Origin: Gammaproteobacteria bacterium
GTDB lineage: Bacteria > Pseudomonadota > Gammaproteobacteria > Ga0077536
Direction: 5' to 3'
Length of the DNA: 64,000 bases
Assembly (NCBI GenBank): GCA_016191285.1
Contig: JACPPA010000016.1
Location: 186,001-250,000, forward strand
The translations under genes were made by a program, and so were the position numbers. Positions 1 through 64,000 of the stretch are shown here, piece after piece; the stretch's first letter is position 1, and every line of letters begins with the position of its first letter. The notes under the pieces were generated by a model. It saw only the letters and a list, made by a program, of their open reading frames with translations. It searched no databases and was not told where the DNA came from.

Positions 1-614
1 ATAAACGATTTTTCGAACACGCCGTCCTGCGTGGTGTAAACCGCGCTGACCGCCAACGTCACGATCGGCAGCCATGCCAGCGGCGACACCGGTTTGAAAA
101 TTTGAATCAGGGGATTCAGCGCGGCCTGGATCACGCGATTGGTCCCGCACAACACCCCCAATGGCACCGCGATCAAGGTCGCGATGACGAAGCCCGTAAA
201 CACGGTTTTCAAGCTGGTCACGATCTGATCGAGGAAGGTGGCTTTACCGGTCCATGCATGCACACTGACCGCGGCCGCCGGATCCGCTTTCAAGCGCTCC
301 GCGTTCCGCACGGCTTGACGATCGTAGAACGCAGTGGCTTTCGCGCGTTCGGCACGATGGGCATCGATTAACCCGTTAAACGCAGACCATACTTCAGCCG
401 GCCCGGGTATCGAACCCAGACTGGTTTTGATGCCGGCCGCCGTGACCTGCCACACGCCGAGGAAGGCGATCAGCGCGAGGGCTGGAACCCCAATTTGAAA
501 ACCAAGACTGCGCAGCTGCACGGCCGGCGCATCGCCGACGCATAGCCGAACCACTGGGGCGAGCCACGTCAAGCCGATACGTTCTAGAAATGAGGCGATT
601 GAAAAAACGTTCAT
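1..614 (-). CDS. nrtB: Nitrate ABC transporter permease NrtB (partial, C-terminus beyond window)
   Basis: Inner-membrane permease of a nitrate/nitrite/cyanate-type ABC importer. The frame is open from ATG at 614 to the window edge (204 complete codons), so the C-terminal half is missing. An N-terminal segment is followed by a hydrophobic helix (VPALALIAFLGVW, about residues 43-55), a periplasmic stretch with the family-typical IPGPAEVW motif, and then the start of the BPD_transp_1 membrane domain (FVIATLIAVPLGVLCG, VSPLAWLPIVTLA). The start is supported by a GAGGGA ribosome site about 8 bases upstream. It lies 34 bp downstream of nrtA on the same strand, and the ATPase NrtC/D would be expected beyond the window. 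Family assignment is strong; transported substrate (nitrate rather than bicarbonate or cyanate) is inferred from the linked nasS/nasT. Confidence 0.9.
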   Translation of the reverse strand, partial: MNVFSIASFLERIGLTWLAPVVRLCVGDAPAVQLRSLGFQIGVPALALIAFLGVWQVTAAGIKTSLGSIPGPAEVWSAFNGLIDAHRAERAKATAFYDRQAVRNAERLKADPAAAVSVHAWTGKATFLDQIVTSLKTVFTGFVIATLIAVPLGVLCGTNRVIQAALNPLIQIFKPVSPLAWLPIVTLAVSAVYTTQDGVFEKSF

Positions 615-648
615 GCGAGATCCCTCGATCGGACAAAAGTTCGTGTGC

Positions 649-2016
649 TTACTTTGCCGCCACGGCGTCCTTGCGGCCAATCGGCAATTTGGCGAGATAG
701 GCATTGGGATGTTTGCCATCGAACTCAACGCCATCGATAAAGCCGGCATTTGGCGCCAGATAGCCGTCCGCCGCTGGCAGCGCCTCGAGTTTGACTTTGC
801 CGCTGGCCTGTAGCGCATCCGCGGCGGTGCGATAAATATCCGGGCGATAAACCTTTTGCGCGACGTCGGCGTACCAGGCGTCCGGTTTAGCGTCCGCGAT
901 CTGCCCCCAGCGGCGCATCTGCGTCAGGTACCAAACGGCGTCTGAATAGAATGGATAGCTCGCATGTTCACCGTAGTAACGATTGAACATCGGCTTCGCG
1001 CGCACGTCGCCGGCTTCGAATTGATACTGCCCGGTGATCGGCCCTTCAATCACCGCGACATCGGCGCCTACGTAATCCGGCCGCGACAAGATCTGCGCGA
1101 GTTCCTTGCGATTCGCCCCGTTCTCGGCATCCAACCACACGGCAGCGCGAATCAGCGCCTTGACCACGGCCTTGGTGGTATTCGGGTTCTTGGCGACGAA
1201 ATCGGCGCGCATGCCAAAAATTTTCTCCGGCGTACGCTGCCAGATCTCATCGGCCGTGATCACGGGTACGCCAATCCCCTTGCGTACCGCCTGCTGATTC
1301 CACGGCTCACCGACACTGAAACCATGAATGGTGCCGGACTCGAGTGTCGCCGGCATTTGCGGCGGCGGAGTTACCGAGAGCAAGACGTCACCGTCGGTCT
1401 GCCCGGTGCTATCGCTTGCCGAGTAGTAGCCGGGGTTCACACCGCCGGCCGCGAGCCAGTAGCGCAGCAGGTAGTTGTGCGTCGAGGTTGGGAAGACCAT
1501 CGCGAGATTGAACTTCTTGCCCGCCGTCTTGAAGGTATCGATGACGGGCTTCAGCGCCTCCGCTTTGATCGGATGCAACGGCTTGCCGCTGTCGGTCGCG
1601 ATCTTCGGCTTCATAAGGCCCCACACTTCATTCGACACGGTGATTGCCAGCGTGTTGACGCCCATCGCAAAGGGCGTCACCAGCGCGGCTTGAGTCCCGA
1701 ACCCTATCGCGGCGCTCAGCGGTTGGCCGGGCAACATATGCGAACCATCGAGCGAGCCATCAATCACGCGATCCAGCACCACCTTCCAATTGGCCTGCGC
1801 TTCGAGCGTGACATAGAGTCCTTCGTCTTCGAAAAAGCCCTTTTCGTAGGCCACGATCAGCGGCGCGCAATCGGTGAGTTTGATGAAGCCGAATTTCAAT
1901 TCCTGACGTTCGAGCGCATCGCCCGCGCGCGCATTCACGCTAAGCGCCGTGACTAGCACGCCAAGCATCAAAGGCATTAAACGGCGAACGGCAAAGGTGG
2001 GGTTCATTACTAACAT
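649..2016 (-). CDS. nrtA: Nitrate ABC transporter periplasmic substrate-binding protein NrtA
   Basis: Captures nitrate in the periplasm and delivers it to the NrtB permease. The 455-residue product has an N-terminal export signal (hydrophobic stretch LMPLMLGVLVTALSVNARA, cleavage near residue 31). The NrtA/CmpA/SsuA-type binding fold follows: FGFIKLTDCAPLIVAYEKG at the start, HMLPGQPLSA, the FPTSTHNYLLRYWLA helix and GFSVGEPWNQQAV, all typical of nitrate binders. The start at 2016 is chosen because AGGAG sits six bases upstream; a second ATG nine bases later is possible. It is preceded by an RNA leader with an intrinsic terminator (2056-2104) and is therefore probably controlled by NasT antitermination. 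Paralogous to NasS, its upstream neighbour. Confidence 0.93.
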   Translation of the reverse strand: MLVMNPTFAVRRLMPLMLGVLVTALSVNARAGDALERQELKFGFIKLTDCAPLIVAYEKGFFEDEGLYVTLEAQANWKVVLDRVIDGSLDGSHMLPGQPLSAAIGFGTQAALVTPFAMGVNTLAITVSNEVWGLMKPKIATDSGKPLHPIKAEALKPVIDTFKTAGKKFNLAMVFPTSTHNYLLRYWLAAGGVNPGYYSASDSTGQTDGDVLLSVTPPPQMPATLESGTIHGFSVGEPWNQQAVRKGIGVPVITADEIWQRTPEKIFGMRADFVAKNPNTTKAVVKALIRAAVWLDAENGANRKELAQILSRPDYVGADVAVIEGPITGQYQFEAGDVRAKPMFNRYYGEHASYPFYSDAVWYLTQMRRWGQIADAKPDAWYADVAQKVYRPDIYRTAADALQASGKVKLEALPAADGYLAPNAGFIDGVEFDGKHPNAYLAKLPIGRKDAVAAK

Positions 2017-2055
2017 GGAGTGCTCCTAACAATTCCGCGAGGTCGTATCGCGGCC

Positions 2056-2104
2056 AAAAAAAAAGACGTCCGCCGATGAGCCGAGATCGTCATCGCGTGG
2101 ACGC
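2056..2104 (-). terminator. Leader intrinsic terminator in front of nrtA
   Basis: On the minus strand a stem (GGCGTCC with GGACGTC, plus an inner CGATGA/TCATCG pair around a ten-base loop) is followed directly by nine T residues (2056-2064). It ends about 40 bases before the nrtA start, so it would stop transcription of nrtAB unless overridden. This position is the classic arrangement for nitrate-responsive antitermination by ANTAR proteins such as NasT/NasR. The structure is read directly; the regulatory role is inferred from nasS/nasT upstream. Confidence 0.85.
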
Positions 2105-2175
2105 CTGTGTCCTTAAGTATTGGCGCGCGACCCGCCGTTAGGCCGCGCTCTAAGCCTGTAGCAGCAAAAGCCTTG

Positions 2176-2195
2176 CCAACCGGCCAGTCGATTGG
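2176..2195 (-). promoter_or_regulatory. Candidate ANTAR (NasT)-binding hairpin in the nrtA leader
   Basis: Read on the minus strand, a seven-base stem CCAATCG/CGGTTGG closes the hexaloop ACTGGC. ANTAR proteins recognise tandem hairpins whose six-base loops have A at position 1 and G at position 4, and this loop fits. A second hairpin just 5' of it (2212-2229, CGGTTG-GCCTAA-CAACCG) has a good stem but a loop lacking A1 and G4, so it is either a diverged first hairpin or a spacer structure. The terminator lies about 70 bases downstream. Stem and loop are seen; NasT binding is inferred. Confidence 0.65.
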
Positions 2196-2334
2196 GAGTA
2201 AGGAGCGGATTCGGTTGTTAGGCCAACCGCTTACGGGGACGACAACACCCTACCGAGCGACGTTGACGCGTCCTCCAACGCTCGCGCGTTGGGCTTTTTG
2301 CACTATGCGTGGGCGCGTCGATGACCGCAGCGCA

Positions 2335-3537
2335 TCATGCGAGGGCGAGGGGCCGTTCGTGGCGATTTTCATTGGGTGAGCGCACGGCGAAGAGCTCCGG
2401 CGCACGCCCATCCCACACCCGGCCGTCGATCAAACGCGAACTCCGGTACGCGCTGCTCGGCACCGCCACACCCAAGGCGCTAGCCGCCTCGGCATAAAGT
2501 CCGGTTTGATTAACCTGGGTGACGAGGCTCACGTAGTCCGGATCATGATCGAGCAGACCCCAACGCCGCTGCTGCGCGACGAACCACAAGGCATCCGATA
2601 GATACGGAAAAGGAACGGCGCCATCGCCGAAGAACCGGAGCGGATGCGGATCCTGCCAATGACGACCGAGACCATCGCGATACTCGCCGCGCAGGCGTTC
2701 AAAAATAGTATCGACGCTGGTATCGATAACTTCCGGCCGCGCGAGCCGGCGCGCGATGTTGTTCAAGTCCGCGGTGGTTTCGATATAGCGCGCCGCATCG
2801 AGCAGCGTCATGATGAGCGCGCGCGCCGTACGCGGGTAGCGCGTGCTGAACTCACGCGTCGTCGCCAGCACCTTGTCTGGGTGATCGGGCCAGATGGCCT
2901 GTGAGGTGGTCACCGTGAAGCCCATGCCGGTCTGCACCGCGTGCGCATTCCACGGCTCACCCGCGCTATACCCGTCGAGCGCATTGGCCGCCAGTCGCTC
3001 GAGCATACGAGGGGGTGGCACGGTTAACGTTTCCACGTCAGCTTGTGGATCGACGCCATGGGTCGCGAGCCAGTAGTACAACCACAGCGCATGCGTACCG
3101 GTGGGAAAGGTATGCGCAAGGCGTAAGCGTTCTGGATGACGCCGTACTTGCTGGGCGAGACTCGCCCCGGTGGTGATTCCTGCCGTGCGCAGCAGGTTCG
3201 ACAACGTGATCCCTTGGCCATTTTGATTCAGGGTCATGAGCACCGACATCTCGCGGCGCGGTCCCCCGATGCCTAACTGAATGCCGTAGGCGAGGCCGTA
3301 CAACAGGTGTGCGGCGTGTACCGTACCGCCGAGGAGTTTGTCGCGCAGCGTAGCCCACGAGGCTTCTCGCATCAGCTGCAGCCGGATCCCGTAGCGACGA
3401 TCGAGCCCCAGTTGTTGCGCGACGATGAGACTGGCGCAGTCGGTGAGCGGCAGGTAGCCGAGCCGCACTTCCGCCAACTCTGGCGCATCGGAGCCCGCGA
3501 CGCGGAAGCCATGTTGAGGTCCTTGCACCATCGTCAT
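2335..3537 (-). CDS. nasS: NasS-type nitrate sensor (cytoplasmic NrtA paralogue)
   Basis: Senses nitrate/nitrite and sequesters the antiterminator NasT when ligand is absent. The 400-residue protein has the NrtA/CmpA binding fold (LGYLPLTDCASLIVAQQLG, FPTGTHALWLYYWLA, GYSAGEPWNAHAVQ) but begins without a signal peptide, as NasS does, so it should stay in the cytoplasm. The gene starts 11 bp after nasT ends, in the same direction, and precedes the nrtA leader. Two ATGs (3537 and 3531) are possible, and neither has a strong ribosome site, which suggests coupling to nasT translation. Compared with nrtA it lacks the export signal and is about 55 residues shorter. Confidence 0.88.
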   Translation of the reverse strand: MTMVQGPQHGFRVAGSDAPELAEVRLGYLPLTDCASLIVAQQLGLDRRYGIRLQLMREASWATLRDKLLGGTVHAAHLLYGLAYGIQLGIGGPRREMSVLMTLNQNGQGITLSNLLRTAGITTGASLAQQVRRHPERLRLAHTFPTGTHALWLYYWLATHGVDPQADVETLTVPPPRMLERLAANALDGYSAGEPWNAHAVQTGMGFTVTTSQAIWPDHPDKVLATTREFSTRYPRTARALIMTLLDAARYIETTADLNNIARRLARPEVIDTSVDTIFERLRGEYRDGLGRHWQDPHPLRFFGDGAVPFPYLSDALWFVAQQRRWGLLDHDPDYVSLVTQVNQTGLYAEAASALGVAVPSSAYRSSRLIDGRVWDGRAPELFAVRSPNENRHERPLALA

Positions 3538-3548
3538 CTACTCATTAA

Positions 3549-4145
3549 TTAAGGAGTCAATAATTCAGCGGCGGCGATCAAACTGCGCGCGAGCTCAACC
3601 AATTTCAGGTTGCGTTCCATCGCCATCCGTCGCAGCGCGCTGTACGCCGTTTCTTCGTCCATGCCACGTTGCTTCATCAATAAACCTTTGGCGCGTTCAA
3701 TGGCTTTGCGATCCGCCAACGCGGTTCGCGCGTCGACGAGCTCGCGGCGCAAATTTTGAAATTGCTCGAAGCGCGCGATCGCGACATTGAGCAGCGGCAG
3801 CACCCGCCGCGAATCCAAATCGCCCACCACATACGCGCTTACGCCGGCGCGCACGGCGGCGCGAATATAGTCGGGATTGTCGTCCTGCGTGAAGACGAGG
3901 ATGGGCCGTGGCCGCTCGCGATCGATGGCGTGCATATCTTCCAGCATGTCACGGTCCGGCGTATCGACATCGATGATCACCACATCGGGCTCGATGCGCA
4001 TCACCTCGGAAGCGAGATCGCCGACCTTGCCGTTGTACGTGATGACTCGATGGCCGCCGGCGGCCAACGTCTGGGCGAGCGCGTCCGCGCGCTCGGTAAT
4101 CGCGTCGACTAACAAAATGCACAGCGGCGCCGCCGGTTCACGCAT
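3549..4145 (-). CDS. nasT: NasT-type ANTAR antitermination regulator
   Basis: RNA-binding antiterminator of nitrate assimilation genes. Residues 8-125 form a receiver-like domain (ILLVDAITERAD; VVIIDVDTPDRD, with a conserved Asp at about residue 59). Residues about 130-190 are the ANTAR domain (LADRKAIERAKGLLMKQRGM, then DEETAYSALRRMAMERN), whose three-helix signature is clear. Length 198 fits NasT. It sits 23 bp downstream of the porin gene and directly upstream of nasS, the conserved nasS/nasT pairing. The expected target is the leader RNA 2065-2230 before nrtA. NasT is controlled by NasS binding rather than by phosphorylation in studied systems. Confidence 0.92.
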   Translation of the reverse strand: MREPAAPLCILLVDAITERADALAQTLAAGGHRVITYNGKVGDLASEVMRIEPDVVIIDVDTPDRDMLEDMHAIDRERPRPILVFTQDDNPDYIRAAVRAGVSAYVVGDLDSRRVLPLLNVAIARFEQFQNLRRELVDARTALADRKAIERAKGLLMKQRGMDEETAYSALRRMAMERNLKLVELARSLIAAAELLTP

Positions 4146-4168
4146 ACATTTTCATTAGTACTTCATGG

Positions 4169-5512
4169 TCAAAACCGGAATTCCACCCACGCCCAGAGTT
4201 TTTCCAGGTCGTACGCTTGCTTACCCGCGCTGGCGGCGCCGTTACGCGCCAGATTTAACGGATTCTGATCGGCCTCGTAGCCTGCGTACTTTAGTCCTAT
4301 CGTGTAGCGGTCGTAAAAAACGCGGGTAACCTGGGCATCCCATTCCGTACCGAAGTCATACGAATCGTGATCAGAACTGAAGTCGTGATAAACCAACGTG
4401 AACTGCGTGCCGAAGGCTTTAACCGCTAACGTCCCGAATAGATCCTTGATGCCATCCGCGGGTGTTAACAGAAAGCGATCCGCCCAACCCTGAAACGCGT
4501 GGTTGGTGCCTAAAGGTGTCTGGAACGATCGCGCGAGCGAGGCACCGTTAACTTTGATGACGCCGTCCCCTCCAAGGACTTCGTAGCTCGCTTTGAGAGT
4601 GATCGATTCGACCTGCGGCGAATTCAGCAATTTCATCGCGCCAAACTCGCCGAGATAATAATTGACGCCGATGTTCGTGGGATTGTCCGCGAAATCCATT
4701 TGGTGCGCGTACTCGACCGTGTAGAGCAGTTTCGTCGAATAGGCGATGACATCACGTTGACCTTGGAAGCGCGCGCCATAGGTGCTCGTTGAGAGTACCA
4801 GGGTGCCAGGTATCTTGCTGTTGAAATCCAGCAAGTAGCCATAGCCTTCGAGTTTGCCCCAGGTGAATCCCCCGTAGGTGACATCGATGACGTGGCTGTT
4901 GCTCCGGAAGTTGCTGCGATCCGGAATTGGATTGTCTTCGCCGAAAATGCGATTCACGTTCCAAATATAGGCGTAGTCGATGTGGGTCGCCGGCAGTGAA
5001 TCGTTGGTGGCGCGCACGGCATCGAAGCTCTGCCAATTCTGGCGCCACAAAATATTGCCAAGATAGCGATGAAACGGCGCCAGGCGATGCTCGATTTCTT
5101 GTCGGCCGACCGTAATCGTGGTGCGTGGTAAGCCGCGGTAGCGCAGGTTCGCTTGATTGATTTCGGTGCCTTGTGGGTCAACCACCGCGGCGCGATTTGT
5201 CACGCCATTGCCACCGCCATCATTGAAATCTTGACTGCCTAAGGCGCGCACATCTTCAAGTTGAAGATAGGCGCCGAAGTCGTAGAACAAACCGGTGCTA
5301 TAACCGAGCGCCGTGCGTAAGGTGTTCGCATAGGCTTCCTTAAGCGCGGGTTTTTGCGCGTCGTTCACATGTTCGAAGCGATACCGCATATAGAGATCAG
5401 GTTTGCCGCCTTGAATCGCATCCCACAAGCTCGTGTCTGCACGGGCAATGGCCGTCATCGTCAATCCACAGGCGCCAAGCAGTGTGGCTTGCGCCACCGT
5501 CGTTAAATTCAT
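4169..5512 (-). CDS. Outer-membrane porin, alginate-export (AlgE) family
   Basis: Probable 16-18-stranded beta-barrel of the alginate_exp family, here likely a general or nitrate-related outer-membrane channel. From ATG 5512 the product is 447 residues with a signal peptide (MNLTTVAQATLLGACGLTMT, cleavage after ARA). It has many alternating aromatic strands, a typical N-terminal LYMRYRFEHVND motif and a C-terminal aromatic ending (WAWVEFRF) as in barrels recognised by Bam. The start at 5512, not the upstream in-frame one at 5605, is chosen because an AGGAA ribosome site precedes it and the signal peptide then begins correctly. It is first in the run porin-nasT-nasS-nrtA-nrtB, which suggests nitrate passage across the outer membrane (inference). 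Confidence 0.85.
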   Translation of the reverse strand: MNLTTVAQATLLGACGLTMTAIARADTSLWDAIQGGKPDLYMRYRFEHVNDAQKPALKEAYANTLRTALGYSTGLFYDFGAYLQLEDVRALGSQDFNDGGGNGVTNRAAVVDPQGTEINQANLRYRGLPRTTITVGRQEIEHRLAPFHRYLGNILWRQNWQSFDAVRATNDSLPATHIDYAYIWNVNRIFGEDNPIPDRSNFRSNSHVIDVTYGGFTWGKLEGYGYLLDFNSKIPGTLVLSTSTYGARFQGQRDVIAYSTKLLYTVEYAHQMDFADNPTNIGVNYYLGEFGAMKLLNSPQVESITLKASYEVLGGDGVIKVNGASLARSFQTPLGTNHAFQGWADRFLLTPADGIKDLFGTLAVKAFGTQFTLVYHDFSSDHDSYDFGTEWDAQVTRVFYDRYTIGLKYAGYEADQNPLNLARNGAASAGKQAYDLEKLWAWVEFRF

Positions 5513-6007
5513 TAGTCGTTCCTCGATAAAACCTGTGCCGGATCTGCAGCCCATACGCAAAATGCGTGGACCTAAGGCTGTGCAGCCCCTCACGCGACGT
5601 TGCAATGAGAGGTGGAGCGACGAATTTACGCCGCGCGGAGAGGCTGGTTCACCGGCGTTGGGGAACGCACCGGGGCTAATTCTGCAACTATTGGGCCAGG
5701 TCGCGATTTGGGCGAAGGTTATGGAGGATCGATGCAGAATTGAGCAGGTGGGTGCACTCGAATGGTGAGTTCGAGCTGAGGCTTGATCCGAATCGGCGCA
5801 GGCAATTATCGATCCGAGGCCACGAGGGCGAATTGTTGTGTGCTATGTTTCTGATTACGGGCACCTCAAGCAGTAGTACATGAATGAGCAGGAGCCATAG
5901 TTCGTGAAGAATGAAGTTGGGCCCGGATTTGAATGGGTGTCCAACTAAATGGAAGAGCATAAATAGCGACCAGGTCGCGGCGGTGCGTTGGGTCAGCGGA
6001 AGGCACT

Positions 6008-6090
6008 ACCGTCGTCCCGGCGCACGCCGGGACCCAGTCGGATAACTAATGGCCCTGGATTCCTCCCGGCGCAGGCCGGGATCACGCCGG
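6008..6090. repeat. REP-like pair of GC palindromes
   Basis: Two 17-base palindromes, CCCGGCGCACGCCGGGA and CCCGGCGCAGGCCGGGA, lie about 60 bp apart. They resemble the widespread 'GTCCCGGCG..CGCCGGGA' REP-like repeats of many Proteobacteria. A degraded relative may occur at 31200-31275. Confidence 0.6.
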
Positions 6091-6255
6091 CATGACGCGG
6101 TTAAAGCCCAACCTGCGTAGGGTGGGTATTTCCGCTCCGCTATTTAGAGTAGCTTCAACCACGCACCGATAGCAGCGGATTAGATTTGAGTGCGATTGGT
6201 TTCCAAGCTATCTTCGAAATTCGCTGACAGCCGATCGCTTGACCGCGAATTTCGA

Positions 6256-6414
6256 TTAAGGAATCTCTGCAAAAGGCAGGGATTCCCGCGGCACAGGGAG
6301 GTGCCTTCATTTTCAACGGTCGAAGACCGTTGAAAATGAAGGAAAACAAAAATGGCACTTTTTGTTTTCCGTACTCTGAAAAGTCCAGGAGGGACTTATT
6401 CAGAGTTTCCTTAA
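6256..6414 (-). repeat. TA-flanked multi-hairpin element, copy A
   Basis: About 159 bp with terminal inverted repeats TTAAGGAATCTCTG at the left and, read as reverse complement, TTAAGGAAACTCTG at the right. Internal hairpins include a long one containing CATTTTCAACGGTC / GACCGTTGAAAATG and one in GGAAAACAAAAA / TTTTTGTTTTCC. The order is reversed relative to copies B-D, so it sits in the opposite orientation. Related copies are at 14636, 30139 and 43873. Confidence 0.8.
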
Positions 6415-6718
6415 ATGCGCGGCAAGTAGCCAAAGACGGGTAGCGCACGAATGTCGTCGTACGCGAGTGCGAGGTTTCAATTGAACGTTAGGGATTCGCT
6501 TTAGCTTACAGTCGCCTCCCAGCAGCCAGCCCTCCCACCCAGCACCACTCGCGTTGTTGTACGACGCTCGGGAACATTTAGCATTTAAGGACACCCACCG
6601 GATTGACGGCTAATCTGCCGTCGCGAACGAATTAAGGGACATCGTTTGACTAACTCGCTGCGTCAACGATTGATGTGCGTGCCGGCCAGCACTCTTCAAT
6701 GATAAAGTCCGCAGGTAA

Positions 6719-6952
6719 ATGGATCCGATAAAAGCAATCCCCCCCGCCGATAGTTGGCGAGATGCGCTGGAAGCCGAAGTCGATTTTCGCGACGCGAGCG
6801 CGCGCGAGCACTTTGAAGGATTCGTCGCCGCGTGCCAGCTCGCCTCCGCGATCCTCGATCGACACCCTAATCAAGATTTCATGTACGAAACGACGGATCC
6901 TCTCCCGCTCGAGTCTCGCCGCCTCCTCGATCGCCTACGATATCGTGACTAG
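6719..6952 (+). CDS. Small protein upstream of a nucleotidyltransferase (possible antitoxin/partner)
   Basis: A 77-residue acidic, probably helical and soluble protein with no family I recognise. Its stop codon (6950-6952) overlaps the likely GTG start of the nucleotidyltransferase at 6945 (GTGACTAG), which is the usual sign of translational coupling. It begins at ATG 6719 with a weak AGG ribosome site. The compact gene pair resembles two-gene toxin-antitoxin or HEPN/MNT-like modules, but this protein lacks an obvious HEPN RX4-6H motif, so the partner role is only inferred from the arrangement. Confidence 0.55.
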   Translation: MDPIKAIPPADSWRDALEAEVDFRDASAREHFEGFVAACQLASAILDRHPNQDFMYETTDPLPLESRRLLDRLRYRD

Positions 6953-7502
6953 CCGCGACATCGTCGGTGCGGTCACTACCCTGACGGCCGCACTAGAGAA
7001 TGCAAACATTGAGTATGCCGTAAGCGGCGCGATCGCCCTAGGCTATTGGGTCGCGCCGAGGGCAACGCTTGATGTCGACATCGCACTAAACCTTCCAGCG
7101 GCCGCGCTGCCGCATCTGTTCGAGACGCTTAAGGAGGCCGGCTGTGAATTGCGCACTGATGCGGCAATCGGCGCCCAACTTGGCGATTTCGGTGGGCGAT
7201 ACGGTGGGATTCGGTTCGATTTTTTTCTCCCTGTTCTCCCGATCTCGATTGACGCGCTAAGCCGCCGTGTGCGGGTGCCGTTTGCCGCGGGCGAGATTTG
7301 GATTCTGTCTGCCGAAGATCTCGTGGTATTTAAACTGAAATTTGGCCGCACTAAGGACTTTACCGACATCGAACGACCCCTCGCCGCTCAGCGTGGACGT
7401 CTGGCCTGGGGATATTTGGACCAACAAGTCGGGCGAATCTTTGACCCCGGCGATCCCCGGATCTTGAGGTTAGAAGAACTAAAAAATTTATCGGAGAGCT
7501 GA
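6945..7502 (+). CDS. Nucleotidyltransferase-fold protein (AbiEii/DUF6036-like)
   Basis: A 185-residue protein with the minimal nucleotidyltransferase signature: YAVSGAIALGYW (Gly28 region), followed by DVDIAL with Asp43 and Asp45 as the metal-binding pair. A further hydrophobic strand FDFFLP near residue 90 is the usual place of the third acidic residue. The motif LSAEDLVVFKLKFGRTKDFTDI towards the C-terminus is common in MNT/AbiEii-like and DUF6036 proteins. The start is set at GTG 6945 because homology begins there and it overlaps the stop of the preceding small gene; an open frame extends further upstream but encodes no similarity. Function may be toxin or antitoxin activity by nucleotide transfer; the substrate is unknown. 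Confidence 0.7.
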   Translation: MTSRDIVGAVTTLTAALENANIEYAVSGAIALGYWVAPRATLDVDIALNLPAAALPHLFETLKEAGCELRTDAAIGAQLGDFGGRYGGIRFDFFLPVLPISIDALSRRVRVPFAAGEIWILSAEDLVVFKLKFGRTKDFTDIERPLAAQRGRLAWGYLDQQVGRIFDPGDPRILRLEELKNLSES

Positions 7503-7802
7503 TGCCAGCCGGGGGAGACCTTGGTACGAACCGGAATTTAATCCTACTCATCCACTCGCGCAGTTGCTGGACCGAGATGTGCTGCAGTGTAGTCTTATAA
7601 CTGTGGGTTCTCTGGAACAGGCAACTGTACGGTCTGCCTGCCTAATCAAGGACGTCGGCCAGTTACCGGTCACCTTGACGTGGCAAGCGGTGCAATCTGC
7701 CATGCTGGCCCCCAGCCCGAGTCGAGATCATGATGCGCTACGGTCGACGTGGTTCGAAGCTTCAAGCACAAGGGCCTCGTGCGTTAGTTCAATGACGGCG
7801 AT
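7503..7802. other. Non-coding gap
   Basis: No supported gene. The only open frames are short and lack ribosome sites. It separates the nucleotidyltransferase from the RAYT relic on the opposite strand. Confidence 0.5.
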
Positions 7803-8139
7803 TCAAGCGGCATCATCCCGAGTTTGGCGATTCGCGACGACGCGTGAATATAAGCGTGTCCAGCGTTCAACGACGTCGCGGGGTGACCATTGTTTGGCGC
7901 GGCCAGGAGCAAGACGAATCACCAAATAGTACCGATTGCTCATCACCGCATACGCGCAGAGATCGATGGCGAAGGTCTCGCTGAGGAGCTTCAACCGGTC
8001 CAAGATCCACTGTCGTCGGTGGGCAAACGATTTACCGGAGACGCGATCCTCGCTCCATAGATAAGCGCGGCGGACGCAGCGGCCGATGCAGTGGTAATAC
8101 GGGGTATCGGGACACCAGGGTGGCGCGGGATCGGGTCAT
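7803..8139 (-). pseudogene. Decayed RAYT (REP-associated tyrosine transposase) fragment
   Basis: Reading the minus strand from an ATG at 8139 gives MTRSRATLVS, then the frame is lost. In another frame it continues with TPYYHCIGRCVRRAYLWSED, a typical RAYT/Y1_Tnp N-terminal sequence, and runs into LLSETFAIDLCAYAVMSNRY. In active family members this last motif is AVMSNHYHLVL with the metal-binding HUH histidines; here both are replaced (RYY). A stop follows at 7803, so the catalytic tyrosine region is missing. Frameshift, loss of HUH and truncation make this a dead gene. The genome-wide palindromes in this window are what such enzymes normally act on. Confidence 0.8.
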
Positions 8140-8338
8140 CCATGACCTCCTAGAGATTAAAGCCATCAAGCAACGATTCGGCATCCGTGCCGATACCGAT
8201 ACCGTAGTGGATCTAGAGTTACCCCGTCAATCGATGGCTGTCCTAATTCCAATTCCACCTTGCGCCCATCATGAAAACTCGGCACGCTCCGCGACCCGGC
8301 CGGATTGTCGTTCGGGATCCCCGTAGGAGCTTTGAACG

Positions 8339-9772
8339 ATGACGCAGTCGGCCGCGCTTTCGCGTCTTCATACCCAATTCAATGGTCGCTTGGTGATCGT
8401 CGGTTTCGGCAGCATTGGTCAGGGCGTGTTGCCGCTGATCCTTCGCCACATCGGCGGGCTCACGCCGGCGAAGATTACGATTGTGACGGCCGAGAACGCC
8501 GGCGAAGCCGAAGCGTTGCACTACGGCATTCGCTTCATCGTGTCGCCATTGACTCAAGATAACTATCGCGTGGTGCTCGATCCGTTGCTCGGTGCCGGAG
8601 ATTTTTTATTAAATCTATCGGTTGATGTTTCGAGCGTGGCTTTAATTAAGATTGCCGGTGAACGAGGCGCGCTTTATCTCGACACCTGTATCGAGCCCTG
8701 GCCGGGCGGCTATACCAATCCGAGTTTGCCACCGGCAGCGCGTTCAAATTACGCCCTGCGGGAATCCGTCTTGGCCCTGCGCAAACAGCGACCCGGTGGC
8801 GCCACCGCCGTGATCACTCACGGCGCGAATCCCGGTTTGGTATCGCACTTCGTCAAACAGGCGTTGTTGGATATTGCAAGCGATCTGGCTCTCAATTCAC
8901 CAGAGCCGACGACGCGCGCGGCGTGGGCGGCACTCGCGGCGCGCGTCAACATTAAAGTCATCCACATTGCCGAGCGCGATACGCAAACGCCGCGCGTGCC
9001 CAAAGCCGTCGGCGAATTTGTAAACACCTGGTCGGTCGATGGTTTTGTTAGCGAAGGTTCGCAACCAGCGGAACTTGGTTGGGGTACCCATGAACGCCAA
9101 CTGCCGGTAGATGGTCGCCGCCACGAATTCGGTTGCGACAGTGCGATTTATTTACTGCGTCCCGGCGCCGCGACGCGCGTCCGCAGTTGGACGCCGTGCG
9201 CGCGGCACTATCATGGATTTCTGATCACACACGGCGAATCGATCTCGATCCCGGATTACTTCACCCTGCGTGACGGCGCGCAGGTGCGGTATCGGCCGAC
9301 CGTCCATTACGCCTACCACCCCTGTGACTCAGCCGTGTTATCGGTGCATGAGTTCGCCGGACGCAATTGGCACCTGCAAGCGCGTAAACGCATTTTGATG
9401 GATGACATCGCCGACGGTATCGACGAGCTCGGCGTGTTGCTCGCCGGACACCCCAAGAATGCGTATTGGTTTGGTTCGCAGCTCTCGATCGCCGAAGCGC
9501 GTGCGCTCGCGCCGTATAACAGCGCGACCAGTCTGCAAGTCACGGTTGCCGTACTGTCCGGGATGATCTGGGCCATGGAAAATCCCACGCGGGGTATCGT
9601 TGAACCCGATGAAATGGATTTTCGGCGCAATCTGGAAATTTGCCTGCCCTATCTGGGGCCGGTGATCGGTGAATATACCGAGTGGACGCCGCTCGTCGAG
9701 CGCGGTGAATTATTTCCAGAGGACTTAGATCTCACCGATCCGTGGCAGTTTAAAAATGTGCGAGTCACCTAG
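8339..9772 (+). CDS. hss: Homospermidine synthase
   Basis: Makes sym-homospermidine from putrescine (and spermidine) using NAD+ as a hydride shuttle; cytosolic polyamine biosynthesis. The 477-residue length is standard. The N-terminal Rossmann motif VIVGFGSIGQGVLPL is clear. Family blocks include LYLDTCIEPWPGGY, HGANPGLVSHFVKQALLDIA and the TWSVDGFVSEGSQPAELGWG active-site region. The start ATG has a GGAG site about nine bases upstream. It stands alone: a RAYT relic lies before it and a REP region after it. No neighbour explains a special role. Confidence 0.95.
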   Translation: MTQSAALSRLHTQFNGRLVIVGFGSIGQGVLPLILRHIGGLTPAKITIVTAENAGEAEALHYGIRFIVSPLTQDNYRVVLDPLLGAGDFLLNLSVDVSSVALIKIAGERGALYLDTCIEPWPGGYTNPSLPPAARSNYALRESVLALRKQRPGGATAVITHGANPGLVSHFVKQALLDIASDLALNSPEPTTRAAWAALAARVNIKVIHIAERDTQTPRVPKAVGEFVNTWSVDGFVSEGSQPAELGWGTHERQLPVDGRRHEFGCDSAIYLLRPGAATRVRSWTPCARHYHGFLITHGESISIPDYFTLRDGAQVRYRPTVHYAYHPCDSAVLSVHEFAGRNWHLQARKRILMDDIADGIDELGVLLAGHPKNAYWFGSQLSIAEARALAPYNSATSLQVTVAVLSGMIWAMENPTRGIVEPDEMDFRRNLEICLPYLGPVIGEYTEWTPLVERGELFPEDLDLTDPWQFKNVRVT

Positions 9773-9773
9773 T

Positions 9774-9951
9774 GTCCTGCCCCGCAATGAATTTCGACAA
9801 TTCGATGCGTGACAACGGTGGGAGCGGCTTTAGCCGCGAATGGGTTTCAACAAAGATTTGAAGCTCACAGCGGCTCTCACAATTTGTTGTTGCGCACAAA
9901 GCGCCGCCGATAGCCAGCAAATTATGAAAGTTCATTGCGGGCAAGACACGA
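9774..9951. repeat. REP pair inside a longer inverted-repeat unit
   Basis: The REP core GTGGGAGCGGCTTTAGCCGC starts at 9818 and its inverted, diverged partner ends near 9881. Outside them an additional inverted repeat is visible: TGTCCTGCCCCGCAATGAA near 9775 and TTCATTGCGGGCAAGACA near 9933. The unit is therefore a BIME-like composite of about 180 bp. A similar left end (CCCGCAATGAA) precedes the REP at 17371. Confidence 0.75.
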
Positions 9952-10045
9952 GTGTTCCGTCGCGCATTTTCCCATGGCAACATCTTCCACGGCTCGGTTT
10001 ACAATCGGAGAAGTCGTCTTATTTCAGAACTGCTGGAGCGAGTGA

Positions 10046-11614
10046 ATGAAGAACGGTGCCCACGGCTTAATTGAGACCTTGGTCAAAAGTGGCGTTGACG
10101 TATGTTTCGCCAACCCCGGAACCTCCGAAATGCAGCTGGTGCAAGCCATCGACCAAGTGCCCGGCATGCGCCCGATCCTCGCGCTATTCGAAGGGGTGGT
10201 CACTGGCGCGGCGGACGGTTACGCGCGACTGGCGCGCAAACCGGCGTGCACCTTGCTGCACTTGGGCCCGGGTCTCGCGAATGGGGTCGCCAACCTGCAC
10301 AACGCACGTAAGGCGTTGAGCCCAGTTGTTAACGTCGTCGGCGACCATGCCGCGCACCACCTGCGCTATGACGCACCATTAACCGCGGATGTCGAAGGAA
10401 TCGCACGCCCGGTTTCGCATTGGGTACGCAGCGCCACGTCACCAGCGGATCTCGCGCGCCTGGGCGCCGAGGCCGTCGCTGTCGCCGGCGGAGTCCCCGG
10501 CAAAGTTGCGACTTTGATCGCACCCGCGGACAGCGCATGGACCGACCTGCCCGCCGATTTCGAAGCGCCGCCAAAGATTGCTTCCGAACCGCTGTCACCG
10601 GCCTCGTCGACGCGGATCGAGCACGCCGCCAAGGCGTTGAAGCACGCGCGCAATCCGGTGCTGTTGCTCGGTGGCGACGCCTTAAACGGCGAGGGGTTGC
10701 GGCACGCGGGTCGCATTGCCGCTGCATTACCCGTACGACTCCACACCGAAACTTTCAATCGTCGCCTCGAACGCGGTGCGGGTCGCGTGCCCGTCGGGAT
10801 TGTGCCGTACTTCGGAGAACGGGCGCTGGAATTGCTGGACGGCGCCGATCTGCTGGTGTTGCTAGGCGCGAAGCGGCCGGTGGCGTTTTTCGCGTATCCG
10901 AATAAGCCGAGCGTCTTAGTTCCCGATGGGTGCGAAGTCGTCCCAGTAGCGGGCCCTGCAGACGACGTAGTGGCCGCACTGGCGGCGCTCGCGGATGCCT
11001 TAGGCGCGCCCGCGACGCCGAAAATCTTTCAGCCCGCATTGAAAATTCCGGCCGTGACGGGCCCGCTCGACAGTCAGCTCGCGGCACGCGTCATCGCGCG
11101 CTGTATTCCGGAAGGCGCCATCGTCGTCGATGAAGCCATCACCGGCAGCCTCTATGCCCAACAAGCGAGCATCGGATCGCCGGCGCACGATTGGCTGCAA
11201 TTGATGGGCGGCTCCATCGGTAATGGGTTGCCGCTCGCCGTCGGTGCGGCGGTCGCATGTCCCGATCGAAAAGTCATTTGTTTGGAAGGCGATGGCAGCG
11301 CCATGTACACCGTGCAAGCGTTATGGACGATGGCGCGCGAGCGTCTCGATGTCATCAACGTGATCTACGCGAACCGCAGTTACGCCATTTTGAATATCGA
11401 ATTCGAGCGCGTCGGCGTCGGTGCGCCCGGACCGCGTGCGTTGTCGATGCTCGATATGAGTGGTCCGTCGTTACAGTGGACTGAAATTGCGCGCGGCATG
11501 GGCGTCAACAGCGCGCGAGTCGAAACGGCGGAAACCTTTGAATCGATCTTGCGTGGCATGCTTCGCGAACGCGGGCCGCACTTAATCGAGCTCGTGCTGC
11601 CGGCTAAACCTTGA
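10046..11614 (+). CDS. Thiamine-diphosphate enzyme, acetolactate synthase large subunit family
   Basis: A 522-residue ThDP-dependent enzyme of the acetolactate synthase/benzoylformate decarboxylase family. The N-terminal PYR domain contains NPGTSEMQLV and the cofactor-activating Glu49 in ALFEGVVTGAADGYAR. A middle NAD/FAD-like domain (VLLLGGDALNGEG) follows. The C-terminal PP domain has the metal/diphosphate motif starting GDGSAMYTVQAL at about residue 415 and NRSYAIL. No small regulatory subunit (ilvN/H) is next to it, and the sequence is closer to the stand-alone IlvB-like/MdlC group, so true acetolactate synthesis is uncertain; a 2-oxo-acid decarboxylase or ligase role is equally likely. 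Its 3' end overlaps the convergent PhyH gene by 11 bp. Confidence 0.85.
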   Translation: MKNGAHGLIETLVKSGVDVCFANPGTSEMQLVQAIDQVPGMRPILALFEGVVTGAADGYARLARKPACTLLHLGPGLANGVANLHNARKALSPVVNVVGDHAAHHLRYDAPLTADVEGIARPVSHWVRSATSPADLARLGAEAVAVAGGVPGKVATLIAPADSAWTDLPADFEAPPKIASEPLSPASSTRIEHAAKALKHARNPVLLLGGDALNGEGLRHAGRIAAALPVRLHTETFNRRLERGAGRVPVGIVPYFGERALELLDGADLLVLLGAKRPVAFFAYPNKPSVLVPDGCEVVPVAGPADDVVAALAALADALGAPATPKIFQPALKIPAVTGPLDSQLAARVIARCIPEGAIVVDEAITGSLYAQQASIGSPAHDWLQLMGGSIGNGLPLAVGAAVACPDRKVICLEGDGSAMYTVQALWTMARERLDVINVIYANRSYAILNIEFERVGVGAPGPRALSMLDMSGPSLQWTEIARGMGVNSARVETAETFESILRGMLRERGPHLIELVLPAKP

Positions 11615-12374
11615 AGCTATAGACCTTCGCCGGGTCGCGCTCGCAATCCGGCGGGTAGTTCTTGCGCTTGTCGGCGTAGTACACCGCGCGATGATCGCCG
11701 TCCGCGGCTTTGCCGTAGGTCATATACAAAAGTCGGCGCTGTTCGCTGGTCTCGTTGGCTTGCGAGCGATGCGGCGCGTAGGAATCGAAAAAGATCGCGT
11801 CACCCGGCTGGGTGGGACATACCTGGTAACTAATTCGCGGATCTGGATCTGCCAGCGGTTGCCACCTTTCGCCGAGAAGCCCGAGCTGATGCGCACCCGC
11901 GGCGATTTCAAGACAGCCGTTCTCGCGCGTCGACGCATCGATGCTGATCAGCATCGTGATATGCAAACTGCCGTAGGTGTCCCAGCCCGCTTGCACATCT
12001 TGATGCGCCTTGAATCCATCGCCACCCGGCAGTTTGAAATTAATTTTGTCCTTGAACATGACGGCGGGTTCACCGAAAAGTTGGGCCAAGCATTCAAGCG
12101 CCGGCCGCGTGTTCAGAAGCTCGTTGAATGATGGAAAGAACGGGCAGAAATTCTCGATACGCGACACGATGCGTTGACCAGGTCGACGGCGATCGTCTTC
12201 GTAATACACCATATGTCGGCCCGGCGTTTCGGGCGCGCGCACGACTTCGTCAGTCCAGCCGGCAATCCGCGCTACCGTCAGGGGATCGAACATGCGTGGC
12301 GCGACGACATAACCATCGCGTTCGAATGCTGCAACCTGAGACTCTGACAACTGGAATGGCATGGCGGAATTCAC
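11604..12374 (-). CDS. Phytanoyl-CoA dioxygenase (PhyH) family protein
   Basis: Fe(II)/2-oxoglutarate-dependent dioxygenase of 256 residues. The facial triad is visible: HQD in the FKAHQDVQAGW motif (about residues 138-140) and the distal His in FDSYAPHRSQAN (about 202), followed by the usual QRRLLYMTYGKA strand. A GTG start at 12374 is preferred because AGAGGA lies at correct spacing; an internal ATG at 12362 is an alternative. It starts 14 bp after the M18 aminopeptidase stop, so the two are likely cotranscribed. The substrate (amino acid, lipid or ectoine-like) cannot be told from sequence. Confidence 0.87.
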   Translation of the reverse strand: MNSAMPFQLSESQVAAFERDGYVVAPRMFDPLTVARIAGWTDEVVRAPETPGRHMVYYEDDRRRPGQRIVSRIENFCPFFPSFNELLNTRPALECLAQLFGEPAVMFKDKINFKLPGGDGFKAHQDVQAGWDTYGSLHITMLISIDASTRENGCLEIAAGAHQLGLLGERWQPLADPDPRISYQVCPTQPGDAIFFDSYAPHRSQANETSEQRRLLYMTYGKAADGDHRAVYYADKRKNYPPDCERDPAKVYSFKV

Positions 12375-12388
12375 GGTAGGGCGTCCTC

Positions 12389-13696
12389 TTAGGCCACGTC
12401 GAGCGAAGGTAATTCGAAAAAAGCGGCGAGCGCCGAATGGAGTGCAATGGCGTCCGCGGTTCCGGCCAGCTCACGAATGGAATGCATCGCGAGCGTCGGG
12501 ACTCCGACGTCGACCGTGCGCACGCCCAAGCGCGTCGCGGCGAGCGGGCCGATGGTGCTGCCGCAGCCCATGTCGGCGCGCGCAATGAAGGATTGTAAAG
12601 TGACATTGGCGCGGGCGGCGGCGGTTTTGAGGAGCGCGGCCGACTCACTGTTGGTCGCATACGACTGATTGGCATTGACCTTGAGCGCCGGTCCGGCATT
12701 TAGAAGCGGCCCATGCTGCGCATCGTGTTTGTCAGCAAAGTTAGGATGGACGCCGTGCGCGTTATCGGTCGAGACGAGCACGGAATTGGCCATCGTCCGC
12801 GCCAACATTTCGGTGTCGCCGGCAATTCGTCCCAACACGCTCTCCAGGAAATTACCGCGCGCCCCACTGGTTGAACCGCTGCCCACTTCTTCGTGATCGT
12901 TACACACCAAGAGTCGTGGCTTGCCGCCTGTGGCGTGGATTAAAGCTTGTACGCCGGTGTAACAACTCAAAAGATTATCCAGTCGCGCGGCAGCGATGAA
13001 CTCGTTATGCCAGCCAACGTAAGCGGCGGGCTGCATATCGTAAAAAGCGAGTTCGAAGGCGTGTACGTGGGCGATCGAAAGCGTCGGCGCGTGAAGTGAA
13101 AAATATTCCGTGAGCGCGGATTCGAGCTTGAATTCGCGATCGAGAGCGCGGCCAATGAGCGCTGGCAAATACGTTTGTTTGTTAATCGCGCGCTTCTCGT
13201 TCGCTTCGCGATCGAGGTGGATGGCGAGACTGGGAATGCAGGCCACCGCGCGCTTGAGATCGACCAGCCGATTCACGAGCGATCCGTTGGTGAGTTCCAG
13301 GGTTACGCGGCCAGCGAGCGAGAGGTCGCGATCAAACCACGGATTCAACAACACGCCGCCATAGACCTCCACGCCGAGCTGTTGATAGCCGTGGGCGCGG
13401 ATTTCGGGGTTTGGTTTCAACTTTAAACACGGGCTGTCGGTATGGGCGCCGACCATCCGGAATCCCGCCGCCGCCAAGGGTTCGGTGCCTAGGGTGAACG
13501 CGATCAAACTGGAGTCATTACGCGTAACGTAGTAGTGACCGCCGGCCTCAAGGCGCCAGTGTGCACGCTCGTCCAAGGCCGTATAACCGGCCGTCGCCAG
13601 CGCATGCGCCACGTTCGCGGCGGCGTGGAAGGGGGTCGGCGAGGCATCGAGAAAGCCCAAGAGGCCGGTGTTGAACGCTTCAAGTGTCATCCGCAT
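12389..13696 (-). CDS. apeB: M18 family aminopeptidase (aspartyl aminopeptidase type)
   Basis: Di-zinc aminopeptidase that removes N-terminal acidic residues from peptides in the cytosol. About 435 residues, matching the family. Metal-binding motifs are clear: VGAHTDSP, the acidic bridge in CNDHEEVGSGSTSGARG, and STDNAHGVHPNFADKHD; the C-terminal metal His lies in PTLAMHSIRELAG. The N-terminus FLDASPTPFHAA is canonical. The frame is open back to a TTG at 13708, but ATG 13696 (or 13690) fits homologues; there is no strong ribosome site. Likely cotranscribed with the PhyH gene. Confidence 0.93.
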   Translation of the reverse strand: MRMTLEAFNTGLLGFLDASPTPFHAAANVAHALATAGYTALDERAHWRLEAGGHYYVTRNDSSLIAFTLGTEPLAAAGFRMVGAHTDSPCLKLKPNPEIRAHGYQQLGVEVYGGVLLNPWFDRDLSLAGRVTLELTNGSLVNRLVDLKRAVACIPSLAIHLDREANEKRAINKQTYLPALIGRALDREFKLESALTEYFSLHAPTLSIAHVHAFELAFYDMQPAAYVGWHNEFIAAARLDNLLSCYTGVQALIHATGGKPRLLVCNDHEEVGSGSTSGARGNFLESVLGRIAGDTEMLARTMANSVLVSTDNAHGVHPNFADKHDAQHGPLLNAGPALKVNANQSYATNSESAALLKTAAARANVTLQSFIARADMGCGSTIGPLAATRLGVRTVDVGVPTLAMHSIRELAGTADAIALHSALAAFFELPSLDVA

Positions 13697-13781
13697 ATGG
13701 TAATTCAAGATCTGTGAAGAATGGGTTCACAACCGACAAGTAAATTGCTGTGGACCGTGATAACTCGGTATCCTCGCGCTG

Positions 13782-14615
13782 ATGACACGCCTGACAGCCT
13801 TTTTTTTTCGGACCATCGCCGCTTGCTTGGGGCTTGGTGTAAGCGTGTGCCCGTTATTTGCGCTGGCGGCGGGTGGTCAGCAGTCTGAAATCGATTTATG
13901 GTCAATGCTGCTGAAACCGAAGTATTTTCAAGCACGGCCAATCACCAGCGGCAAATCGATCATTGAGATGCGAATCCCGCTGCGGGCCGAGGATGCGGGG
14001 GTGGTGCCGGTCAGTATCGACGCCAGGATCCCGCAGACCCCCGAGCGCTATATCAAAGAGATCTTCGTGTTCGTCGACAAAAATCCGAAGCCCTTGGCGG
14101 GTCATTTTTTCCTCACTCCTGAATTGGGGCAAGCCGATTTAGCGCTGCGCTTGCGGATTAATGAGTTCACCACCGTGCATGTCGTGGCTGAATTGAATAA
14201 TGGCGAACTCTATATGGACGAGGGCTACACGCGTGCGAGTGGTGGGTGTTCCGAGCCGCCGCCGTTTCTAAAGTTGAAAGAAGCGCGCGGTCGCATTGGC
14301 GAAATGAAATTTCGCGCGACGCATTCCGATAAAACCGACACCGCGCTGGCGCAACTCATTATTAGCCACCCGAATATCACCGGCTTGCAGCTCGACCAAC
14401 GGACCCGCGCCTTTATTCCGGCTGAATACGTGACCAAGGTTGTTATCAACTTCAACGGTTCGCCTATTCTTACCGCTGAAACCGATATCTCGCTCAGCGA
14501 AGATCCAAGTTTCCGATTTTTCTTCAGACCCAAACACGGTGGGACGATCGAAGCCCACATGACGGACTCGAAGGGCAGGGAAGTCACTCACACCTTCACG
14601 GTGGGTGGGGCCTAG
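13782..14615 (+). CDS. SoxYZ-like fused sulfur carrier protein
   Basis: Exported 277-residue protein with SoxY-like and SoxZ-like halves in one chain, the family described as quinoprotein-dehydrogenase-associated SoxYZ-like carriers. A signal peptide (IAACLGLGVSVCPLFALA) ends near residue 30. The SoxY-like part runs to about residue 156, where the carrier cysteine lies in ASGGCSEPP; classical SoxY ends GGCGG, so the cysteine is here internal. The SoxZ-like immunoglobulin domain follows (about 165-277, ending GREVTHTFTVGG). No other sox genes and no PQQ dehydrogenase are nearby, so the partner enzyme must lie elsewhere. Transcribed divergently from the M18 gene. Confidence 0.82.
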   Translation: MTRLTAFFFRTIAACLGLGVSVCPLFALAAGGQQSEIDLWSMLLKPKYFQARPITSGKSIIEMRIPLRAEDAGVVPVSIDARIPQTPERYIKEIFVFVDKNPKPLAGHFFLTPELGQADLALRLRINEFTTVHVVAELNNGELYMDEGYTRASGGCSEPPPFLKLKEARGRIGEMKFRATHSDKTDTALAQLIISHPNITGLQLDQRTRAFIPAEYVTKVVINFNGSPILTAETDISLSEDPSFRFFFRPKHGGTIEAHMTDSKGREVTHTFTVGGA

Positions 14616-14635
14616 AGTTTGTTCATGAAAAAGAC

Positions 14636-14799
14636 TAAGGAACCTCTGAATAAGTCCATCCTGGACTTATTCAGAGTACGGGAAGCAAAAAGTATGATTT
14701 TTGCTTCCCTTCATTTTCAATGGTTTGCAACCATCGAAAATGGCGGCACCTCCCTGTGCCGCGGGAAGCTCTGCCTCCTGTCGGACTTAGGCAGAATCT
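14636..14799 (+). repeat. TA-flanked multi-hairpin element, copy B (3' end disrupted)
   Basis: Begins TAAGGAACCTCTG and matches copy C (30139) almost base for base through H1 (AATAAGTCC / GGACTTATT), H2 (GGGAAGCAAAAA / TTTTTGCTTCCC), H3 (CATTTTCAATGG / CCATCGAAAATG) and H4 (GCGGCAC / GTGCCGC). The last hairpin carries CTCTGCC / GGCAGA but its loop is replaced by the left arm of another inverted-repeat element (14777-14930). It lies directly after the SoxYZ-like gene. Confidence 0.8.
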
Positions 14800-14930
14800 A
14801 CTGCGGCGATGGGATAGCGGTCCAAATGGACGTTCATTCTCGTTAAATAGCCCCACTATTCGCCTCGAACGAACGTCCATTTGGCCTCGCTCTCCCACTC
14901 GCCTCGTGACGATTCCCTAAGTCCGACAGG
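14777..14930. repeat. Second inverted-repeat element, nested in copy B
   Basis: A perfect 15-base terminal inverted repeat, CCTGTCGGACTTAGG at 14777 and CCTAAGTCCGACAGG at 14916, encloses an inner perfect 14-base inverted repeat, CCAAATGGACGTTC (14822) and GAACGTCCATTTGG (14871). It is 154 bp long, has no coding capacity and looks like a MITE-type insertion. Confidence 0.75.
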
Positions 14931-15062
14931 CTGCTAGCCCTCCCGCAAGAGGAGAGGGGAAAGAGGTAAAGAGCCCGGAATCGCATTACTCCCTTCACCC
15001 ACTCAAAATTCGAACGAAGCATTTTTGAGATAGCGTCCAGATTATTTGGAACAGACCATACA
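14931..15062. other. Short gap with a degraded CCCTC-type repeat
   Basis: Contains CCTCCCGCAAGAGGAGAGGG and, further on, GCATTACTCCCTT. These match in altered order the palindromic element at 60118-60275 and are probably a decayed copy of it. No gene is visible. Confidence 0.45.
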
Positions 15063-15869
15063 CTATAAGCCCACGAGGAATTCCTCGAGCACACGATTAA
15101 ACCATTCCGGTTGTTCGATATTTGAGAGGTGCCCGGCCTGACGCAGAATCGCTAGCCGCGCATTGGGAATGGCCGCCGCCATTTCACGCGCTACCGATGG
15201 TGGCGTCAGCCGATCGTCGGCGCCAACCACGACCAAAGTCGGCACGTGTATCGCGCTGAGGTTGGCGACTGGTTCGTACCGCGTCATCGCTTCTAACGCT
15301 TTCATATACGACTCTTTATGCAGCGCCGTCATGCTCGCAACCAGGCGCGCATAGTGCGCGGGGGTGGCACTCGGGCTGATTAAAGTTTTAGCGACGACTG
15401 GCGCGATATCGCGCGGCTCCTTGCCTTCGAGCAGCGGTTGCTTACGCAGGCGGATAAATTTTTCGCGAGCCTCCGCCGTGAAAGAATCGTCGTAACCAGG
15501 GAAGGTATCGATGAGGCCCAGACTCAACACGCGAGCAGGGGCTTGTTCGTAAAAATCGAGCGCGATGCGTCCGCCCATCGACAGCCCAACCAAATGCGCG
15601 GCAGGCACTGCGAGATGATCGAGCAGACGATGTAAATCGGCGGCGAAATCCGGAAAACGTAACGCATCTGGATAGTCGTCACTGTCGCCATAGCCACGTG
15701 CATCCCACGCCACCGCGCGGTAATGAGCGCCAAAATACGCAACCTGCTCGTCCCAGTTGCTGCGATTGCCGCCAATGCCATGCATGAATACCACCACCGG
15801 TCCCCGACCGGCCTCGCTATAGGCGAGGCGCGGTGCGCCGGGAACTTCGGCGGTCGTAATGTTGCTCAT
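15063..15869 (-). CDS. Alpha/beta hydrolase (enol-lactonase-like)
   Basis: A 268-residue alpha/beta-hydrolase. The oxyanion-hole motif is FMHGIGGNRSNW, the nucleophile elbow GLSMGG places Ser97, the acid Asp lies in VVVGADDRLTPP and the His in RQAGHLSNIEQP. This pattern is typical of 3-oxoadipate enol-lactonase-like and related esterases; specificity is open. The start at 15869 is selected over an upstream in-frame one at 15977, which would run into the cupin gene. It begins 10 bp after the cupin stop, so the two form an operon. Confidence 0.85.
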   Translation of the reverse strand: MSNITTAEVPGAPRLAYSEAGRGPVVVFMHGIGGNRSNWDEQVAYFGAHYRAVAWDARGYGDSDDYPDALRFPDFAADLHRLLDHLAVPAAHLVGLSMGGRIALDFYEQAPARVLSLGLIDTFPGYDDSFTAEAREKFIRLRKQPLLEGKEPRDIAPVVAKTLISPSATPAHYARLVASMTALHKESYMKALEAMTRYEPVANLSAIHVPTLVVVGADDRLTPPSVAREMAAAIPNARLAILRQAGHLSNIEQPEWFNRVLEEFLVGL

Positions 15870-15879
15870 CGGCTTTGTT

Positions 15880-16257
15880 CTAGGCGTTCCACGGTAACGG
15901 CATCGGCGCGCCGTCGGCGGTTTTAACTTGAACGGGCGCCATCGCAAGCGTGGCCATGATGTAGAGGTCGTCATCACCCGGATTCAGGATTTGGTGCACC
16001 ACGCCACTCGGAATCACCAGCGATTCCTCGGCCTTGAATGGCAACACATGATCGCCGACGCGACATTCGGCACGGCCGCGCAACACCACGATAACTTCGT
16101 CGCAATCGTGACAATGAACCGGCGTCGCTGATTTAGGCGCGATGGTCTGGCGCCAAATTTCAAACGACATCAAGCCGTCGCGGCGACCGGCGAGGGTTTG
16201 ATGTTCGAGGCCCGGTAGATGATGGGTCGGGATCGCTGCGTGTTGGTTGACGTGCAT
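15880..16257 (-). CDS. Single-domain cupin
   Basis: A 125-residue cupin. The first motif is TPVHCHDCDEVIVVLRGRAE (metal ligands His, His, Glu) and the second is PSGVVHQILNPGDDDL. It may be a small dioxygenase, an isomerase or a sensor; no substrate is evident. A GGAG ribosome site precedes ATG 16257. It is upstream of and probably cotranscribed with the alpha/beta hydrolase, suggesting a joint role in breaking down a small organic acid or ester. Confidence 0.85.
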   Translation of the reverse strand: MHVNQHAAIPTHHLPGLEHQTLAGRRDGLMSFEIWRQTIAPKSATPVHCHDCDEVIVVLRGRAECRVGDHVLPFKAEESLVIPSGVVHQILNPGDDDLYIMATLAMAPVQVKTADGAPMPLPWNA

Positions 16258-16311
16258 GGGTCTACTCCGCGTTGAAGCTCGCGCCTATCCCAAACGACTC
16301 CCCCTAGCTTG

Positions 16312-17214
16312 TCAAGCCAAGCGCGGTAGGCGCGGACGGCCCAGCTCATGAAGTAACAGGCCGCCCAAGATCAACGCCGTGCCGGCGGCAATCCGCGCCG
16401 TCAGCGGCTCGTGATTAAAGAAATAACCGGCCAGTAACGCGAGCACCGGCGTGGCAAACATAATCATCGCAACCCGGGTCGCGGACAGATATTTTAGGAT
16501 GAAGAAATAGAACGAGAACCCGCAGGTAGTCGCAATCACACCGAGATAAGTGATCGACAACAAGCTCCGCAGCGGAAGCGCGGCTGGCCACTTGCCGTCC
16601 ATCAGGAGCCAAGTGACTAAATAAGCGGGCACCGCGAGCGCTAACGTGCCGGCCACGGAGGCGAGTGCGGGCACATTGGCGTTGATGCGCTTAATGAGTA
16701 CCGCGCTTAAGGCGTGGAAGAACGCCGCGACCAATACAACGACAATGCCCTGCACCGCACGCGGGCCGAGCGCCGCGGCCGAGCCATAGATCACCCACAA
16801 CCCACCGATACTGAACGATTGCGCAAACAATTTGCGGGGTGTAAGCGAATCTTCACCAAGCAAGGTACGCGCGAGGATGGCGGTAATTAGCGGTGAAAGT
16901 CCAAATAACGCGGACATCCAGCCCGAGGGAATTTGTTGGGCCGCCCAGTACGCCAAACACATCGAGCAGTAGATGCTGAGCGCGCCAGCGCCATAATGCT
17001 GTAGCGCCTTGCGCTCGCGTGGGATGTGGATGCCGCGCACGCGGAGCAAGGTGTGGACGCAAAGGAAGCCGATGCACATTCGTGACGTGGCGCCAAATAA
17101 AAAGCCCGGCCCGTCGCCACTCCATTTGATCGCGAGCGGTGTCGTGGACCAGATCAGGATGACGCCGAGATAGGCGGCCGAAATCCGCATGGGAAGGCGC
17201 GCAGCGCTAGACAT
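16312..17214 (-). CDS. EamA/DMT-family transporter
   Basis: A 300-residue inner-membrane protein with about ten hydrophobic helices and two EamA repeats, as in RhaT/YdcZ-type drug/metabolite transporters. The N-terminal repeat shows LGVILIWSTTPLAIKWS, and the second repeat begins near residue 155 with VVVLVAAFFHALSAVLIKR. It probably exports amino acids or other small metabolites. It ends 54 bp before the cupin start, with no shared function visible. Confidence 0.9.
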   Translation of the reverse strand: MSSAARLPMRISAAYLGVILIWSTTPLAIKWSGDGPGFLFGATSRMCIGFLCVHTLLRVRGIHIPRERKALQHYGAGALSIYCSMCLAYWAAQQIPSGWMSALFGLSPLITAILARTLLGEDSLTPRKLFAQSFSIGGLWVIYGSAAALGPRAVQGIVVVLVAAFFHALSAVLIKRINANVPALASVAGTLALAVPAYLVTWLLMDGKWPAALPLRSLLSITYLGVIATTCGFSFYFFILKYLSATRVAMIMFATPVLALLAGYFFNHEPLTARIAAGTALILGGLLLHELGRPRLPRLA

Positions 17215-17370
17215 TTTGCAGTTTCAGCGACAATTCGTTACGTCGATCAGCTAAGGATTTCCGGAGCGCGCGAATGCGGTTGGTAATATTACCGTGCCTT
17301 ACCCCAACCGTGAGAAGAAAGTCTAGTATGGTCCCGCAATGAACCTTAATAAATCGGCGCGTTTCTATTG

Positions 17371-17437
17371 TTGGAGCGGCTTTAGCCGCGAACGGGCCAT
17401 TTTCAGTAAAGATTCGAAGCTCAAAGCGGCGCCCACA
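17371..17437. repeat. REP palindrome pair
   Basis: TTGGAGCGGCTTTAGCCGCG at 17371 and an inverted, imperfect partner ending GCGCCCACA near 17437. A short open frame overlapping it on the minus strand (17207-17452) is judged an artefact of the repeat. Confidence 0.75.
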
Positions 17438-17464
17438 AAGCGCCACCAGCAACGTGCCGTGACG

Positions 17465-18415
17465 TTATGACTGCGCGATGCCAAAGCGTTCGACCGCCCA
17501 CACCACGCGGTCCGCTGGCGTGGTGTGCACGAAGGTGTGCTTATCGATGGTGTCGAGTCGCGTGATCAGGCCCTGGCGATTCGCAATTTGAATGGCGAGT
17601 CCCGGCCGTGCGTTGAGCTCGAGCAAAAGGGGGCCGTGGCGACGATCGAGGACGATATCGACCCCTAAATAACCGAGTCCAGTGAGTTCAAAACACCGCG
17701 CGCCTAGTTCGAGTAGACGCGGCCAGTTCGGAATCGCGAGGCCCGCGAGCGGGGCGCCGAAATCCGGGTGTTCGGTCATCATGCGGTTTTGCCACACGCC
17801 CTGCAGCGTCTGTCCCGTTGCTATATCAATGCCCACCCCCACCGCCCCTTGGTGCAAATTGGCCTTGCCGTCGGAGAGGCGCGTGGGGAGACGCACCATC
17901 GCCATCGCCGGTACGCCGCGGTAGACCAGCAGGCGAATGTCCGGCACGCCTTGGTAACTGACGGGGTCGAGGATGGGATCGACCCGTACGCGGTATTCAA
18001 TCATCGCGCGGTCCGGTACGCCGCCCAAGCTGTAGATGCCGCTCAAAATATTGGAAGCGTGATACTTCACTTCATCGAGCGACAGTCCACGGCCGTCGGG
18101 CTTCACGAATAAGTCCTTGCGTCGGCCATCGATCACGAGCACGCCGCTGCCGCCGGAACCATGGGCTGGTTTGATCACAAATTCTGGATGCGGCGCCAGC
18201 AGTCGGCCCAAGCCGCTCAAGTCATGTTCGGTCGTCAGTACGCCATAGAGCTCGGGCACCGCGATGCCGGCTTCAAGCGCAAGGCGTTTGGTTTTTAGCT
18301 TGTCGTCGACCAGCGGGTAGCGGTGGCGCGGGTTCTGCCGCATGACATACGCGCGATTCCGGGCATTGATGCCGAGGATGCCGCGCCGGCGGAGGTTCGC
18401 CCAGATTCCAAACAT
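17465..18415 (-). CDS. RimK-related ATP-grasp ligase (alpha-L-glutamate ligase-like)
   Basis: A 316-residue ATP-grasp enzyme that should join an amino acid (probably glutamate) to a carboxylate on a peptide or small molecule. The ATP-binding loop GSGGSGVLVIDGR is near residue 86, and the catalytic C-terminal motif GYLGVDIVLDRRHGPLLLELNARPGLAIQIANR provides the metal-binding Asp/Glu/Asn set. It belongs to the group called 'alpha-L-glutamate ligase-like', distinct from ribosomal RimK. It begins 6 bp after the 7TM transglutaminase gene, completing a tight three-gene operon. Confidence 0.88.
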   Translation of the reverse strand: MFGIWANLRRRGILGINARNRAYVMRQNPRHRYPLVDDKLKTKRLALEAGIAVPELYGVLTTEHDLSGLGRLLAPHPEFVIKPAHGSGGSGVLVIDGRRKDLFVKPDGRGLSLDEVKYHASNILSGIYSLGGVPDRAMIEYRVRVDPILDPVSYQGVPDIRLLVYRGVPAMAMVRLPTRLSDGKANLHQGAVGVGIDIATGQTLQGVWQNRMMTEHPDFGAPLAGLAIPNWPRLLELGARCFELTGLGYLGVDIVLDRRHGPLLLELNARPGLAIQIANRQGLITRLDTIDKHTFVHTTPADRVVWAVERFGIAQS

Positions 18416-18421
18416 GCGTGT

Positions 18422-19945
18422 TCAGTCTTTAGCGAGATCTTTAAAGCGAAAAATTTCGCTCAGTCGATAACCCGTATACGTGCCGAACATCAGACATAGG
18501 GCGAGAACCACGAACAGCAGCTCGGGAAAGGCGAACATCCAGTACATCAAATGCGGTTCGGTCATGGCGAAATAACCACCGATGGCCACCACTAAGCTGC
18601 CGATAAATTCCTTGATCGCCGTCAGCGGGCCGCGTTCGTCCCAGGTGATGGACATGCGCTCGATGGTCATGGTCAAAATCACCATCGGAAAGAGCGCAAT
18701 CGATAGTCCCTGTTCGATGCCAAGTTTGGCGCTGAGCAAGCTGATCGTAAGCATGATGCCGATCACGATCACGAGCACGCTTGCGAGCCGGGGCACCAGT
18801 AACAGCCGCAATTTGGCGAGCGCGACCCGAATGGCGAGGCCGGCCGATACGACAATAAAAAATAGCGCAATCCCGGCGGCCAGCCGAGTCTCGCGAAACG
18901 CCAAGGCGACCAGCACCGGCATGAACGTTCCGAACGTAGGCACGCCGACCACCATGCGCATGACCACGATGACCAGTGCGCCGAGCGGTACCATCAGTAA
19001 CACGCGATAAACATTTTGCGTGCGCACCGGCAATGCCGTGAGCGACATGGCGTGCAGACCGGTATCGAATTTGGATTCGACCTTGTGCGCGACGCTTAAT
19101 TGCGTCATCGGCGTGCGCGCGGCGGCGAAGGTCACTTGGACGCGTTTAACGCCATCGGTTTCCACCACCGTCGGATTTTCGTAGGACCAAGTCAAAAAAT
19201 TTTGCGGATAGCCTTCGGCGCCGGTCGTGGGATCGAACCCCTGCCAGTGTTCGCCGTTATGGACTTCGAGCCAGGGTACGAGGTTGCGCTCGACGAATTC
19301 GCTGTCGAGCGCCAAGCCATAAACAATCCGGCTCGGAATTCTGGCGCCGGCCAAGATCCGCGTGAGGAGCATCGGCCACTCGTCAGCGGTCGCGGATTTG
19401 CGGATGAGCTCGACGTTTTGATCCTTCGAGTTGGTCAGCGTCGAAAGCAATAAATTCGAGAAGGTCACGACATCGGCCGATTGCTCGCGCGTTTGTTGCA
19501 GCACGCCGTCGACCGCGGACGCCAGTGGTTCGATGAATTGCGGGACTTCGGGGACCGTCGGTGGCGGCCCATCGACAACTGCCGCGTCACCGTGCTTCGG
19601 ATAAACCTTGATGTGGTAGTAGAGCGCCTGGGCGCCGCGGGCGCGGCGCACGGTCCATACCGCGTGACGCGCGCCGTCCTTGGGTTTACCGACGGCGAGA
19701 CCGTAGCCGCGCGACACGAAATCTTCGTCGAGCACGGCAAAGCCACGCGGCGCGTTCGGCAACGTGAGCTTCACCTTGGCGGGTTGCCCATGGCCCTCGA
19801 AGGCCACTCGGGTTTCGACCTCCCACACCGTGGCTTCGGCCGCGGGATCGAGTGGTATCGCTAGGCGGGTTACTTTGAGATAGGCAATCCCGAGGCCGAG
19901 GCTTGCAAAAATAAACGCCCAAATGAAAACGGCCGACGCTCGCAC
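18422..19945 (-). CDS. Inactive transglutaminase-like domain fused to seven membrane helices
   Basis: A 507-residue inner-membrane protein. One N-terminal helix (AVFIWAFIFASLGLGIAYL) is followed by a large periplasmic region of about 270 residues containing a transglutaminase-like fold (PSRIVYGLALDSEFVERNLVPWLEVHNGEHWQGFDPTTG, lacking the catalytic Cys). Six to seven C-terminal helices then run from about residue 315. This architecture is the recognised 'inactive transglutaminase fused to 7TM' family, always near an ATP-grasp ligase and an aspartyl protease. It starts at GTG 19945 with an AAGGGAA site, 14 bp after the protease gene. Confidence 0.9.
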   Translation of the reverse strand: MRASAVFIWAFIFASLGLGIAYLKVTRLAIPLDPAAEATVWEVETRVAFEGHGQPAKVKLTLPNAPRGFAVLDEDFVSRGYGLAVGKPKDGARHAVWTVRRARGAQALYYHIKVYPKHGDAAVVDGPPPTVPEVPQFIEPLASAVDGVLQQTREQSADVVTFSNLLLSTLTNSKDQNVELIRKSATADEWPMLLTRILAGARIPSRIVYGLALDSEFVERNLVPWLEVHNGEHWQGFDPTTGAEGYPQNFLTWSYENPTVVETDGVKRVQVTFAAARTPMTQLSVAHKVESKFDTGLHAMSLTALPVRTQNVYRVLLMVPLGALVIVVMRMVVGVPTFGTFMPVLVALAFRETRLAAGIALFFIVVSAGLAIRVALAKLRLLLVPRLASVLVIVIGIMLTISLLSAKLGIEQGLSIALFPMVILTMTIERMSITWDERGPLTAIKEFIGSLVVAIGGYFAMTEPHLMYWMFAFPELLFVVLALCLMFGTYTGYRLSEIFRFKDLAKD

Positions 19946-19959
19946 TTAACCCATTCCCT

Positions 19960-20496
19960 TCAATGATCCTTTGACTTCGGACAGGTCGGTTCCGCGTTGT
20001 ATTTAGTTGCCGGGTCGACCACCGCGATGGCGGCGAGAAAACGCCGGCCAAGCAATACCGGATAATTGAATTTGCGCCGATTAACCAGCGTAAATAGCGC
20101 TTGGTAGCGCTCTCTGCCGATGCAGAATTCAAGCTTTACGGCCGGGCGCGTATTCATACTCTGTTTTTTGCCACGCAGCTTGATCGTGACATCGCGCTCT
20201 AATGGACGCTCGACGAGGAAGGTTTCACTTTGTGGATCGCGATGGTCCAACGCCAATTTGAAACGGATCCATTTTTGGCCGTTCTTGTCGAAGCGTTCGA
20301 TATCCGTGGCATGAATCGCCGCGGTCTTGGCGCCGGTGTCGAGTTTGGCCTTGGCGACAAAATCCCACGGCTCGAGACGGATCCGCTCTAGCCAGCCGAG
20401 GGTCAAGAGGTCGCGTGCGGCGATTGGTGCCGCGATGGCCAGCAGGCCGGACAAGATCACCAAGCGAGGCCAGGACGGTCTTGGTGTTAAACACAT
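19960..20496 (-). CDS. Retropepsin-like aspartyl protease (so-called ATP-dependent zinc protease family)
   Basis: A 178-residue exported protein. The signal peptide (LVILSGLLAIAAPIAA) ends near residue 28. The catalytic motif KLDTGAKTAAIHA (Asp53-Thr54-Gly55) is that of retropepsin-like aspartic peptidases, and the flap/strand block YPVLLGRRFL is conserved in the family (PF05618), which older annotation calls zinc protease. It is first gene of the operon protease-7TM-ligase, and the three proteins probably tag, process or sense a peptide at the periplasm/membrane interface. Confidence 0.87.
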   Translation of the reverse strand: MCLTPRPSWPRLVILSGLLAIAAPIAARDLLTLGWLERIRLEPWDFVAKAKLDTGAKTAAIHATDIERFDKNGQKWIRFKLALDHRDPQSETFLVERPLERDVTIKLRGKKQSMNTRPAVKLEFCIGRERYQALFTLVNRRKFNYPVLLGRRFLAAIAVVDPATKYNAEPTCPKSKDH

Positions 20497-20792
20497 GGAA
20501 TGGATTGCCTCGGAGCTAGCAAATATAAGCTTAAGGGGGCGCGTGACGAGTTCGTTATTCTAAAGCGCCGCGCATGCAGCGTGGCGGCCGTACTATACGC
20601 TGAAAGGAGTAGCTGATGTTAGGCTCGGGGCGACGTGCCAGGTCGCGATCGACGTCGCTGTGTGCCTTGACGCCGATTTCGACCATCACTTGCCGGTAGC
20701 GACTGCGCCGGCGTAGCATCCTTGCCGGTGGCCGGCGGCCCCGCGTGGGCGCGCAATACCAATCCTCTCGACACGCAGCTCAGGTACTTGCC

Positions 20793-21746
20793 ATGAATTA
20801 TTTTGAGAATAACTCGTTGTCGATCGGCAACACGCCACTGGTGAAGCTAAATAAAGTAGTCCCACAAAATAACGCGTTGGTGTTGGCCAAAATCGAGGGG
20901 CGCAATCCGGCCTATTCCGTGAAATGTCGAATAGGCGCGGCGATGATTTGGGATGCCGAAGCGCGTGGCGTGTTGAAACCAGGCATGGAAGTGGTGGAGC
21001 CGACGAGCGGCAACACGGGAATTGCGCTGGCCTTCGTGTGCGCGGCGCGCGGTTACAAAATCACGCTGACGATGCCGGAGACGATGAGTTTGGAGCGGCG
21101 CAAAGTCCTGAAGGCGTTTGGCGCCAACTTGGTGCTCACCGAAGGCGCGAAAGGCATGAATGGCGCCATCGCCAAGGCGGAAGAAATAGTGGCGAGCGAT
21201 CCGCGCCACTATTTCATGCCGCAGCAATTCCAGAATCCCGCGAATCCTGCGATTCACGAGAAGACCACGGGTCCTGAAATTTGGGCGGCGACCGACGGCA
21301 AAGTCGATGTCGTGATCGCGGGTGTCGGTACCGGTGGCACGATCACCGGTATCAGCCGGTATTTAAAACGAATCCAGGGGCGAAACATTTTAGCCGTCGC
21401 CGTCGAACCCGAATCGAGTCCGGTCATCACCCAAAAGCTCGCTGGCGAAGCGTTAAAACCAGCCCCACACAAGATTCAAGGCATTGGCGCGGGGTTTATT
21501 CCGGGCACGTTGGATTTGTCGGTGGTCGATCAAGTCGAGCGGATCTCAAACGAGGAAGCGGTCGAATTCGCACGGCGCTTGGCGACTGAAGAAGGCATTC
21601 TGTCCGGGATCTCGTGTGGCGCTGCCGTTGGCGTCGCCGCGCGCCTCGCCGCGTTACCGACGATGGCAGAAAAAACTATTGTCGTGATCTTGCCAGATGC
21701 TGGCGAACGCTATCTGTCGAGTGTGTTGTTCGAAGGGCTTAGCTAA
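20793..21746 (+). CDS. cysK: Cysteine synthase A (O-acetylserine sulfhydrylase)
   Basis: PLP enzyme forming cysteine from O-acetylserine and sulfide. The product is 317 residues from ATG 20793; an upstream in-frame ATG at 20745 would add 16 non-conserved residues. The PLP lysine lies in [19 protein letters not shown], the substrate loop is [13 protein letters not shown], and the PLP phosphate site is [10 protein letters not shown]. The blocks [25 protein letters not shown]-type match CysK rather than CysM. It sits alone, 77 bp before queE, and could draw on sulfide also handled by the SQR at 32936. Confidence 0.95.
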
Positions 21747-21823
21747 AATCATGCCGGCGTAGCGCTCGGCGGTTGCCGGATGTGCGTTTTGAACCCGATC
21801 ATATTGTCTAACGCCGAGCGAGC

Positions 21824-22432
21824 ATGCGGATCAGCGAAACATTCCACAGCATTCAGGGCGAAGGGCACCTGACCGGCAAGCCGATGTTTTTCATTCGCGC
21901 CCAAGGGTGCGCCGTGAAATGCCCGATTCGCGAGATCTGCGATCAACCGGAGTCCCTGGGCTTCAAGGGCGGCGAAGAAACTCGCGCCGAGGCGTTGGCC
22001 GAACAGGCGTTGCAAGCCGTGGGTCCGCGAGGCTGGGTTTGTATTACTGGCGGTGAACCGCTCGAGCAGCCGGATTTCGATGAACTAGTCGCCGAGTGTC
22101 GCCGGCGCGGCTTGTACATCAATGTCCAAACCTCAGGAACGCATCGTGTCAATGCCCCGTGGGATTGGTGCACGGTCTCGCCCAAAGCCGCGGTCGATCA
22201 ACTCGAGATGAACTTCGCGCAAGAACTGAAGGTCATCTATACCGGCCAGGCGGTCGCGACGCTGCGTGAGTATTACGAAAAATTCTCAGCTTGGAATTAT
22301 TATCTGCAACCCTGCTGGCGCGACGGCGCGAGCAATCAGGCGGCGACCCTCGAGATGGTATATCGATTAAACAGAGAGGGCATGCAGTGGGAGTTTTCGG
22401 CGCAGTGGCATAAATTTCTTGGCGTTAAATAG
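21824..22432 (+). CDS. queE: 7-carboxy-7-deazaguanine synthase QueE-like radical SAM protein
   Basis: Radical SAM enzyme converting 6-carboxytetrahydropterin to 7-carboxy-7-deazaguanine, a step to queuosine. Residues 5-18 (ETFHSIQGEGHLTG) and ITGGEPLEQPDFDEL are characteristic QueE blocks, followed by YINVQTSG and SPKAA. The cluster-binding cysteines read GCAVKCPIREIC, giving Cys29, Cys33 and Cys39, i.e. CX3CX5C. The canonical spacing is CX3CX2C, and the frame is clean, so this is a real variant and not a frameshift. Length 202. No other queuosine genes are adjacent. Confidence 0.8.
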   Translation: MRISETFHSIQGEGHLTGKPMFFIRAQGCAVKCPIREICDQPESLGFKGGEETRAEALAEQALQAVGPRGWVCITGGEPLEQPDFDELVAECRRRGLYINVQTSGTHRVNAPWDWCTVSPKAAVDQLEMNFAQELKVIYTGQAVATLREYYEKFSAWNYYLQPCWRDGASNQAATLEMVYRLNREGMQWEFSAQWHKFLGVK

Positions 22433-22531
22433 CCGTTTATTCACGCGCTACTGGGGCGCACGCGCTGGAGTCGATGACCCGCTGCCGGTGGCTATCGAAT
22501 CCGCGCGTGCGCCATTTCGAATGGCGCCCAT

Positions 22532-22651
22532 TTAAACGAGGGTGGGATACGCGAGCTTATTCGCCAGCTCGCCGATTAAATACGCCCAGCCGGCGATGCT
22601 TAAGATGGTCGTTACCACGGTGATGGCAAGTTCATGGGTTTGAAAATTCAT
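22532..22651 (-). CDS. Small 39-residue membrane protein, twin 2
   Basis: A 39-codon gene with an excellent ribosome site (AGGAAGGAA) before ATG 22651. The product MNFQTHELAITVVTTILSIA continues into a single hydrophobic helix with a Trp (GWAYLIGEL) and ends NKLAYPTLV. It has the same length, layout and C-terminal pattern (KLA-P-T-I/L) as the gene at 22913-23032. No family is recognised. A perfect hairpin CGCCATT-TCG-AATGGCG follows the stop at 22510-22526 and may end transcription. Probably a subunit or regulator of a membrane complex. Confidence 0.7.
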   Translation of the reverse strand: MNFQTHELAITVVTTILSIAGWAYLIGELANKLAYPTLV

Positions 22652-22808
22652 GGCTAGATTCCTTCCTAATGACGGTTGAATAGAGGATGTCGAGTTTTAG
22701 GTTCTGGCTCGACATGGGAGAAAGGTTAACGTCGCGATGTAACCGTCGAATTACAATATGTGCGTAGATTGTTTGTGTTTTGTAACGCGATCGATCCAGG
22801 CATTACGT

Positions 22809-22838
22809 AAAAAAAATACCGCGCGACAGGCGCGCGGT
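22809..22838 (-). terminator. Intrinsic terminator after small-protein gene (twin 1)
   Basis: On the minus strand ACCGCGCG pairs with CGCGCGGT around a short loop and is followed by eight T residues at 22816-22809. It lies about 75 bp after the stop codon of the 22913-23032 gene and supports that gene being a separate transcription unit. Confidence 0.8.
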
Positions 22839-22912
22839 TACAAAAAGCGCGCGATTGGGACAGGTGATGGGGAGGGGGGAGATCCCAGATTCGCGCGCTA
22901 ATGGGAGCCAGA

Positions 22913-23032
22913 CTAAAGGATAGTCGGGACCGCCAATTTGGTGCTGAGATAAGTAATAAAGCCGGCCCAGGTCGCGATTCCAACGAGACCTACCACGAGC
23001 GAACCAATGAACTCTTGGGGATACTTGATCAT
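22913..23032 (-). CDS. Small 39-residue membrane protein, twin 1
   Basis: A 39-codon gene with a near-perfect ribosome site (AAGGAGAACG) before ATG 23032 and its own intrinsic terminator downstream. The product starts MIKYPQEFIGSLVVGLVGIA, has one membrane helix including TWAGFITYL and ends STKLAVPTIL. It is paralogous to the 22532-22651 protein by length, Trp position and tail. The N-terminus is short and mildly charged. It lies between queE and the hybrid kinase gene. No function can be given; strength of the expression signals suggests high translation. Confidence 0.75.
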   Translation of the reverse strand: MIKYPQEFIGSLVVGLVGIATWAGFITYLSTKLAVPTIL

Positions 23033-23156
23033 ACGTTCTCCTTACCAACTAATTTCGATGCTTAAATCGGATGGCTTACGCTTAAGTTGCCGCTTACCTT
23101 GGAAATTAGTCTAGAACCTGAGTGTTTCTGATCGATTACGAATCGCCGGCGATTTG

Positions 23157-25280
23157 TTATTCCTTTGTATCATCGCGACCGGGCAGCAAGGATTCAACCA
23201 AACGTCTAAAGTGCGGAATATCGAGCGGCTTCTTAACCAGGGCGCGGATCCCTAGTGCGCGCACCGAATCTTCATTGATCTGATCACTGTATCCAGTGTA
23301 GAGCACGATCGGCAATTGCGCCCGGGCCTGCAGCAGCTGGGTAGCGAGTTCGGTGCCAGTAAGCTGCGGCATGGTTTGATCGAGGATCGCGACGTCATAG
23401 GCATCGAGGTGAGTCCGGAAATGGTCAGCCGCGGCTAGGCTGTCATCAAAACTGGTGATCGTTAGGCCCCAGCCCTCCAGTAACTCGCGCATGAATTCGC
23501 CGACTTCACGATTATCGTCCACACACAAAACGCGGCCGCTGAGCTGCAGTTGAGAGGCCGGACCATGCACGGCGCGCGGGTTCGGAGACGGCGTGGTCAG
23601 TGCGTCCGGATCGCAAGGCAAAAGGACTCGAATCGTGGTGCCACGACCCGCTTCGCTCTTGACCACCAGATGTCCGCCGTACTCATGCACGATGCCGTGG
23701 ACAATGGCCAGCCCCATGCCAGTGCCCTTGTTCGATTCCTTGGTCGAGAAAAACGGCTCGAACATGCGGCGCTGGACGTCGGGCGGGATGCCCGGCCCAG
23801 TATCGGTGATCGCGAGTTCGACAAACGCGCCATCCACGGGTTGCCGGCACGACGCGCAGCAGAAGCAATCCGTGCAATTACGTTCGGAAAGTTCGATGGT
23901 GAGTTGGCCGACACCGTTCATCGCGTCCCGGCTATTAATACAAAGGTTGACCAGCACCTGTTCGAATTGGAGCGGATCGTGCACGGTGGCCGGCAGCGAC
24001 GGCGGCGCCTTGATCGCAATCGCGACGCTGGCGGGGAGCGTTGATTCGAGGAGCGACATGGTCTCGCGCGTGATCTGGGCGAGGTCGACCGGGCGCGGAC
24101 TCCCGCGACGACCGCGGCTAAACATCAGCATTTGCTGGATTAAATCTTTCGCACGCGTGCCTGAGCGGTGTGCGCGATCAAAATAACGATTCAGCTTATC
24201 GTCGCCAAAATGCTCGGCGTGATCTTTCGCGAGTTCGACGTAGCCCAGGAGTCCGGTCAGGATGTTATTAAAGTCGTGCGCGATACCACCGGTCAGTTGA
24301 CCGATGATTTCCATGCGCTGCGCGTGCCGGAGCTGTTCTTCCAGTGCCGCACGTTCCTCTTCGGCGCGCTTGCGATCGCTGATATCTCGAACAATTTGCA
24401 AAATATGCGTGCTGCCGCGGAATTGCACCCGTACTGCACGATATTCCAATGACAGCGGCGCACCGTCCTTGCTCGCGGTGACGCCTTCGCTACAGGCCTT
24501 GCCGTCAATGACCACGCGCTCGTGGAAGGCCTTGGCGCGCAGCGCCTTGGCGTGTTCAAAGTTGGGCGTGAATTCGTAGATCGAGCGGCCGATGAGTTCC
24601 TCGCGGCGATACCCGCTCAATTGCACTAGCGCCCGGTTAACATCGACGATCATCCCGTCGGGTGTCAGCATCGCAATCCCATCGAGAGCCGCGTTAAACA
24701 CCGCACCGTAGAGTTCTTCGCTCGCCTTTAACGCGGCTTCGGTGCGCGCGCGTTCGATCTCGACCACCACACGGTCGGAGAATAGTCGAAGCAACGCTTC
24801 GGCGCGCTCCGGCGAACGCAGCGGCGCGTGAGTGAGGACCGCCATGCAACCCAGCGACTGGCCATCGGCGCCGGTGAGCGGCAGCCCAGCGTAGCCGCTG
24901 ACGTTATGCGCTTTTAGCTCTTCCGTCGGAAATAATTGCTGCACGCCACGTGGGTAACAGCGATAGGTTTTCCCCACGACGGTTTCGCACGGCGAGCCTG
25001 TCAGCTCGTATTCGCGATTACGGATCCATTGCCCATCCGCGAGCATCGCCAGCACCTGCATCGATTGCGGTTTGGCGGGTACGGCAACGGCTATCATCGC
25101 GATGTCCGCTTCGACCAGTTCCGCCAGGCTACCGACCAGATCTTCAAACACTGTTTCGCGGCGCGCGCTCGATAAGGCAATCGCGGCTTTTAAGAAGAAC
25201 TGCTCCTCGGCTGACGAGTTTTTATCGCACAGCAGATCGACAATGGACGCGCTTGATTTAGTGGTTACCGGAGGGGTCAT
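23157..25280 (-). CDS. Hybrid sensor histidine kinase (GAF-PAS-HisKA-HATPase-receiver)
   Basis: A 707-residue cytosolic hybrid kinase. Residues about 40-190 form a GAF domain, about 200-315 a PAS domain (YGAVFNAALDGIAMLTPDG) with PAC segment, and HisKA follows with the phospho-acceptor in GGIAHDFNNILTGL (His near 340). The HATPase domain has NLCINSRDAMNG, DTGPGIPP and GTGMGLAIVHGIVHEYGGH. A C-terminal receiver has the Asp in VAILDQTMPQLTG. Inserted in the HATPase domain is a cysteine cluster NCTDCFCCASC (Cys469-Cys478). No membrane helices. An OmpR-type regulator gene lies 147 bp upstream on the same strand and may be its partner. Confidence 0.92.
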   Translation of the reverse strand: MTPPVTTKSSASIVDLLCDKNSSAEEQFFLKAAIALSSARRETVFEDLVGSLAELVEADIAMIAVAVPAKPQSMQVLAMLADGQWIRNREYELTGSPCETVVGKTYRCYPRGVQQLFPTEELKAHNVSGYAGLPLTGADGQSLGCMAVLTHAPLRSPERAEALLRLFSDRVVVEIERARTEAALKASEELYGAVFNAALDGIAMLTPDGMIVDVNRALVQLSGYRREELIGRSIYEFTPNFEHAKALRAKAFHERVVIDGKACSEGVTASKDGAPLSLEYRAVRVQFRGSTHILQIVRDISDRKRAEEERAALEEQLRHAQRMEIIGQLTGGIAHDFNNILTGLLGYVELAKDHAEHFGDDKLNRYFDRAHRSGTRAKDLIQQMLMFSRGRRGSPRPVDLAQITRETMSLLESTLPASVAIAIKAPPSLPATVHDPLQFEQVLVNLCINSRDAMNGVGQLTIELSERNCTDCFCCASCRQPVDGAFVELAITDTGPGIPPDVQRRMFEPFFSTKESNKGTGMGLAIVHGIVHEYGGHLVVKSEAGRGTTIRVLLPCDPDALTTPSPNPRAVHGPASQLQLSGRVLCVDDNREVGEFMRELLEGWGLTITSFDDSLAAADHFRTHLDAYDVAILDQTMPQLTGTELATQLLQARAQLPIVLYTGYSDQINEDSVRALGIRALVKKPLDIPHFRRLVESLLPGRDDTKE

Positions 25281-25427
25281 GGAACAATCCTCGCCGCACT
25301 ATTCGCGGGCTATGGGAAGAGTCTAGCAACCCCCGCGCCCCAAGAAAGGTCACAAATACAAAATCACTACCGGCGGTTACAAATCAATAACATTGACCTC
25401 ACCCATGCCGGGGACCGGGCGTATACG

Positions 25428-26159
25428 TCAAGCTCGCGGTGGCACGAACATGTAGCCGACGCCGCGCATAGTCTTGATGGCCTGCGGGTTTTCGGGATCC
25501 GCTTCGATTTTGCGCCGAAGGCGGGCAATTCGAATATCGATACTGCGGTCGAAGGGATCCCAATCGCGGTTGCGCGTCAAGGTCATCAGTTGATCGCGGG
25601 ACAGCGGTCGATTCGGCCGTTCGGCAAAGACTTTCAATAAGTCGAATTCGGTTCCGGTAATCGGGATCTCATGGCCGGTGGCGTCAAAAAGTTGATGGCT
25701 ATCCAAATCCAGCCGCGCCGCGCCAAAGGCAATGCGCGGCGCCGTCAACGGTTCGGCGTTGGGCGCCGCGATCGACGGTTCGCGCTGATACCGCCGGAGT
25801 ACGCTTTTCACGCGGGCCCGCAGTTCGCGCAGATCGAAGGGTTTACTGACATAGTCGTCGGCGCCCACTTCAAGCCCGACGATGCGATCGATCGTATCTC
25901 CCGCGCCCGAGACCATGACGATGGCAATGTCATATTGTTCGCGAATGAAGCGCGCTAACGACAGCCCATCCTCGCCGGGCAAGTTGATGTCGAGCAAGAC
26001 CACGTGCGGGACATGTTCGCTCAATAATTCGCGCGCTTCAGCCGCGTTACCGGCGAGTAGCACGCGATATTGATTGTCGCCGAGGTAATCAGCGAGGAGT
26101 TCGCGGATCGTCGAATCATCGTCCACGACCAGCAACGTAATTTCGGGTTCGGTAGTCAT
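25428..26159 (-). CDS. OmpR-family response regulator
   Basis: A 243-residue DNA-binding regulator. The receiver has the acidic pair VVDDDS, the phospho-Asp in VVLLDINLPGEDG, and Lys in VSKPFDLREL. The C-terminal winged helix starts near residue 140 and contains LLKVFAERPNRPLSRDQLM, RSIDIRIARLRRKIE and GVGYMFVPP. It precedes the hybrid kinase gene in the same direction, so the two are probable partners, although the kinase's own receiver complicates the phosphorelay. Targets are unknown. Confidence 0.92.
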   Translation of the reverse strand: MTTEPEITLLVVDDDSTIRELLADYLGDNQYRVLLAGNAAEARELLSEHVPHVVLLDINLPGEDGLSLARFIREQYDIAIVMVSGAGDTIDRIVGLEVGADDYVSKPFDLRELRARVKSVLRRYQREPSIAAPNAEPLTAPRIAFGAARLDLDSHQLFDATGHEIPITGTEFDLLKVFAERPNRPLSRDQLMTLTRNRDWDPFDRSIDIRIARLRRKIEADPENPQAIKTMRGVGYMFVPPRA

Positions 26160-26241
26160 CGCGCAGCGGCCTTTTCGAAGTAATGCGTGTAATAGTGCCA
26201 GATTACGCTAAAATTTCCGCACCAAATTCGAGGCGCGTTGC

Positions 26242-28329
26242 ATGCCCTTTCGTATTTCCGTCGATACCGGCGGTACGTTTACCGATGTCGTGGTTACCGA
26301 CGCTGCTGGCCGGTTCACCATCGGCAAAGCCTTAACCGATCGGCAACGTGCGTTCGCGAGCATCGAAGCGGGGCTGGCGGTGGCGGCGGCTCAGCTCGGC
26401 ACCGCAGCCGCGGCGTTACTTGCCGATACCGCGATGTTTCTGTACGGCACCACGCGCGCAACGAACGGAATTGTCGAACGCAAGACGGCGCGCACCGCGT
26501 TTCTAACGACCGCGGGGTTTCCCGACATCTTGCTGCTCAAGGAAGGCGGTAAGGCCGAGCCGCATAATTTGCAGATGGAATACCCCGATCCTTACATCCC
26601 ACGCCGCTACACCTTCGAAGTGCCCGAGCGGATCAATGCCGAGGGTGGCGTCGAGAGCGTGTTGGACGAAACTGCGGTCAGGCGCGTGCTCGAGACCTTT
26701 CCGCGCCGTGGCATCGAAGCGGTCGCGGTGTGTTTGCTGTGGTCGATCGCGAACCCGGCGCATGAACTGCGCGTGGGTGAGTTGATCGCGAAAATCTTGC
26801 CAAAACTGCCGTTCACGTTATCGCATCAACTCAACCCGATTTTGCGTGAGTATCGGCGCGCGTCGTCGACCGCGATCGATGCGTCGCTAAAACCGTTGAT
26901 GCAGAAATATCTGTCTGACCTCGAGACCGATCTGCGGCGCGCCGGTTATGCCAACGACATCCTGGTCAGCACGTCATTTGGTGGCGTCATGCATCTTGCC
27001 GATGTCGTTAAACGACCGATCTATCTGGTGAAATCGGGTCCCGCGATGGCGCCCATCGCGGGCCTTGCCTATGTCGAAGCCGAAGGGCTGCCGAACAATG
27101 TCATTGTCTGTGACGCTGGGGGCACGACCTTCGACGTTAGCTTGGTGCGCGATGGCGCGGTCGAATATTCGCGCGACACCTGGTTGGGGCCGCAGTGGAC
27201 TGGTGACAACTTAGGCATGGCGTCGGTTGCAGTGCACTCGATCGGCGCCGGCGGCGGCTCTATCGCGTGGGTGGATTCGGGCGGACTGTTGCGCGTCGGG
27301 CCGCAATCGGCGGGCTCGGAACCCGGGCCCGCATGTTATGGTCGCGGCGGCGATTATCCTACAGTGACCGATGCGGCGGTGGTGCTCGGCTATTTCGATC
27401 CGGCGCATTTTCTCGGCGGGCGCATGACCTTGGACGAAGCCGCGGCGCGCCGCGTGATTAAGGGCGTAGCGGACGCGCTGGGACAAACCTTGGAGCGCGC
27501 GGCCTGGGCGGTGGTTGCCGTCGCGAGTGAAAACATGATCCAGGCGATTAAGGAATTGACGATCAATGAAGGCATTGATCCGAGCGATTCGGCGCTGATC
27601 GGCGGGGGCGGCGCGGGCGGCTTGAATATTGTGCCGATCGCGCAAGAACTCGGTTGCCGCACCGTCCTCGGCCCACGTACGGCCGGCGCTTTGTCGGCGT
27701 CGGGCATGCAGTTCTCGGACATCATCACCGAAGCGGGTGCGAGCAAATTGACGGCTTCGGATGACTTTGATTTCGCCGGCGTCAATCGCGCGTTGGTCGA
27801 CATCGAAAATCGACTCGAGGAATTCGCGGATCGACTCCGCGCGCGCGGATTTAAAGATCTCGAAAAGCGCTACTTTGTCGAGGCCCGGTATCGTTTCCAG
27901 GTGTGGGAGTTGGAGATTAACGTGCCTGGCAGTCGCTTCGCTAATCAAGCACAGATCGAGGCCCTGGTTCATGAGTTTCATCGGGTGCACGAGCGCGTCT
28001 TCGCCGTGCATGACGAAAACAATGCAGTCGAGTTTTTGAATTGGCGCGGTCGCCTGATCGCCAAGGTCAATGCGCCAACCCTGGAGCCGACCAAAGCGCT
28101 CGCGACTCGCGAAGCCGCCCCCGATCGCATGCGGCGCTGTTATTTTGGGAACGCGCAGGTCGATACCGCGATTTATCTCGGCGACAAATTGCCGGTGGGC
28201 GCAATCGTCAACGGCCCGGCCATCATCGAAGAAGACACCTCGACCCTGGTTATTTACCCCGGCGCGATCGCCCGCGTGAGTCCCGGCGGACGCTACCTCG
28301 TGACGCCGCCGCAGGAGAATCAACGATGA
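26242..28329 (+). CDS. Hydantoinase/oxoprolinase family protein, subunit A (HyuA type)
   Basis: ATP-dependent hydrolase or carboxylase alpha-type subunit of 695 residues. The N-terminal Hydant_A_N domain begins ISVDTGGTFTDVVVTDAAG; the second ATPase block VCDAGGTTFDVSLV (near residue 290) and GAGGGSIAWVDSGG are typical of the actin-like fold of this family. The stop overlaps the ATG of the HyuB-type gene (ATGA), so the two are translated together. The family includes 5-oxoprolinase, N-methylhydantoinase and acetone/acetophenone carboxylases. Without a gamma subunit gene here, a hydrolase is as likely as a carboxylase. Separate from the five-gene set at 39443. Confidence 0.88.
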   Translation: MPFRISVDTGGTFTDVVVTDAAGRFTIGKALTDRQRAFASIEAGLAVAAAQLGTAAAALLADTAMFLYGTTRATNGIVERKTARTAFLTTAGFPDILLLKEGGKAEPHNLQMEYPDPYIPRRYTFEVPERINAEGGVESVLDETAVRRVLETFPRRGIEAVAVCLLWSIANPAHELRVGELIAKILPKLPFTLSHQLNPILREYRRASSTAIDASLKPLMQKYLSDLETDLRRAGYANDILVSTSFGGVMHLADVVKRPIYLVKSGPAMAPIAGLAYVEAEGLPNNVIVCDAGGTTFDVSLVRDGAVEYSRDTWLGPQWTGDNLGMASVAVHSIGAGGGSIAWVDSGGLLRVGPQSAGSEPGPACYGRGGDYPTVTDAAVVLGYFDPAHFLGGRMTLDEAAARRVIKGVADALGQTLERAAWAVVAVASENMIQAIKELTINEGIDPSDSALIGGGGAGGLNIVPIAQELGCRTVLGPRTAGALSASGMQFSDIITEAGASKLTASDDFDFAGVNRALVDIENRLEEFADRLRARGFKDLEKRYFVEARYRFQVWELEINVPGSRFANQAQIEALVHEFHRVHERVFAVHDENNAVEFLNWRGRLIAKVNAPTLEPTKALATREAAPDRMRRCYFGNAQVDTAIYLGDKLPVGAIVNGPAIIEEDTSTLVIYPGAIARVSPGGRYLVTPPQENQR

Positions 28330-30122
28330 ACGTTAAACAAACCCCACCGCCGACGCGCGAGTTCGATCCCATCTTAATGGCGGTGCTCGCTAATCGTTTG
28401 AATGCCATCGTGCGCGAAATGGCGAACACCTTGCTTAAGACCGCGCGCTCGGCGGTGTTGGCGGTGGTCCGCGATTTCTCGTGCTCGATAGTCACTGGCG
28501 ACAATCGGCTGTTATGCCCCGGCGAAGGTCTGCCAGTGCATATTTTTGGCTCCAGCCTGCAATCCCAATCGATGTGTGACTTACACGACGACCTGGCGCC
28601 GGGCGATGCCTTTCTGCATAACGATCCCTACCTCGGCAACACGCACCCCGCGGATCACATGATCATGGTGCCGGTATTCATCGATGGCGTGCATCTATTC
28701 ACGACCTGCGCCAAGGCGCATCAAGCGGATTGTGGGAACTCAATTCCCTCGACTTACCATGCCTATGCCAAAGATATCTATGAAGAAGGGGCGTTGATTT
28801 TCCCCTGCGTTCGCGTGCAGAAAAATTTCCAAGATGTGAATGACATTATTCGTATGTGCAAACGCCGCATCCGTGTGCCCGAGCAATGGTATGGCGACTA
28901 CTTGGCGGAAATCGGCTCGGCCCGCATCGGCGAGCGGCGTTTGATCGAGCTCACCAAGCGTTACGGTATCGAGACTATCCAGGCGTTTACCGAGCAGTGG
29001 TTGAGTTATTCCGAGCGGCGCATGGTCGATGCGATCAAGAAAATGGCGCCCGGCAAACTTTCGAACACCACCGTCTACGATCCGCTGCCCCCTATTCTGC
29101 CGGACGGCTTGCCGATTCGGGTGGATATTGCGGTGGATCCCACGGCCGGTTACATCGATGTCGATCTTACACACAACGCGGACAATATGGCCTTTGGTCT
29201 GAACGAATCTGTGGCCTGCGCGACGTCGAACGCGATGTGTGGCGTTTTTAATTGCATGGATCCGGATGTGCCGCATAACGCCGGCTCGTTCGCCCGCGTT
29301 CGCGTTCATTTACGCGACGGCTGCATCACCGGCGTGCCGAAGTTTCCGCACAGTGTGTCGATGGCGACGACGAACATTGGCGATCGCATCGTCAATGTCA
29401 CGCAAGCGGCGTTCGCCGCGATCGGCGACGGCCATGGCTTGGCCGAGGGCGCCATCGGCATGGGCGCCGGCGCCGGCGTGATTTCAGGTCTGGATTGGCG
29501 CCGCGATGGGCCGTTCATCAATCAAGAATGGTTGATCACCAACGGCGGGCCGGCTACACCCACTACCGACGGTTGGTTGAATTATGGACTACCGGTTGCC
29601 GCCGGCTTGATGTATCGCGGCAGTGTCGAAGTCGACGAATCCAAATATCCGATCCTGGTGAAACATCTCCGCGTGATCGCCGGCGGCGGTGGCGCGGGCC
29701 GCTTTCGCGGGGCGCCCGGTTCTGAATTGGTTTATGGACCACGCCACGATCCGATGACGGTAGTCATCTCGTGCGATGGTCAGGTCAACCCGCCGCAGGG
29801 TGTGCGCGGTGGGCATGCGGGGCCACCGGCCGCGACTTACAAGTTGAAGCGCGATGGCAGCGCGGAAAAATTGCCCGGCGTGGTCGAGTGTCGATTGGAA
29901 CCCGGCGAGTGGGTGCAGGGCTTCGATGCCGGCGGCGGTGGTTACGGCAGTCCGCTCGAACGCGATCCGGCGCGCGTCTGTCGCGATGTACTTGAGCGGT
30001 GGGAAACAGTGCCACGCGCGCACGACATTTACGGCGTGGTGCTGACGGGTAGTGCAGACGATGACTCGTTGGCCGTCGACGTCAACGCAACTGCCGCCCG
30101 GCGCGAAGTACTGGCGCGCTGA
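28326..30122 (+). CDS. Hydantoinase/oxoprolinase family protein, subunit B (HyuB type)
   Basis: Partner of the upstream HyuA-type protein; 598 residues. The start is the ATG overlapping the upstream stop (ATGA); the frame extends 285 bp further upstream but only inside the hyuA gene. Recognisable Hydantoinase_B blocks are ANRLNAIVREMANTLLKTARS, DAFLHNDPYLGNTHPADH, DLTHNADNMAFGLNESVACA and the glycine-rich GGGGAGRFRGAPGSELVYG. The complex acts in the cytosol; substrate unknown. Confidence 0.88.
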   Translation: MNVKQTPPPTREFDPILMAVLANRLNAIVREMANTLLKTARSAVLAVVRDFSCSIVTGDNRLLCPGEGLPVHIFGSSLQSQSMCDLHDDLAPGDAFLHNDPYLGNTHPADHMIMVPVFIDGVHLFTTCAKAHQADCGNSIPSTYHAYAKDIYEEGALIFPCVRVQKNFQDVNDIIRMCKRRIRVPEQWYGDYLAEIGSARIGERRLIELTKRYGIETIQAFTEQWLSYSERRMVDAIKKMAPGKLSNTTVYDPLPPILPDGLPIRVDIAVDPTAGYIDVDLTHNADNMAFGLNESVACATSNAMCGVFNCMDPDVPHNAGSFARVRVHLRDGCITGVPKFPHSVSMATTNIGDRIVNVTQAAFAAIGDGHGLAEGAIGMGAGAGVISGLDWRRDGPFINQEWLITNGGPATPTTDGWLNYGLPVAAGLMYRGSVEVDESKYPILVKHLRVIAGGGGAGRFRGAPGSELVYGPRHDPMTVVISCDGQVNPPQGVRGGHAGPPAATYKLKRDGSAEKLPGVVECRLEPGEWVQGFDAGGGGYGSPLERDPARVCRDVLERWETVPRAHDIYGVVLTGSADDDSLAVDVNATAARREVLAR

Positions 30123-30138
30123 GCCCGCCAAGCTCTTT

Positions 30139-30280
30139 AGGGAACCTCTGAATAAGTCCATCCTGGACTTATTCAGAGTACGGGAAGCAAAAAGTATGAT
30201 TTTTGCTTCCCTTCATTTTCAATGGTTTGCAACCATCGAAAATGGCGGCACCTCCCTGTGCCGCGGGAAGCTCTGCTTCG
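30139..30280 (+). repeat. TA-flanked multi-hairpin element, copy C (3' end truncated)
   Basis: Starts TAGGGAACCTCTG 17 bp after the hyuB stop and is nearly identical to copy B through hairpins H1-H4. It breaks off at GGGAAGCTCTGC, where a REP palindrome region begins at 30292. It may act as a 3' transcript structure for the hyuAB operon. Confidence 0.8.
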
Positions 30281-30291
30281 GTGGGAACTGT

Positions 30292-30356
30292 TGTGGGAGC
30301 CGCTTTAGCGGCGAATCTTCGAACGTCCCCCTCCGCGGCTAAAGCCGCTCCCACAA
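30292..30356. repeat. REP palindrome pair
   Basis: TGTGGGAGCCGCTTTAGCGG followed by the inverted partner CCGCGGCTAAAGCCGCTCCC. It is preceded by GTGGGAACTGT, as is the REP at 37430, so those two share a longer left flank. The rest of 30357-30497 shows no gene. Confidence 0.8.
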
Positions 30357-30497
30357 AATCAGCGCGGCACGATTCCAAAAATCGAGCGCAGGTCCCCTGA
30401 AGGGCGGTGGTTGGATCGATACATGGCAGCGGAGCGCGCACTCGACAATCACCCTCTGAAATTCATCGAAGCGGGTTCACTTGGGAGTTAATAAATC

Positions 30498-31070
30498 GTG
30501 AAGCCGACTATGGCTGGATTGATCTTGCTTGCCCTTGGCGCCTTATGCGTCGGCGCAGAACAGAATCTGGATCCGCAAGCGATGACGCCGCGCGAATTCG
30601 ATTGCGTCGATACTTTCAATTCGTTGGCGGGGTTCGTCATGTTGCGTTGTTCGCTGATCGCACCCGAACCGCGCGATGCGCGCCTGCTCGACGCCGCCAA
30701 ACGGGTATTGCTCGATCACCGGTTCGCGCAGTCACGCGATTTCGCTGATCTTAATTTAAGTTTTTGTCCGCTATTGCGTGGTACCGGCATGGTTCCCGCC
30801 GCCAACCGTATTTATCTCGACGACGGTTTGCGCGGCTCGAGTGCTGAAGGACTTGCCGAAGTGCTCGCCCACGAAGCGGTGCACGTGCGGCAGCTAAACA
30901 CCTTAGGGGAACGTGACTTTAAGTGCCGCTACGTGGCGCAGATGTCCGCCTGCGGGGGCTGCCAGGATCGTCGTCATCCACTGGAAGCCGAGGCTTATGC
31001 GGCACAAGACCTGGTGCGGAATACCTTGTTACGCGCGCATGGGATAACGCCGCCGCCCGCTCCTAAATAG
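30498..31070 (+). CDS. Exported zinc metallopeptidase with HExxH motif
   Basis: A 190-residue protein with a signal peptide (MAGLILLALGALCVGA). The zinc motif HEAVH (His125, Glu126, His129) is followed by VRQLNTLGERDF and by a conserved LEAEAYAAQ segment (Glu163/Glu165 as likely third ligand), the pattern of DUF4157-like gluzincins. Six cysteines, including CGGC at about 152-155, suggest disulfides or metal binding in the periplasm. Stand-alone gene; substrate unknown. The start has weak AGTTAATAA context only, so an internal ATG at residue 5 cannot be excluded. Confidence 0.75.
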   Translation: MKPTMAGLILLALGALCVGAEQNLDPQAMTPREFDCVDTFNSLAGFVMLRCSLIAPEPRDARLLDAAKRVLLDHRFAQSRDFADLNLSFCPLLRGTGMVPAANRIYLDDGLRGSSAEGLAEVLAHEAVHVRQLNTLGERDFKCRYVAQMSACGGCQDRRHPLEAEAYAAQDLVRNTLLRAHGITPPPAPK

Positions 31071-31411
31071 ACGAGCATTAATCCCGACCAGGTTAATAGG
31101 GTGCGGGTGGCCGGTATTTCCAGTGCGTTATTTAGCCGCGACTAAATAGCCCGCCTTGCAATGGGCTCAAGAACAGGCACCCGGCATAAATTGTGAGGTC
31201 CGTCATCCCGCACGCAGCCACGTCAGCGGCGCCGACCCGGGAGCCTGCCATACCAGCGGGATCACGCCCCGGATATTCGCTGCGCGAATTCCGGGGCGAC
31301 GTCTATAAGGGCCGCGCACTTTTCGGGATAACGGGGTGAGTGGCATCCGGTGTCGACACGCCGCGTCGAAGCCTGCGTTTGTCTTAAGTTACAGTGCGGG
31401 TTATTTAGAAT
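31071..31411. other. Non-coding gap between convergent genes
   Basis: Contains a degraded REP-like stretch around 31200-31275 (GTCATCCCGC ... AGCGGGATCACGCC). No gene is supported. Confidence 0.5.
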
Positions 31412-32161
31412 TCATCTGGTGTGGGATGTCGCGCTCCAGACGCTCGCGGTCAAGCGTAAGGCATCGACGCTGAGCGTAATTGCGCTGCTCAAGGCGTCGA
31501 GAAAGTAGTGACGAGAGACGGTTTCGAAGGTCGACTCCGCGTCTTTGAGCATGCGGTCTAAATGTCGCCCGCCAACCGCCATGACACAACCTTTTAGTCG
31601 ATGCAGGATGGCGCGCGCCGTCGGCATATCATGTGTCTCGAGCGCGAGTCTCGCTTGCGCGGCTAATCCGCGCGCATCGGCGGCGTAACGCGCGATCAAG
31701 CTGTCGATTTCGGCTGCCGCTTGGCACGCGCCGAAGAGTTCCACGACGAGATCGACATCGAGCTCGCTTTGCGCCAACGCGTGCCCACTGCCGGCAAGCA
31801 CGGTGCCGATCAGCAGCAGCTCAGCGGCGAATGACATCGGGCGCTCGGTGACCAACAACGTATTCGTCGCCAAACAGGATGGCGCGTCGCCGTCGGGCGC
31901 GGCGACGGCGTAAACGATTACTCGCGTGTCCGCGGTCGCCGGCACGGGTCGCGCAGCGCGCGACTTCGCGCCCAGGAGATTGGCATCGACCAGCACCAAG
32001 TCGAAAGCCGCGCCGCGCAGCGCCGCGTCGAGCGCGGGATAGGTCGCGACGCTAGTGACGAGGTAGCCCTGATGTTCAAGCCTGAGCGCGGTTACCCGCC
32101 GTCGGAAGCGTTCTGCGTCCGCGACCAAAATGGCCGCAGCCGCGGCGTTGCGCGCATCCAT
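31412..32161 (-). CDS. Degenerate receiver domain with C-terminal Hpt domain
   Basis: About 249 residues from ATG 32161 (an in-frame start at 32206 would overlap uspA by 25 bp). The first 115 residues look like a receiver with a central Asp in LVLVDANLLG but an incomplete acidic pocket and no clear Lys. The C-terminal half is a helical Hpt domain with the phospho-histidine motif ILHRLKGCVMAVGG near residue 196. It may be a phosphorelay intermediate; a candidate partner is the hybrid kinase at 23157, but this is unlinked. It follows uspA closely on the same strand. Confidence 0.65.
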   Translation of the reverse strand: MDARNAAAAAILVADAERFRRRVTALRLEHQGYLVTSVATYPALDAALRGAAFDLVLVDANLLGAKSRAARPVPATADTRVIVYAVAAPDGDAPSCLATNTLLVTERPMSFAAELLLIGTVLAGSGHALAQSELDVDLVVELFGACQAAAEIDSLIARYAADARGLAAQARLALETHDMPTARAILHRLKGCVMAVGGRHLDRMLKDAESTFETVSRHYFLDALSSAITLSVDALRLTASVWSATSHTR

Positions 32162-32181
32162 TCTGGTGCTCCAGGCGATTT

Positions 32182-32643
32182 CTAGTGCACGACCGTGACT
32201 GGGCATGGCGCGTGATGCAATACCTGCGAACTTACGCTGCCGAGTAACAGCGCCGCGAAGGCCGAGCGGCCACGCGAACCGATGACGATCTGATCGAATC
32301 CCTGCTCACGCGCGTAATCGCAAATGCTCTCCGCGGGCTGACCCCACACAATATGCTGAGTCGGCGTTTCCGGTAGTTCCCCGAGTTCGCGGCGCGCCAC
32401 CCCGAACGCCGGATCTTTGTCGGGATCGATCAAATGTTTTTCAATGTGCTCGATGTATTCGTAATCGGTGAGCGGCGGAATTTCGCTCAACACGCTCAAT
32501 TGATAGACATCGGGACTATGCACGCGAAATAGCGTCACGCGAGCGCCGGTGCAGCGAGCCAGATTACCCGCATAACTCGCCGCCTTGGTGGCACCGTCTG
32601 AACCATCAATCGGCACCAGAATGGTTTTGATGAAGTGCGTCAT
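32182..32643 (-). CDS. Universal stress protein, UspA family
   Basis: A 153-residue cytosolic UspA-fold protein. It begins KTILVPIDGSDGATKAASYA and carries the ATP-binding signature VIGSRGRSAFAALLLGSVS. ATG 32643 is preferred because GGAGG lies just upstream; an earlier in-frame start at 32655 would bury that site. The neighbouring SQR gene is divergent, so the region 32644-32935 should hold promoters for both. Confidence 0.88.
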   Translation of the reverse strand: MTHFIKTILVPIDGSDGATKAASYAGNLARCTGARVTLFRVHSPDVYQLSVLSEIPPLTDYEYIEHIEKHLIDPDKDPAFGVARRELGELPETPTQHIVWGQPAESICDYAREQGFDQIVIGSRGRSAFAALLLGSVSSQVLHHAPCPVTVVH

Positions 32644-32935
32644 GCCAGCCTCCACCGCGGATTGCGTGATGATGAATATAGCAGTAAGCCCGCGGCCACG
32701 GTCGATCGACCACGAACGATTGACGATCGTCGTAGCGGGCGCTGGTCGTGACGCGACGCGCCTTACGCCGGACTAGCCGACTTGCGGCCTAATGCCTATA
32801 GTGGCGGCCCTCGACCACGCGTGGTCGGAGACATTGGTTTTTGCTGCCCCAGCATGGATTTCACGCCGCGCCCAAACACGGACGGTTTCGACAATGGCCG
32901 GGCGCTTTTTCAACCATCGTTTGTGGGAGGAGACA

Positions 32936-34162
32936 ATGCAGCACTCACCACGTATCGTCGTGATTGGCGCTGGCGCCGCCGGCCTTAACGTCGCGGCACG
33001 TATTCGGCGCGTGGCGCCGCAGCACGCGGTCACCATAATCGAGCCTGCCGAGCATCACTTTTATCAGCCCCTGTGGACCTTTGTCGGTGGTGGCGTGTTT
33101 CCGCGCGAACGCAGTCGCCGTGACATGGCTGACGTCATTCCAGACGGGGTGCGCTGGGTGCGCGAAGCAGCCGGTGAATTCAAACCCGATGAAAATCTTG
33201 TTATCACCCACAGCGGCGAGCGTCTTGGCTACGACGCGTTAGTTGTCGCGCCCGGGATTCAGATTAATTGGCGCGCGATCCCGGGGCTCAAGGAATCTTT
33301 GGGCACGCAGGGCGTGTGTAGCAACTATAGCTACGACAGCGTCAACTCGACGTGGGAGCAACTCGAGGCGCTGCGCAGTGGCGAAGCGATTTTTACATTT
33401 CCCACCACGCCGATTAAGTGCGCGGGCGCGCCGCTCAAGATTATGTTCTTGGCCGAGGACTATTTGCGGCGCACTGGCTCGCGCGCGGCGGTTAATGTGC
33501 GCTATCGATGCGGCGTTGGAACGATATTTAGAGCGCCTAAATATGCCCAGGAACTGGTCAAGATCGCTGCCGCGCGCGCAGTGGATGTGCGCTACAAGCA
33601 GGATTTGGTCGCGCTGCGACCCGACTCGCGCGAAGCCGTTTTTCGCGATACCGACTCGGGTAATGAGCTGGTCGAAAAATACACGATGATTCACGTCGCC
33701 CCGCCCATGGGTCCACCGGATTTCATCAAACAAAGTCCGCTCGCCGATGGCGCCGGCTGGGTCGAAGTGGACAAGCACTCGCTGCAACATGTGCGCTTTC
33801 CCAATGTGTTTAGTTTGGGCGACGCGAGCAGTCTACCCACCTCGAAGACGGCCGCCGCAATCCGCGCGCAAGGCCCGGTGTTGACGGCGAATCTGCTCGC
33901 GGTATTGCGCGGACAAGCGCCGCGGGCACGCTATCTTGGGTATACCTCGTGCCCATTGGTCACGGGCTACGGGCGCTTGATGCTGGCGGAATTCGATTAC
34001 GATTTACAACCGTGTGAAACGTTTCCGTTTGACCAAGGCAAAGAACGGAGAAGCATGTATTTGCTAAAAAAATATTTGATGCCGACCCTCTACTGGCAAG
34101 GTCTGGTGCGCGGCCGGAATTGGCCCTGGCCAATTCCCGAATTCGGTTTGCCCCGCGCGTGA
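32936..34162 (+). CDS. sqr: Sulfide:quinone oxidoreductase, type II (SQOR-like)
   Basis: Membrane-associated flavoprotein that oxidises sulfide and passes electrons to quinone. From ATG 32936 (site GGGAGGAG) it is 408 residues, with FAD motif VVIGAGAAGLNVAARI, redox-active cysteines Cys162 (IKCAGAPLKIMFLAEDY) and Cys339 (GYTSCPLVTGYGR), and the second FAD block VFSLGDASSLPTSKTAAA. The sequence around both cysteines closely resembles mitochondrial SQOR (type II) rather than the bacterial type I enzyme. No sulfur dioxygenase or rhodanese is adjacent. Divergent from uspA. Confidence 0.92.
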   Translation: MQHSPRIVVIGAGAAGLNVAARIRRVAPQHAVTIIEPAEHHFYQPLWTFVGGGVFPRERSRRDMADVIPDGVRWVREAAGEFKPDENLVITHSGERLGYDALVVAPGIQINWRAIPGLKESLGTQGVCSNYSYDSVNSTWEQLEALRSGEAIFTFPTTPIKCAGAPLKIMFLAEDYLRRTGSRAAVNVRYRCGVGTIFRAPKYAQELVKIAAARAVDVRYKQDLVALRPDSREAVFRDTDSGNELVEKYTMIHVAPPMGPPDFIKQSPLADGAGWVEVDKHSLQHVRFPNVFSLGDASSLPTSKTAAAIRAQGPVLTANLLAVLRGQAPRARYLGYTSCPLVTGYGRLMLAEFDYDLQPCETFPFDQGKERRSMYLLKKYLMPTLYWQGLVRGRNWPWPIPEFGLPRA

Positions 34163-34196
34163 GCGTCAATCAACGCAAACTTATCTGAGATCAACC

Positions 34197-35375
34197 ATGA
34201 CTACCCACATCAATGTCATCGGCGTCGGCATGACCGTGTTCAAAACCCCTAAACACAGCGATCCGTACCCAGTGATGGGCAGCGCCGCGATCCGCGCGGC
34301 CTTGGAGGATGCAGGCATTGCGTATGTCGCGATTGAACAGGCCTATGCGGCCTATGTTTATGGTGATAGCTGCAGCGGACATCGCGTGGTTTACGAAGCA
34401 GGGCTGACGGGGATCCCCATTTTCAACGTGAACAGCAATTGTTCGAGCGGCTCGAGTGCGCTGTATTTGGCGCGCCAGGCGTTGTTGAGTGGGGCCGCGG
34501 AGTGTGTGCTGGCCGTGGGCTTTGAACAGATGAGCCCGGGCGCGCTGAATGAGGCGTGGCAGGATCGACCAACGCCACTAGAACGCTTTCTCGAGGTGGC
34601 CAAGAAAAAACTGGGAGATTCCACTGTACCGATGGCGCCCCGCTTGTTTGGGGCGGCAAGTCGCGAATATGTCGAAACGTATGGGATGAAGCCTGCGACT
34701 TTGGCGTCAATTCCGGTCAAGGCGCGCCGGCATGCGGCGCATAACCCGCGCGCCGTGTTCACCGAACCGCTGACCGTTGAACAGGTCTTGGCAAGCCCCT
34801 CGGTGTGCGATCCGCTCACGCGTTTTCAGTGCTGCCCGCCAACCTGCGGGGCCGCCGCCGCAGTCTTATGCACCGATGAGTTCGCCAAACGTCACGGCAT
34901 TAAACCCGGCGTGCGGATCGTCGGTCAGGCGCTAGTCACCGACATGCCGACGAGTTTTGCCGATAGCGCGATGGATGCAGTAGGTCGGGATATGGGGCGT
35001 CAGGCCGCGACCAAGGCCTACGCACAAGCCGGGATCGGACCGGTCGACATCGACGTGGTGGAATTACACGATTGCTTCAGCATCAACGAAGTACTGGCCT
35101 ACGAAGCCCTCGGCCTGTGCGCCGAGGGTGGTGCCGCTGAATTCATTGAGCGCGGCGACAACACCTACGGTGGCCGCTATGTCACGAATCCATCCGGTGG
35201 TCTCATCTCCAAAGGACATCCACTCGGCGCGACCGGCTTGGCGCAGTGCTTCGAGTTAGTTACTCAGCTTCGGGGTCGCGCTGAGCGGCGACAGGTAGAC
35301 GGCGCACGCGTCGGGGTCGCGCACAACATTGGCCTTGGCGGCGCCTGTGTGGTCTCGGTCTATAGCCATGTTTGA
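34197..35375 (+). CDS. Thiolase family protein, SCP-x/lipid-transfer type
   Basis: A 392-residue thiolase-fold enzyme of the sterol-carrier-protein-x thiolase group, often annotated lipid-transfer protein. The nucleophile Cys82 lies in NVNSNCSSGSSALYLARQ. The C-terminal HDCFSINEVLAYEALGL and GHPLGATGLAQCFELV carry the catalytic His residues. Such enzymes cleave branched or steroid-like 3-ketoacyl-CoA esters. It follows sqr by 34 bp in the same direction but no common role is known. It could supply the thiolysis step for a product of the carboxylase cluster downstream (inference). Confidence 0.88.
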   Translation: MTTHINVIGVGMTVFKTPKHSDPYPVMGSAAIRAALEDAGIAYVAIEQAYAAYVYGDSCSGHRVVYEAGLTGIPIFNVNSNCSSGSSALYLARQALLSGAAECVLAVGFEQMSPGALNEAWQDRPTPLERFLEVAKKKLGDSTVPMAPRLFGAASREYVETYGMKPATLASIPVKARRHAAHNPRAVFTEPLTVEQVLASPSVCDPLTRFQCCPPTCGAAAAVLCTDEFAKRHGIKPGVRIVGQALVTDMPTSFADSAMDAVGRDMGRQAATKAYAQAGIGPVDIDVVELHDCFSINEVLAYEALGLCAEGGAAEFIERGDNTYGGRYVTNPSGGLISKGHPLGATGLAQCFELVTQLRGRAERRQVDGARVGVAHNIGLGGACVVSVYSHV

Positions 35376-35905
35376 TCAACAGTGCGGCGCAGCAAAATAA
35401 CCCTCGTGGACACCAGTGGACGAAATGAACCGATTGCGTTTCGCGCGGTACTCAATGCATAAGTGAGACAATCGTGCTTGCGCGCGAGTACCAAGACCGC
35501 CCGCACGCAAGCGTTACCGTCGCGGAGCGCAATTGAGTTCACCTGAAGAGTTCCTGCGCGACTCAGGCGGTGATCTAATTGCGGACCTCAAGCGTAATTG
35601 GAAGACATGATCGCGCGTTTCTCGCCGTGGTCCGCCCCTAGCGTCTGGTGAAGGCTAAGGCGCCAACTCGAAATGCGACGGACCTGCGAAGTGCTTTCGA
35701 TTTGCAGGGCACCCGTGACAGAATCCGGTCCGTTACGCGCTTCCGAGCGTGTGACGGGGGGATATGAAAGCGTTGTTGGAAACCCGCCACCGCGATCGCG
35801 GTGCGACAAGACGTTGCGAGGCGGGGTTTGAAACGCTTACGCGTAACCACTTAACGCAGGATGTCGTGAAGGTGGTTTATTACTAGCTAGCTGAAGGAGG
35901 TTTCA
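35376..35905. other. 530-bp gap; promoter region for the DUF1329 gene
   Basis: No gene is recognisable. The strong ribosome site AAGGAGG lies at 35894-35900 before the DUF1329 start. No dispersed repeats are seen here. Confidence 0.5.
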
Positions 35906-37318
35906 ATGCACATAATGAAATACGGCCCGGGCTTCTCACGCCGTCATTTCCTGCAAACAATGGGTGCAGGATTTAGCGCTGGCGTGTTGCGGCCGTTGTG
36001 GGATGTCATCGCGGAAGACGGCAAGATAGATCGTGCCTATCCCGAAGAGCTCCTCGACATCGGGGCCTATACCAAGGGCAAAGTAAAAGTCGGCGACAAG
36101 CTGACGCCTGACAACATCGACCACGTCAAAGACTTAATGGATGAAATCACTTACATCCAAGTCAAGCAACAAGGACGAATCATTGACGTAGTGGCGACGG
36201 AACGCGACGTTTATAAGTTGAACCCGCCGGACTACCTGGATGCCAGCTTACGGCACAAGGGCATGGCGAAGTTCGACGAAAAAGGGAATGTCGTCACGCA
36301 AGAAGGCAAGCCCTGGGTGGGCGGCCTACCGTGGATTAACCCGACCGAAGCGGGCCAAGTCATCGCAGCGCACAACCTGAGCTGGGGTCGTTACGACGTC
36401 GCGCAATATTGCATCGACGAATACGACATGGATGCCGATGGCAACGAGCAATACCACTATAACTTCTGGTGGTGCGAAGTCGCCGGCACTTGCCGCATCA
36501 AACAAAAACCGTATCCGTACATGCCAACGTCCACCGATTCAACCGGCGAGAAAATCTTGCGCTATCAATCGGCGGTTTGGACGCTGCCAAACGACATCAA
36601 GGGTACGTCGATTCTTAACATTTGGCCGTATGACGCCACGCAGTATCCGGATTTCTTCGGTTATTTGCCGGCCTTCAAGCGCGTCCGCCGGTTCCCGACG
36701 AACCAACGCTTCGAGCCCGTCATCGCGGGTTCAACGTTCTACTTGACCGACGCCTGGATGACGGGCGACCCGACCCTGACTTGGGGCAACTTCAAGTTGG
36801 TTGGCCGCGGCCCAGCGTTGCTCGGCACGAACGGTGGCTGGAATGCCGACGACGACAACTGGATTCTCGGTCGTCATGGCGGCAAGACCGGTAAGAAGTT
36901 CTGGAATTCGTCCTTCTCGCTGGTACCGGAAGTGTTCGTGGTTGAACTCGAACCGACCGGCTATCCGCGCGCGCCGTACAGCAAGAAACGCATTTGGTAC
37001 GATGCGCGAACCATTGCGCCGATCACGATGAACAGCTATGACCGTCGCGGGCAGGTGTGGAAGCAGTGGGAAGCGGGCTTCGACAACTTCTCCAAACCGG
37101 ATGGCCGGATGTGGAATTCCGAAGCCGGCGCCAAGGGCGGGATGTGGAGCTGGTTGTATGTGCATTCACACGACATCCAGAGCGGCCGTATCACGTCCTT
37201 CCAGCACACGAAGAAAGTGGCCGGCGGTATTACCGACAGCCGCAACTTCGGTGCGGACGGACATGAAGCGTACGACGCCTATACGACGGAAGCGGCGATC
37301 CGCCGTTTGGGAACCTAG
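35906..37318 (+). CDS. DUF1329 family protein (Tat-exported)
   Basis: A 470-residue exported protein of the DUF1329 family, which accompanies DUF1302 outer-membrane proteins and RND exporters. The N-terminus FSRRHFLQTMGAGFSAGVL is a Tat signal. Family blocks follow: YPYMPTSTD-like, ILRYQSAVWTLPNDIKGTS, ILNIWPYD, FKRVRRFPTNQRFEP and IWYDARTIAPITMNSYDRRG. A LolA-like fold that moves or binds hydrophobic ligand is suspected for the family. The start is supported by AAGGAGG. A second member lies at 63128. Its own DUF1302 partner is probably the gene at 52326. Confidence 0.85.
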   Translation: MHIMKYGPGFSRRHFLQTMGAGFSAGVLRPLWDVIAEDGKIDRAYPEELLDIGAYTKGKVKVGDKLTPDNIDHVKDLMDEITYIQVKQQGRIIDVVATERDVYKLNPPDYLDASLRHKGMAKFDEKGNVVTQEGKPWVGGLPWINPTEAGQVIAAHNLSWGRYDVAQYCIDEYDMDADGNEQYHYNFWWCEVAGTCRIKQKPYPYMPTSTDSTGEKILRYQSAVWTLPNDIKGTSILNIWPYDATQYPDFFGYLPAFKRVRRFPTNQRFEPVIAGSTFYLTDAWMTGDPTLTWGNFKLVGRGPALLGTNGGWNADDDNWILGRHGGKTGKKFWNSSFSLVPEVFVVELEPTGYPRAPYSKKRIWYDARTIAPITMNSYDRRGQVWKQWEAGFDNFSKPDGRMWNSEAGAKGGMWSWLYVHSHDIQSGRITSFQHTKKVAGGITDSRNFGADGHEAYDAYTTEAAIRRLGT

Positions 37319-37336
37319 TCAGTCTTAAGGCTATTC

Positions 37337-37364
37337 AATCTCCGCGGCTTAGGCCGCGGAGATT
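37337..37364 (+). terminator. Hairpin between convergent DUF1329 and halogenase genes
   Basis: Perfect 12-base stem AATCTCCGCGGC / GCCGCGGAGATT with loop TTAG, only 18 bp after the DUF1329 stop. A long T-run is lacking, so it may be a weak or bidirectional terminator. Confidence 0.55.
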
Positions 37365-37429
37365 TCTAACGTCCCCGCAACGAAGCTGCACATTCGCCCG
37401 CTACTGACGGCGCGCTAAGTGGGAACTGT

Positions 37430-37494
37430 TGTGGGAGCCGCTTTAGCCGCGAATGGGAATGTTCGAAGATTCGCCGCTAAAGCGGCTCCCACAA
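37430..37494. repeat. REP palindrome pair
   Basis: TGTGGGAGCCGCTTTAGCCG followed by the inverted partner CCGCTAAAGCGGCTCCCACA. Preceded by the same GTGGGAACTGT flank as the copy at 30292. It lies just beyond the 3' end of the halogenase gene. Confidence 0.8.
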
Positions 37495-37542
37495 AATCAA
37501 ACTCTCGATTCATCGAAGGCCATGCCGCGATTTACTCCACCG

Positions 37543-39075
37543 TCACAGTCGGGCTGCGTGCATTCCCTCCACCACCTGTCGATGATCCGGAAAGTGTTTC
37601 AACATTTCCAGACACGACTGCCGCGCTGACGCGGGATCGGTCACGGGCATATCGCGCCGCGGTTTGCGCGGCGGTTTGCGCGGATACCGACCCATCCCCG
37701 ATAAGATACAAAACCACGACGTTGGGCTGTAACTCATTTGCGCGCTCTGGCGATTTATCTCGCCTAAAAGATCGCCGCCGTTATCCCACACCTCAAGAAT
37801 TTGGGCGACCGAATCCGATAGCGGCGTACTTTCGCGGCAGGCCACCCAGTACGGGGTATCCACGCGCGTATTCAATTTGTAATGCATGAAGACATAGTCT
37901 TTGATGCTGTCGAAAATCAGGTTGATTCGCCGATTAAACGCCGCTTGATCGTGCGACGTAAAACCACTGGCCTCGTACTGGGTTATAAAATTCTCGATAG
38001 TGTCTTGGACAATCATCAAAGCAGTTGCTTCCAACGGCTCGATGAAGCCCTGGGCCAAGCCAATCGCCAGGCAGTTCTTCTCCCACGCTTTCTCTAAACG
38101 GCCGACGCGCATTTTGAGATGGCGCGCTTCGGTTTGGTCGACATTGTTCAAGCGCAGATGCGCGCGGAGTTCGCGTTCCGCGGTGTCGGCGTCGATATGC
38201 TCAGATGAATAGACGTAACCGTTGCCGATTCGATTGGTGAGTGGAATCTTCCAGACCCAACCACATTTGAGCGCGGTGGAGAGCGTTTCGGAGCGTAACA
38301 CCGCGGGATCGGGATGCGGTGTCGGCAGCGCCACCGCGCGATCGTTAAACAGAAAATCTTTATAGGACTTGAACGGTACTTGCAGCGTTTTGCAGATCAA
38401 AACGCTTGCAAAGCCCGAACAATCGATAAAAAAGTCGGCCGCGACGAAGCCGTGTTGGGGGGTTTCGACTCCGGTGATTTCACCGGTTTCGGCCTGTTTT
38501 ACGGCGGTGACGGTGCCTACCAGATGTTTAACGCCCAATTCAAGCGAACGAGTCTTAAGAAAATCGCCGATCAAACGCGCGTCAAAATGGAAGGCGTAGT
38601 CGGCGAGGTAATTGGACGTGGCATCAGGCAACGGCGCGCGCGAATTTTTGGCCAGGTAATTCGATAAAAAGAATGTATCAGGCAGCACGTGTGCATCGAT
38701 ATTGCGTTGGCGCAGGAGCATGTTCTGATAGAGCGCGCGGATGTATTGGTCGTCGCTTATCGAAAAGAACGGATGGTAATAACTTTCGAAACCCGGCCGC
38801 GTGGACCAACCGGGGAAACGGATGCCACACTTGTAAGTGCCGTTGCAATGCGGCATCCATTCGGCGTCGGCGATCCCGAGTTTTTGAAAGAACCGGCGCA
38901 TTTTGGGTGTCGACCCTTCGCCGACGCCGATAATCCCAATCGCATCGGATTCGAGAAGCGTGATCTCGATGTTGCGTCCGGCCCAGGCTTGAGCCAGCGA
39001 AATCGCCGACATCCACCCGGCGGTGCCGCCGCCCAGGATCAGTATTCTTTGTAGGGGAGTAGGCGGTGCATCCAT
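37543..39075 (-). CDS. Flavin-dependent tryptophan halogenase family protein
   Basis: A 510-residue FADH2-dependent halogenase. The FAD motif ILILGGGTAGW is at the N-terminus, the catalytic Lys lies in NGTYKCGIRF (Lys82), the family-defining WxWxIP motif is WVWKIP (273-278), and GFIEPLEAT (Glu346/Glu349) supplies the second catalytic residue. It should chlorinate or brominate an indole- or phenol-like substrate, or a protein-bound one. No flavin reductase gene is adjacent. Preceded on the same strand by a possible small gene ending 22 bp upstream, and divergent from the carboxylase cluster. Confidence 0.9.
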   Translation of the reverse strand: MDAPPTPLQRILILGGGTAGWMSAISLAQAWAGRNIEITLLESDAIGIIGVGEGSTPKMRRFFQKLGIADAEWMPHCNGTYKCGIRFPGWSTRPGFESYYHPFFSISDDQYIRALYQNMLLRQRNIDAHVLPDTFFLSNYLAKNSRAPLPDATSNYLADYAFHFDARLIGDFLKTRSLELGVKHLVGTVTAVKQAETGEITGVETPQHGFVAADFFIDCSGFASVLICKTLQVPFKSYKDFLFNDRAVALPTPHPDPAVLRSETLSTALKCGWVWKIPLTNRIGNGYVYSSEHIDADTAERELRAHLRLNNVDQTEARHLKMRVGRLEKAWEKNCLAIGLAQGFIEPLEATALMIVQDTIENFITQYEASGFTSHDQAAFNRRINLIFDSIKDYVFMHYKLNTRVDTPYWVACRESTPLSDSVAQILEVWDNGGDLLGEINRQSAQMSYSPTSWFCILSGMGRYPRKPPRKPRRDMPVTDPASARQSCLEMLKHFPDHRQVVEGMHAARL

Positions 39076-39096
39076 GAAAGGGTCCTAAGGTTAGAG

Positions 39097-39336
39097 TCAA
39101 AATGAAGGCGGCGCGTAGATCGCCACGTCGAATCCTTCAGCGCCGCAATTTTCGCGGTTTATTAACCGCAGCGCAGCAAGTTTCATTAGTGATTTCGGCG
39201 CTTGCTCATCGGTACCAAGTAAGGTTAAATCGTACCGCAGCCGCGGCGATTCGTGAGTCATTAACGGCTCAGACTCCGCCGCCTGCGTTCGAAACAATTC
39301 CCAGTGTGAGTTCAATTGCTCGCGGAGAGCGTTCAA
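39097..39336 (-). CDS. Possible small protein upstream of the halogenase
   Basis: A 79-residue frame starting at TTG 39336, or 54 residues from ATG 39261 which has a weak GGAG site. No family is recognised; it ends with AEGFDVAIYAPPSF and lies 21 bp before the halogenase start. It could be a leader/partner of the halogenase, or only the non-coding region of the divergent promoter. The opposite strand also shows an open frame, which weakens the case. Confidence 0.4.
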   Translation of the reverse strand: MNALREQLNSHWELFRTQAAESEPLMTHESPRLRYDLTLLGTDEQAPKSLMKLAALRLINRENCGAEGFDVAIYAPPSF

Positions 39337-39442
39337 GCGCCGCAGCGAGGCGTCTTATTCTGGGATCCCAATAATGATCGGCGCTAGGTGCAGACTTCGG
39401 CACTAAGGATATCGCGCACGTTTGATAAGGGGGAGCCGCGGC

Positions 39443-41377
39443 ATGGGATTTCTGGTCAATATCGATAATGGCGGCACGTTTACCGACGTCTGCATCAGTG
39501 GTGGAGAGCGTTTGGTCCACGCTAAATCGACCACCACGCCACATGATCTCACGCAGTGCTTTATCGAAGCGCTCAAGCGCGGTTCGCGCGAACTTTTTGG
39601 CGAGGAAGATCTCGCGCGCCTAATTCGTGAAACCGAATGTTTGCGGTACTCGACCACCTCGGGCACCAATGCCGTGGTCGAACATAAGGGGACTCCGGCG
39701 GCTTTGCTCGTCGAAGCCGGCGCCGAAGACGCAGTGTATGGTGCTATCAAGCAATTCGGCGCCGCTGCATTGTGGCAGGCGATGGTGCCTTCGCGGCCGA
39801 TGGGCATCAGAGTCACCGAGACCAATGAAATTGATGGCCACGAACTCACGCAGATTATCAATCATATGCTGTCGGTCGGAGCCCAGCGTTTGGTGGTGTG
39901 TTTGAAAAGCGCTGCCGCCGAACAAGCAGTTAAGTCGGCGTTGCTCGATCGCTATCCGCGCCACCTATTGGGTGCGATTCCATTCTTGATTTCAACCGAA
40001 CTCGTTGACGACCTGGATTTACTGCGCCGCGTGGCGACCGCGGTGATCAATTCCTATCTCCATCCCGGTATGGAACATTTTTTATACAGCGCCGAAAACG
40101 TGTGTAAAAGCCAGCATCTGAAGCGCCCTCTGCTTATCTTCCGCAATGATGGCGACTCAGCGCGAGTGGCTAAAACCACGGCGATTAAGACCTGGGGTTC
40201 AGGCCCCCGCGGTGGCTTGGAAGGGGCGCTGGCCTACGCCAAGTTGTATGGTTTGAGTACGGTGGTCGCGATGGATATCGGCGGGACTACCACCGATGTG
40301 TCGGTCGTCAAGGACCAAACAGTCTCGTTACTACCGTATGGCGCGGTGGAAGAACTGACAACGTCGTTTCCATTGCCGAAGCTCCAGAGTTTCGGTCTCG
40401 GTGGCAGCTCGATAATTTTGGTCGCCAATAGCAAGATCCAGATCGGTCCGGAAAGTGTTGGCGCGGTGCCGGGGCCGGCGTGTTTCGCACGTGGCGGCAC
40501 GGTTGCGACCTTGACCGATGCGTTGTTGCTCGCCGGCGTGTTGGATGCCGAACGGTATTTAGGCGGAGAATTAAAACTCGATCGCGAACGCGCGGCGGCC
40601 GCGATTAAAACGCAAGTAGGCGAGCCCCTGAGCTTAAGTGTTGAGAATGCGGCGCTCGCGATTATCGCTGCGTTTCAACAGCAGGTCGGCGCCCAAGTCA
40701 GCAGCATCTTGAAGGCCGCCGGCGCGGTGCCCGCAAACACCACGCTGCTTGCGTACGGTGGCGGTGGCCCCATGATTATTTCTGGCATTGCGCAGGCCAT
40801 CGGCATCAAGCGGGTGATTGTGCCGCGCCTGGCTTCGGTATTCAGCGCGTTTGGGATAGGGTTCAGTCATCTGGCGCACGAGTATCAGGAGCCGCTGAAC
40901 GCGGAGAGCGCCAAGCGCATCAGTGACATCAAGGCGAAAATGAACACGCGCGCGCGGCGCGACATGGCCGGTGAAGGCGTTGAACCCGCGGCGTGCAGTT
41001 ACGCCTACTCGGTGTGGTCGGCGGCCGATGGAACGGTGGCCGAATTGCCGCAAGCGGGCGATGTCGCGGCGATTACCGGGCTGGCCGACCCGCGCCTCAC
41101 GCTGAAGGCGGTATTTGAATTGCCGACGACCAAATTAGTGACCGACCGCGCCGAAGCCGGTGTTAATCGGCCAGCAGCGGGTCGCACGGAAGTGCTGCTC
41201 GGCACTGGCGGCAAGCGCACCATCGATGTGTTTAACGATAAGGATCTCGCACCGGGCCATACATTGAATGGTCCATGCCTGTTAAAGGGCGATTATTTGA
41301 CCTGCCTCATAGACGCTGCGTGGCGCTTGCGGGTAACCAGTAACCAAGACCTCGTGTTAGAGGAGGGCAAGGCATGA
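39443..41377 (+). CDS. Acetophenone carboxylase-like alpha subunit (HyuA type, ApcA-like)
   Basis: A 644-residue HyuA-type subunit starting at ATG 39443 behind GGGGGAG. Blocks are NIDNGGTFTDVCISGG, SGTNAVVEHKGTPAA, and the second ATPase motif AMDIGGTTTDVSVV. First gene of a five-gene run whose order and sizes (about 70, 15, 76, 82 and 30 kDa) match acetophenone carboxylase ApcA-E of Aromatoleum. Those enzymes carboxylate a ketone with two ATP and bicarbonate. Its stop overlaps the next start (ATGA). The specific ketone is unknown. Confidence 0.83.
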   Translation: MGFLVNIDNGGTFTDVCISGGERLVHAKSTTTPHDLTQCFIEALKRGSRELFGEEDLARLIRETECLRYSTTSGTNAVVEHKGTPAALLVEAGAEDAVYGAIKQFGAAALWQAMVPSRPMGIRVTETNEIDGHELTQIINHMLSVGAQRLVVCLKSAAAEQAVKSALLDRYPRHLLGAIPFLISTELVDDLDLLRRVATAVINSYLHPGMEHFLYSAENVCKSQHLKRPLLIFRNDGDSARVAKTTAIKTWGSGPRGGLEGALAYAKLYGLSTVVAMDIGGTTTDVSVVKDQTVSLLPYGAVEELTTSFPLPKLQSFGLGGSSIILVANSKIQIGPESVGAVPGPACFARGGTVATLTDALLLAGVLDAERYLGGELKLDRERAAAAIKTQVGEPLSLSVENAALAIIAAFQQQVGAQVSSILKAAGAVPANTTLLAYGGGGPMIISGIAQAIGIKRVIVPRLASVFSAFGIGFSHLAHEYQEPLNAESAKRISDIKAKMNTRARRDMAGEGVEPAACSYAYSVWSAADGTVAELPQAGDVAAITGLADPRLTLKAVFELPTTKLVTDRAEAGVNRPAAGRTEVLLGTGGKRTIDVFNDKDLAPGHTLNGPCLLKGDYLTCLIDAAWRLRVTSNQDLVLEEGKA

Positions 41378-41742
41378 GTAACGAACGCGTCGCGATCACC
41401 GAATACCTCGAGATCGATCTCAAGAGCGAACACTGGCACTGTCGCCGCTGTGATCACGATATTGGGTCGGCGCGCGGCAATTATAAAGAAGGGCTGTTGG
41501 TGTATAACCGCGATCCGCGCGAAATTCACCATCCCATTTTGGACGATAGCTATCCGTTCACCTATGCGCCAGACCCGAAATGGTGTCGCATCATTGAATT
41601 CTATTGTCCGAGCTGCGGCACGTTGATCGAGAATGAATACCTGCCGCCCGGTCATCCGATTACTCACGATATCGAACTCGATATCGATAAACTCATAGCG
41701 CGTCATAAGGCGAACGAGGGGAAGACCAATGCGGCGGGTTAG
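41374..41742 (+). CDS. Acetone/acetophenone carboxylase gamma subunit-like (ApcB-like)
   Basis: A 122-residue zinc-binding subunit of the acetone carboxylase gamma family. CRRC (Cys23, Cys26) and CPSC (Cys78, Cys81) form the probable zinc site, with Cys71 additional. The block VYNRDPREIHHPILDDSYPFTYAPDP is distinctive for the family. It overlaps the upstream stop by 4 bp and the downstream start by 14 bp, showing strict translational coupling. Its presence is the strongest reason to call the cluster a carboxylase and not a simple hydantoinase. Confidence 0.85.
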   Translation: MSNERVAITEYLEIDLKSEHWHCRRCDHDIGSARGNYKEGLLVYNRDPREIHHPILDDSYPFTYAPDPKWCRIIEFYCPSCGTLIENEYLPPGHPITHDIELDIDKLIARHKANEGKTNAAG

Positions 41743-43852
41743 CGTAGACATCGGCGGCACTTTCACCGACTGCTTCTTGGCGTTCGACGAGCACTACGTC
41801 GAATCGAAAGCGCTGACCACGCACCACAATCTCGCCGCGGGGTTCATGGAGGCGCTGGAAAAAGCCTGTGACGATCTGGGTAAGCCCGTGCGTGAAGTGT
41901 TGAGTTCGGTCGATGCCGTGCGCTACGGCACCACCTTGGGCACGAACTCCTTGATTCAGCGTACTGGCCCGCGCGTGGGCCTGCTTACCACCGCCGGTTT
42001 CGAATCGGCGGTCCCGCTGATGCGCGCGCGTGGCTATGGCGATGGCTTATCCGACATGGCGCAAACGGATATCCCAGGGGCCGATCGCCCGCTCCCGTTG
42101 GTGCCCATCAGTCTCATCGTCGGCATCGCAGAGCGCATCGATTATAAAGGCGAGTCCGTGCTTAGCGTCGATGAGGAGAACGTTCGTCGCCAAGTCCGCA
42201 AGTTAGTCGACCAGGGCGCGCAGGCTTTTGTGGTCTCGCTGATCAACGCGGTGGTGAATCCATCGCACGAAAAGGAAGTCGAGCGAATTATTTTGTCGGA
42301 ATATCCGACGCACGTGCTGGGTGCGATTCCCATCGTGCTCTCGCACCGCGTGGCGGGGCGCAAGGCCGAGTATTCGCGCACGATGTCGGCGGTGCTCGAT
42401 GCTTATCTCCACGATCAGATGTATCACGGCATGTCTTCGCTCGAAATCGTGCTGCGTCAGAATGGTTACACGCGCCCGATGTTGTTGGTGCATAACACCT
42501 CGGGCATGGCGCAGCTCAATTCGACGCACGCCTTGCAGACGATCCACTCCGGACCCGTCGCGGGCCTCGAGGCGTCGAACTATATTTCGGCGCAGTTCAA
42601 GGAACCGAACATCATCGCGACCGACATGGGCGGAACGAGTTTCGATATTGGCCTCGTGACCGCCGACGGCGTGAAGTTCTACGACTTCAATCCGGTGATC
42701 GATCGCTGGTTGGTCAGCACGCCGATGACGTATTTGCACACCCTCGGCGCCGGCGGCGGCTCGATCGCGCGTTACGACCGATTGTGGGAGGCCATTGAAG
42801 TAGGGCCGGATAGCGCGGGTTCCGATCCGGGACCGGCGTGCTACGGCCGTGGCGGCAAATTGCCGACCACCACGGATGCGAACCTGGTTCTGGGCTATCT
42901 CGATCAAGACAACTACGCGGGCGGCACCATCAAGATCAGCAAGCGGCGCGCCGAACGCGCCATCGAAGAATATATTTGTAAACCCTCGGGCATGTCGTTG
43001 ATCGAGGCCGCGAAGGCGATTAAGCGTAAAGTCGATTCGAACATGGCCGCGGCGATCTTCAAGGAAGTTGCCGTCAAGGGCTACAACCCGAAGCGCTTCA
43101 TCATCTTAAGTTACGGTGGCGGTGGCCCAATCCATGCCTGCGGCTATGCCTCTGCCATCGGCATCTCGCGCGTGCTCATTCCACCCTTTAGCTCAGTGTT
43201 CTCAGCGCTCGGCGCGGGTAACATGAACGCGTTACATATCCATGAGAAATCGCTTTATCTCATGCTGTATGACGCCACGATGCGCAAAATGCTCGAAGAA
43301 TTCACGGTTTTCAATGCCACGGTCGAAGAATTGGAAGAACGCGGTCGCGATGATTTGGCGCGTCAGGGCGTTAACCTCGCGGACATTAAAACGCGCGTCG
43401 AATTGGACATGCGCTACGGTAACCAACTCGCGCAGATCAGCGTCACCAGTCCCTTGAGCCGGCTGGCGTCGATGCATGACGTTATTACGTTGCTCGATCG
43501 GTTCAGCGTGAACTACGCGCAGCGCTTCGGCGAAGGTAGCCAGGCGCCGGAAGCGGGGGTGCGAATTAACGTCATTCGCGTGGTGTCCTATGTCGAACAT
43601 CAGCGACTCGATTTGCAGCGCTCGACTAAATCCGGTGGCAAGGCGCCTGAGGCGCGCGCCGAGCGCGAATGTTGGTTTCCGGAACTGCAAGAACCGCGGA
43701 TGACGCGCGTTTATGATCTCGACGCGGTGGCCGACGGCATGGAGATCCAAGGGCCGGCGCTGATTGAAACGCCGCGTACGACCTATTTAGTCGAACCCGG
43801 TTGGCACTTAACCATGGGTCTCTCGGGCTCCGCCTGGTTAGTGAAAAACTAA
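41729..43852 (+). CDS. Acetophenone carboxylase-like alpha' subunit (HyuA type, ApcC-like)
   Basis: A second HyuA-type protein of 707 residues, paralogous to the subunit at 39443. Motifs are VSVDIGGTFTDCFLAF, YGTTLGTNSLIQRTGPRVG, ATDMGGTSFDIGLVTADG and GAGGGSIARYDRLWEA. In acetophenone carboxylase the core is alpha-alpha'-beta-gamma, each alpha with its own ATP site, which this pair reproduces. A multi-hairpin repeat element (43873-44030) separates it from the beta subunit gene. Confidence 0.85.
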   Translation: MRRVSVDIGGTFTDCFLAFDEHYVESKALTTHHNLAAGFMEALEKACDDLGKPVREVLSSVDAVRYGTTLGTNSLIQRTGPRVGLLTTAGFESAVPLMRARGYGDGLSDMAQTDIPGADRPLPLVPISLIVGIAERIDYKGESVLSVDEENVRRQVRKLVDQGAQAFVVSLINAVVNPSHEKEVERIILSEYPTHVLGAIPIVLSHRVAGRKAEYSRTMSAVLDAYLHDQMYHGMSSLEIVLRQNGYTRPMLLVHNTSGMAQLNSTHALQTIHSGPVAGLEASNYISAQFKEPNIIATDMGGTSFDIGLVTADGVKFYDFNPVIDRWLVSTPMTYLHTLGAGGGSIARYDRLWEAIEVGPDSAGSDPGPACYGRGGKLPTTTDANLVLGYLDQDNYAGGTIKISKRRAERAIEEYICKPSGMSLIEAAKAIKRKVDSNMAAAIFKEVAVKGYNPKRFIILSYGGGGPIHACGYASAIGISRVLIPPFSSVFSALGAGNMNALHIHEKSLYLMLYDATMRKMLEEFTVFNATVEELEERGRDDLARQGVNLADIKTRVELDMRYGNQLAQISVTSPLSRLASMHDVITLLDRFSVNYAQRFGEGSQAPEAGVRINVIRVVSYVEHQRLDLQRSTKSGGKAPEARAERECWFPELQEPRMTRVYDLDAVADGMEIQGPALIETPRTTYLVEPGWHLTMGLSGSAWLVKN

Positions 43853-43872
43853 GATGCCTGCGTTAGCAGATC

Positions 43873-44030
43873 TAAGGAAACTCTGAATAAGTCCCTCCTG
43901 GACTTTTCAGAGTACGGAAAACAAAAAGTGTGATTTTTGTTTTCCTTCATTTTCAACGGTCTGCGACCATTGAAAATGGCGGCACATCCCTGTGTCGCAG
44001 GAATCTCTGCCTTTTGCAGAGATTCCCTAA
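43873..44030 (+). repeat. TA-flanked multi-hairpin element, copy D (intact, within operon)
   Basis: A complete copy of about 158 bp. It starts TAAGGAAACTCTG and ends CAGAGATTCCCTAA. Five hairpins are readable: H1 ACTCTGAATAAGTCC with GGACTTTTCAGAGT; H2 GGAAAACAAAAA with TTTTTGTTTTCC; H3 CATTTTCAACGG with CCATTGAAAATG; H4 GCGGCACA with TGTGTCGC; H5 GGAATCTCTGC with GCAGAGATTCC. It lies between the alpha' and beta genes and may lower or uncouple expression. A REP unit follows immediately. Confidence 0.85.
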
Positions 44031-44079
44031 TGTGGGAGCGGATTTATCCGCGAATTGTCGCCGCCGAAGCGGTTCCCAC
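44031..44079. repeat. REP palindrome pair abutting copy D
   Basis: TGTGGGAGCGGATTTATCCG followed by a diverged partner ending GAAGCGGTTCCCAC. It begins at the base after copy D ends, as a REP also follows copy C. Confidence 0.75.
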
Positions 44080-44142
44080 GAAGACCATGCACCTAGCGTT
44101 GGGCGCTGATGCTTAATAGACACAGTAATTGAGGTAACGGCC

Positions 44143-46374
44143 ATGGGCGGTGACCAAGAAAAGTCGATCATTGAAAAATTTCTCGAAGAGAATGTCCTCT
44201 TCCTAGGACCCGATCCGGAAATCATGGAAGATCACAGTGTCGTGCCGACGACCGCGCGCGAACAGGCGGCACTCGATAAATTTTCGGATTCCGGCCAGAT
44301 CAATCTGGTGCGGCACAAACTGCAGACGGCGTGTAACGAATCGTTCGACATGGTCGAACAAATGGGCGCGGCGCCCGGTGCCAAGTGGGGCGACCTCATT
44401 TCCGGCGTGTGGACCGCGAATGGCGATCTGGCGCTGGCTAGCATGGGCGGCGTGCTCATTTTTTCGGTCCTCACCCAGCATCCCGTGAAATTCATTCTCA
44501 AGTACTGGAAAGACGATCCTACCGTCGGTCTCAAGGACGGCGACATCTTCATGCATAACGATGCGCGCTACGGCAACATCCATAACACCGATCAGAGTCT
44601 GGTGATCCCGGTGTTTCATAACGGCGAATTCATTTGTTTCACCGGTGCGATCGTGCATGAAGGCGAGAACGGCGCGATCGAGCCGGGCGGCATGCCGTCG
44701 GCCGCGGAATCGCCATTCGATGAAGGACTCAAGATGTCGCCGATTAAAGTCGGCGAGAATTTCGAATTCAAACGCGACATCATGACCTTCCTGCAGAATT
44801 CGGTGCGCGAACCGAAGCTCCAGCTCGAAGGCATGAAATCGAAATTCTTTGCCGCGATGCGTATGAAGGCACGCGTCGAAGAAGCCATTGCCGAGTACGG
44901 CGTCGACGCGGTGATAGCGACCTTGCGCAAGACCCTGACGGATACCGAGACCGAAGTCCGCCGCCGTCTGCGCGCGTGGCCGGATGGCAAAATTCGCACG
45001 AATTGTTTTGCCGATGGCACGCTGCGCGAAAATTGCTTAATTCGAATTCGATGCGAATTGGATAAGCGCGACGATGAACTCATTATCGATTTCCGCGGTT
45101 CGTCGCCGGAATTTCTCAACCGCCCGAACAACACCGTGCTCGCGTCGCTGAAGGGCATGTTGGCGCAGGAATTCCTGAGCTTCGTGTGGCCGGATCTGCC
45201 GCGCAACCAAGCAGTGTTCGCGCCGATGACCGTGATCACGGATCGCCGGTCGGCGCTACACAGTTCGCCGGATGCACCCAACGCCCAGAGCATGATGACG
45301 TTCTTTCCAGGCTTCACCGCGATTCAAATCGGCGTGCCGAAATACCTTTATAGCTCCAGTCATCGCGCTACCGACATCATCGCCGGTTGGTACAACATGA
45401 TCGTGACCTTCCTCTACGGCGGCGTGAACCAGTACGGCGAATTGGTCGGTAACGTGTGCGCCGACCTGAACGGCATGGGTGGTGCCGCGCGCTCGAATCG
45501 CGACGGTGAACATTCACTCGCGCCCATCTTCGCGCCGATGGCCGATATCGGCGAGCAAGAGCTCATTGAAGAAGAAATACCGCTCATGAAGATTGTTCCG
45601 CATCGCTTGATGAAGGATGCCGAAGGTTTTGGCAAGTTTCGGGGTGGTCACGGCTATCAGCAAATCGCCACGATGAAGGACTCCTCGATGTGGGGCTTCA
45701 TGTGCTGCAGCGTCGGCTCAAAGTTTCCGACCACCTACGGCATCTTCGGCGGCTACGCGCCGGGTACGTTGCCACTATGCAAGGTCAAGGGCGTGAATAT
45801 TTTTGAGACGATGAAGGATCACCGCGACCTTCTGCGCTTCACTATTCCGGAAATCATGAATGAACGCCCCTTCCCGGGCGGGAAGTACACGACCCATCAC
45901 ATGGGATTACAACTCGAATTTGCGAAACCCGGTGAGTTGTACATGATTACGCAGGGCGGCGGCGGCGGTTATGGCGACGTCTTGGAACGCGATCCCGAGA
46001 CCGTGTCCAAGGATTATCTCGATGAACTCATCTCAATGCGCAGCGTGCGCAATGTCTATCACGTGGTGCTCGATGAAAAGAGCGGCGCGGTGGACCGCGC
46101 GGCAACGGAAGCCGCGCGCAAGGCGGAACGCGAAGTTCGCAAACGCCGCGGCAAGCCATACCGCGAATTCGTTAAAGAATGGGAAACCGCGGCGCCCCCG
46201 CGCGAAGTGCCGTTTTACGGTTCGTGGAAGGACAAGGCGCTTATTTATCGCGGCTCACCGGACGACAGTTGTCCAGCCGACGCCATCGTGCCGGTGATGA
46301 TGCCAAATCCGAAAGACGTGCGGATCGCGCAACTGGAATCCGAGCTCGAGGCGTTGCGCGCGGCGCGGAAGTAG
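44143..46374 (+). CDS. Acetophenone carboxylase-like beta subunit (HyuB type, ApcD-like)
   Basis: A 743-residue HyuB-type subunit. Blocks are DGDIFMHNDARYGNIHNTDQ, LIIDFRGSSPEFLNRPNNT, GFGKFRGGHGYQQIATM and GGGGGYGDVLERDPETV. The C-terminal 80 residues are charged and helical and may mediate assembly. It is the longest gene of the cluster. ATG 44143 has GAGGTAA upstream. The downstream epsilon-like gene starts 24 bp later. Confidence 0.85.
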   Translation: MGGDQEKSIIEKFLEENVLFLGPDPEIMEDHSVVPTTAREQAALDKFSDSGQINLVRHKLQTACNESFDMVEQMGAAPGAKWGDLISGVWTANGDLALASMGGVLIFSVLTQHPVKFILKYWKDDPTVGLKDGDIFMHNDARYGNIHNTDQSLVIPVFHNGEFICFTGAIVHEGENGAIEPGGMPSAAESPFDEGLKMSPIKVGENFEFKRDIMTFLQNSVREPKLQLEGMKSKFFAAMRMKARVEEAIAEYGVDAVIATLRKTLTDTETEVRRRLRAWPDGKIRTNCFADGTLRENCLIRIRCELDKRDDELIIDFRGSSPEFLNRPNNTVLASLKGMLAQEFLSFVWPDLPRNQAVFAPMTVITDRRSALHSSPDAPNAQSMMTFFPGFTAIQIGVPKYLYSSSHRATDIIAGWYNMIVTFLYGGVNQYGELVGNVCADLNGMGGAARSNRDGEHSLAPIFAPMADIGEQELIEEEIPLMKIVPHRLMKDAEGFGKFRGGHGYQQIATMKDSSMWGFMCCSVGSKFPTTYGIFGGYAPGTLPLCKVKGVNIFETMKDHRDLLRFTIPEIMNERPFPGGKYTTHHMGLQLEFAKPGELYMITQGGGGGYGDVLERDPETVSKDYLDELISMRSVRNVYHVVLDEKSGAVDRAATEAARKAEREVRKRRGKPYREFVKEWETAAPPREVPFYGSWKDKALIYRGSPDDSCPADAIVPVMMPNPKDVRIAQLESELEALRAARK

Positions 46375-46398
46375 CGCACGACGAGGTAGAGGACGACC

Positions 46399-47238
46399 AT
46401 GGCGGCCGGCGTATTACGGAGTTGGCTCGACGGTCGCCGCGCCGACGTGCTGTGGCTTGAGTATGAAGCCTATGCGCGTCGGGTATTCGCCAACGCACCG
46501 AGCGATTGGTCGCGGGTCGTGAGCCGCTATGCCAACACCATGGTGCAAGCGCGCAAGGCCCTGCCAACCGACGTGTTGACCTTTGATCTTGCGGCCGCCG
46601 GCATGGCTGCGCTGGGCGACTCGGAGGTGGGTGTTGCGCGAGTGCGCGCGGCCTTAAGCGCACCCAGCGGCCGCGCTTTCATCGCGGAGGCCGTCGACGC
46701 GGTGGCGCATAAGATTGGCGATTCGACCGATTTAGTGTTGAAGGTCGCCACGCCGTTGGACCTGTGGATGAGCGCCGCTCCCGACGCCTCCCCCAGTTTC
46801 GATGAGCTCGATGAAATCGCGACTGCCATTACGAACCTCCTCCGTGATCTTTCCGACAAACCGCTCGCCGGTGTGCTCCTGACTCGCGCATCCGCCGTCG
46901 CATTGTCGCTTGATGAGAGCGACGCCTATGCGCCGATCCTAAACGCCGCGCGGCACTATCGTTGGATTACGTGTATGAGTTTGCATCCCGGCGTCATCGG
47001 CACGCCGACGGCTCATCCGGTGGATGTCGATATTTTGCTGGGGCCGGATATACCGCTGTCCACGATCGGAAATTTACCATCCACCACCGCACGCATCGGC
47101 GGTGGGCTCGATGCGGCATTTTGGTCGAGCAACGAATCCTCGTTCGAGCATGCAGCGGGAGAATTACGCTACGGAATCGTTCCCGACGACTTGGAGCCTG
47201 AACAGGTGCTTGCGCGGATGGCTGTGCTTACGCGTTAG
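46399..47238 (+). CDS. Fifth carboxylase-cluster protein (ApcE/epsilon-like by position)
   Basis: A 279-residue soluble protein, preceded by a GAGG site. It has no motif I can name with certainty, but size and position fit ApcE, the loosely bound epsilon subunit of acetophenone carboxylase, which is needed for activity. A helical N-terminal half (about 1-150) is followed by an alpha/beta part with VDVDILLGPDIPLSTIGNLPSTTARIGG. Assignment rests on synteny more than on sequence. Confidence 0.6.
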   Translation: MAAGVLRSWLDGRRADVLWLEYEAYARRVFANAPSDWSRVVSRYANTMVQARKALPTDVLTFDLAAAGMAALGDSEVGVARVRAALSAPSGRAFIAEAVDAVAHKIGDSTDLVLKVATPLDLWMSAAPDASPSFDELDEIATAITNLLRDLSDKPLAGVLLTRASAVALSLDESDAYAPILNAARHYRWITCMSLHPGVIGTPTAHPVDVDILLGPDIPLSTIGNLPSTTARIGGGLDAAFWSSNESSFEHAAGELRYGIVPDDLEPEQVLARMAVLTR

Positions 47239-47295
47239 TGTGGTGTCCCACAATCGAATTTAATCAATCGACCCATTGTTTATAGTGGAGCCATT

Positions 47296-47361
47296 GCGGG
47301 AGCGGCTTTAGCCGCGAATGGGTTTTTCAATAAAGATTCGAAGCTCAAAGCGGCTCCCACA
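47296..47361. repeat. REP palindrome pair
   Basis: GCGGGAGCGGCTTTAGCCGC followed by the inverted partner AGCGGCTCCCACA, between the carboxylase cluster and the convergent TetR-type gene. Confidence 0.75.
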
Positions 47362-47387
47362 ATGCGCCTCCCACCTTTCAGAACACT

Positions 47388-47996
47388 CTATTGCGTCTCG
47401 CGTGTCAGCGCCGCCAACAACATCCGATAATATTCTTGGAAGGCTTCCGACACAGGCATATTGGTAATGGCGTAAAAGTCCGGTTCACGCAGCCGGTTCA
47501 AGCTCGCGAACACGAGCTCGGCGACAAGTTCAGATTTTATTTCGCGAAATTTCTGTACGCGAATTCCCTCGTCGATCAACTCACACAAGCCTTGCACACG
47601 CCGACGAATATGCTCTTGCCATAAGGCGTGCGCGGGTTGCCAGCGATGAATATCGTTAACGGTGTCCGCGCTCAAGCGCTCGGCGGCGCGCACGCCAACG
47701 CGCAGATAATCGTGCAAGCGTAATTCAGGATCGTGTTTGGCATTGACGGCGAGGGTGGCGTCGCGCCGAATCCGCGCGAAAAATTCGCCGAGAATTTTTA
47801 ACACTAGCGCGCTCTTGCTCGGCGCGAGTTCGTACAAGGTTCGTTTCGAACAACTGAGTCGCTGCGCCAATAGACTTACGCTTAAGCGCGAAAATCCTTC
47901 GTGCAAAATAATGGTTTCGACGCGCGGCGCAATTTCCAATGCTCTGCGCGAGGGGCTATTGACGAGTGGATCATCGATGGGCTGTTGAAGATTCAT
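47388..47996 (-). CDS. TetR-family-like transcriptional regulator
   Basis: A 202-residue regulator from ATG 47996; a longer in-frame start at 48173 adds 59 non-conserved residues. The N-terminal HTH region reads ALEIAPRVETIILHEGFSRLSVSLLAQRLSCSKRTLYELAPSKSAL, typical of TetR but with less usual helix-turn-helix residues. The C-terminal helical ligand domain has no recognised family. It lies between the carboxylase cluster and the divergent RND gene and is the likely local regulator of one or both. Confidence 0.78.
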   Translation of the reverse strand: MNLQQPIDDPLVNSPSRRALEIAPRVETIILHEGFSRLSVSLLAQRLSCSKRTLYELAPSKSALVLKILGEFFARIRRDATLAVNAKHDPELRLHDYLRVGVRAAERLSADTVNDIHRWQPAHALWQEHIRRRVQGLCELIDEGIRVQKFREIKSELVAELVFASLNRLREPDFYAITNMPVSEAFQEYYRMLLAALTRETQ

Positions 47997-48436
47997 GAAC
48001 GTTGAAATGGGTGGCCTTGAATACGCGTCGATGCCGAAAGTCTGTTTCGACAAGTGTCGCCACCGCGGCCGACGTTCGCAAGCCCAAATTGCTGCGTCGC
48101 AACAGCTAAACTGTCGGAAAATCAGAGAATTGACAGCCTTCAGAGCCAACCCTATAGTCGGTCTGCCCCCCATTTTGGGTACGCAGAGAAGTCACCGGGA
48201 TACCGAAGTGAACGGTATGCGTAAGCGGCTAACGGACCTCGCGCGTGACGGCGAAGACGCAATAAGAAATGCGGATTGACCGCGGCGCGTCACACGTAGG
48301 GATCGCTAATAAAAACACGACGATGTATCGGTAATCTGGTCGCTGTATTCCGAACCGTGAGGGAGTAAGGGGGTTCCCGCCTTCTCCCGCGCACTCGTGG
48401 AGTGCCGCTGAGCCATAAATTAAGGCGCCTTAAACT
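47997..48436. other. Divergent promoter region
   Basis: The 440 bp between the TetR-type gene (minus) and the RND gene (plus) show no gene or REP. Promoters and an operator for the regulator are expected here; no clear palindrome was identified by eye. Confidence 0.5.
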
Positions 48437-50848
48437 ATGCAGACTTCATTACGTCACCGTTTCGCGGCGTTGGTGATCGGGAACCGGGGTACTTCGCTAT
48501 TGATCCTCGCGTCGATCACGGCGTTTTTTCTGTACGGTCTGAGATCGGTCGAGATCCGCACCATCTTTTCCGATCTCTTCCCCAAAAATCACCCCTTCGT
48601 TCAAACTTTCAAAGACCATCCCAACTTCGGCAACCCGTTGTCGATTGTAATCATGGTCAAGCGCAAGGACGGCGATATCTACAACAAGGAAACCCTCGAG
48701 AAAGTTTATCGCATGACGCGCGACATCGACCTTGCGCCGTCGGTCGACCACGACCAGATTATTTCCATCGCGACTGAAAAAGCGCGGTATGCCGAAGCCA
48801 CTCCGTACGGCGTCGACGTCAAACCGTTGATGGACGCGAGTGCACCATCCACCCCGGAAGAAATCAAGGAATTCAAGCAACGTGTCGATCGCGCGAATAA
48901 CGTGCGAACCTTTCTCATCTCCTCCGATGAAACGGCGACCCTGGTACAGGCAACCTTCATCGAACGGACGTTGGACTATGGCGCGACCTTTAAGTACGTA
49001 CAAGACATGGTTAAGCGCGAGCGCGATGCCCAACATGACGTGTACGCAGCGGGACAGCCCATGTTGACCGGTTGGGTCTACACCTTCCAACGCCAGATGC
49101 TGATGATTTTCGGTATCACGGCGGCGGCCTTGATCGGTTCCCTCGTCCTTTATATGCGCAATATTCCGGGTGTGGTGGCGCCAGTTACCGTCAGTATTGT
49201 CGGCGGAATATGGGGCTTTGGTCTCACGGGTTGGCTCAAGCAACCGATTGAACCGCTGATCATGGTGGTGCCGATGCTACTCGTTGCACGTGCGTTCTCG
49301 CATTGTGTGCAGTATCTCGAGCGCTACTACGAAATCCTGCATGAGGTCGGCGATAAACGAAAGGCTGCGCAATTATCCCTCGGCGTGATGATGGCGCCGG
49401 GTATTCTTGGCATCATTACCGACATGGTCTGTCTGTTCTTGATCGCCATCGCGCCCATTCCCGTGATGGAACGCTTCGCGGTGTTCTGCGGCTTCTGGGC
49501 CATGGCCTTGATCCCAACCGACGTGTTTTTGTCAGCCTTGCTCGCCTCTTACCTGCCGACGCCGAAAAATGTCGATGTGCTGATTGGCAAGAGCAGCAAA
49601 ATTACTTGGCATAACAAGCTGATCAAGATGTTGGGGTGGATCGCGAGTCTGACGCACGGCCCACGCGCGAAGCTAACCTCCATAATCGTGCTTATCATCA
49701 GTGCGTTCGCGATTAGCTTGATGCCGAAGCTCCAAATCGGTAACCCGGTCGAAGGCTCGAACCTGCTGTTTAGTTCTTCGGAGTTCAACACCGCGGTGCG
49801 CGCCATTAATTCGCACTTTCCAGGCCTCATGACGCTCGAAATTATTTTCGAAGGCAAAGGCGGATTGGAAGGGCCACGCGTGCTGCGCGAAGCACAAACG
49901 CTGACGACGATGCACGACATTCAACGCCAACTGGAGGCGATGGACAAGCCGCCGGCGGCGACTTTGTCGTTCGCCGATTACTTACCCGAAGCGAACCGGC
50001 TGTTTGGCGGCGGCAATCCGAAATGGTCCCCCGTTGATCCGTCGAACGAAGCCGTTAACGGCACGGTCACTGCGTTGTTGTTGGGATCGAACGCGAAGAA
50101 CTACGGTCACGTGACCGACTTCACGATGCAAAACGGCACGGTCTCGCTGTGGTACAAGAACAATAAGCAAGACACCGTTGACCTCGCGCTTAAACAAGTG
50201 CGAAGCGTGATGGACAAGGTAGGCACCGACCACCCGAACTTCACTATCCGGCTCGCGACCGGGGCGATTGCGCTTCAGCAATCGGTCAATGACGTGGTCC
50301 ATCAAAACAAATGGACGATCCTCGGCTTCTTGAACGTCATTATTCTCATCGTCTGTAGCCTTGCGTACCGCTCGGTGGTTGCCGGCATCATTCTGTTGAT
50401 TCCGGTGAACCTCTCGAATGCGCTGCTGGAAGCGGTGATGGTGTTGATGGGGATCGGGCTCGATGTCAATAGCTTGCCCATCGCGAGTATCGGTATCGGC
50501 GTCGGTATCGACTACGGCATTTATCTGGTCAGCCGTATGTGCGAGGAATTCCACGACACCGGGCATTACGGTGACGCCATTCAGAAGGCGGTGACGACCT
50601 CCGGCAAGGCCATTTTCTTCACCGCGACCATTGTCTTGGTCAGCATCATGCCGTGGTACTTCTTGTCGGACTTGAAGTTCCTCTCGGATATGGGACTGCT
50701 ACTCGTGATGGTGATGACCATCAACATGGTTATTTCGCTGATCGTGCTACCCCTCTTGGTGTGGTGGATCAAGCCGAGCTTCATTGCCAACGAGCATCAG
50801 CTAATTTCCGAGAAGATCGACTACTCCGAACACGCGGCGGCAACCTAG
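48437..50848 (+). CDS. RND-family transporter (MMPL/HAE3-like)
   Basis: An 803-residue inner-membrane RND protein with twelve hydrophobic helices in two halves. It begins with a helix (TSLLILASITAFFLYGLRSV), then a periplasmic loop with TIFSDLFPKNHPFVQTF. Helix groups lie near residues 225-390 and 625-780 (SIGIGVGIDYGIYLVSRM carries the family Asp). Single-gene RND pumps of this type occur with YCF48, DUF1302 and DUF1329 genes and are thought to move hydrophobic molecules between the membranes. No MFP or TolC gene is adjacent. Confidence 0.9.
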   Translation: MQTSLRHRFAALVIGNRGTSLLILASITAFFLYGLRSVEIRTIFSDLFPKNHPFVQTFKDHPNFGNPLSIVIMVKRKDGDIYNKETLEKVYRMTRDIDLAPSVDHDQIISIATEKARYAEATPYGVDVKPLMDASAPSTPEEIKEFKQRVDRANNVRTFLISSDETATLVQATFIERTLDYGATFKYVQDMVKRERDAQHDVYAAGQPMLTGWVYTFQRQMLMIFGITAAALIGSLVLYMRNIPGVVAPVTVSIVGGIWGFGLTGWLKQPIEPLIMVVPMLLVARAFSHCVQYLERYYEILHEVGDKRKAAQLSLGVMMAPGILGIITDMVCLFLIAIAPIPVMERFAVFCGFWAMALIPTDVFLSALLASYLPTPKNVDVLIGKSSKITWHNKLIKMLGWIASLTHGPRAKLTSIIVLIISAFAISLMPKLQIGNPVEGSNLLFSSSEFNTAVRAINSHFPGLMTLEIIFEGKGGLEGPRVLREAQTLTTMHDIQRQLEAMDKPPAATLSFADYLPEANRLFGGGNPKWSPVDPSNEAVNGTVTALLLGSNAKNYGHVTDFTMQNGTVSLWYKNNKQDTVDLALKQVRSVMDKVGTDHPNFTIRLATGAIALQQSVNDVVHQNKWTILGFLNVIILIVCSLAYRSVVAGIILLIPVNLSNALLEAVMVLMGIGLDVNSLPIASIGIGVGIDYGIYLVSRMCEEFHDTGHYGDAIQKAVTTSGKAIFFTATIVLVSIMPWYFLSDLKFLSDMGLLLVMVMTINMVISLIVLPLLVWWIKPSFIANEHQLISEKIDYSEHAAAT

Positions 50849-50877
50849 TGATTGGGGAAGCGGCTTTAGTGTTGTGT

Positions 50878-50945
50878 TGTGGGAGCGGCTTTAGCCGCGA
50901 AGGGGCCTTTACAATGAAGATTCGCCGCTAAAGCGGCTCCCACAC
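50878..50945. repeat. REP palindrome pair
   Basis: TGTGGGAGCGGCTTTAGCCG and the inverted partner CCGCTAAAGCGGCTCCCACA, with a partial duplicate (GGGGAAGCGGCTTTAG) just 5'. It lies between the RND and YCF48 genes. Confidence 0.85.
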
Positions 50946-51052
50946 CACAAAGCACCCGCTGGCAACCCGCAATTTTGCAGGCTCGACGCGGAGCAACCCT
51001 AGAGTGAACAGTCAAAACCGATACGACCAAGTATTTATGAGGACATATTTCT

Positions 51053-52078
51053 GTGAATAGATCACATTTGATTACGCTAGCACTCCGCTCATCGTTCGTC
51101 GTCCTGGCCCTGTTTGCCACCAACGCCGGCGCCGTCGATGCCACGGCGATGGCGGCCCCAGCGGCGAGCGAAGAGCTGGCCGAAGTTCACTCAGGCATTC
51201 CGCACGACGCCGTTTATGCGATGGCGATTGAAGGCAAAACCGGCTTCGCCGTTGGCGCGTTCGGGCAAATCCTCGGCAGCGTGGATGCCGGTACATCCTG
51301 GAAGCCAGTCGCTTCGCCGACCGTCATGGGGCTGTTTGGCATTGCGCTGAATGGCGATAAACGGATTATTGTCGGCCAGCGCGGCACCGTGCTGTTGGGC
51401 AAACCCGATGGCAGCTGGGATGCCATCAAGAGCGGTTCCGAAAAGCGCCTGATGAATGTCGCGGTCAACGCCTCTGGCCTCGCCGTCGCCGTCGGTGAAT
51501 TCGGCACGGTGTTACGCTCCAAGGACGCTGGCAAGACCTGGGAGCCGCGCAAACTCGAGTGGACGAGCTTCCGTGAAGACGGCTATGAACCGCACATCTA
51601 TGCCGTGCGCGTCGAAGACTCAGGTCGAATCACCGTCGGCGCTGAATTCGCCTATGTGATCGTTTCCGAAGATGGTGGCGAAACGTGGAAGCTGGTAAAC
51701 AAGGGTGAGAAATCGATTTTCGCGATGGACGTATTACCGGATGGCACCGGCTACGCAGTGGGTCAGGAAGGCCTGGTGCTGAAAACCCAAGACAACGGCG
51801 CGACCTGGCAGGCGGTTGATATCAAAAGCGACGCTAATTTGTTCGGCGTGTGGTGTTCGAAACACGGAGAAGTGGTCATCACCGGCATGCGCGCGCTCAT
51901 TCGAAGCAGCGACAACGGTGCCACCTGGGCGAGCTCTTCAGATCTCGAAATCGTCCGCAATTGGTATATGCCCATTGCGGTCGGTGAGGCCAGTATGAAA
52001 GCACCCGGCGGCGAGATGGTGTCCCAAATCGTGTACGTGGGCGGGCACAACGGCCGGATTTCCAAGTTGCTGCGCTAG
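51053..52078 (+). CDS. YCF48/BNR-like beta-propeller protein (exported)
   Basis: A 341-residue exported protein starting at GTG 51053 with a GAGGA site. The signal peptide (ALRSSFVVLALFATNAGA) ends near residue 28. At least five repeats of the DxGxTW type are visible (DAGTSW, DAGKTW, DGGETW, DNGATW twice), consistent with a bladed propeller. YCF48-like proteins assist assembly of membrane complexes; here it probably supports the RND/DUF1302 system. Confidence 0.87.
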   Translation: MNRSHLITLALRSSFVVLALFATNAGAVDATAMAAPAASEELAEVHSGIPHDAVYAMAIEGKTGFAVGAFGQILGSVDAGTSWKPVASPTVMGLFGIALNGDKRIIVGQRGTVLLGKPDGSWDAIKSGSEKRLMNVAVNASGLAVAVGEFGTVLRSKDAGKTWEPRKLEWTSFREDGYEPHIYAVRVEDSGRITVGAEFAYVIVSEDGGETWKLVNKGEKSIFAMDVLPDGTGYAVGQEGLVLKTQDNGATWQAVDIKSDANLFGVWCSKHGEVVITGMRALIRSSDNGATWASSSDLEIVRNWYMPIAVGEASMKAPGGEMVSQIVYVGGHNGRISKLLR

Positions 52079-52325
52079 CACACTGACGACGGCCTAAAAA
52101 ATCTTCGCTCGGAGGGCTCCTAGTGGTTGAAACTCACAAACTAATGCGCTAGTTTGTGACATAGACGCCACCGAGAGGGATCGTTTTCGTTGCCTTAACG
52201 GTGAAATTAAAGGGTGAAGTTGCACTAAAGCAACAGATAAGACTGCCGATAATTCTGCAGTCGGGGTTCTGAAGTGTTTTGGGTTAACGGTTAAGCCAAG
52301 CATTAAGCAGAAATCTTCTTAAAGC

Positions 52326-54485
52326 ATGAAGAGGAGAGCGGGAGTGGCCAAACAACAAATTTCACGAGTTTTGATGCTGAGCGCACTGGCGGCCAGCGTC
52401 ACGATCCCGAGCGTCGCCAGCGCCGTGGATTTCAACATCACCGGCTTCATCCGCGAAGAAGTCGCGGTGTCGGTGACGAATGACCAGAATCCATACAACG
52501 ATGCTGGAAATTTATTCAACGGCAGAATCGTTCCGAATGCGACCAACCCTGCGATTTTCACCGCAAAAGGCGCTCCCGCGGCGAATGGCATTAGTATTTT
52601 CGGCGGCAATTTAAGTGGTGTCCGCACCCTCGGCACTTGTGGTGGCGGCGTAGGCGGCGTGGGTGGCGTATGCGATCCGAACGGTGATGGAGTAGCCGAT
52701 CTAAGCGCAGCAAACACCAAGCGCATCCCGTTTAACCTCTTTGCCACGCGCGCCGAAGTCGATATTCAGGCCTCGTGGACCGATAAGATTAAGACCTACA
52801 CCAAGATCCGGGCGTTCTACGATGGGTCGAGTTCCTTTACGAATACCCATTTTAACGACCAGTTCGAAACCCAATATGGCTGGCGGAACGGCGACGGCAA
52901 CCTGCTCGAAAAACATTCGAGCGAAGCGGTCGTCGATATCCCGGCGCTCTATCTCGACTACAACACCGGCCCGTTCTGGGTGCGTGTCGGCCAGCAGACC
53001 ATCGCCTGGGGCGAAGCGTTCTTCTTCCGCGTGTTCGACGTGGCGAACGGCCTCGACCTGCGGCGTCACAGCGTGCTGGACGTGGGCGCCGAGGAATTCT
53101 CGGACAAACGCGTCGCGTCGCCCGCCGTGCGCATGAGTTACACCTTCCCTAATGCGTGGGAAGTGGATACCTTCGCGCAGATGTTTTCACCGACGGTGTA
53201 TCCGGCAACCAACTCGCCGTACAACGTGGTCTTCTCCGGGTTCACCTGGCGCGACACCGGACAAATGGACGAAGCACGCAACTCGATTAATTTTGGCGCG
53301 CGCTTGAACATGCCGTTGACGGAATCGCTGACGATGTCCGCCATGGCCGTTAGCCGCGTGAACCCAGACGGCTTGGTGCGCTGGCAGGATGCGCCGACAA
53401 CGCTGTCATTTGGAAATAACCCAAGTAACGGCAGACCGAATCCGTTTTGCTTTGGCCCCAACAACGGCGCTGCGCAATTCCTCCCTAACAGCGCCATGAA
53501 GACCGCATTGCTAACGCCGCTGGCCGATGGCAAATGCGGCTCTGCCGGTATGCCCGACGAATTCGGCACTGGCTCGTGGCAGGAATGGATCACCGAAGCC
53601 GGCCTCGCCCGCCTGGATCCGCTCAACGGTGCGCGCGACTTCGCGCTGGGCGGCGCCAAGAATGCTGCAGGGGTGTCGTCGGGTGCGCTCGCCTCGATGG
53701 CGTTCGGCTTAATCCAGAATCCGAGCGGAACCGGTCCGCTTGGTGCAGTATCGGGCCCGGCAGACGTGAGCAAGGGCTTCACGACCGCCGAGACCAAAGC
53801 CTTGTTGGACGCGTTTTTTAACAGCTTCAACGGTCCCCGCGGCTTCATCACCCGCGACTTCAAGCGTGAACAAGTGTTCGGTTTGGCGGGCAACTACATC
53901 GTCTCGTCGACGCCGGGTACCTGGCTGGACCAATTGATTGTCCGCGGTGAAGTCACTGTCACCCCGAATAAGCGCTTCACCACGCTGAGCCTGTCCGACC
54001 GTGGCTACGACCGGGCGACCGAGGTGATCTCGGCGTTGATCTTGGAAAAATACCAAAGTATTTTTGAAGGGATCCCCGCGACCTACTTGGTGTTCCAGTG
54101 GATGCACCGCACCGAGACCGATATTTTTGGCCGCCGGTTGACGGGACAGGACAATCAAGGTTTCCGCGGCTGCAACGTGTTTGATCCAGCGAACCAGAAC
54201 AGCACGACCTGCGGCGCACCAAGCGGCGTCGGCAGCGCGGATTACGCGACCTTCGCGTTCCAGCAGCCGTTCCCGAACCTGATCTGGCGCGCGGACTTCG
54301 CGATGGCGGTGGATTTCGCGGGTGGTGCGTTCTTCCAGCCGGGCCTGCGCTACAAGCCCAGCTCGCAATGGCAGTTCGACCTCTATGCGAACGTCATCGC
54401 GCCGTTCACCGACAAGAACACCACCTTCACCGAAACACTCGACTGGGCTGACGAAGTGTTCGCGCGAGTTTCGTTCTTCTTCTAA
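52326..54485 (+). CDS. DUF1302 family outer-membrane protein
   Basis: A 719-residue exported protein with a signal peptide (VLMLSALAASVTIPSVASA) and a beta-strand-rich body ending WADEVFARVSFFF, the aromatic C-terminus of outer-membrane barrels. Family features are VDFNITGFIREEVAVSV at the mature N-terminus and the IDIQASWTDKIKTYTKIR-like early strands. Start may be ATG 52326 or GTG 52344. Typical partner of DUF1329 proteins; together with RND and YCF48 genes it suggests a cell-envelope pathway for hydrophobic compounds. An intrinsic terminator follows. Confidence 0.86.
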   Translation: MKRRAGVAKQQISRVLMLSALAASVTIPSVASAVDFNITGFIREEVAVSVTNDQNPYNDAGNLFNGRIVPNATNPAIFTAKGAPAANGISIFGGNLSGVRTLGTCGGGVGGVGGVCDPNGDGVADLSAANTKRIPFNLFATRAEVDIQASWTDKIKTYTKIRAFYDGSSSFTNTHFNDQFETQYGWRNGDGNLLEKHSSEAVVDIPALYLDYNTGPFWVRVGQQTIAWGEAFFFRVFDVANGLDLRRHSVLDVGAEEFSDKRVASPAVRMSYTFPNAWEVDTFAQMFSPTVYPATNSPYNVVFSGFTWRDTGQMDEARNSINFGARLNMPLTESLTMSAMAVSRVNPDGLVRWQDAPTTLSFGNNPSNGRPNPFCFGPNNGAAQFLPNSAMKTALLTPLADGKCGSAGMPDEFGTGSWQEWITEAGLARLDPLNGARDFALGGAKNAAGVSSGALASMAFGLIQNPSGTGPLGAVSGPADVSKGFTTAETKALLDAFFNSFNGPRGFITRDFKREQVFGLAGNYIVSSTPGTWLDQLIVRGEVTVTPNKRFTTLSLSDRGYDRATEVISALILEKYQSIFEGIPATYLVFQWMHRTETDIFGRRLTGQDNQGFRGCNVFDPANQNSTTCGAPSGVGSADYATFAFQQPFPNLIWRADFAMAVDFAGGAFFQPGLRYKPSSQWQFDLYANVIAPFTDKNTTFTETLDWADEVFARVSFFF

Positions 54486-54511
54486 GAACGTCGCTTACCT
54501 TGTTTGCAAAA

Positions 54512-54538
54512 GGCCGGCGCAAGCCGGTCTTTTTTTTT
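54512..54538 (+). terminator. Intrinsic terminator after the DUF1302 gene
   Basis: GGCCGGC-GCAA-GCCGGTC hairpin followed by nine T residues, 26 bp after the stop codon. It closes the RND-YCF48-DUF1302 transcription unit. Confidence 0.9.
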
Positions 54539-54604
54539 GCGCCGCGCTACCAGTACACTCGGCCGGCACGCGGACAATTCTTACAAACCTACCGCTACGC
54601 CAAC

Positions 54605-54690
54605 TGTGGGAGTGGATTTATCTGTGGGAGCGGATTTATCCGCGAATTGAGCATTGAGAGCAAAGATTCGCCGCTAAAGCGGCTCCCACT
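54605..54690. repeat. REP palindrome pair with partial duplication
   Basis: TGTGGGAGTGGATTTATCTG, then TGTGGGAGCGGATTTATCCG, then the inverted partner CCGCTAAAGCGGCTCCCACT. It lies just upstream of the ExbB-like gene. Confidence 0.8.
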
Positions 54691-54752
54691 CCTGATCGAT
54701 TTGCACAAATAAATAGCCGCAGTACCTCATCCCGACCAACACAAAGAGCATC

Positions 54753-55415
54753 ATGGAAATTAAAAATCTAGCCGATTTGATTACCTATACGTGGACGTCC
54801 GCCAAGACCTTGATTGACCTCGGCGGCACCGTAGTCGCCGTGCAATTGGTTATCTCGACCATTGGTCTTGCGATGGTGTTCTACAAAGTCCTGCAGTTCA
54901 CCACCGTGAACAACACGCGCTTCTTAGGACTCAAGAAGGCCATCGACCAATGGGGCAGTGGCGACAAGGAGAAGGCCGAGAAGACGCTTGGCCGCTCGTG
55001 GTTGAAGCTTGCCAAGGATGTGCGTTTCGGCCTCGAGCGCATCGCGACCACCGATCGTGAAGTACTGAGGGATGAACTCGCACGGCGCGGCATGGAGTTC
55101 CTCCGGCCCTACACCAAACTCTTGCGTACGCTGGAACTGGTGTACTACCTGTCGCCCGTACTCGGCTTGCTCGGCACCGTGCTCGGCATGATCGACGCAT
55201 TCCGCCATCTCGCGGCCGTGGCGGGTACCGAAAAAGGCTCGAGCGCGCTCGCTAATGGCATCTGGGAAGCCCTGGTGTGTACCGCAGTGGGGCTGGTGAT
55301 CGCGGTGATATTCACGACCCTGCACGCCATGCTGCAAACGCGCTTGGAACGTGTGTCCGAGGAAGTCTCCGATGTGCTGACGCGGGTGCTGACCATCGAC
55401 GTCCATCGTGTCTGA
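54753..55415 (+). CDS. MotA/TolQ/ExbB proton-channel family protein
   Basis: A 220-residue inner-membrane protein with three hydrophobic helices (about 24-46, 128-150 and 168-195). The conserved motifs SPVLGLLGTVLGMIDAF and ALANGIWEALVCTAVGLVIAV correspond to the proton-channel helices of ExbB/TolQ. First gene of ExbB-ExbD-ExbD-vWA-repeat protein. Its stop overlaps the GTG start of the first ExbD (GTGTCTGA). It should use the proton-motive force to drive an envelope partner. Confidence 0.93.
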   Translation: MEIKNLADLITYTWTSAKTLIDLGGTVVAVQLVISTIGLAMVFYKVLQFTTVNNTRFLGLKKAIDQWGSGDKEKAEKTLGRSWLKLAKDVRFGLERIATTDREVLRDELARRGMEFLRPYTKLLRTLELVYYLSPVLGLLGTVLGMIDAFRHLAAVAGTEKGSSALANGIWEALVCTAVGLVIAVIFTTLHAMLQTRLERVSEEVSDVLTRVLTIDVHRV

Positions 55416-55845
55416 AGTCGCTCGCGTTTCGTTATCGCTGGGTCGGCGCAAGAAGCGCCCGATCAAGATCACGTTCGTGCCCTTGGTCGACTGCTTCATC
55501 ATCTTGCTGATTTTTTTCATGCTTGAGAGCAGCTTCGTGATCCCGCACGGCGTTGAACTCAATAACTCAAAAAAGGAAGAGAACAAGCCGGTAGGCACCA
55601 CGAGCTCGGAATCGACCCTCTTGTTCGTCGAACTGCATAAGGACGGCAGTGTGTGGCTCGATGGCGATAAGCTCGCCTTCAGTCAACTTAGGGCTCGCGT
55701 ACCGCGTGTCAAGGGCGAAGCCAAACCGGTGATCATTGCCAGCGACGTGGGCGTGCGCCTGCAAACCGCCGTGGACGTGATCGATGTGTTGAATGCGCGC
55801 GGGTATTCGAAAATCTCCTTGCGCGAAACGCAGCAGTTCAAGTGA
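55408..55845 (+). CDS. ExbD/TolR-like protein 1 (with conserved Asp)
   Basis: A 145-residue protein with a short cytosolic N-terminus, one helix and a periplasmic domain. The proton-carrying Asp28 lies in FVPLVDCFIILLIFFM, the normal position for ExbD/TolR. It starts at GTG 55408, overlapping the ExbB-like stop by 8 bp. A second ExbD-like gene with a substituted residue follows after a REP unit. Confidence 0.92.
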   Translation: MSEVARVSLSLGRRKKRPIKITFVPLVDCFIILLIFFMLESSFVIPHGVELNNSKKEENKPVGTTSSESTLLFVELHKDGSVWLDGDKLAFSQLRARVPRVKGEAKPVIIASDVGVRLQTAVDVIDVLNARGYSKISLRETQQFK

Positions 55846-55860
55846 TGAAACTCGAATTCG

Positions 55861-55971
55861 AAGATTCGCGGATAAATCCGCTCCCACCGCGAGGAGTCCC
55901 TGTGGGAGCGGCTTCAGCCGCGAATCTTTGCTGCCTCAATGTTCCATTCGCGGCTAAAGCCGCTCCCGCAC
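55861..55971. repeat. Double REP unit between the two ExbD genes
   Basis: Three palindrome arms: CCGCTCCCAC on the left (inverted), TGTGGGAGCGGCTTCAGCCG in the middle and an inverted CGGCTAAAGCCGCTCCC on the right. It separates the two paralogous ExbD genes. Confidence 0.85.
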
Positions 55972-55993
55972 AAATCGGGATTAAGCGTGCCGG

Positions 55994-56437
55994 ATGCTAG
56001 ACCGTAACCGCTCGATCATGGATCTCGCCGGCAAGAATAACGCCGACGACGCGCGCGATCGGCGGTGGGAAAGCACGTTCTTCATGATCAACGTGATCTT
56101 CCTGTTGATTTTGTTTTTCATCGTCGCCGCCAATTTTGATGTGCAGCTGCAGATTTTTCCGCCCAAATCTTCGGCCTCGAACGCCTTAGGTCCGAGCGCG
56201 GTCCAACTCACGTATAACCGTGAAGGCACGTTGTACCTGAACGGCGAGACCCTCGCGCGCCCACAGCTTAAGTCGAAGATTCAGGCGCTCGGCAAGGGCA
56301 TCGAACTCAAACTGGCGGCGGATGCGAATTTGGATGCGGTTAAAGTCGCGAAGCTAATTCAGGAATTATCCGAGGCCGGCGTGTCTCGCATCGGGATTGT
56401 AACGGTGGCTCGCGAGAATGTTGATAATGTTAAGTAG
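55994..56437 (+). CDS. ExbD/TolR-like protein 2 (Asp replaced by Asn)
   Basis: A 147-residue ExbD/TolR paralogue with one helix (TFFMINVIFLLILFFIVAA) and a periplasmic domain (QLTYNREGTLYLNGETLARP). The residue aligned to the proton-carrying Asp is Asn33, encoded AAC, so this copy should not translocate protons itself. ExbD works as a dimer within an ExbB pentamer; a hetero-dimer with the Asp-bearing copy is plausible. ATG 55994 has no strong ribosome site, lying close to a REP unit. Confidence 0.88.
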   Translation: MLDRNRSIMDLAGKNNADDARDRRWESTFFMINVIFLLILFFIVAANFDVQLQIFPPKSSASNALGPSAVQLTYNREGTLYLNGETLARPQLKSKIQALGKGIELKLAADANLDAVKVAKLIQELSEAGVSRIGIVTVARENVDNVK

Positions 56438-56458
56438 TGTCACTTATTCGCTATGTAG

Positions 56459-56525
56459 ATTCGCGGCTAAAGCCGCACCCACAACACAGTCAATGAGCAC
56501 TGTGGGAGCGGCTTTAGCCGCGAAT
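56459..56525. repeat. REP palindrome pair
   Basis: Inverted arm CGCGGCTAAAGCCGCACCCA then TGTGGGAGCGGCTTTAGCCG. It ends 37 bp before the vWA gene start. Confidence 0.85.
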
Positions 56526-56562
56526 ATTCCCCACGCAGTCCTCCAGTAATCCTCCCCTCGCA

Positions 56563-57771
56563 ATGCCGCGTTTTGTCCTCTGGGTGTTATTGATAACGAT
56601 CTCGATCCTGATCCACGGGCTATCGGCGTCGCGCGTGGGCAGCGAGATCAAGCAATCGACCGCCGATTTAGCGCAAACGACGGCGGGCGCCGCGCATCGC
56701 CAAGTGGTTATCGAAATTCCGCCCGATTCGCCCAAGGCCAAGGCCGTGGAAGAAGAAGCCAAACTCGATGAGCCGCTCGATTTCGAGGAAGATTTCGAAC
56801 TCGATCCGCCCGAAGTCTTGGTGGCGCCACAAGCCGTGGCGCCACCGCCGCCGAATGTCGCGTTGTCGTTGAAGGCACAGGCGGGCGGTGCGGGTGAAGC
56901 TAGTGGCCCCGTGGAGATTGCCGTGGCGACACCGGATGTCGCGGGCCTGGTTAAGCGCGCGAACATTCCGACTGTCGGCATTCTAGGCCCGACGACAACC
57001 GGTGGCACCAGCGGCGGGCGCGGCGGCGGGACGTCGGGCTTTGGCATCGGGATCGGGAATGCACTCGGCGGATCGTCCAATCAATTTGCCGCCTACATCG
57101 CCGGCATGCGCGAATCGGGCCTCGATGTGGTGTTCGTGGTCGACGCCACCGGCTCGATGGGTTGGGTGCTCGATGACGTTAAGCAGCGAATTCACGAAAT
57201 TGAAGCGGTGATCCGCTCGTTGGTGCCCATCGCGCGCTTCGGGATGGTTGCGTATCGCGACAAGGACGATCCCGAATTTAAAGTGAAGGCGCAAACGCTG
57301 ACCTATAGCACGATCAAAATGCAGAACTTCATTCGCGGTCTCGAAGCGAAGGGTGGCGGCGATCTTTATGAAGACGTGCTCGACGGCATCATCGCGGCGG
57401 TTGAACATGCCGATTGGCGCCTTGGTGCGCGCCGGATCATCATTCTCGTGGGCGATGCGCCGCCAGCCGACGACAAGCTCGACGAGATCCTGCATTACGT
57501 CAAAAAATTCAGCAGCTCGGGCGGCGTGGTTTCGACCTTGGATGTCAGCGACGAATCGAATCCGGAAGCGGTGGAAGCCAAGGTCGGACGCAAGGTCAAC
57601 CGCGCGATGTATCGCACGGACACCATGCCGAATTTCAACGTCATTGCCAACGCGGGTAATGGCGACTCGGCCAGCCTGGAAGGCGAGATCAGTATTTCAA
57701 AACGCTTGATCACGCTGATTATGGGTAGCCAATTCGCCAAGGAAATGGGCCCGCTATTGGACCTTATATGA
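56563..57771 (+). CDS. Membrane-anchored vWA-domain protein with TonB/TolA-like topology
   Basis: A 402-residue protein. An N-terminal helix (FVLWVLLITISILIHGL, residues 4-20) is followed by a Glu/Pro-rich spacer (about 50-100, including EEEAKLDEPLDFEEDFELDP and APPPP). A Gly-rich linker (about 145-172) then leads to a vWA domain from about residue 185, with MIDAS motif DATGSMG (Asp194, Thr196, Ser198). The spacer and anchor resemble TonB/TolA, but the C-terminal interaction domain is replaced by vWA. It lies in the motor cluster right after the two ExbD genes, with no obvious ribosome site and a REP just upstream. Confidence 0.85.
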   Translation: MPRFVLWVLLITISILIHGLSASRVGSEIKQSTADLAQTTAGAAHRQVVIEIPPDSPKAKAVEEEAKLDEPLDFEEDFELDPPEVLVAPQAVAPPPPNVALSLKAQAGGAGEASGPVEIAVATPDVAGLVKRANIPTVGILGPTTTGGTSGGRGGGTSGFGIGIGNALGGSSNQFAAYIAGMRESGLDVVFVVDATGSMGWVLDDVKQRIHEIEAVIRSLVPIARFGMVAYRDKDDPEFKVKAQTLTYSTIKMQNFIRGLEAKGGGDLYEDVLDGIIAAVEHADWRLGARRIIILVGDAPPADDKLDEILHYVKKFSSSGGVVSTLDVSDESNPEAVEAKVGRKVNRAMYRTDTMPNFNVIANAGNGDSASLEGEISISKRLITLIMGSQFAKEMGPLLDLI

Positions 57772-57799
57772 TCTTTCGCGCAGAACTATCGATTTCTAC

Positions 57800-57874
57800 T
57801 GTGGGAGCGGCTTTAGCCGCGAAGACCGGGCCAGCCTTTTCGTTGCGCAGATTCGCCGCTAAAGCGGCTCCCAC
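57800..57874. repeat. REP palindrome pair ending at a start codon
   Basis: TGTGGGAGCGGCTTTAGCCG and the inverted arm CCGCTAAAGCGGCTCCCAC. The final CAC runs straight into ATG of the next gene at 57875, leaving no room for a conventional ribosome site. Confidence 0.85.
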
Positions 57875-60112
57875 ATGATGCGCGGTTCAATCGGTTGCCA
57901 CTGCCGTGCGCTGAGCCGAATACTAGTGGTGGTGACACTGGCCATGAGTGCGCCGGGCGGAGCGTCGGCGGGCAACGACCCCGTTGGTCTTGCGGAATCG
58001 CAGCTAGTGCGCCTCACCTCGGCCGCGCCCACCGAGGACTACGCCCTGATCGCGCGTGAGTTTGGCGCAACGATCGATACGGTGCGGCAAGCTGGCGCAC
58101 CCGACGCTACCTTGACCCGTCTGCGCCAACTCTCCACGCAAATGCGCGATCGCACTCACGAACGCCTGCGGGCGGCGGAAGCGGAGGCCTGCGATAGCGA
58201 AGGCGCGTTGGAACAGATCTATAAATCGCGAACTTGGGACGATTTAAGTTTTGCCCTCGCGGCATTTCCGTACTGGAGCGCGTGGCTCGATTTCACCTTG
58301 GCCGAGCGGCCGTCGCAAGCGGCCCATCGCGCGCAACTTCTGTATCACGCAAAGCGCGGATTTCGCGGCGCATCGATGCAAATTTTCCAACCCAACTTGG
58401 TGTATGGCGGTTGGCTGGGACTCGGCTACCTCGCCAATCTCGAAGGCCAAACCGCGCGCGCCACGCAGATTTTCGAAGCCTTGAAAAAAGCCTTAGCGGC
58501 CGATACCAATCATCCGGTCTACAAAATGGCGGAGGCCGAACTCGCGGTCATGCGCGGTGGCGCGCGACCCGTCATGGCCGCGGCGAGCCCCAGTGCGAAC
58601 GCCAGCGCCGCCAACGGCGAAACCGAAATTCTGCATGCGGAAGCGATGCGCCTATTACAGCAACATCGGGTGAAAGAAGTGGGCGCGCGTGAAGCCGCCG
58701 AGCGCATACGAAAAATCATCGCATCGAATCAAATGACGATGACGATCTTGAACGATGTGCTGGAATTCCAGAAAGAGATCGCGCGCGAGGATCTCGGCGA
58801 GTACACCGACCTGGTGCTCGCCGAGTACAATTTCAACAATCAGCAATGGTTCACCGCCGTCGGCAAGTACAAGGCTTTTTTTCAGCACGAACCGCGGACG
58901 CCGGGCCTGAATTTCGATCGCTTTAAATACCGGCTGGCGGTCGCGTACTTGAAAAGCAATTTGAATGACGAAGCGGCGCGCGAAGCGGAAAAGCTGCTGC
59001 GTTCTGGGGTTGAGCCGGATGTGCAAAAGGCGGCGACCAAATTAGCGTACATCGCGCGCGCGCAGCTGGCGGAGAACCATACCCTGAGTACCCAGCAGAC
59101 CGCACTCGCGACCGCCGCCAAGCGCTTCCTGGCCGCCAGTCCCACCGATGGAGATGCCGATGGCGCGCGCTTGATACTGGCACAGCAAAGCGGAGATCCG
59201 GGCGCCGCCCTGCGCTATCTCAACAGTGTGAAAGCCACGGGACGCTTTGCTGGCGGCGTTGAGCGCACGCGCTTTTACGTGCTCGCCAAGGACTTCGCGC
59301 ACGCGGCGCAAACTGGCAACGGACTCGAGCAAATCGCCAAAGACGCCATGAGCGCGTGGCAGGAGTTGCCGGCAGACGAAAAAAAATCGCTGCAAAATCA
59401 AGCGTTCTTTATGCAACTGCAGGCGGTGATCGATCCGGATCCCAATCGCATCTTAAAAGCGATTGAACTGGCGGAGCAAAAAAATCCCGCCGCCGGCTCC
59501 ACGGTATTGCGCGCGTATTTGTGGTCGCGCCTAAAGCTCTATGAACGGTTGGGTCAACCCGAACGGTTATTGGCGGATATCGAGGCACGGGGCGATCTTC
59601 CGATCGAGGCATGGCGGCTGGAGCAATATTTTCCGTTCGTGCGCAAGCTGAAGGATATGAGTCTGCGGGTGAACATCGCTTCGGCCCTGGCGCCACGCTT
59701 AAAAGCGCAACCGGAAATGGAACGGCGTTTTCGACTGTTGCAAATTGAAGATTGGTTGAGCATGAACGACGGCGAAAAGGCCTATGACGCAGCTAAGCGC
59801 CTGATCAAGGATTATCCCCGTGCGGGGGACGGGTATCGCGTGCTGGCGAAGGCCGCGCAGCAGACCAAGCGCTTCGTTGAAGCGGATAACGCCTGGCGCA
59901 TCATCACCGAAAAAGTTCCGCCCAAGCAGGATATCTGGTGGGAGGGGATGCTGAGCCGCATCGAGATCCGTGCTGACTCGACACGGCCGGAGGCGGCGTG
60001 TGAGTTGGTTACTGCTGTCGCCCGGCGGTTGCCGGCGCCGAACGATCACTATAAGTCGCGCTTCAATGCATTACGGCAACGCACCGATTGTCGCGTGTCG
60101 GCGGGGGCTTGA
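57875..60112 (+). CDS. Large exported helical-repeat (TPR-like) protein
   Basis: A 745-residue protein with a signal peptide (ILVVVTLAMSAPGGASA, end near residue 33), otherwise helical, with repeats of the TPR/SEL type (for example GWLGLGYLANLEGQTARATQIFEALKKALA and AAREAEKLLRSGVEPDVQKAATKLAYIARAQLA). It probably forms a periplasmic scaffold or partner for the vWA protein. Starts at ATG 57875 (or 57878) at the very edge of a REP palindrome. Last gene of the motor cluster before a palindromic element. Confidence 0.75.
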   Translation: MMRGSIGCHCRALSRILVVVTLAMSAPGGASAGNDPVGLAESQLVRLTSAAPTEDYALIAREFGATIDTVRQAGAPDATLTRLRQLSTQMRDRTHERLRAAEAEACDSEGALEQIYKSRTWDDLSFALAAFPYWSAWLDFTLAERPSQAAHRAQLLYHAKRGFRGASMQIFQPNLVYGGWLGLGYLANLEGQTARATQIFEALKKALAADTNHPVYKMAEAELAVMRGGARPVMAAASPSANASAANGETEILHAEAMRLLQQHRVKEVGAREAAERIRKIIASNQMTMTILNDVLEFQKEIAREDLGEYTDLVLAEYNFNNQQWFTAVGKYKAFFQHEPRTPGLNFDRFKYRLAVAYLKSNLNDEAAREAEKLLRSGVEPDVQKAATKLAYIARAQLAENHTLSTQQTALATAAKRFLAASPTDGDADGARLILAQQSGDPGAALRYLNSVKATGRFAGGVERTRFYVLAKDFAHAAQTGNGLEQIAKDAMSAWQELPADEKKSLQNQAFFMQLQAVIDPDPNRILKAIELAEQKNPAAGSTVLRAYLWSRLKLYERLGQPERLLADIEARGDLPIEAWRLEQYFPFVRKLKDMSLRVNIASALAPRLKAQPEMERRFRLLQIEDWLSMNDGEKAYDAAKRLIKDYPRAGDGYRVLAKAAQQTKRFVEADNAWRIITEKVPPKQDIWWEGMLSRIEIRADSTRPEAACELVTAVARRLPAPNDHYKSRFNALRQRTDCRVSAGA

Positions 60113-60117
60113 TAACT

Positions 60118-60275
60118 TACCCCTCACCCCAGCCCTCTCCCGCAAGGGGAGAGGGAGTAATGCGACACACACCATCTTTCCCCTCTCTTCTTGCGGGGTG
60201 TGTCGCTCGACGTTGCTTCGACCACGACCTGTCTGTCCCCTCTCCCCTTGCGGGAGAGGGCTAGGGTGAGGGGGC
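60118..60275. repeat. Palindromic CCCTC-type element
   Basis: Left arm CCCCTCACCCCAGCCCTCTC... and right arm ...GAGAGGGCTAGGGTGAGGGG form an inverted repeat of about 36 bp (60119-60154 and 60237-60274). Inside, GCGACACACACC and GGGGTGTGTCGC form a second pair. The unit resembles the genome-wide 'CCCTCTCCC' repeats of many Proteobacteria. No coding capacity. Confidence 0.75.
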
Positions 60276-60354
60276 TTTCCCGGCTTCTACCCCAACGTCT
60301 GCAGCATCGATTCGCGTTATCATCTTTTATTCACGAACCAAATGAGGCCGCCGC

Positions 60355-61917
60355 ATGCGGGTGATCGACTTTTTCGATAAGGCAGTGCAGGCAACGCCGA
60401 CACGCACCGCGTTCCGATCCAACGCCCACGCCTACACCTATCGCGAGATGCGCGCACTGTCGGTGCGCATTGCCAACGCTATTCACGCGCGAGGTCTAAC
60501 GGATGCCGGCCGCATCGCCGTGTATTCTCCTAACGATGTGCAAGCCTTCGCCTGTGTGCTCGCCGGCTTTCGCCTTGAAGCCACGTGGGTGCCGATCAAT
60601 GCGCGCAATGCACTCGAGGCCAACCTTGAATTCATGAATTTGACCGAATGCGAATGGTTGTTTTATCACAGCAGTTTCGCCGACCACGTACACACTATTC
60701 GTGTCGAAGTCCCTAGCCTTAAACAGTTGGTGTGTATCGATCGCCGAGATGGTACGACACCGTCGCTAGCCGAATTTATCGCCGGCGCGAGTGATGCTGA
60801 AATTCCCGACCGTGCTTACGAACAGCATCGAATGACGACCATCCTCGGCACTGGTGGCACCACCGGACGCTCAAAGGGTATTCTCTGGGATAACCTCACG
60901 TGGTCCACGCTGATCGCTGAAGCGACGATCGCCATGCCGCCGGGCGGCCGATCGCCAGTGCATTTATGTGTAGCACCGATGACCCACGCCGCCGGGATCT
61001 TGACCTTTATGTTGACGCCGCAAAGTCCAACGAATGTGGTGCTCGATAAGATCGATCCGCTCGAGATCATGATGGCCATCGAGGAACACAAGGTCACGCA
61101 CTTATTTCTGCCACCGACCGTCCTCTACGCGATGCTCGCGCATCCACGCGTCCGGAAGTTCGATTACGTTTCGCTCACGCATTTTTTGATCGCGGCCTCG
61201 CCGGTTGCGCCGGATAAGCTGGCCGAAGCCGTGGAGGTTTTCGGTCCCTGCATGTGTCAATGCTATGGTCAGGTCGAAGCGCCGATGCTAGTCACCTATT
61301 TGCCGCCGGCCGAACTTGCCGCCGCCGCATTTGAGCCGACGCTGCGTCATCGACTGAAGAGCTGCGGGCGGCCGGGTGCGCTCAGCGTGATGGCGATTAT
61401 GGATGACGATGGCGCCCTCGTCCCGCGGGGTGAAAAGGGCGAGGTGGTGGTGCGTGGCGATCTCGTCGCGCCCTGCTATTACCGCAATCCCGAAGGCACG
61501 GCGGAAGCGCATCGCTTCGGTTGGCATCACACCGGCGACGTCGCCTACTGGGACGAGGATGGGTACGTCTACATCGTCGATCGTAAAAAAGACATGATTA
61601 TCACCGGCGGATTCAATGTGTTCTCGGCTGAAGTCGAAGCCGCGATCAACGGTCATCCCGCGGTCGAGAACTGCGCGGTTATCGGCGTGCCGGATCCGAA
61701 ATGGGGCGAAGCCGTGACGGCGATTGTGTTACTGCGACCCGATAAAACCGCAGATGCGCATGAGATCATCGAATTTGCCAAACAGCGACTCGGGAGCGTC
61801 AAAGCTCCGAAGAACGTTGAGTTTTGGCCCGACCTTCCGCGCTCGCCAGTCGGCAAGATATTAAAGACCGAGATCCGTAAGAAGTTTTGGGGCGGGACTG
61901 AGCGCGCCGTGAATTGA
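60355..61917 (+). CDS. AMP-forming acyl-CoA ligase
   Basis: A 520-residue ANL-superfamily ligase that activates a carboxylic acid with ATP and CoA. The phosphate-binding loop ILGTGGTTGRSKG (about 158-170), the motif QCYGQVEAPMLVTY, and the hinge region HHTGDVAYWDEDGYVYIVDRKKDMIITGG are complete. The C-terminal catalytic Lys lies in SPVGKILKTEIRKKF. It could provide the CoA ester of a beta-keto acid made by the carboxylase cluster (as benzoylacetate-CoA ligase does in acetophenone degradation), but substrate is not evident from sequence. Upstream GAGG site supports ATG 60355. Confidence 0.92.
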   Translation: MRVIDFFDKAVQATPTRTAFRSNAHAYTYREMRALSVRIANAIHARGLTDAGRIAVYSPNDVQAFACVLAGFRLEATWVPINARNALEANLEFMNLTECEWLFYHSSFADHVHTIRVEVPSLKQLVCIDRRDGTTPSLAEFIAGASDAEIPDRAYEQHRMTTILGTGGTTGRSKGILWDNLTWSTLIAEATIAMPPGGRSPVHLCVAPMTHAAGILTFMLTPQSPTNVVLDKIDPLEIMMAIEEHKVTHLFLPPTVLYAMLAHPRVRKFDYVSLTHFLIAASPVAPDKLAEAVEVFGPCMCQCYGQVEAPMLVTYLPPAELAAAAFEPTLRHRLKSCGRPGALSVMAIMDDDGALVPRGEKGEVVVRGDLVAPCYYRNPEGTAEAHRFGWHHTGDVAYWDEDGYVYIVDRKKDMIITGGFNVFSAEVEAAINGHPAVENCAVIGVPDPKWGEAVTAIVLLRPDKTADAHEIIEFAKQRLGSVKAPKNVEFWPDLPRSPVGKILKTEIRKKFWGGTERAVN

Positions 61918-61959
61918 TCACGTATCGGCCTACCATTTTTCTCGCACCTTCTAAACGGC

Positions 61960-62045
61960 ATTCGTCGCTAAAGCGACTCCCACAACTGTGACTCCCACAA
62001 AAGTCCTGAGCTCGTTTTCATGTGGGAGCGGATTTATCCGCGAAT
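61960..62045. repeat. REP palindromes upstream of the COG0523 gene
   Basis: Inverted arm TCGTCGCTAAAGCGACTCCC, a partial repeat CTGTGACTCCCACA, and TGTGGGAGCGGATTTATCCG ending GCGAATCC. The probable start codon of the next gene follows five bases later. Confidence 0.8.
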
Positions 62046-62049
62046 CCTG

Positions 62050-63030
62050 ATGAAGCCTAAAATCGCCGTCAGCCTGCTCACCGGCTTTCTCGGCAGCGGC
62101 AAGACCACCTTGCTCTCGCGGTTGCTCACGCAACCGGAGCTCGCGAACGCCGTCATCATCATTAATGAATTCGGCGCGGTTAGCATCGATCACTTGATCG
62201 TCGCGAACTTAAGCGAATCCGTGGTGGAACTCAAAAACGGCTGCTTGTGTTGCACCATTCGGACTGATTTGGTCATGACCTTGCGCGATCTATTCCGGCA
62301 ACGGCAGCTGGGAGAAATTCGACCCTTCGATCGCGTGATCGTCGAGACCAGTGGGTTGGCCAATCCCATTCCACTGCTACACACGCTGATGGCAAACCCG
62401 CCGCTGATGCAAGTGTATGAAGTGGATTCGGTGGTGACAGTGGTCGATGCAGTCAACGCGGCCACTACCCTGCCGGCGCATCAAACGGCGAGCGATCAGG
62501 TCGCGTTGGCAGATCTCATCGTCGTCAGCAAACAAGATATCGCGACGCCGGCTGAACTCGCAGCGACCGAAGCCCTGTTGGCGACGCTCAATCCACGGGC
62601 GCTGCGCTACGTTGCCACGGGCGCTAATATTGCTTCGCAACAATTGTTCGGCCAACGTCTCTTTCAAGCGACGCTATCGTTGCTTAAGCGCGAACACGAC
62701 CCGGCGCACGCGGGCCACGACCACGCTGCTCACCACTACGCGAGCCACGTGATCGTGCATCCGGCGCCGTTGAGTTTGGCCGGCACCACGGTCTTTTTGA
62801 ATCGACTGGTCAACGAACAACGTGAGGAAATCCTGCGGATTAAGGGGATTGCTGGGTTTCGCGAGACAGGCGGACGCCCCGCCGTTATTCACGCGGTGCA
62901 GAATAAGTTTTACCCGCTACAATGGCTGTCGGATTGGCCTGACAGCGATACCAGTTCTAGATTGGTCTTTATCGGGCGCACGCTAAATACATCGCGAATC
63001 AACGAACAATTTGCCGCGCTCAGCGTCTAA
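62050..63030 (+). CDS. COG0523 GTPase (CobW/ZigA-type metallochaperone)
   Basis: A 326-residue G3E-family GTPase. The P-loop is TGFLGSGKTT (residues 11-20), the metal motif CLCC (Cys65, Cys67, Cys68) is canonical, and a His-rich stretch (HDPAHAGHDHAAHHYASH, near residue 220) suggests Zn2+ delivery. ATG 62050 is preferred; an in-frame upstream ATG at 62020 lies inside a REP arm. It may load zinc into the gamma-like carboxylase subunit or the metallopeptidase (inference). Confidence 0.9.
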   Translation: MKPKIAVSLLTGFLGSGKTTLLSRLLTQPELANAVIIINEFGAVSIDHLIVANLSESVVELKNGCLCCTIRTDLVMTLRDLFRQRQLGEIRPFDRVIVETSGLANPIPLLHTLMANPPLMQVYEVDSVVTVVDAVNAATTLPAHQTASDQVALADLIVVSKQDIATPAELAATEALLATLNPRALRYVATGANIASQQLFGQRLFQATLSLLKREHDPAHAGHDHAAHHYASHVIVHPAPLSLAGTTVFLNRLVNEQREEILRIKGIAGFRETGGRPAVIHAVQNKFYPLQWLSDWPDSDTSSRLVFIGRTLNTSRINEQFAALSV

Positions 63031-63127
63031 CCCTCATTAACCGATCGCCGGTGGCAGCGCAGCGCGCAGCCACGGGAACTCGCGCCGGCTAAAGAGTTCC
63101 GAACCTCGTCTTAACGGAGTGCTCATC

Positions 63128-64000
63128 ATGCGGATTCTCAAGTACGATTTTAATTACAGTCGGCGCCATTTCATCAAACAGACCGCGCGCGGCGTGCTGG
63201 GCGCTGGGGTGTTCGGCAGCGTCTGGGACGCGGTGGCTAAGAACGGGACCTTCGAGAACGTCTATCCTGACGAATTAATGTCGATCGAGATGTACACCAA
63301 GGGCAAATTCAAGCCCGGTGACATCATCGATGTGAACAATGTTGACGACGTCAAAGATCTGCTCGACCCGATTCGCTTCATGCAGATCAAGCAAATGGGC
63401 CGTAAACTCCAATTGGTCGATTCGGTTAAGGACATGACACGCTTGAGTCCCATCGACTACATCCAAGCGACTTTGCGCAATAAAGGCCAGGCGCAGCTCG
63501 ATGCCATCGGCAATATTTATACGAAAGAGGGCAAGCCGTGGATCGGCGGCAATCCATTCCCCGAACCGACCACCGGCGCCGAATGCTTCATTCCGATTAC
63601 CCTGTCGTGGGGGCGGCACGATGTGTCGTTCTACACGATCAAGGATTACGAAATCAGCGACGAGGGCGAGCAGACCCACCATTACGAAGTGTGCTGGTGC
63701 GAATACGCTGCGGTCGGCCGCGTGACGATTGATCCCAAACCTTACTTGACCGGCGCGGAAAATAAACTCCGCTATCAATCGGTGTTCTTTACGTACCCGA
63801 ACGATGCCAAAGGCACGTCATTCTTAAATATCTGGGAGTACGACCAAACCAAATTCCCTGAGTTGATGGGCTTCCTGCCGCAGTTCAAGCGGGTGCGGCG
63901 GTTCCCGTCGAGCCAGCGCTTCGAACCTTTGATTCCTGGCACCACGCTGTACTTATCGGATGCGTGGACCGCGGGCGATCCGTACCTCACATGGAGTAAT
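63128..64000 (+). CDS. DUF1329 family protein, second copy (partial, runs off window)
   Basis: Clear paralogue of the 35906 gene. The Tat signal YSRRHFIKQTARGVLGAGV is followed by the same blocks: YTKGKFKPGD, LRYQSVFFTYPNDAKGTSFL, NIWEYDQTKFPELMGFLPQF, KRVRRFPSSQRFEP. 291 codons are visible and the 3' part is missing. A GGAG-like site precedes ATG 63128. It probably belongs functionally with the DUF1302 gene at 52326. Confidence 0.87.
   Translation, partial: MRILKYDFNYSRRHFIKQTARGVLGAGVFGSVWDAVAKNGTFENVYPDELMSIEMYTKGKFKPGDIIDVNNVDDVKDLLDPIRFMQIKQMGRKLQLVDSVKDMTRLSPIDYIQATLRNKGQAQLDAIGNIYTKEGKPWIGGNPFPEPTTGAECFIPITLSWGRHDVSFYTIKDYEISDEGEQTHHYEVCWCEYAAVGRVTIDPKPYLTGAENKLRYQSVFFTYPNDAKGTSFLNIWEYDQTKFPELMGFLPQFKRVRRFPSSQRFEPLIPGTTLYLSDAWTAGDPYLTWSN

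Follow-up and report, generated by a model that had tools for sequence, protein, structure and literature searches.

A gammaproteobacterial gene cluster combining ExbB, an Asp/Asn ExbD pair, and a vWA protein as candidate force transducer

RESULTS

Gene content of the locus

Within the window, i.e., the whole 64,000-nucleotide stretch that was analyzed, genes for ExbB, ExbD1, and ExbD2 are followed by those for an anchored vWA protein and then a protein of helical repeats, at positions 54753 to 60112 and all on the forward strand. Pfam confirmed this order, which had been proposed in the initial annotation (Table 1). The cluster delimited there is real, but it forms only part of a longer same-strand run, which extends from the MMPL gene at 48437 to the DUF1329 gene, whose start is at 63119 and whose end lies beyond the window. 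An AmeABCD-type gene set (RND, YCF48-like, DUF1302, and DUF1329) surrounds the five-gene module.

Table 1. Features of the gene run in window coordinates
Feature	Position	Strand	Evidence
MMPL-type RND transporter (HAE3-like)	48437..50848	+	Pfam MMPL, E = 3.9e-28; NCBIfam HAE3 model, under its cut-off
YCF48/BNR-type protein, predicted exported	51053..52078	+	Pfam PSII_BNR, E = 2.6e-15
DUF1302 protein	52326..54485	+	Pfam DUF1302, E = 3e-26
ExbB/TolQ-like subunit	54753..55415	+	Pfam MotA_ExbB, E = 5.6e-24
ExbD1, ion-site Asp (D28) present	55408..55845	+	Pfam ExbD, E = 2.6e-21
ExbD1 Asp28 codon (E. coli ExbD Asp25 position)	55489..55491	+	
ExbD2, Asn33 at ion site	55994..56437	+	Pfam ExbD, E = 3.3e-15
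ExbD2 Asn33 codon	56090..56092	+	
Membrane-anchored vWA protein, candidate force transducer	56563..57771	+	Pfam VWA_4, E = 1.6e-13
MIDAS motif DATGSM, residues 194-199 of vWA protein	57142..57159	+	
TPR-like all-helical solenoid, predicted exported	57875..60112	+	TPR_19, E = 4.8e-4, weak, under its cut-off
Acyl-CoA synthetase	60355..61917	+	Pfam
CobW-family protein	62020..63030	+	Pfam
DUF1329 (LolA-like family) gene, extends past the window (to 64507 on the same numbering)	63119..64000	+	ORF; family-HMM match

The structure model of the repeat protein, which is predicted to be exported, is an all-helical TPR-like solenoid, and its C-terminal residues Cys709 and Cys739 are near-invariant. A PflA-, LbcA-, or SprE-like identity was rejected, as the matches were those of generic solenoids with low TM-scores.

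The vWA protein and its predicted contact with ExbB

The structure model of the vWA protein features an N-terminal anchor helix (residues 3 to 43), followed by a mostly disordered region (residues 44 to 170) with segments of low confidence; a stretch rich in Glu and Pro and a Gly-rich linker belong to this part of the protein. The vWA fold occupies residues 172 to 402 according to the model and a fold search, in which BatB and integrin I domains were matched. For comparison, 30 vWA proteins, assigned by record title to Gamma-, Alpha-, and Deltaproteobacteria, were aligned, the window's protein included. Both residues of the anchor motif S14-x3-H18 are invariant in all 30 proteins, and, to judge from the alignment, this makes the observation more than chance. 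The TonB/TolA-like layout proposed at the outset, with anchor helix, Glu/Pro stretch, Gly-rich linker, and vWA end domain, is thus upheld at the level of prediction, including conservation of the motor-contact Ser/His. The MIDAS is intact, as had also been claimed: the motif DATGSMG begins at residue 194, and in the same alignment D194, T196, and D298 never vary and S198 hardly does. Pfam assigned VWA_4 to all 30 family members; it detected only vWA families, and no TonB or TolA C-terminal domain, in the window's protein and its 29 aligned relatives. The vWA force transducers of PMC12204202 carry an SHLS motif in the anchor helix. When the helix spacing of E. coli TonB is applied, the L and S positions of this motif correspond to V25 and I29 of the window's protein. 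I29 is nearly invariant, but the L and S themselves are not conserved in the vWA proteins, which speaks against the reading that we favor below.

A cryo-EM structure has TonB Ser16/His20 touching ExbB Ser34/Trp38 (PMC12215075). Among the aligned ExbB proteins, T142, T177, and S35 are invariant (22/22); the two threonines represent the conserved pore Thr feature of ExbBD/TolQR motors, and S35 aligns with E. coli ExbB Ser34. Trp38 is not kept, again a point against the favored reading.

The Asp/Asn ExbD pair

The initial annotation listed an ExbD and an ExbD-like gene. Both are ExbD by Pfam, but ExbD2 is no ordinary ExbD: the ion-site Asp of ExbBD/TolQR motors is present in ExbD1 and absent in ExbD2, where Asn33 takes its place. 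D28 of ExbD1 is invariant (25 aligned proteins), as is N33 of ExbD2 (25 aligned), which aligns with E. coli ExbD D25. In structures of such motors, the pore contains two Asp residues, both essential (PMC12215075). A D25N change inactivates E. coli ExbD (PMC11658791). Asp came first and Asn second in 40/40 readable vWA-linked pairs. ExbDs encoded elsewhere in eight genomes carried Asp in all 32 cases read, including the same-lineage Asp/Asp pair of genome G018. Every Asn-ExbD that was read adjoins an Asp-ExbD, at the 40 vWA-linked loci and at 32 other distinct loci, and the idea that the Asn is a quirk of one lineage was rejected on these counts. Locus L297, which is the same DNA as L133, was left out of the 32. 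At L287 the ORF ends give Asp-then-Asn, the apparent reverse order being due to an overlong ORF start. An apparent natural ExbD-ExbD fusion at L303 was discounted: a normal-looking ExbD end and stop lie in a different frame, so that a frameshift is probable. First- and second-position ExbDs fall into two matching groups, with the second-position proteins forming one clade.

The Asn-ExbD is not exclusive to vWA systems, since TonB genes adjoin Asn-ExbDs too. Some TonB operons contain the Asp/Asn pair, among them one at a siderophore locus of Leisingera, and a plasmid of the marine strain Leisingera aquaemixtae M597 bears the TonB version. The TonB-type loci were chosen by similarity to ExbD2, and therefore the Asp/Asn share among them gives no prevalence. 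Of 142 sampled alphaproteobacterial genomes, 19 contain an Asp/Asn-type pair (matches at E <= 1e-22), one of the 19 being of the vWA type. Nor does the pair occur in all vWA-linked motors: the distant locus L242 (vWA-ExbB-ExbD-ExbD) has Asp/Asp, contrary to what the favored reading would suggest. In a search of 398 genomes with its vWA protein, matches at E <= 1e-15 came from two, the window's own and G668.

Conservation of the module and its neighborhood

Forty-seven vWA loci were compared, none forming a near-identical pair (at most 14% of 40-mers shared). The scan for relatives had covered at least 80 loci, comprising 34 close relatives (L105-L138) and 46 further ones (L139-L184). The latter were left out because no ExbB/ExbD was found near the vWA gene, and loci in L105-L138 sharing contigs with family loci already included were dropped before counting. 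Also left out were own-family generic vWA loci without a motor (L065-L074 and L076-L078). The gene order extends beyond this genome: ExbB lies 5' of the vWA gene in 39/44 testable loci, two ExbD genes lie near it in 40/45, and the TPR gene is present in 46/47. The locus without a counted TPR gene is L128, whose TPR match has its ORF start inside the vWA gene.

Several observations run counter to the favored reading. Genomes G010 and G013 keep the vWA, TPR, DUF1302, and DUF1329 genes with no motor at the locus; their best ExbB matches elsewhere reach 1.9e-29 and 1.5e-27, respectively, compared with 8.1e-70 for the unlinked G018 motor. L075 and L128 likewise lack a motor at the locus, and 32 of the 34 closest loci among the matches listed bear a MAG label. 
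In the sampled Pseudomonadota, G154 and, distantly, G389 were the only genomes beyond the own family to give more than generic vWA matches (E <= 1e-20). Plasmid relatives of the vWA protein comprised seven records, each with less than 80% query coverage.

Outside the 10 alphaproteobacterial loci, DUF1302 lies upstream in 21/29 testable loci, MMPL upstream in 15/21, and DUF1329 downstream in 23/30. None of the 8 alphaproteobacterial loci with sufficient flank has DUF1302 upstream, and it is missing there from 8 other loci too; both findings weaken the favored reading. Genes for acyl-CoA synthetase and a CobW-family protein are found downstream in 13/41 and 12/39 testable loci, respectively. The DUF1302 relatives AmeA and PP_0765 are reported to be outer-membrane or beta-barrel proteins (PMC6394551, PMC10866462). 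Growth of P. putida on Tween20 is described as depending on proteins of the DUF1302 and DUF1329 families together with an efflux transporter and a periplasmic protein (PMC10866462), and a transposon insertion in ameB (DUF1329) as lowering growth on monoterpenes (PMC6394551). A Thalassolituus alkane proteome was considered as functional support and discarded; its text treats TonB-ExbB-ExbD in general terms and has no match for vWA.

DISCUSSION

Proposed mechanism and alternatives

We give about an even chance to the reading that a one-Asp ExbB/ExbD motor pulls a vWA arm to drive or gate a hydrophobe transporter. The core of this proton-driven ExbB/ExbD-type motor would be an ExbD1 (Asp)/ExbD2 (Asn) heterodimer, leaving a single proton site where two are usual. 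The Ser14/His18 helix of the vWA protein would dock on ExbB, as in TonB and TolA, and motion of the motor would pull the disordered acidic/Pro linker. The vWA domain could then hand the pull on to a partner in the periplasm or outer membrane. The TPR solenoid is the likeliest candidate, and through it the pull may reach the MMPL-YCF48-DUF1302-DUF1329 route, with hydrophobic substrates such as fatty acids. A generalization is put forward tentatively, at slightly under an even chance: PMF motors built with one proton site would form a widespread class, in which ExbD-Asp and ExbD-Asn are inherited together, pair as a heterodimer inside the ExbB pore, and can work with a TonB or a vWA arm.

Doubt about the heterodimer itself comes from the inactivating effect of D25N in E. 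coli (PMC11658791), which would fit an ExbD2 that regulates or plugs the motor from outside the working pore, with an ExbD1 homodimer as the active form. We consider this rather unlikely: ExbD2 proteins are otherwise often only 20 to 31% identical to that of the window and yet retain Asn33 and its helix, and the ExbDs form two matching groups. We are equally doubtful that the system maintains the envelope in a Tol-Pal-like manner, with the vWA domain pulling on a scaffold in the periplasm or outer membrane and the neighboring transporter genes being incidental. The five-gene module does occur without DUF1302, MMPL, or YCF48 in the alphaproteobacterial loci with enough flank and also in L122 and L125, and the TPR model gave only generic matches to other solenoid scaffolds; against this, transporter genes are kept around the module in divergent relatives, and acyl-CoA dehydrogenase genes adjoin, on the upstream side, both transporter-free loci scanned (L133 and L123). 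The fold matches to BatB and integrin I domains would suit a BatB-like chaperone or scaffold with no link to force, but the invariant Ser/His anchor helix and the adjacency to the motor make this improbable, and no AAA+ partner gene was noticed among the neighbors. Least probable, by our estimate, is the gliding or adhesion motor suggested for the vWA family in PMC12204202, where a gliding-like role is proposed with reference to a vWA protein in Myxococcus gliding, as the neighbors identified here are transport and lipid related, with no gliding gene noticed among them.

Whether both proton sites are needed could be tested directly on a motor that naturally pairs one Asp with a conserved Asn. 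If the single-site reading is true, force would arise without two alternating carboxylates, and in the vWA version the transport of lipids across the envelope would be coupled to a motor of this kind. The operon setting also offers vWA transducers a testable substrate class.

Comparison with known systems

The initial annotation considered the machine undescribed, which does not hold because PMC12204202 (June 2025) already presents TonB/TolA-like vWA transducers, located beside tolQ-like, paired tolR-like, and TPR genes and of a function called unknown there. The published family includes members from Planctomycetes and Verrucomicrobia and a Tichowtungia protein. The window's protein resembles these (Fig. 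4a,b of that paper) in its Ser/His anchor helix, disordered linker, and vWA end domain as well as in its neighbors, the likeness being one of layout and neighborhood. No earlier description of the Asp/Asn ExbD pair or of the MMPL-YCF48-DUF1302-DUF1329 setting was found in the literature searched, and the terms asparagine, heterodimer, and RND have no match in the main text of PMC12204202. The TPH-vWA proteins of the same paper (Fig. 4c,d) share a tolQ-like gene adjoining the vWA gene, but are described with the Asp on the vWA helix and no ExbD gene, whereas the window encodes separate ExbDs.

DUF1302 and DUF1329 proteins are common to the window, to AmeABCD of Castellaniella, and to PP_0765/0766/2018/2019 of P. 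putida. AmeD is reported as an HAE3-type RND protein and AmeC as related to photosystem II stability factors, while the descriptions of PP_2018 and PP_2019 are those of a periplasmic and an efflux protein. Unlike the window, the cited passages on these sets name no motor or vWA protein. TolQ-TolR-TolA with CpoB shares with the window a motor, an anchored transducer, and a periplasmic TPR protein, but the vWA end domain and the TPR protein differ, and no TolB or Pal gene was noticed next to the module. With E. coli TonB-ExbB-ExbD, the window shares the ExbB pore Thr, the ExbD1 Asp, and the transducer Ser/His; here, a vWA domain replaces the TonB C-terminal domain, two ExbD genes are present, one with Asn, and a TPR protein is added.

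Conservation of the gene cluster and its neighbors

The initial annotation had proposed a five-gene cluster combining a proton motor (ExbB with two ExbD proteins, ExbD1 and ExbD2) with an anchored vWA protein and a TPR-like repeat protein predicted to be exported, and these genes were all recovered on one strand (see table). Upstream, on the same strand, lie genes for MMPL, YCF48, and DUF1302 proteins, and downstream those for an acyl-CoA synthetase, a CobW-family protein, and a DUF1329 protein, the last extending past the window end. Elsewhere in the window, a second DUF1329-like gene and a region with hydantoinase/acetone-carboxylase-like gene pairs were noted.

Location and content of individual features
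Sequence	Positions	Feature
Window	26242-46374	One gene each resembling a thiolase and a halogenase, together with several pairs of hydantoinase/acetone-carboxylase-like genes (translation judged by eye)
Window	35906-37318	Second DUF1329-like gene, twin-arginine-like N-terminus (translation judged by eye)
Window	54753-60112	ExbB, ExbD1, ExbD2, vWA, and repeat protein genes
L127	4250-6586	Single ORF with DUF1329 and YCF48/BNR domains
L128	4724-13056	Deltaproteobacterial vWA locus
L240	7662-9501	Related ExbB-ExbD-ExbD motor of genome G018
L242	9620-12641	Distant vWA-ExbB-ExbD-ExbD order, vWA gene first
L303	1045-1908	ExbD-Asp and ExbD-Asn read as single ORF

Gene order was compared in 47 loci, comprising the window, another 27 loci from its bacterial family (26 genomes), and 19 among the matches listed in a wider scan, one of them taken from genome G154; same-contig duplicates were removed, and the remaining pairs share at most 14% of their 40-mers. 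ExbB was present upstream of the vWA gene in 39 loci (absent in 5, not judgeable in 3), two ExbD genes were near it in 40 (absent in 5, not judgeable in 2), and a TPR gene followed it in 46, so that the order extends beyond this genome. For the transport genes, the numbers present, absent, and not judgeable were 21, 16, and 10 for upstream DUF1302, 15, 13, and 19 for MMPL, and 23, 14, and 10 for downstream DUF1329; without the 10 alphaproteobacterial loci they were 21, 8, and 8; 15, 6, and 16; and 23, 7, and 7, respectively. Since three loci (L051, L052, and L053) carry DUF1302 without a motor, the two occur together in 18 loci. At L127, DUF1329 and YCF48/BNR domains share one ORF, a hint that the two may work jointly in transport.

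An Asp/Asn pair of ExbD proteins

In the alignment, the position of E. coli ExbD Asp25 is occupied by Asp28 in ExbD1 and by Asn33 in ExbD2, each without exception in 25 aligned sequences whose identity to the window protein is mostly 20 to 40%. Replacement of this Asp by Asn (D25N) inactivates E. coli ExbD (PMC11658791). Seven of the 47 loci had no readable ExbD pair; the other 40 vWA-linked pairs all showed Asp followed by Asn. As a control, all 32 ExbDs outside such pairs, from eight genomes, carried Asp.

Asp/Asn pairs were also found away from vWA genes. An ExbD2 profile search of 398 Pseudomonadota genomes gave 29 loci besides that of the window, which were read with 1.5-kb flanks: 10 Asp/Asn pairs, 2 Asp/Asp pairs (L256 and L267), and 17 single Asp ExbDs. 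Sixteen regions (those of the 10 Asp/Asn pairs and of L256, and five more chosen from the matches listed) contained 15 Asp/Asn pairs, one (L287) judged from ORF ends, and one Asp/Asp pair (L284); a TonB gene followed the ExbDs in all 16, eight of which were recognized by Pfam and the remaining eight with a small TonB profile. Leisingera aquaemixtae M597 possesses ExbB-ExbD(Asp)-ExbD(Asn)-TonB adjoining a siderophore receptor. A sample of 142 alphaproteobacterial genomes (E ≤ 1e-22) yielded 24 loci in 22 genomes, with 20 Asp/Asn pairs (19 scripted, L303 by eye), 1 Asp/Asp pair, and 3 single Asp ExbDs. The fused ORF of L303 probably reflects a frameshift, as a normal-looking ExbD end and a stop lie in another frame. 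Three of the 20 pairs had already been found at earlier loci, and L297 coincides with the vWA locus L133; of the remaining 16, 13 have a TonB-like gene within the 1.5-kb flank, where none was found for L301, L304, and L315. Thus, 15 + 1 + 16, or 32, distinct pairs exist besides the 40 vWA-linked ones, 29 of them adjoining a TonB-like gene, and all 72 Asn-ExbDs have an Asp partner.

In a 109-row tree, the second-position ExbDs (40 with Asn and 2 with Asp, L240 and L284) formed one group (support 100/97), as did the first-position ExbDs (99/88); a 101-row tree gave 100/97 and 93/93, respectively, the alignment being short and several branches long. The simplest reading of these sequences is that one old duplicated ExbD pair may have been combined later with either TonB or vWA arms.

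Probable coupling of the vWA arm, and exceptions

The vWA protein model comprises a helix (residues 3 to 43), a mostly low-confidence stretch (residues 44 to 170), and a vWA fold, for which a fold search with the model gave BatB and integrin I domains as close matches; the model of the TPR protein is a solenoid made entirely of helices (mean pLDDT 89.8). That the vWA arm is coupled to the motor appears likely, an Asp/Asn ExbD heterodimer is somewhat favored, and powering of a lipid-type transporter by the motor is a tentative proposal with slightly less than even chances, all three gradings being approximate judgements rather than computed values. On the opposing side, genomes G010 and G013 contain vWA, TPR, DUF1302, and DUF1329 genes with no motor at the locus; their ExbB matches elsewhere in the genome are weaker. 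An additional copy in G014, L075, likewise has no motor, nor is there one upstream of the vWA gene at L128 (9.6 kb covered), where the vWA and TPR genes adjoin MMPL and YCF48 matches. In G018, the related motor lies away from the vWA locus, flanked by two MMPL-like genes, and has Asp in both ExbDs, as does the distant cluster of L242. A further result of this kind concerns the G-I-W-E stretch of ExbB, whose Glu gives way to Gln in 4 of 22 proteins of the vWA set; at 7 of 16 TonB-type loci, the residue is Val, Leu, or Gln.

The proposed link to hydrophobic substrates draws on the gene neighbors and on the available text of two reports, in which growth of P. putida on Tween20 requires DUF1302 and DUF1329 proteins (PMC10866462) and AmeB is implicated in monoterpene growth (PMC6394551). 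Alphaproteobacterial loci with enough flank, which include entries titled Rhodobiaceae/PS1, have the five genes and lack DUF1302, YCF48, and MMPL; the one scanned with Pfam (L133) has two acyl-CoA dehydrogenases and an enoyl-CoA hydratase upstream. L123, whose group includes a Porticoccaceae-labeled member, has three acyl-CoA dehydrogenase-like genes upstream and DUF1329 downstream.

Comparison with known systems

Our search of open-licence papers found no description of the Asp/Asn ExbD pair or of a vWA-linked motor beside this transporter set. The machine had initially been regarded as undescribed, but its class is already on record: anchored vWA transducers adjoining tolQ-like, two heterologous tolR-like, and TPR genes are reported, with their function called unknown, in PMC12204202, the main text of which contains no match to asparagine, heterodimer, or RND. 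In E. coli, TonB Ser16 and His20 contact ExbB Ser34 and Trp38, according to the available text of PMC12215075. The ExbB residue aligned with Trp38 is not Trp; S35, aligned with Ser34, is invariant in 22 aligned ExbBs. Across 30 aligned vWA proteins, neither Ser14 nor His18 varies.
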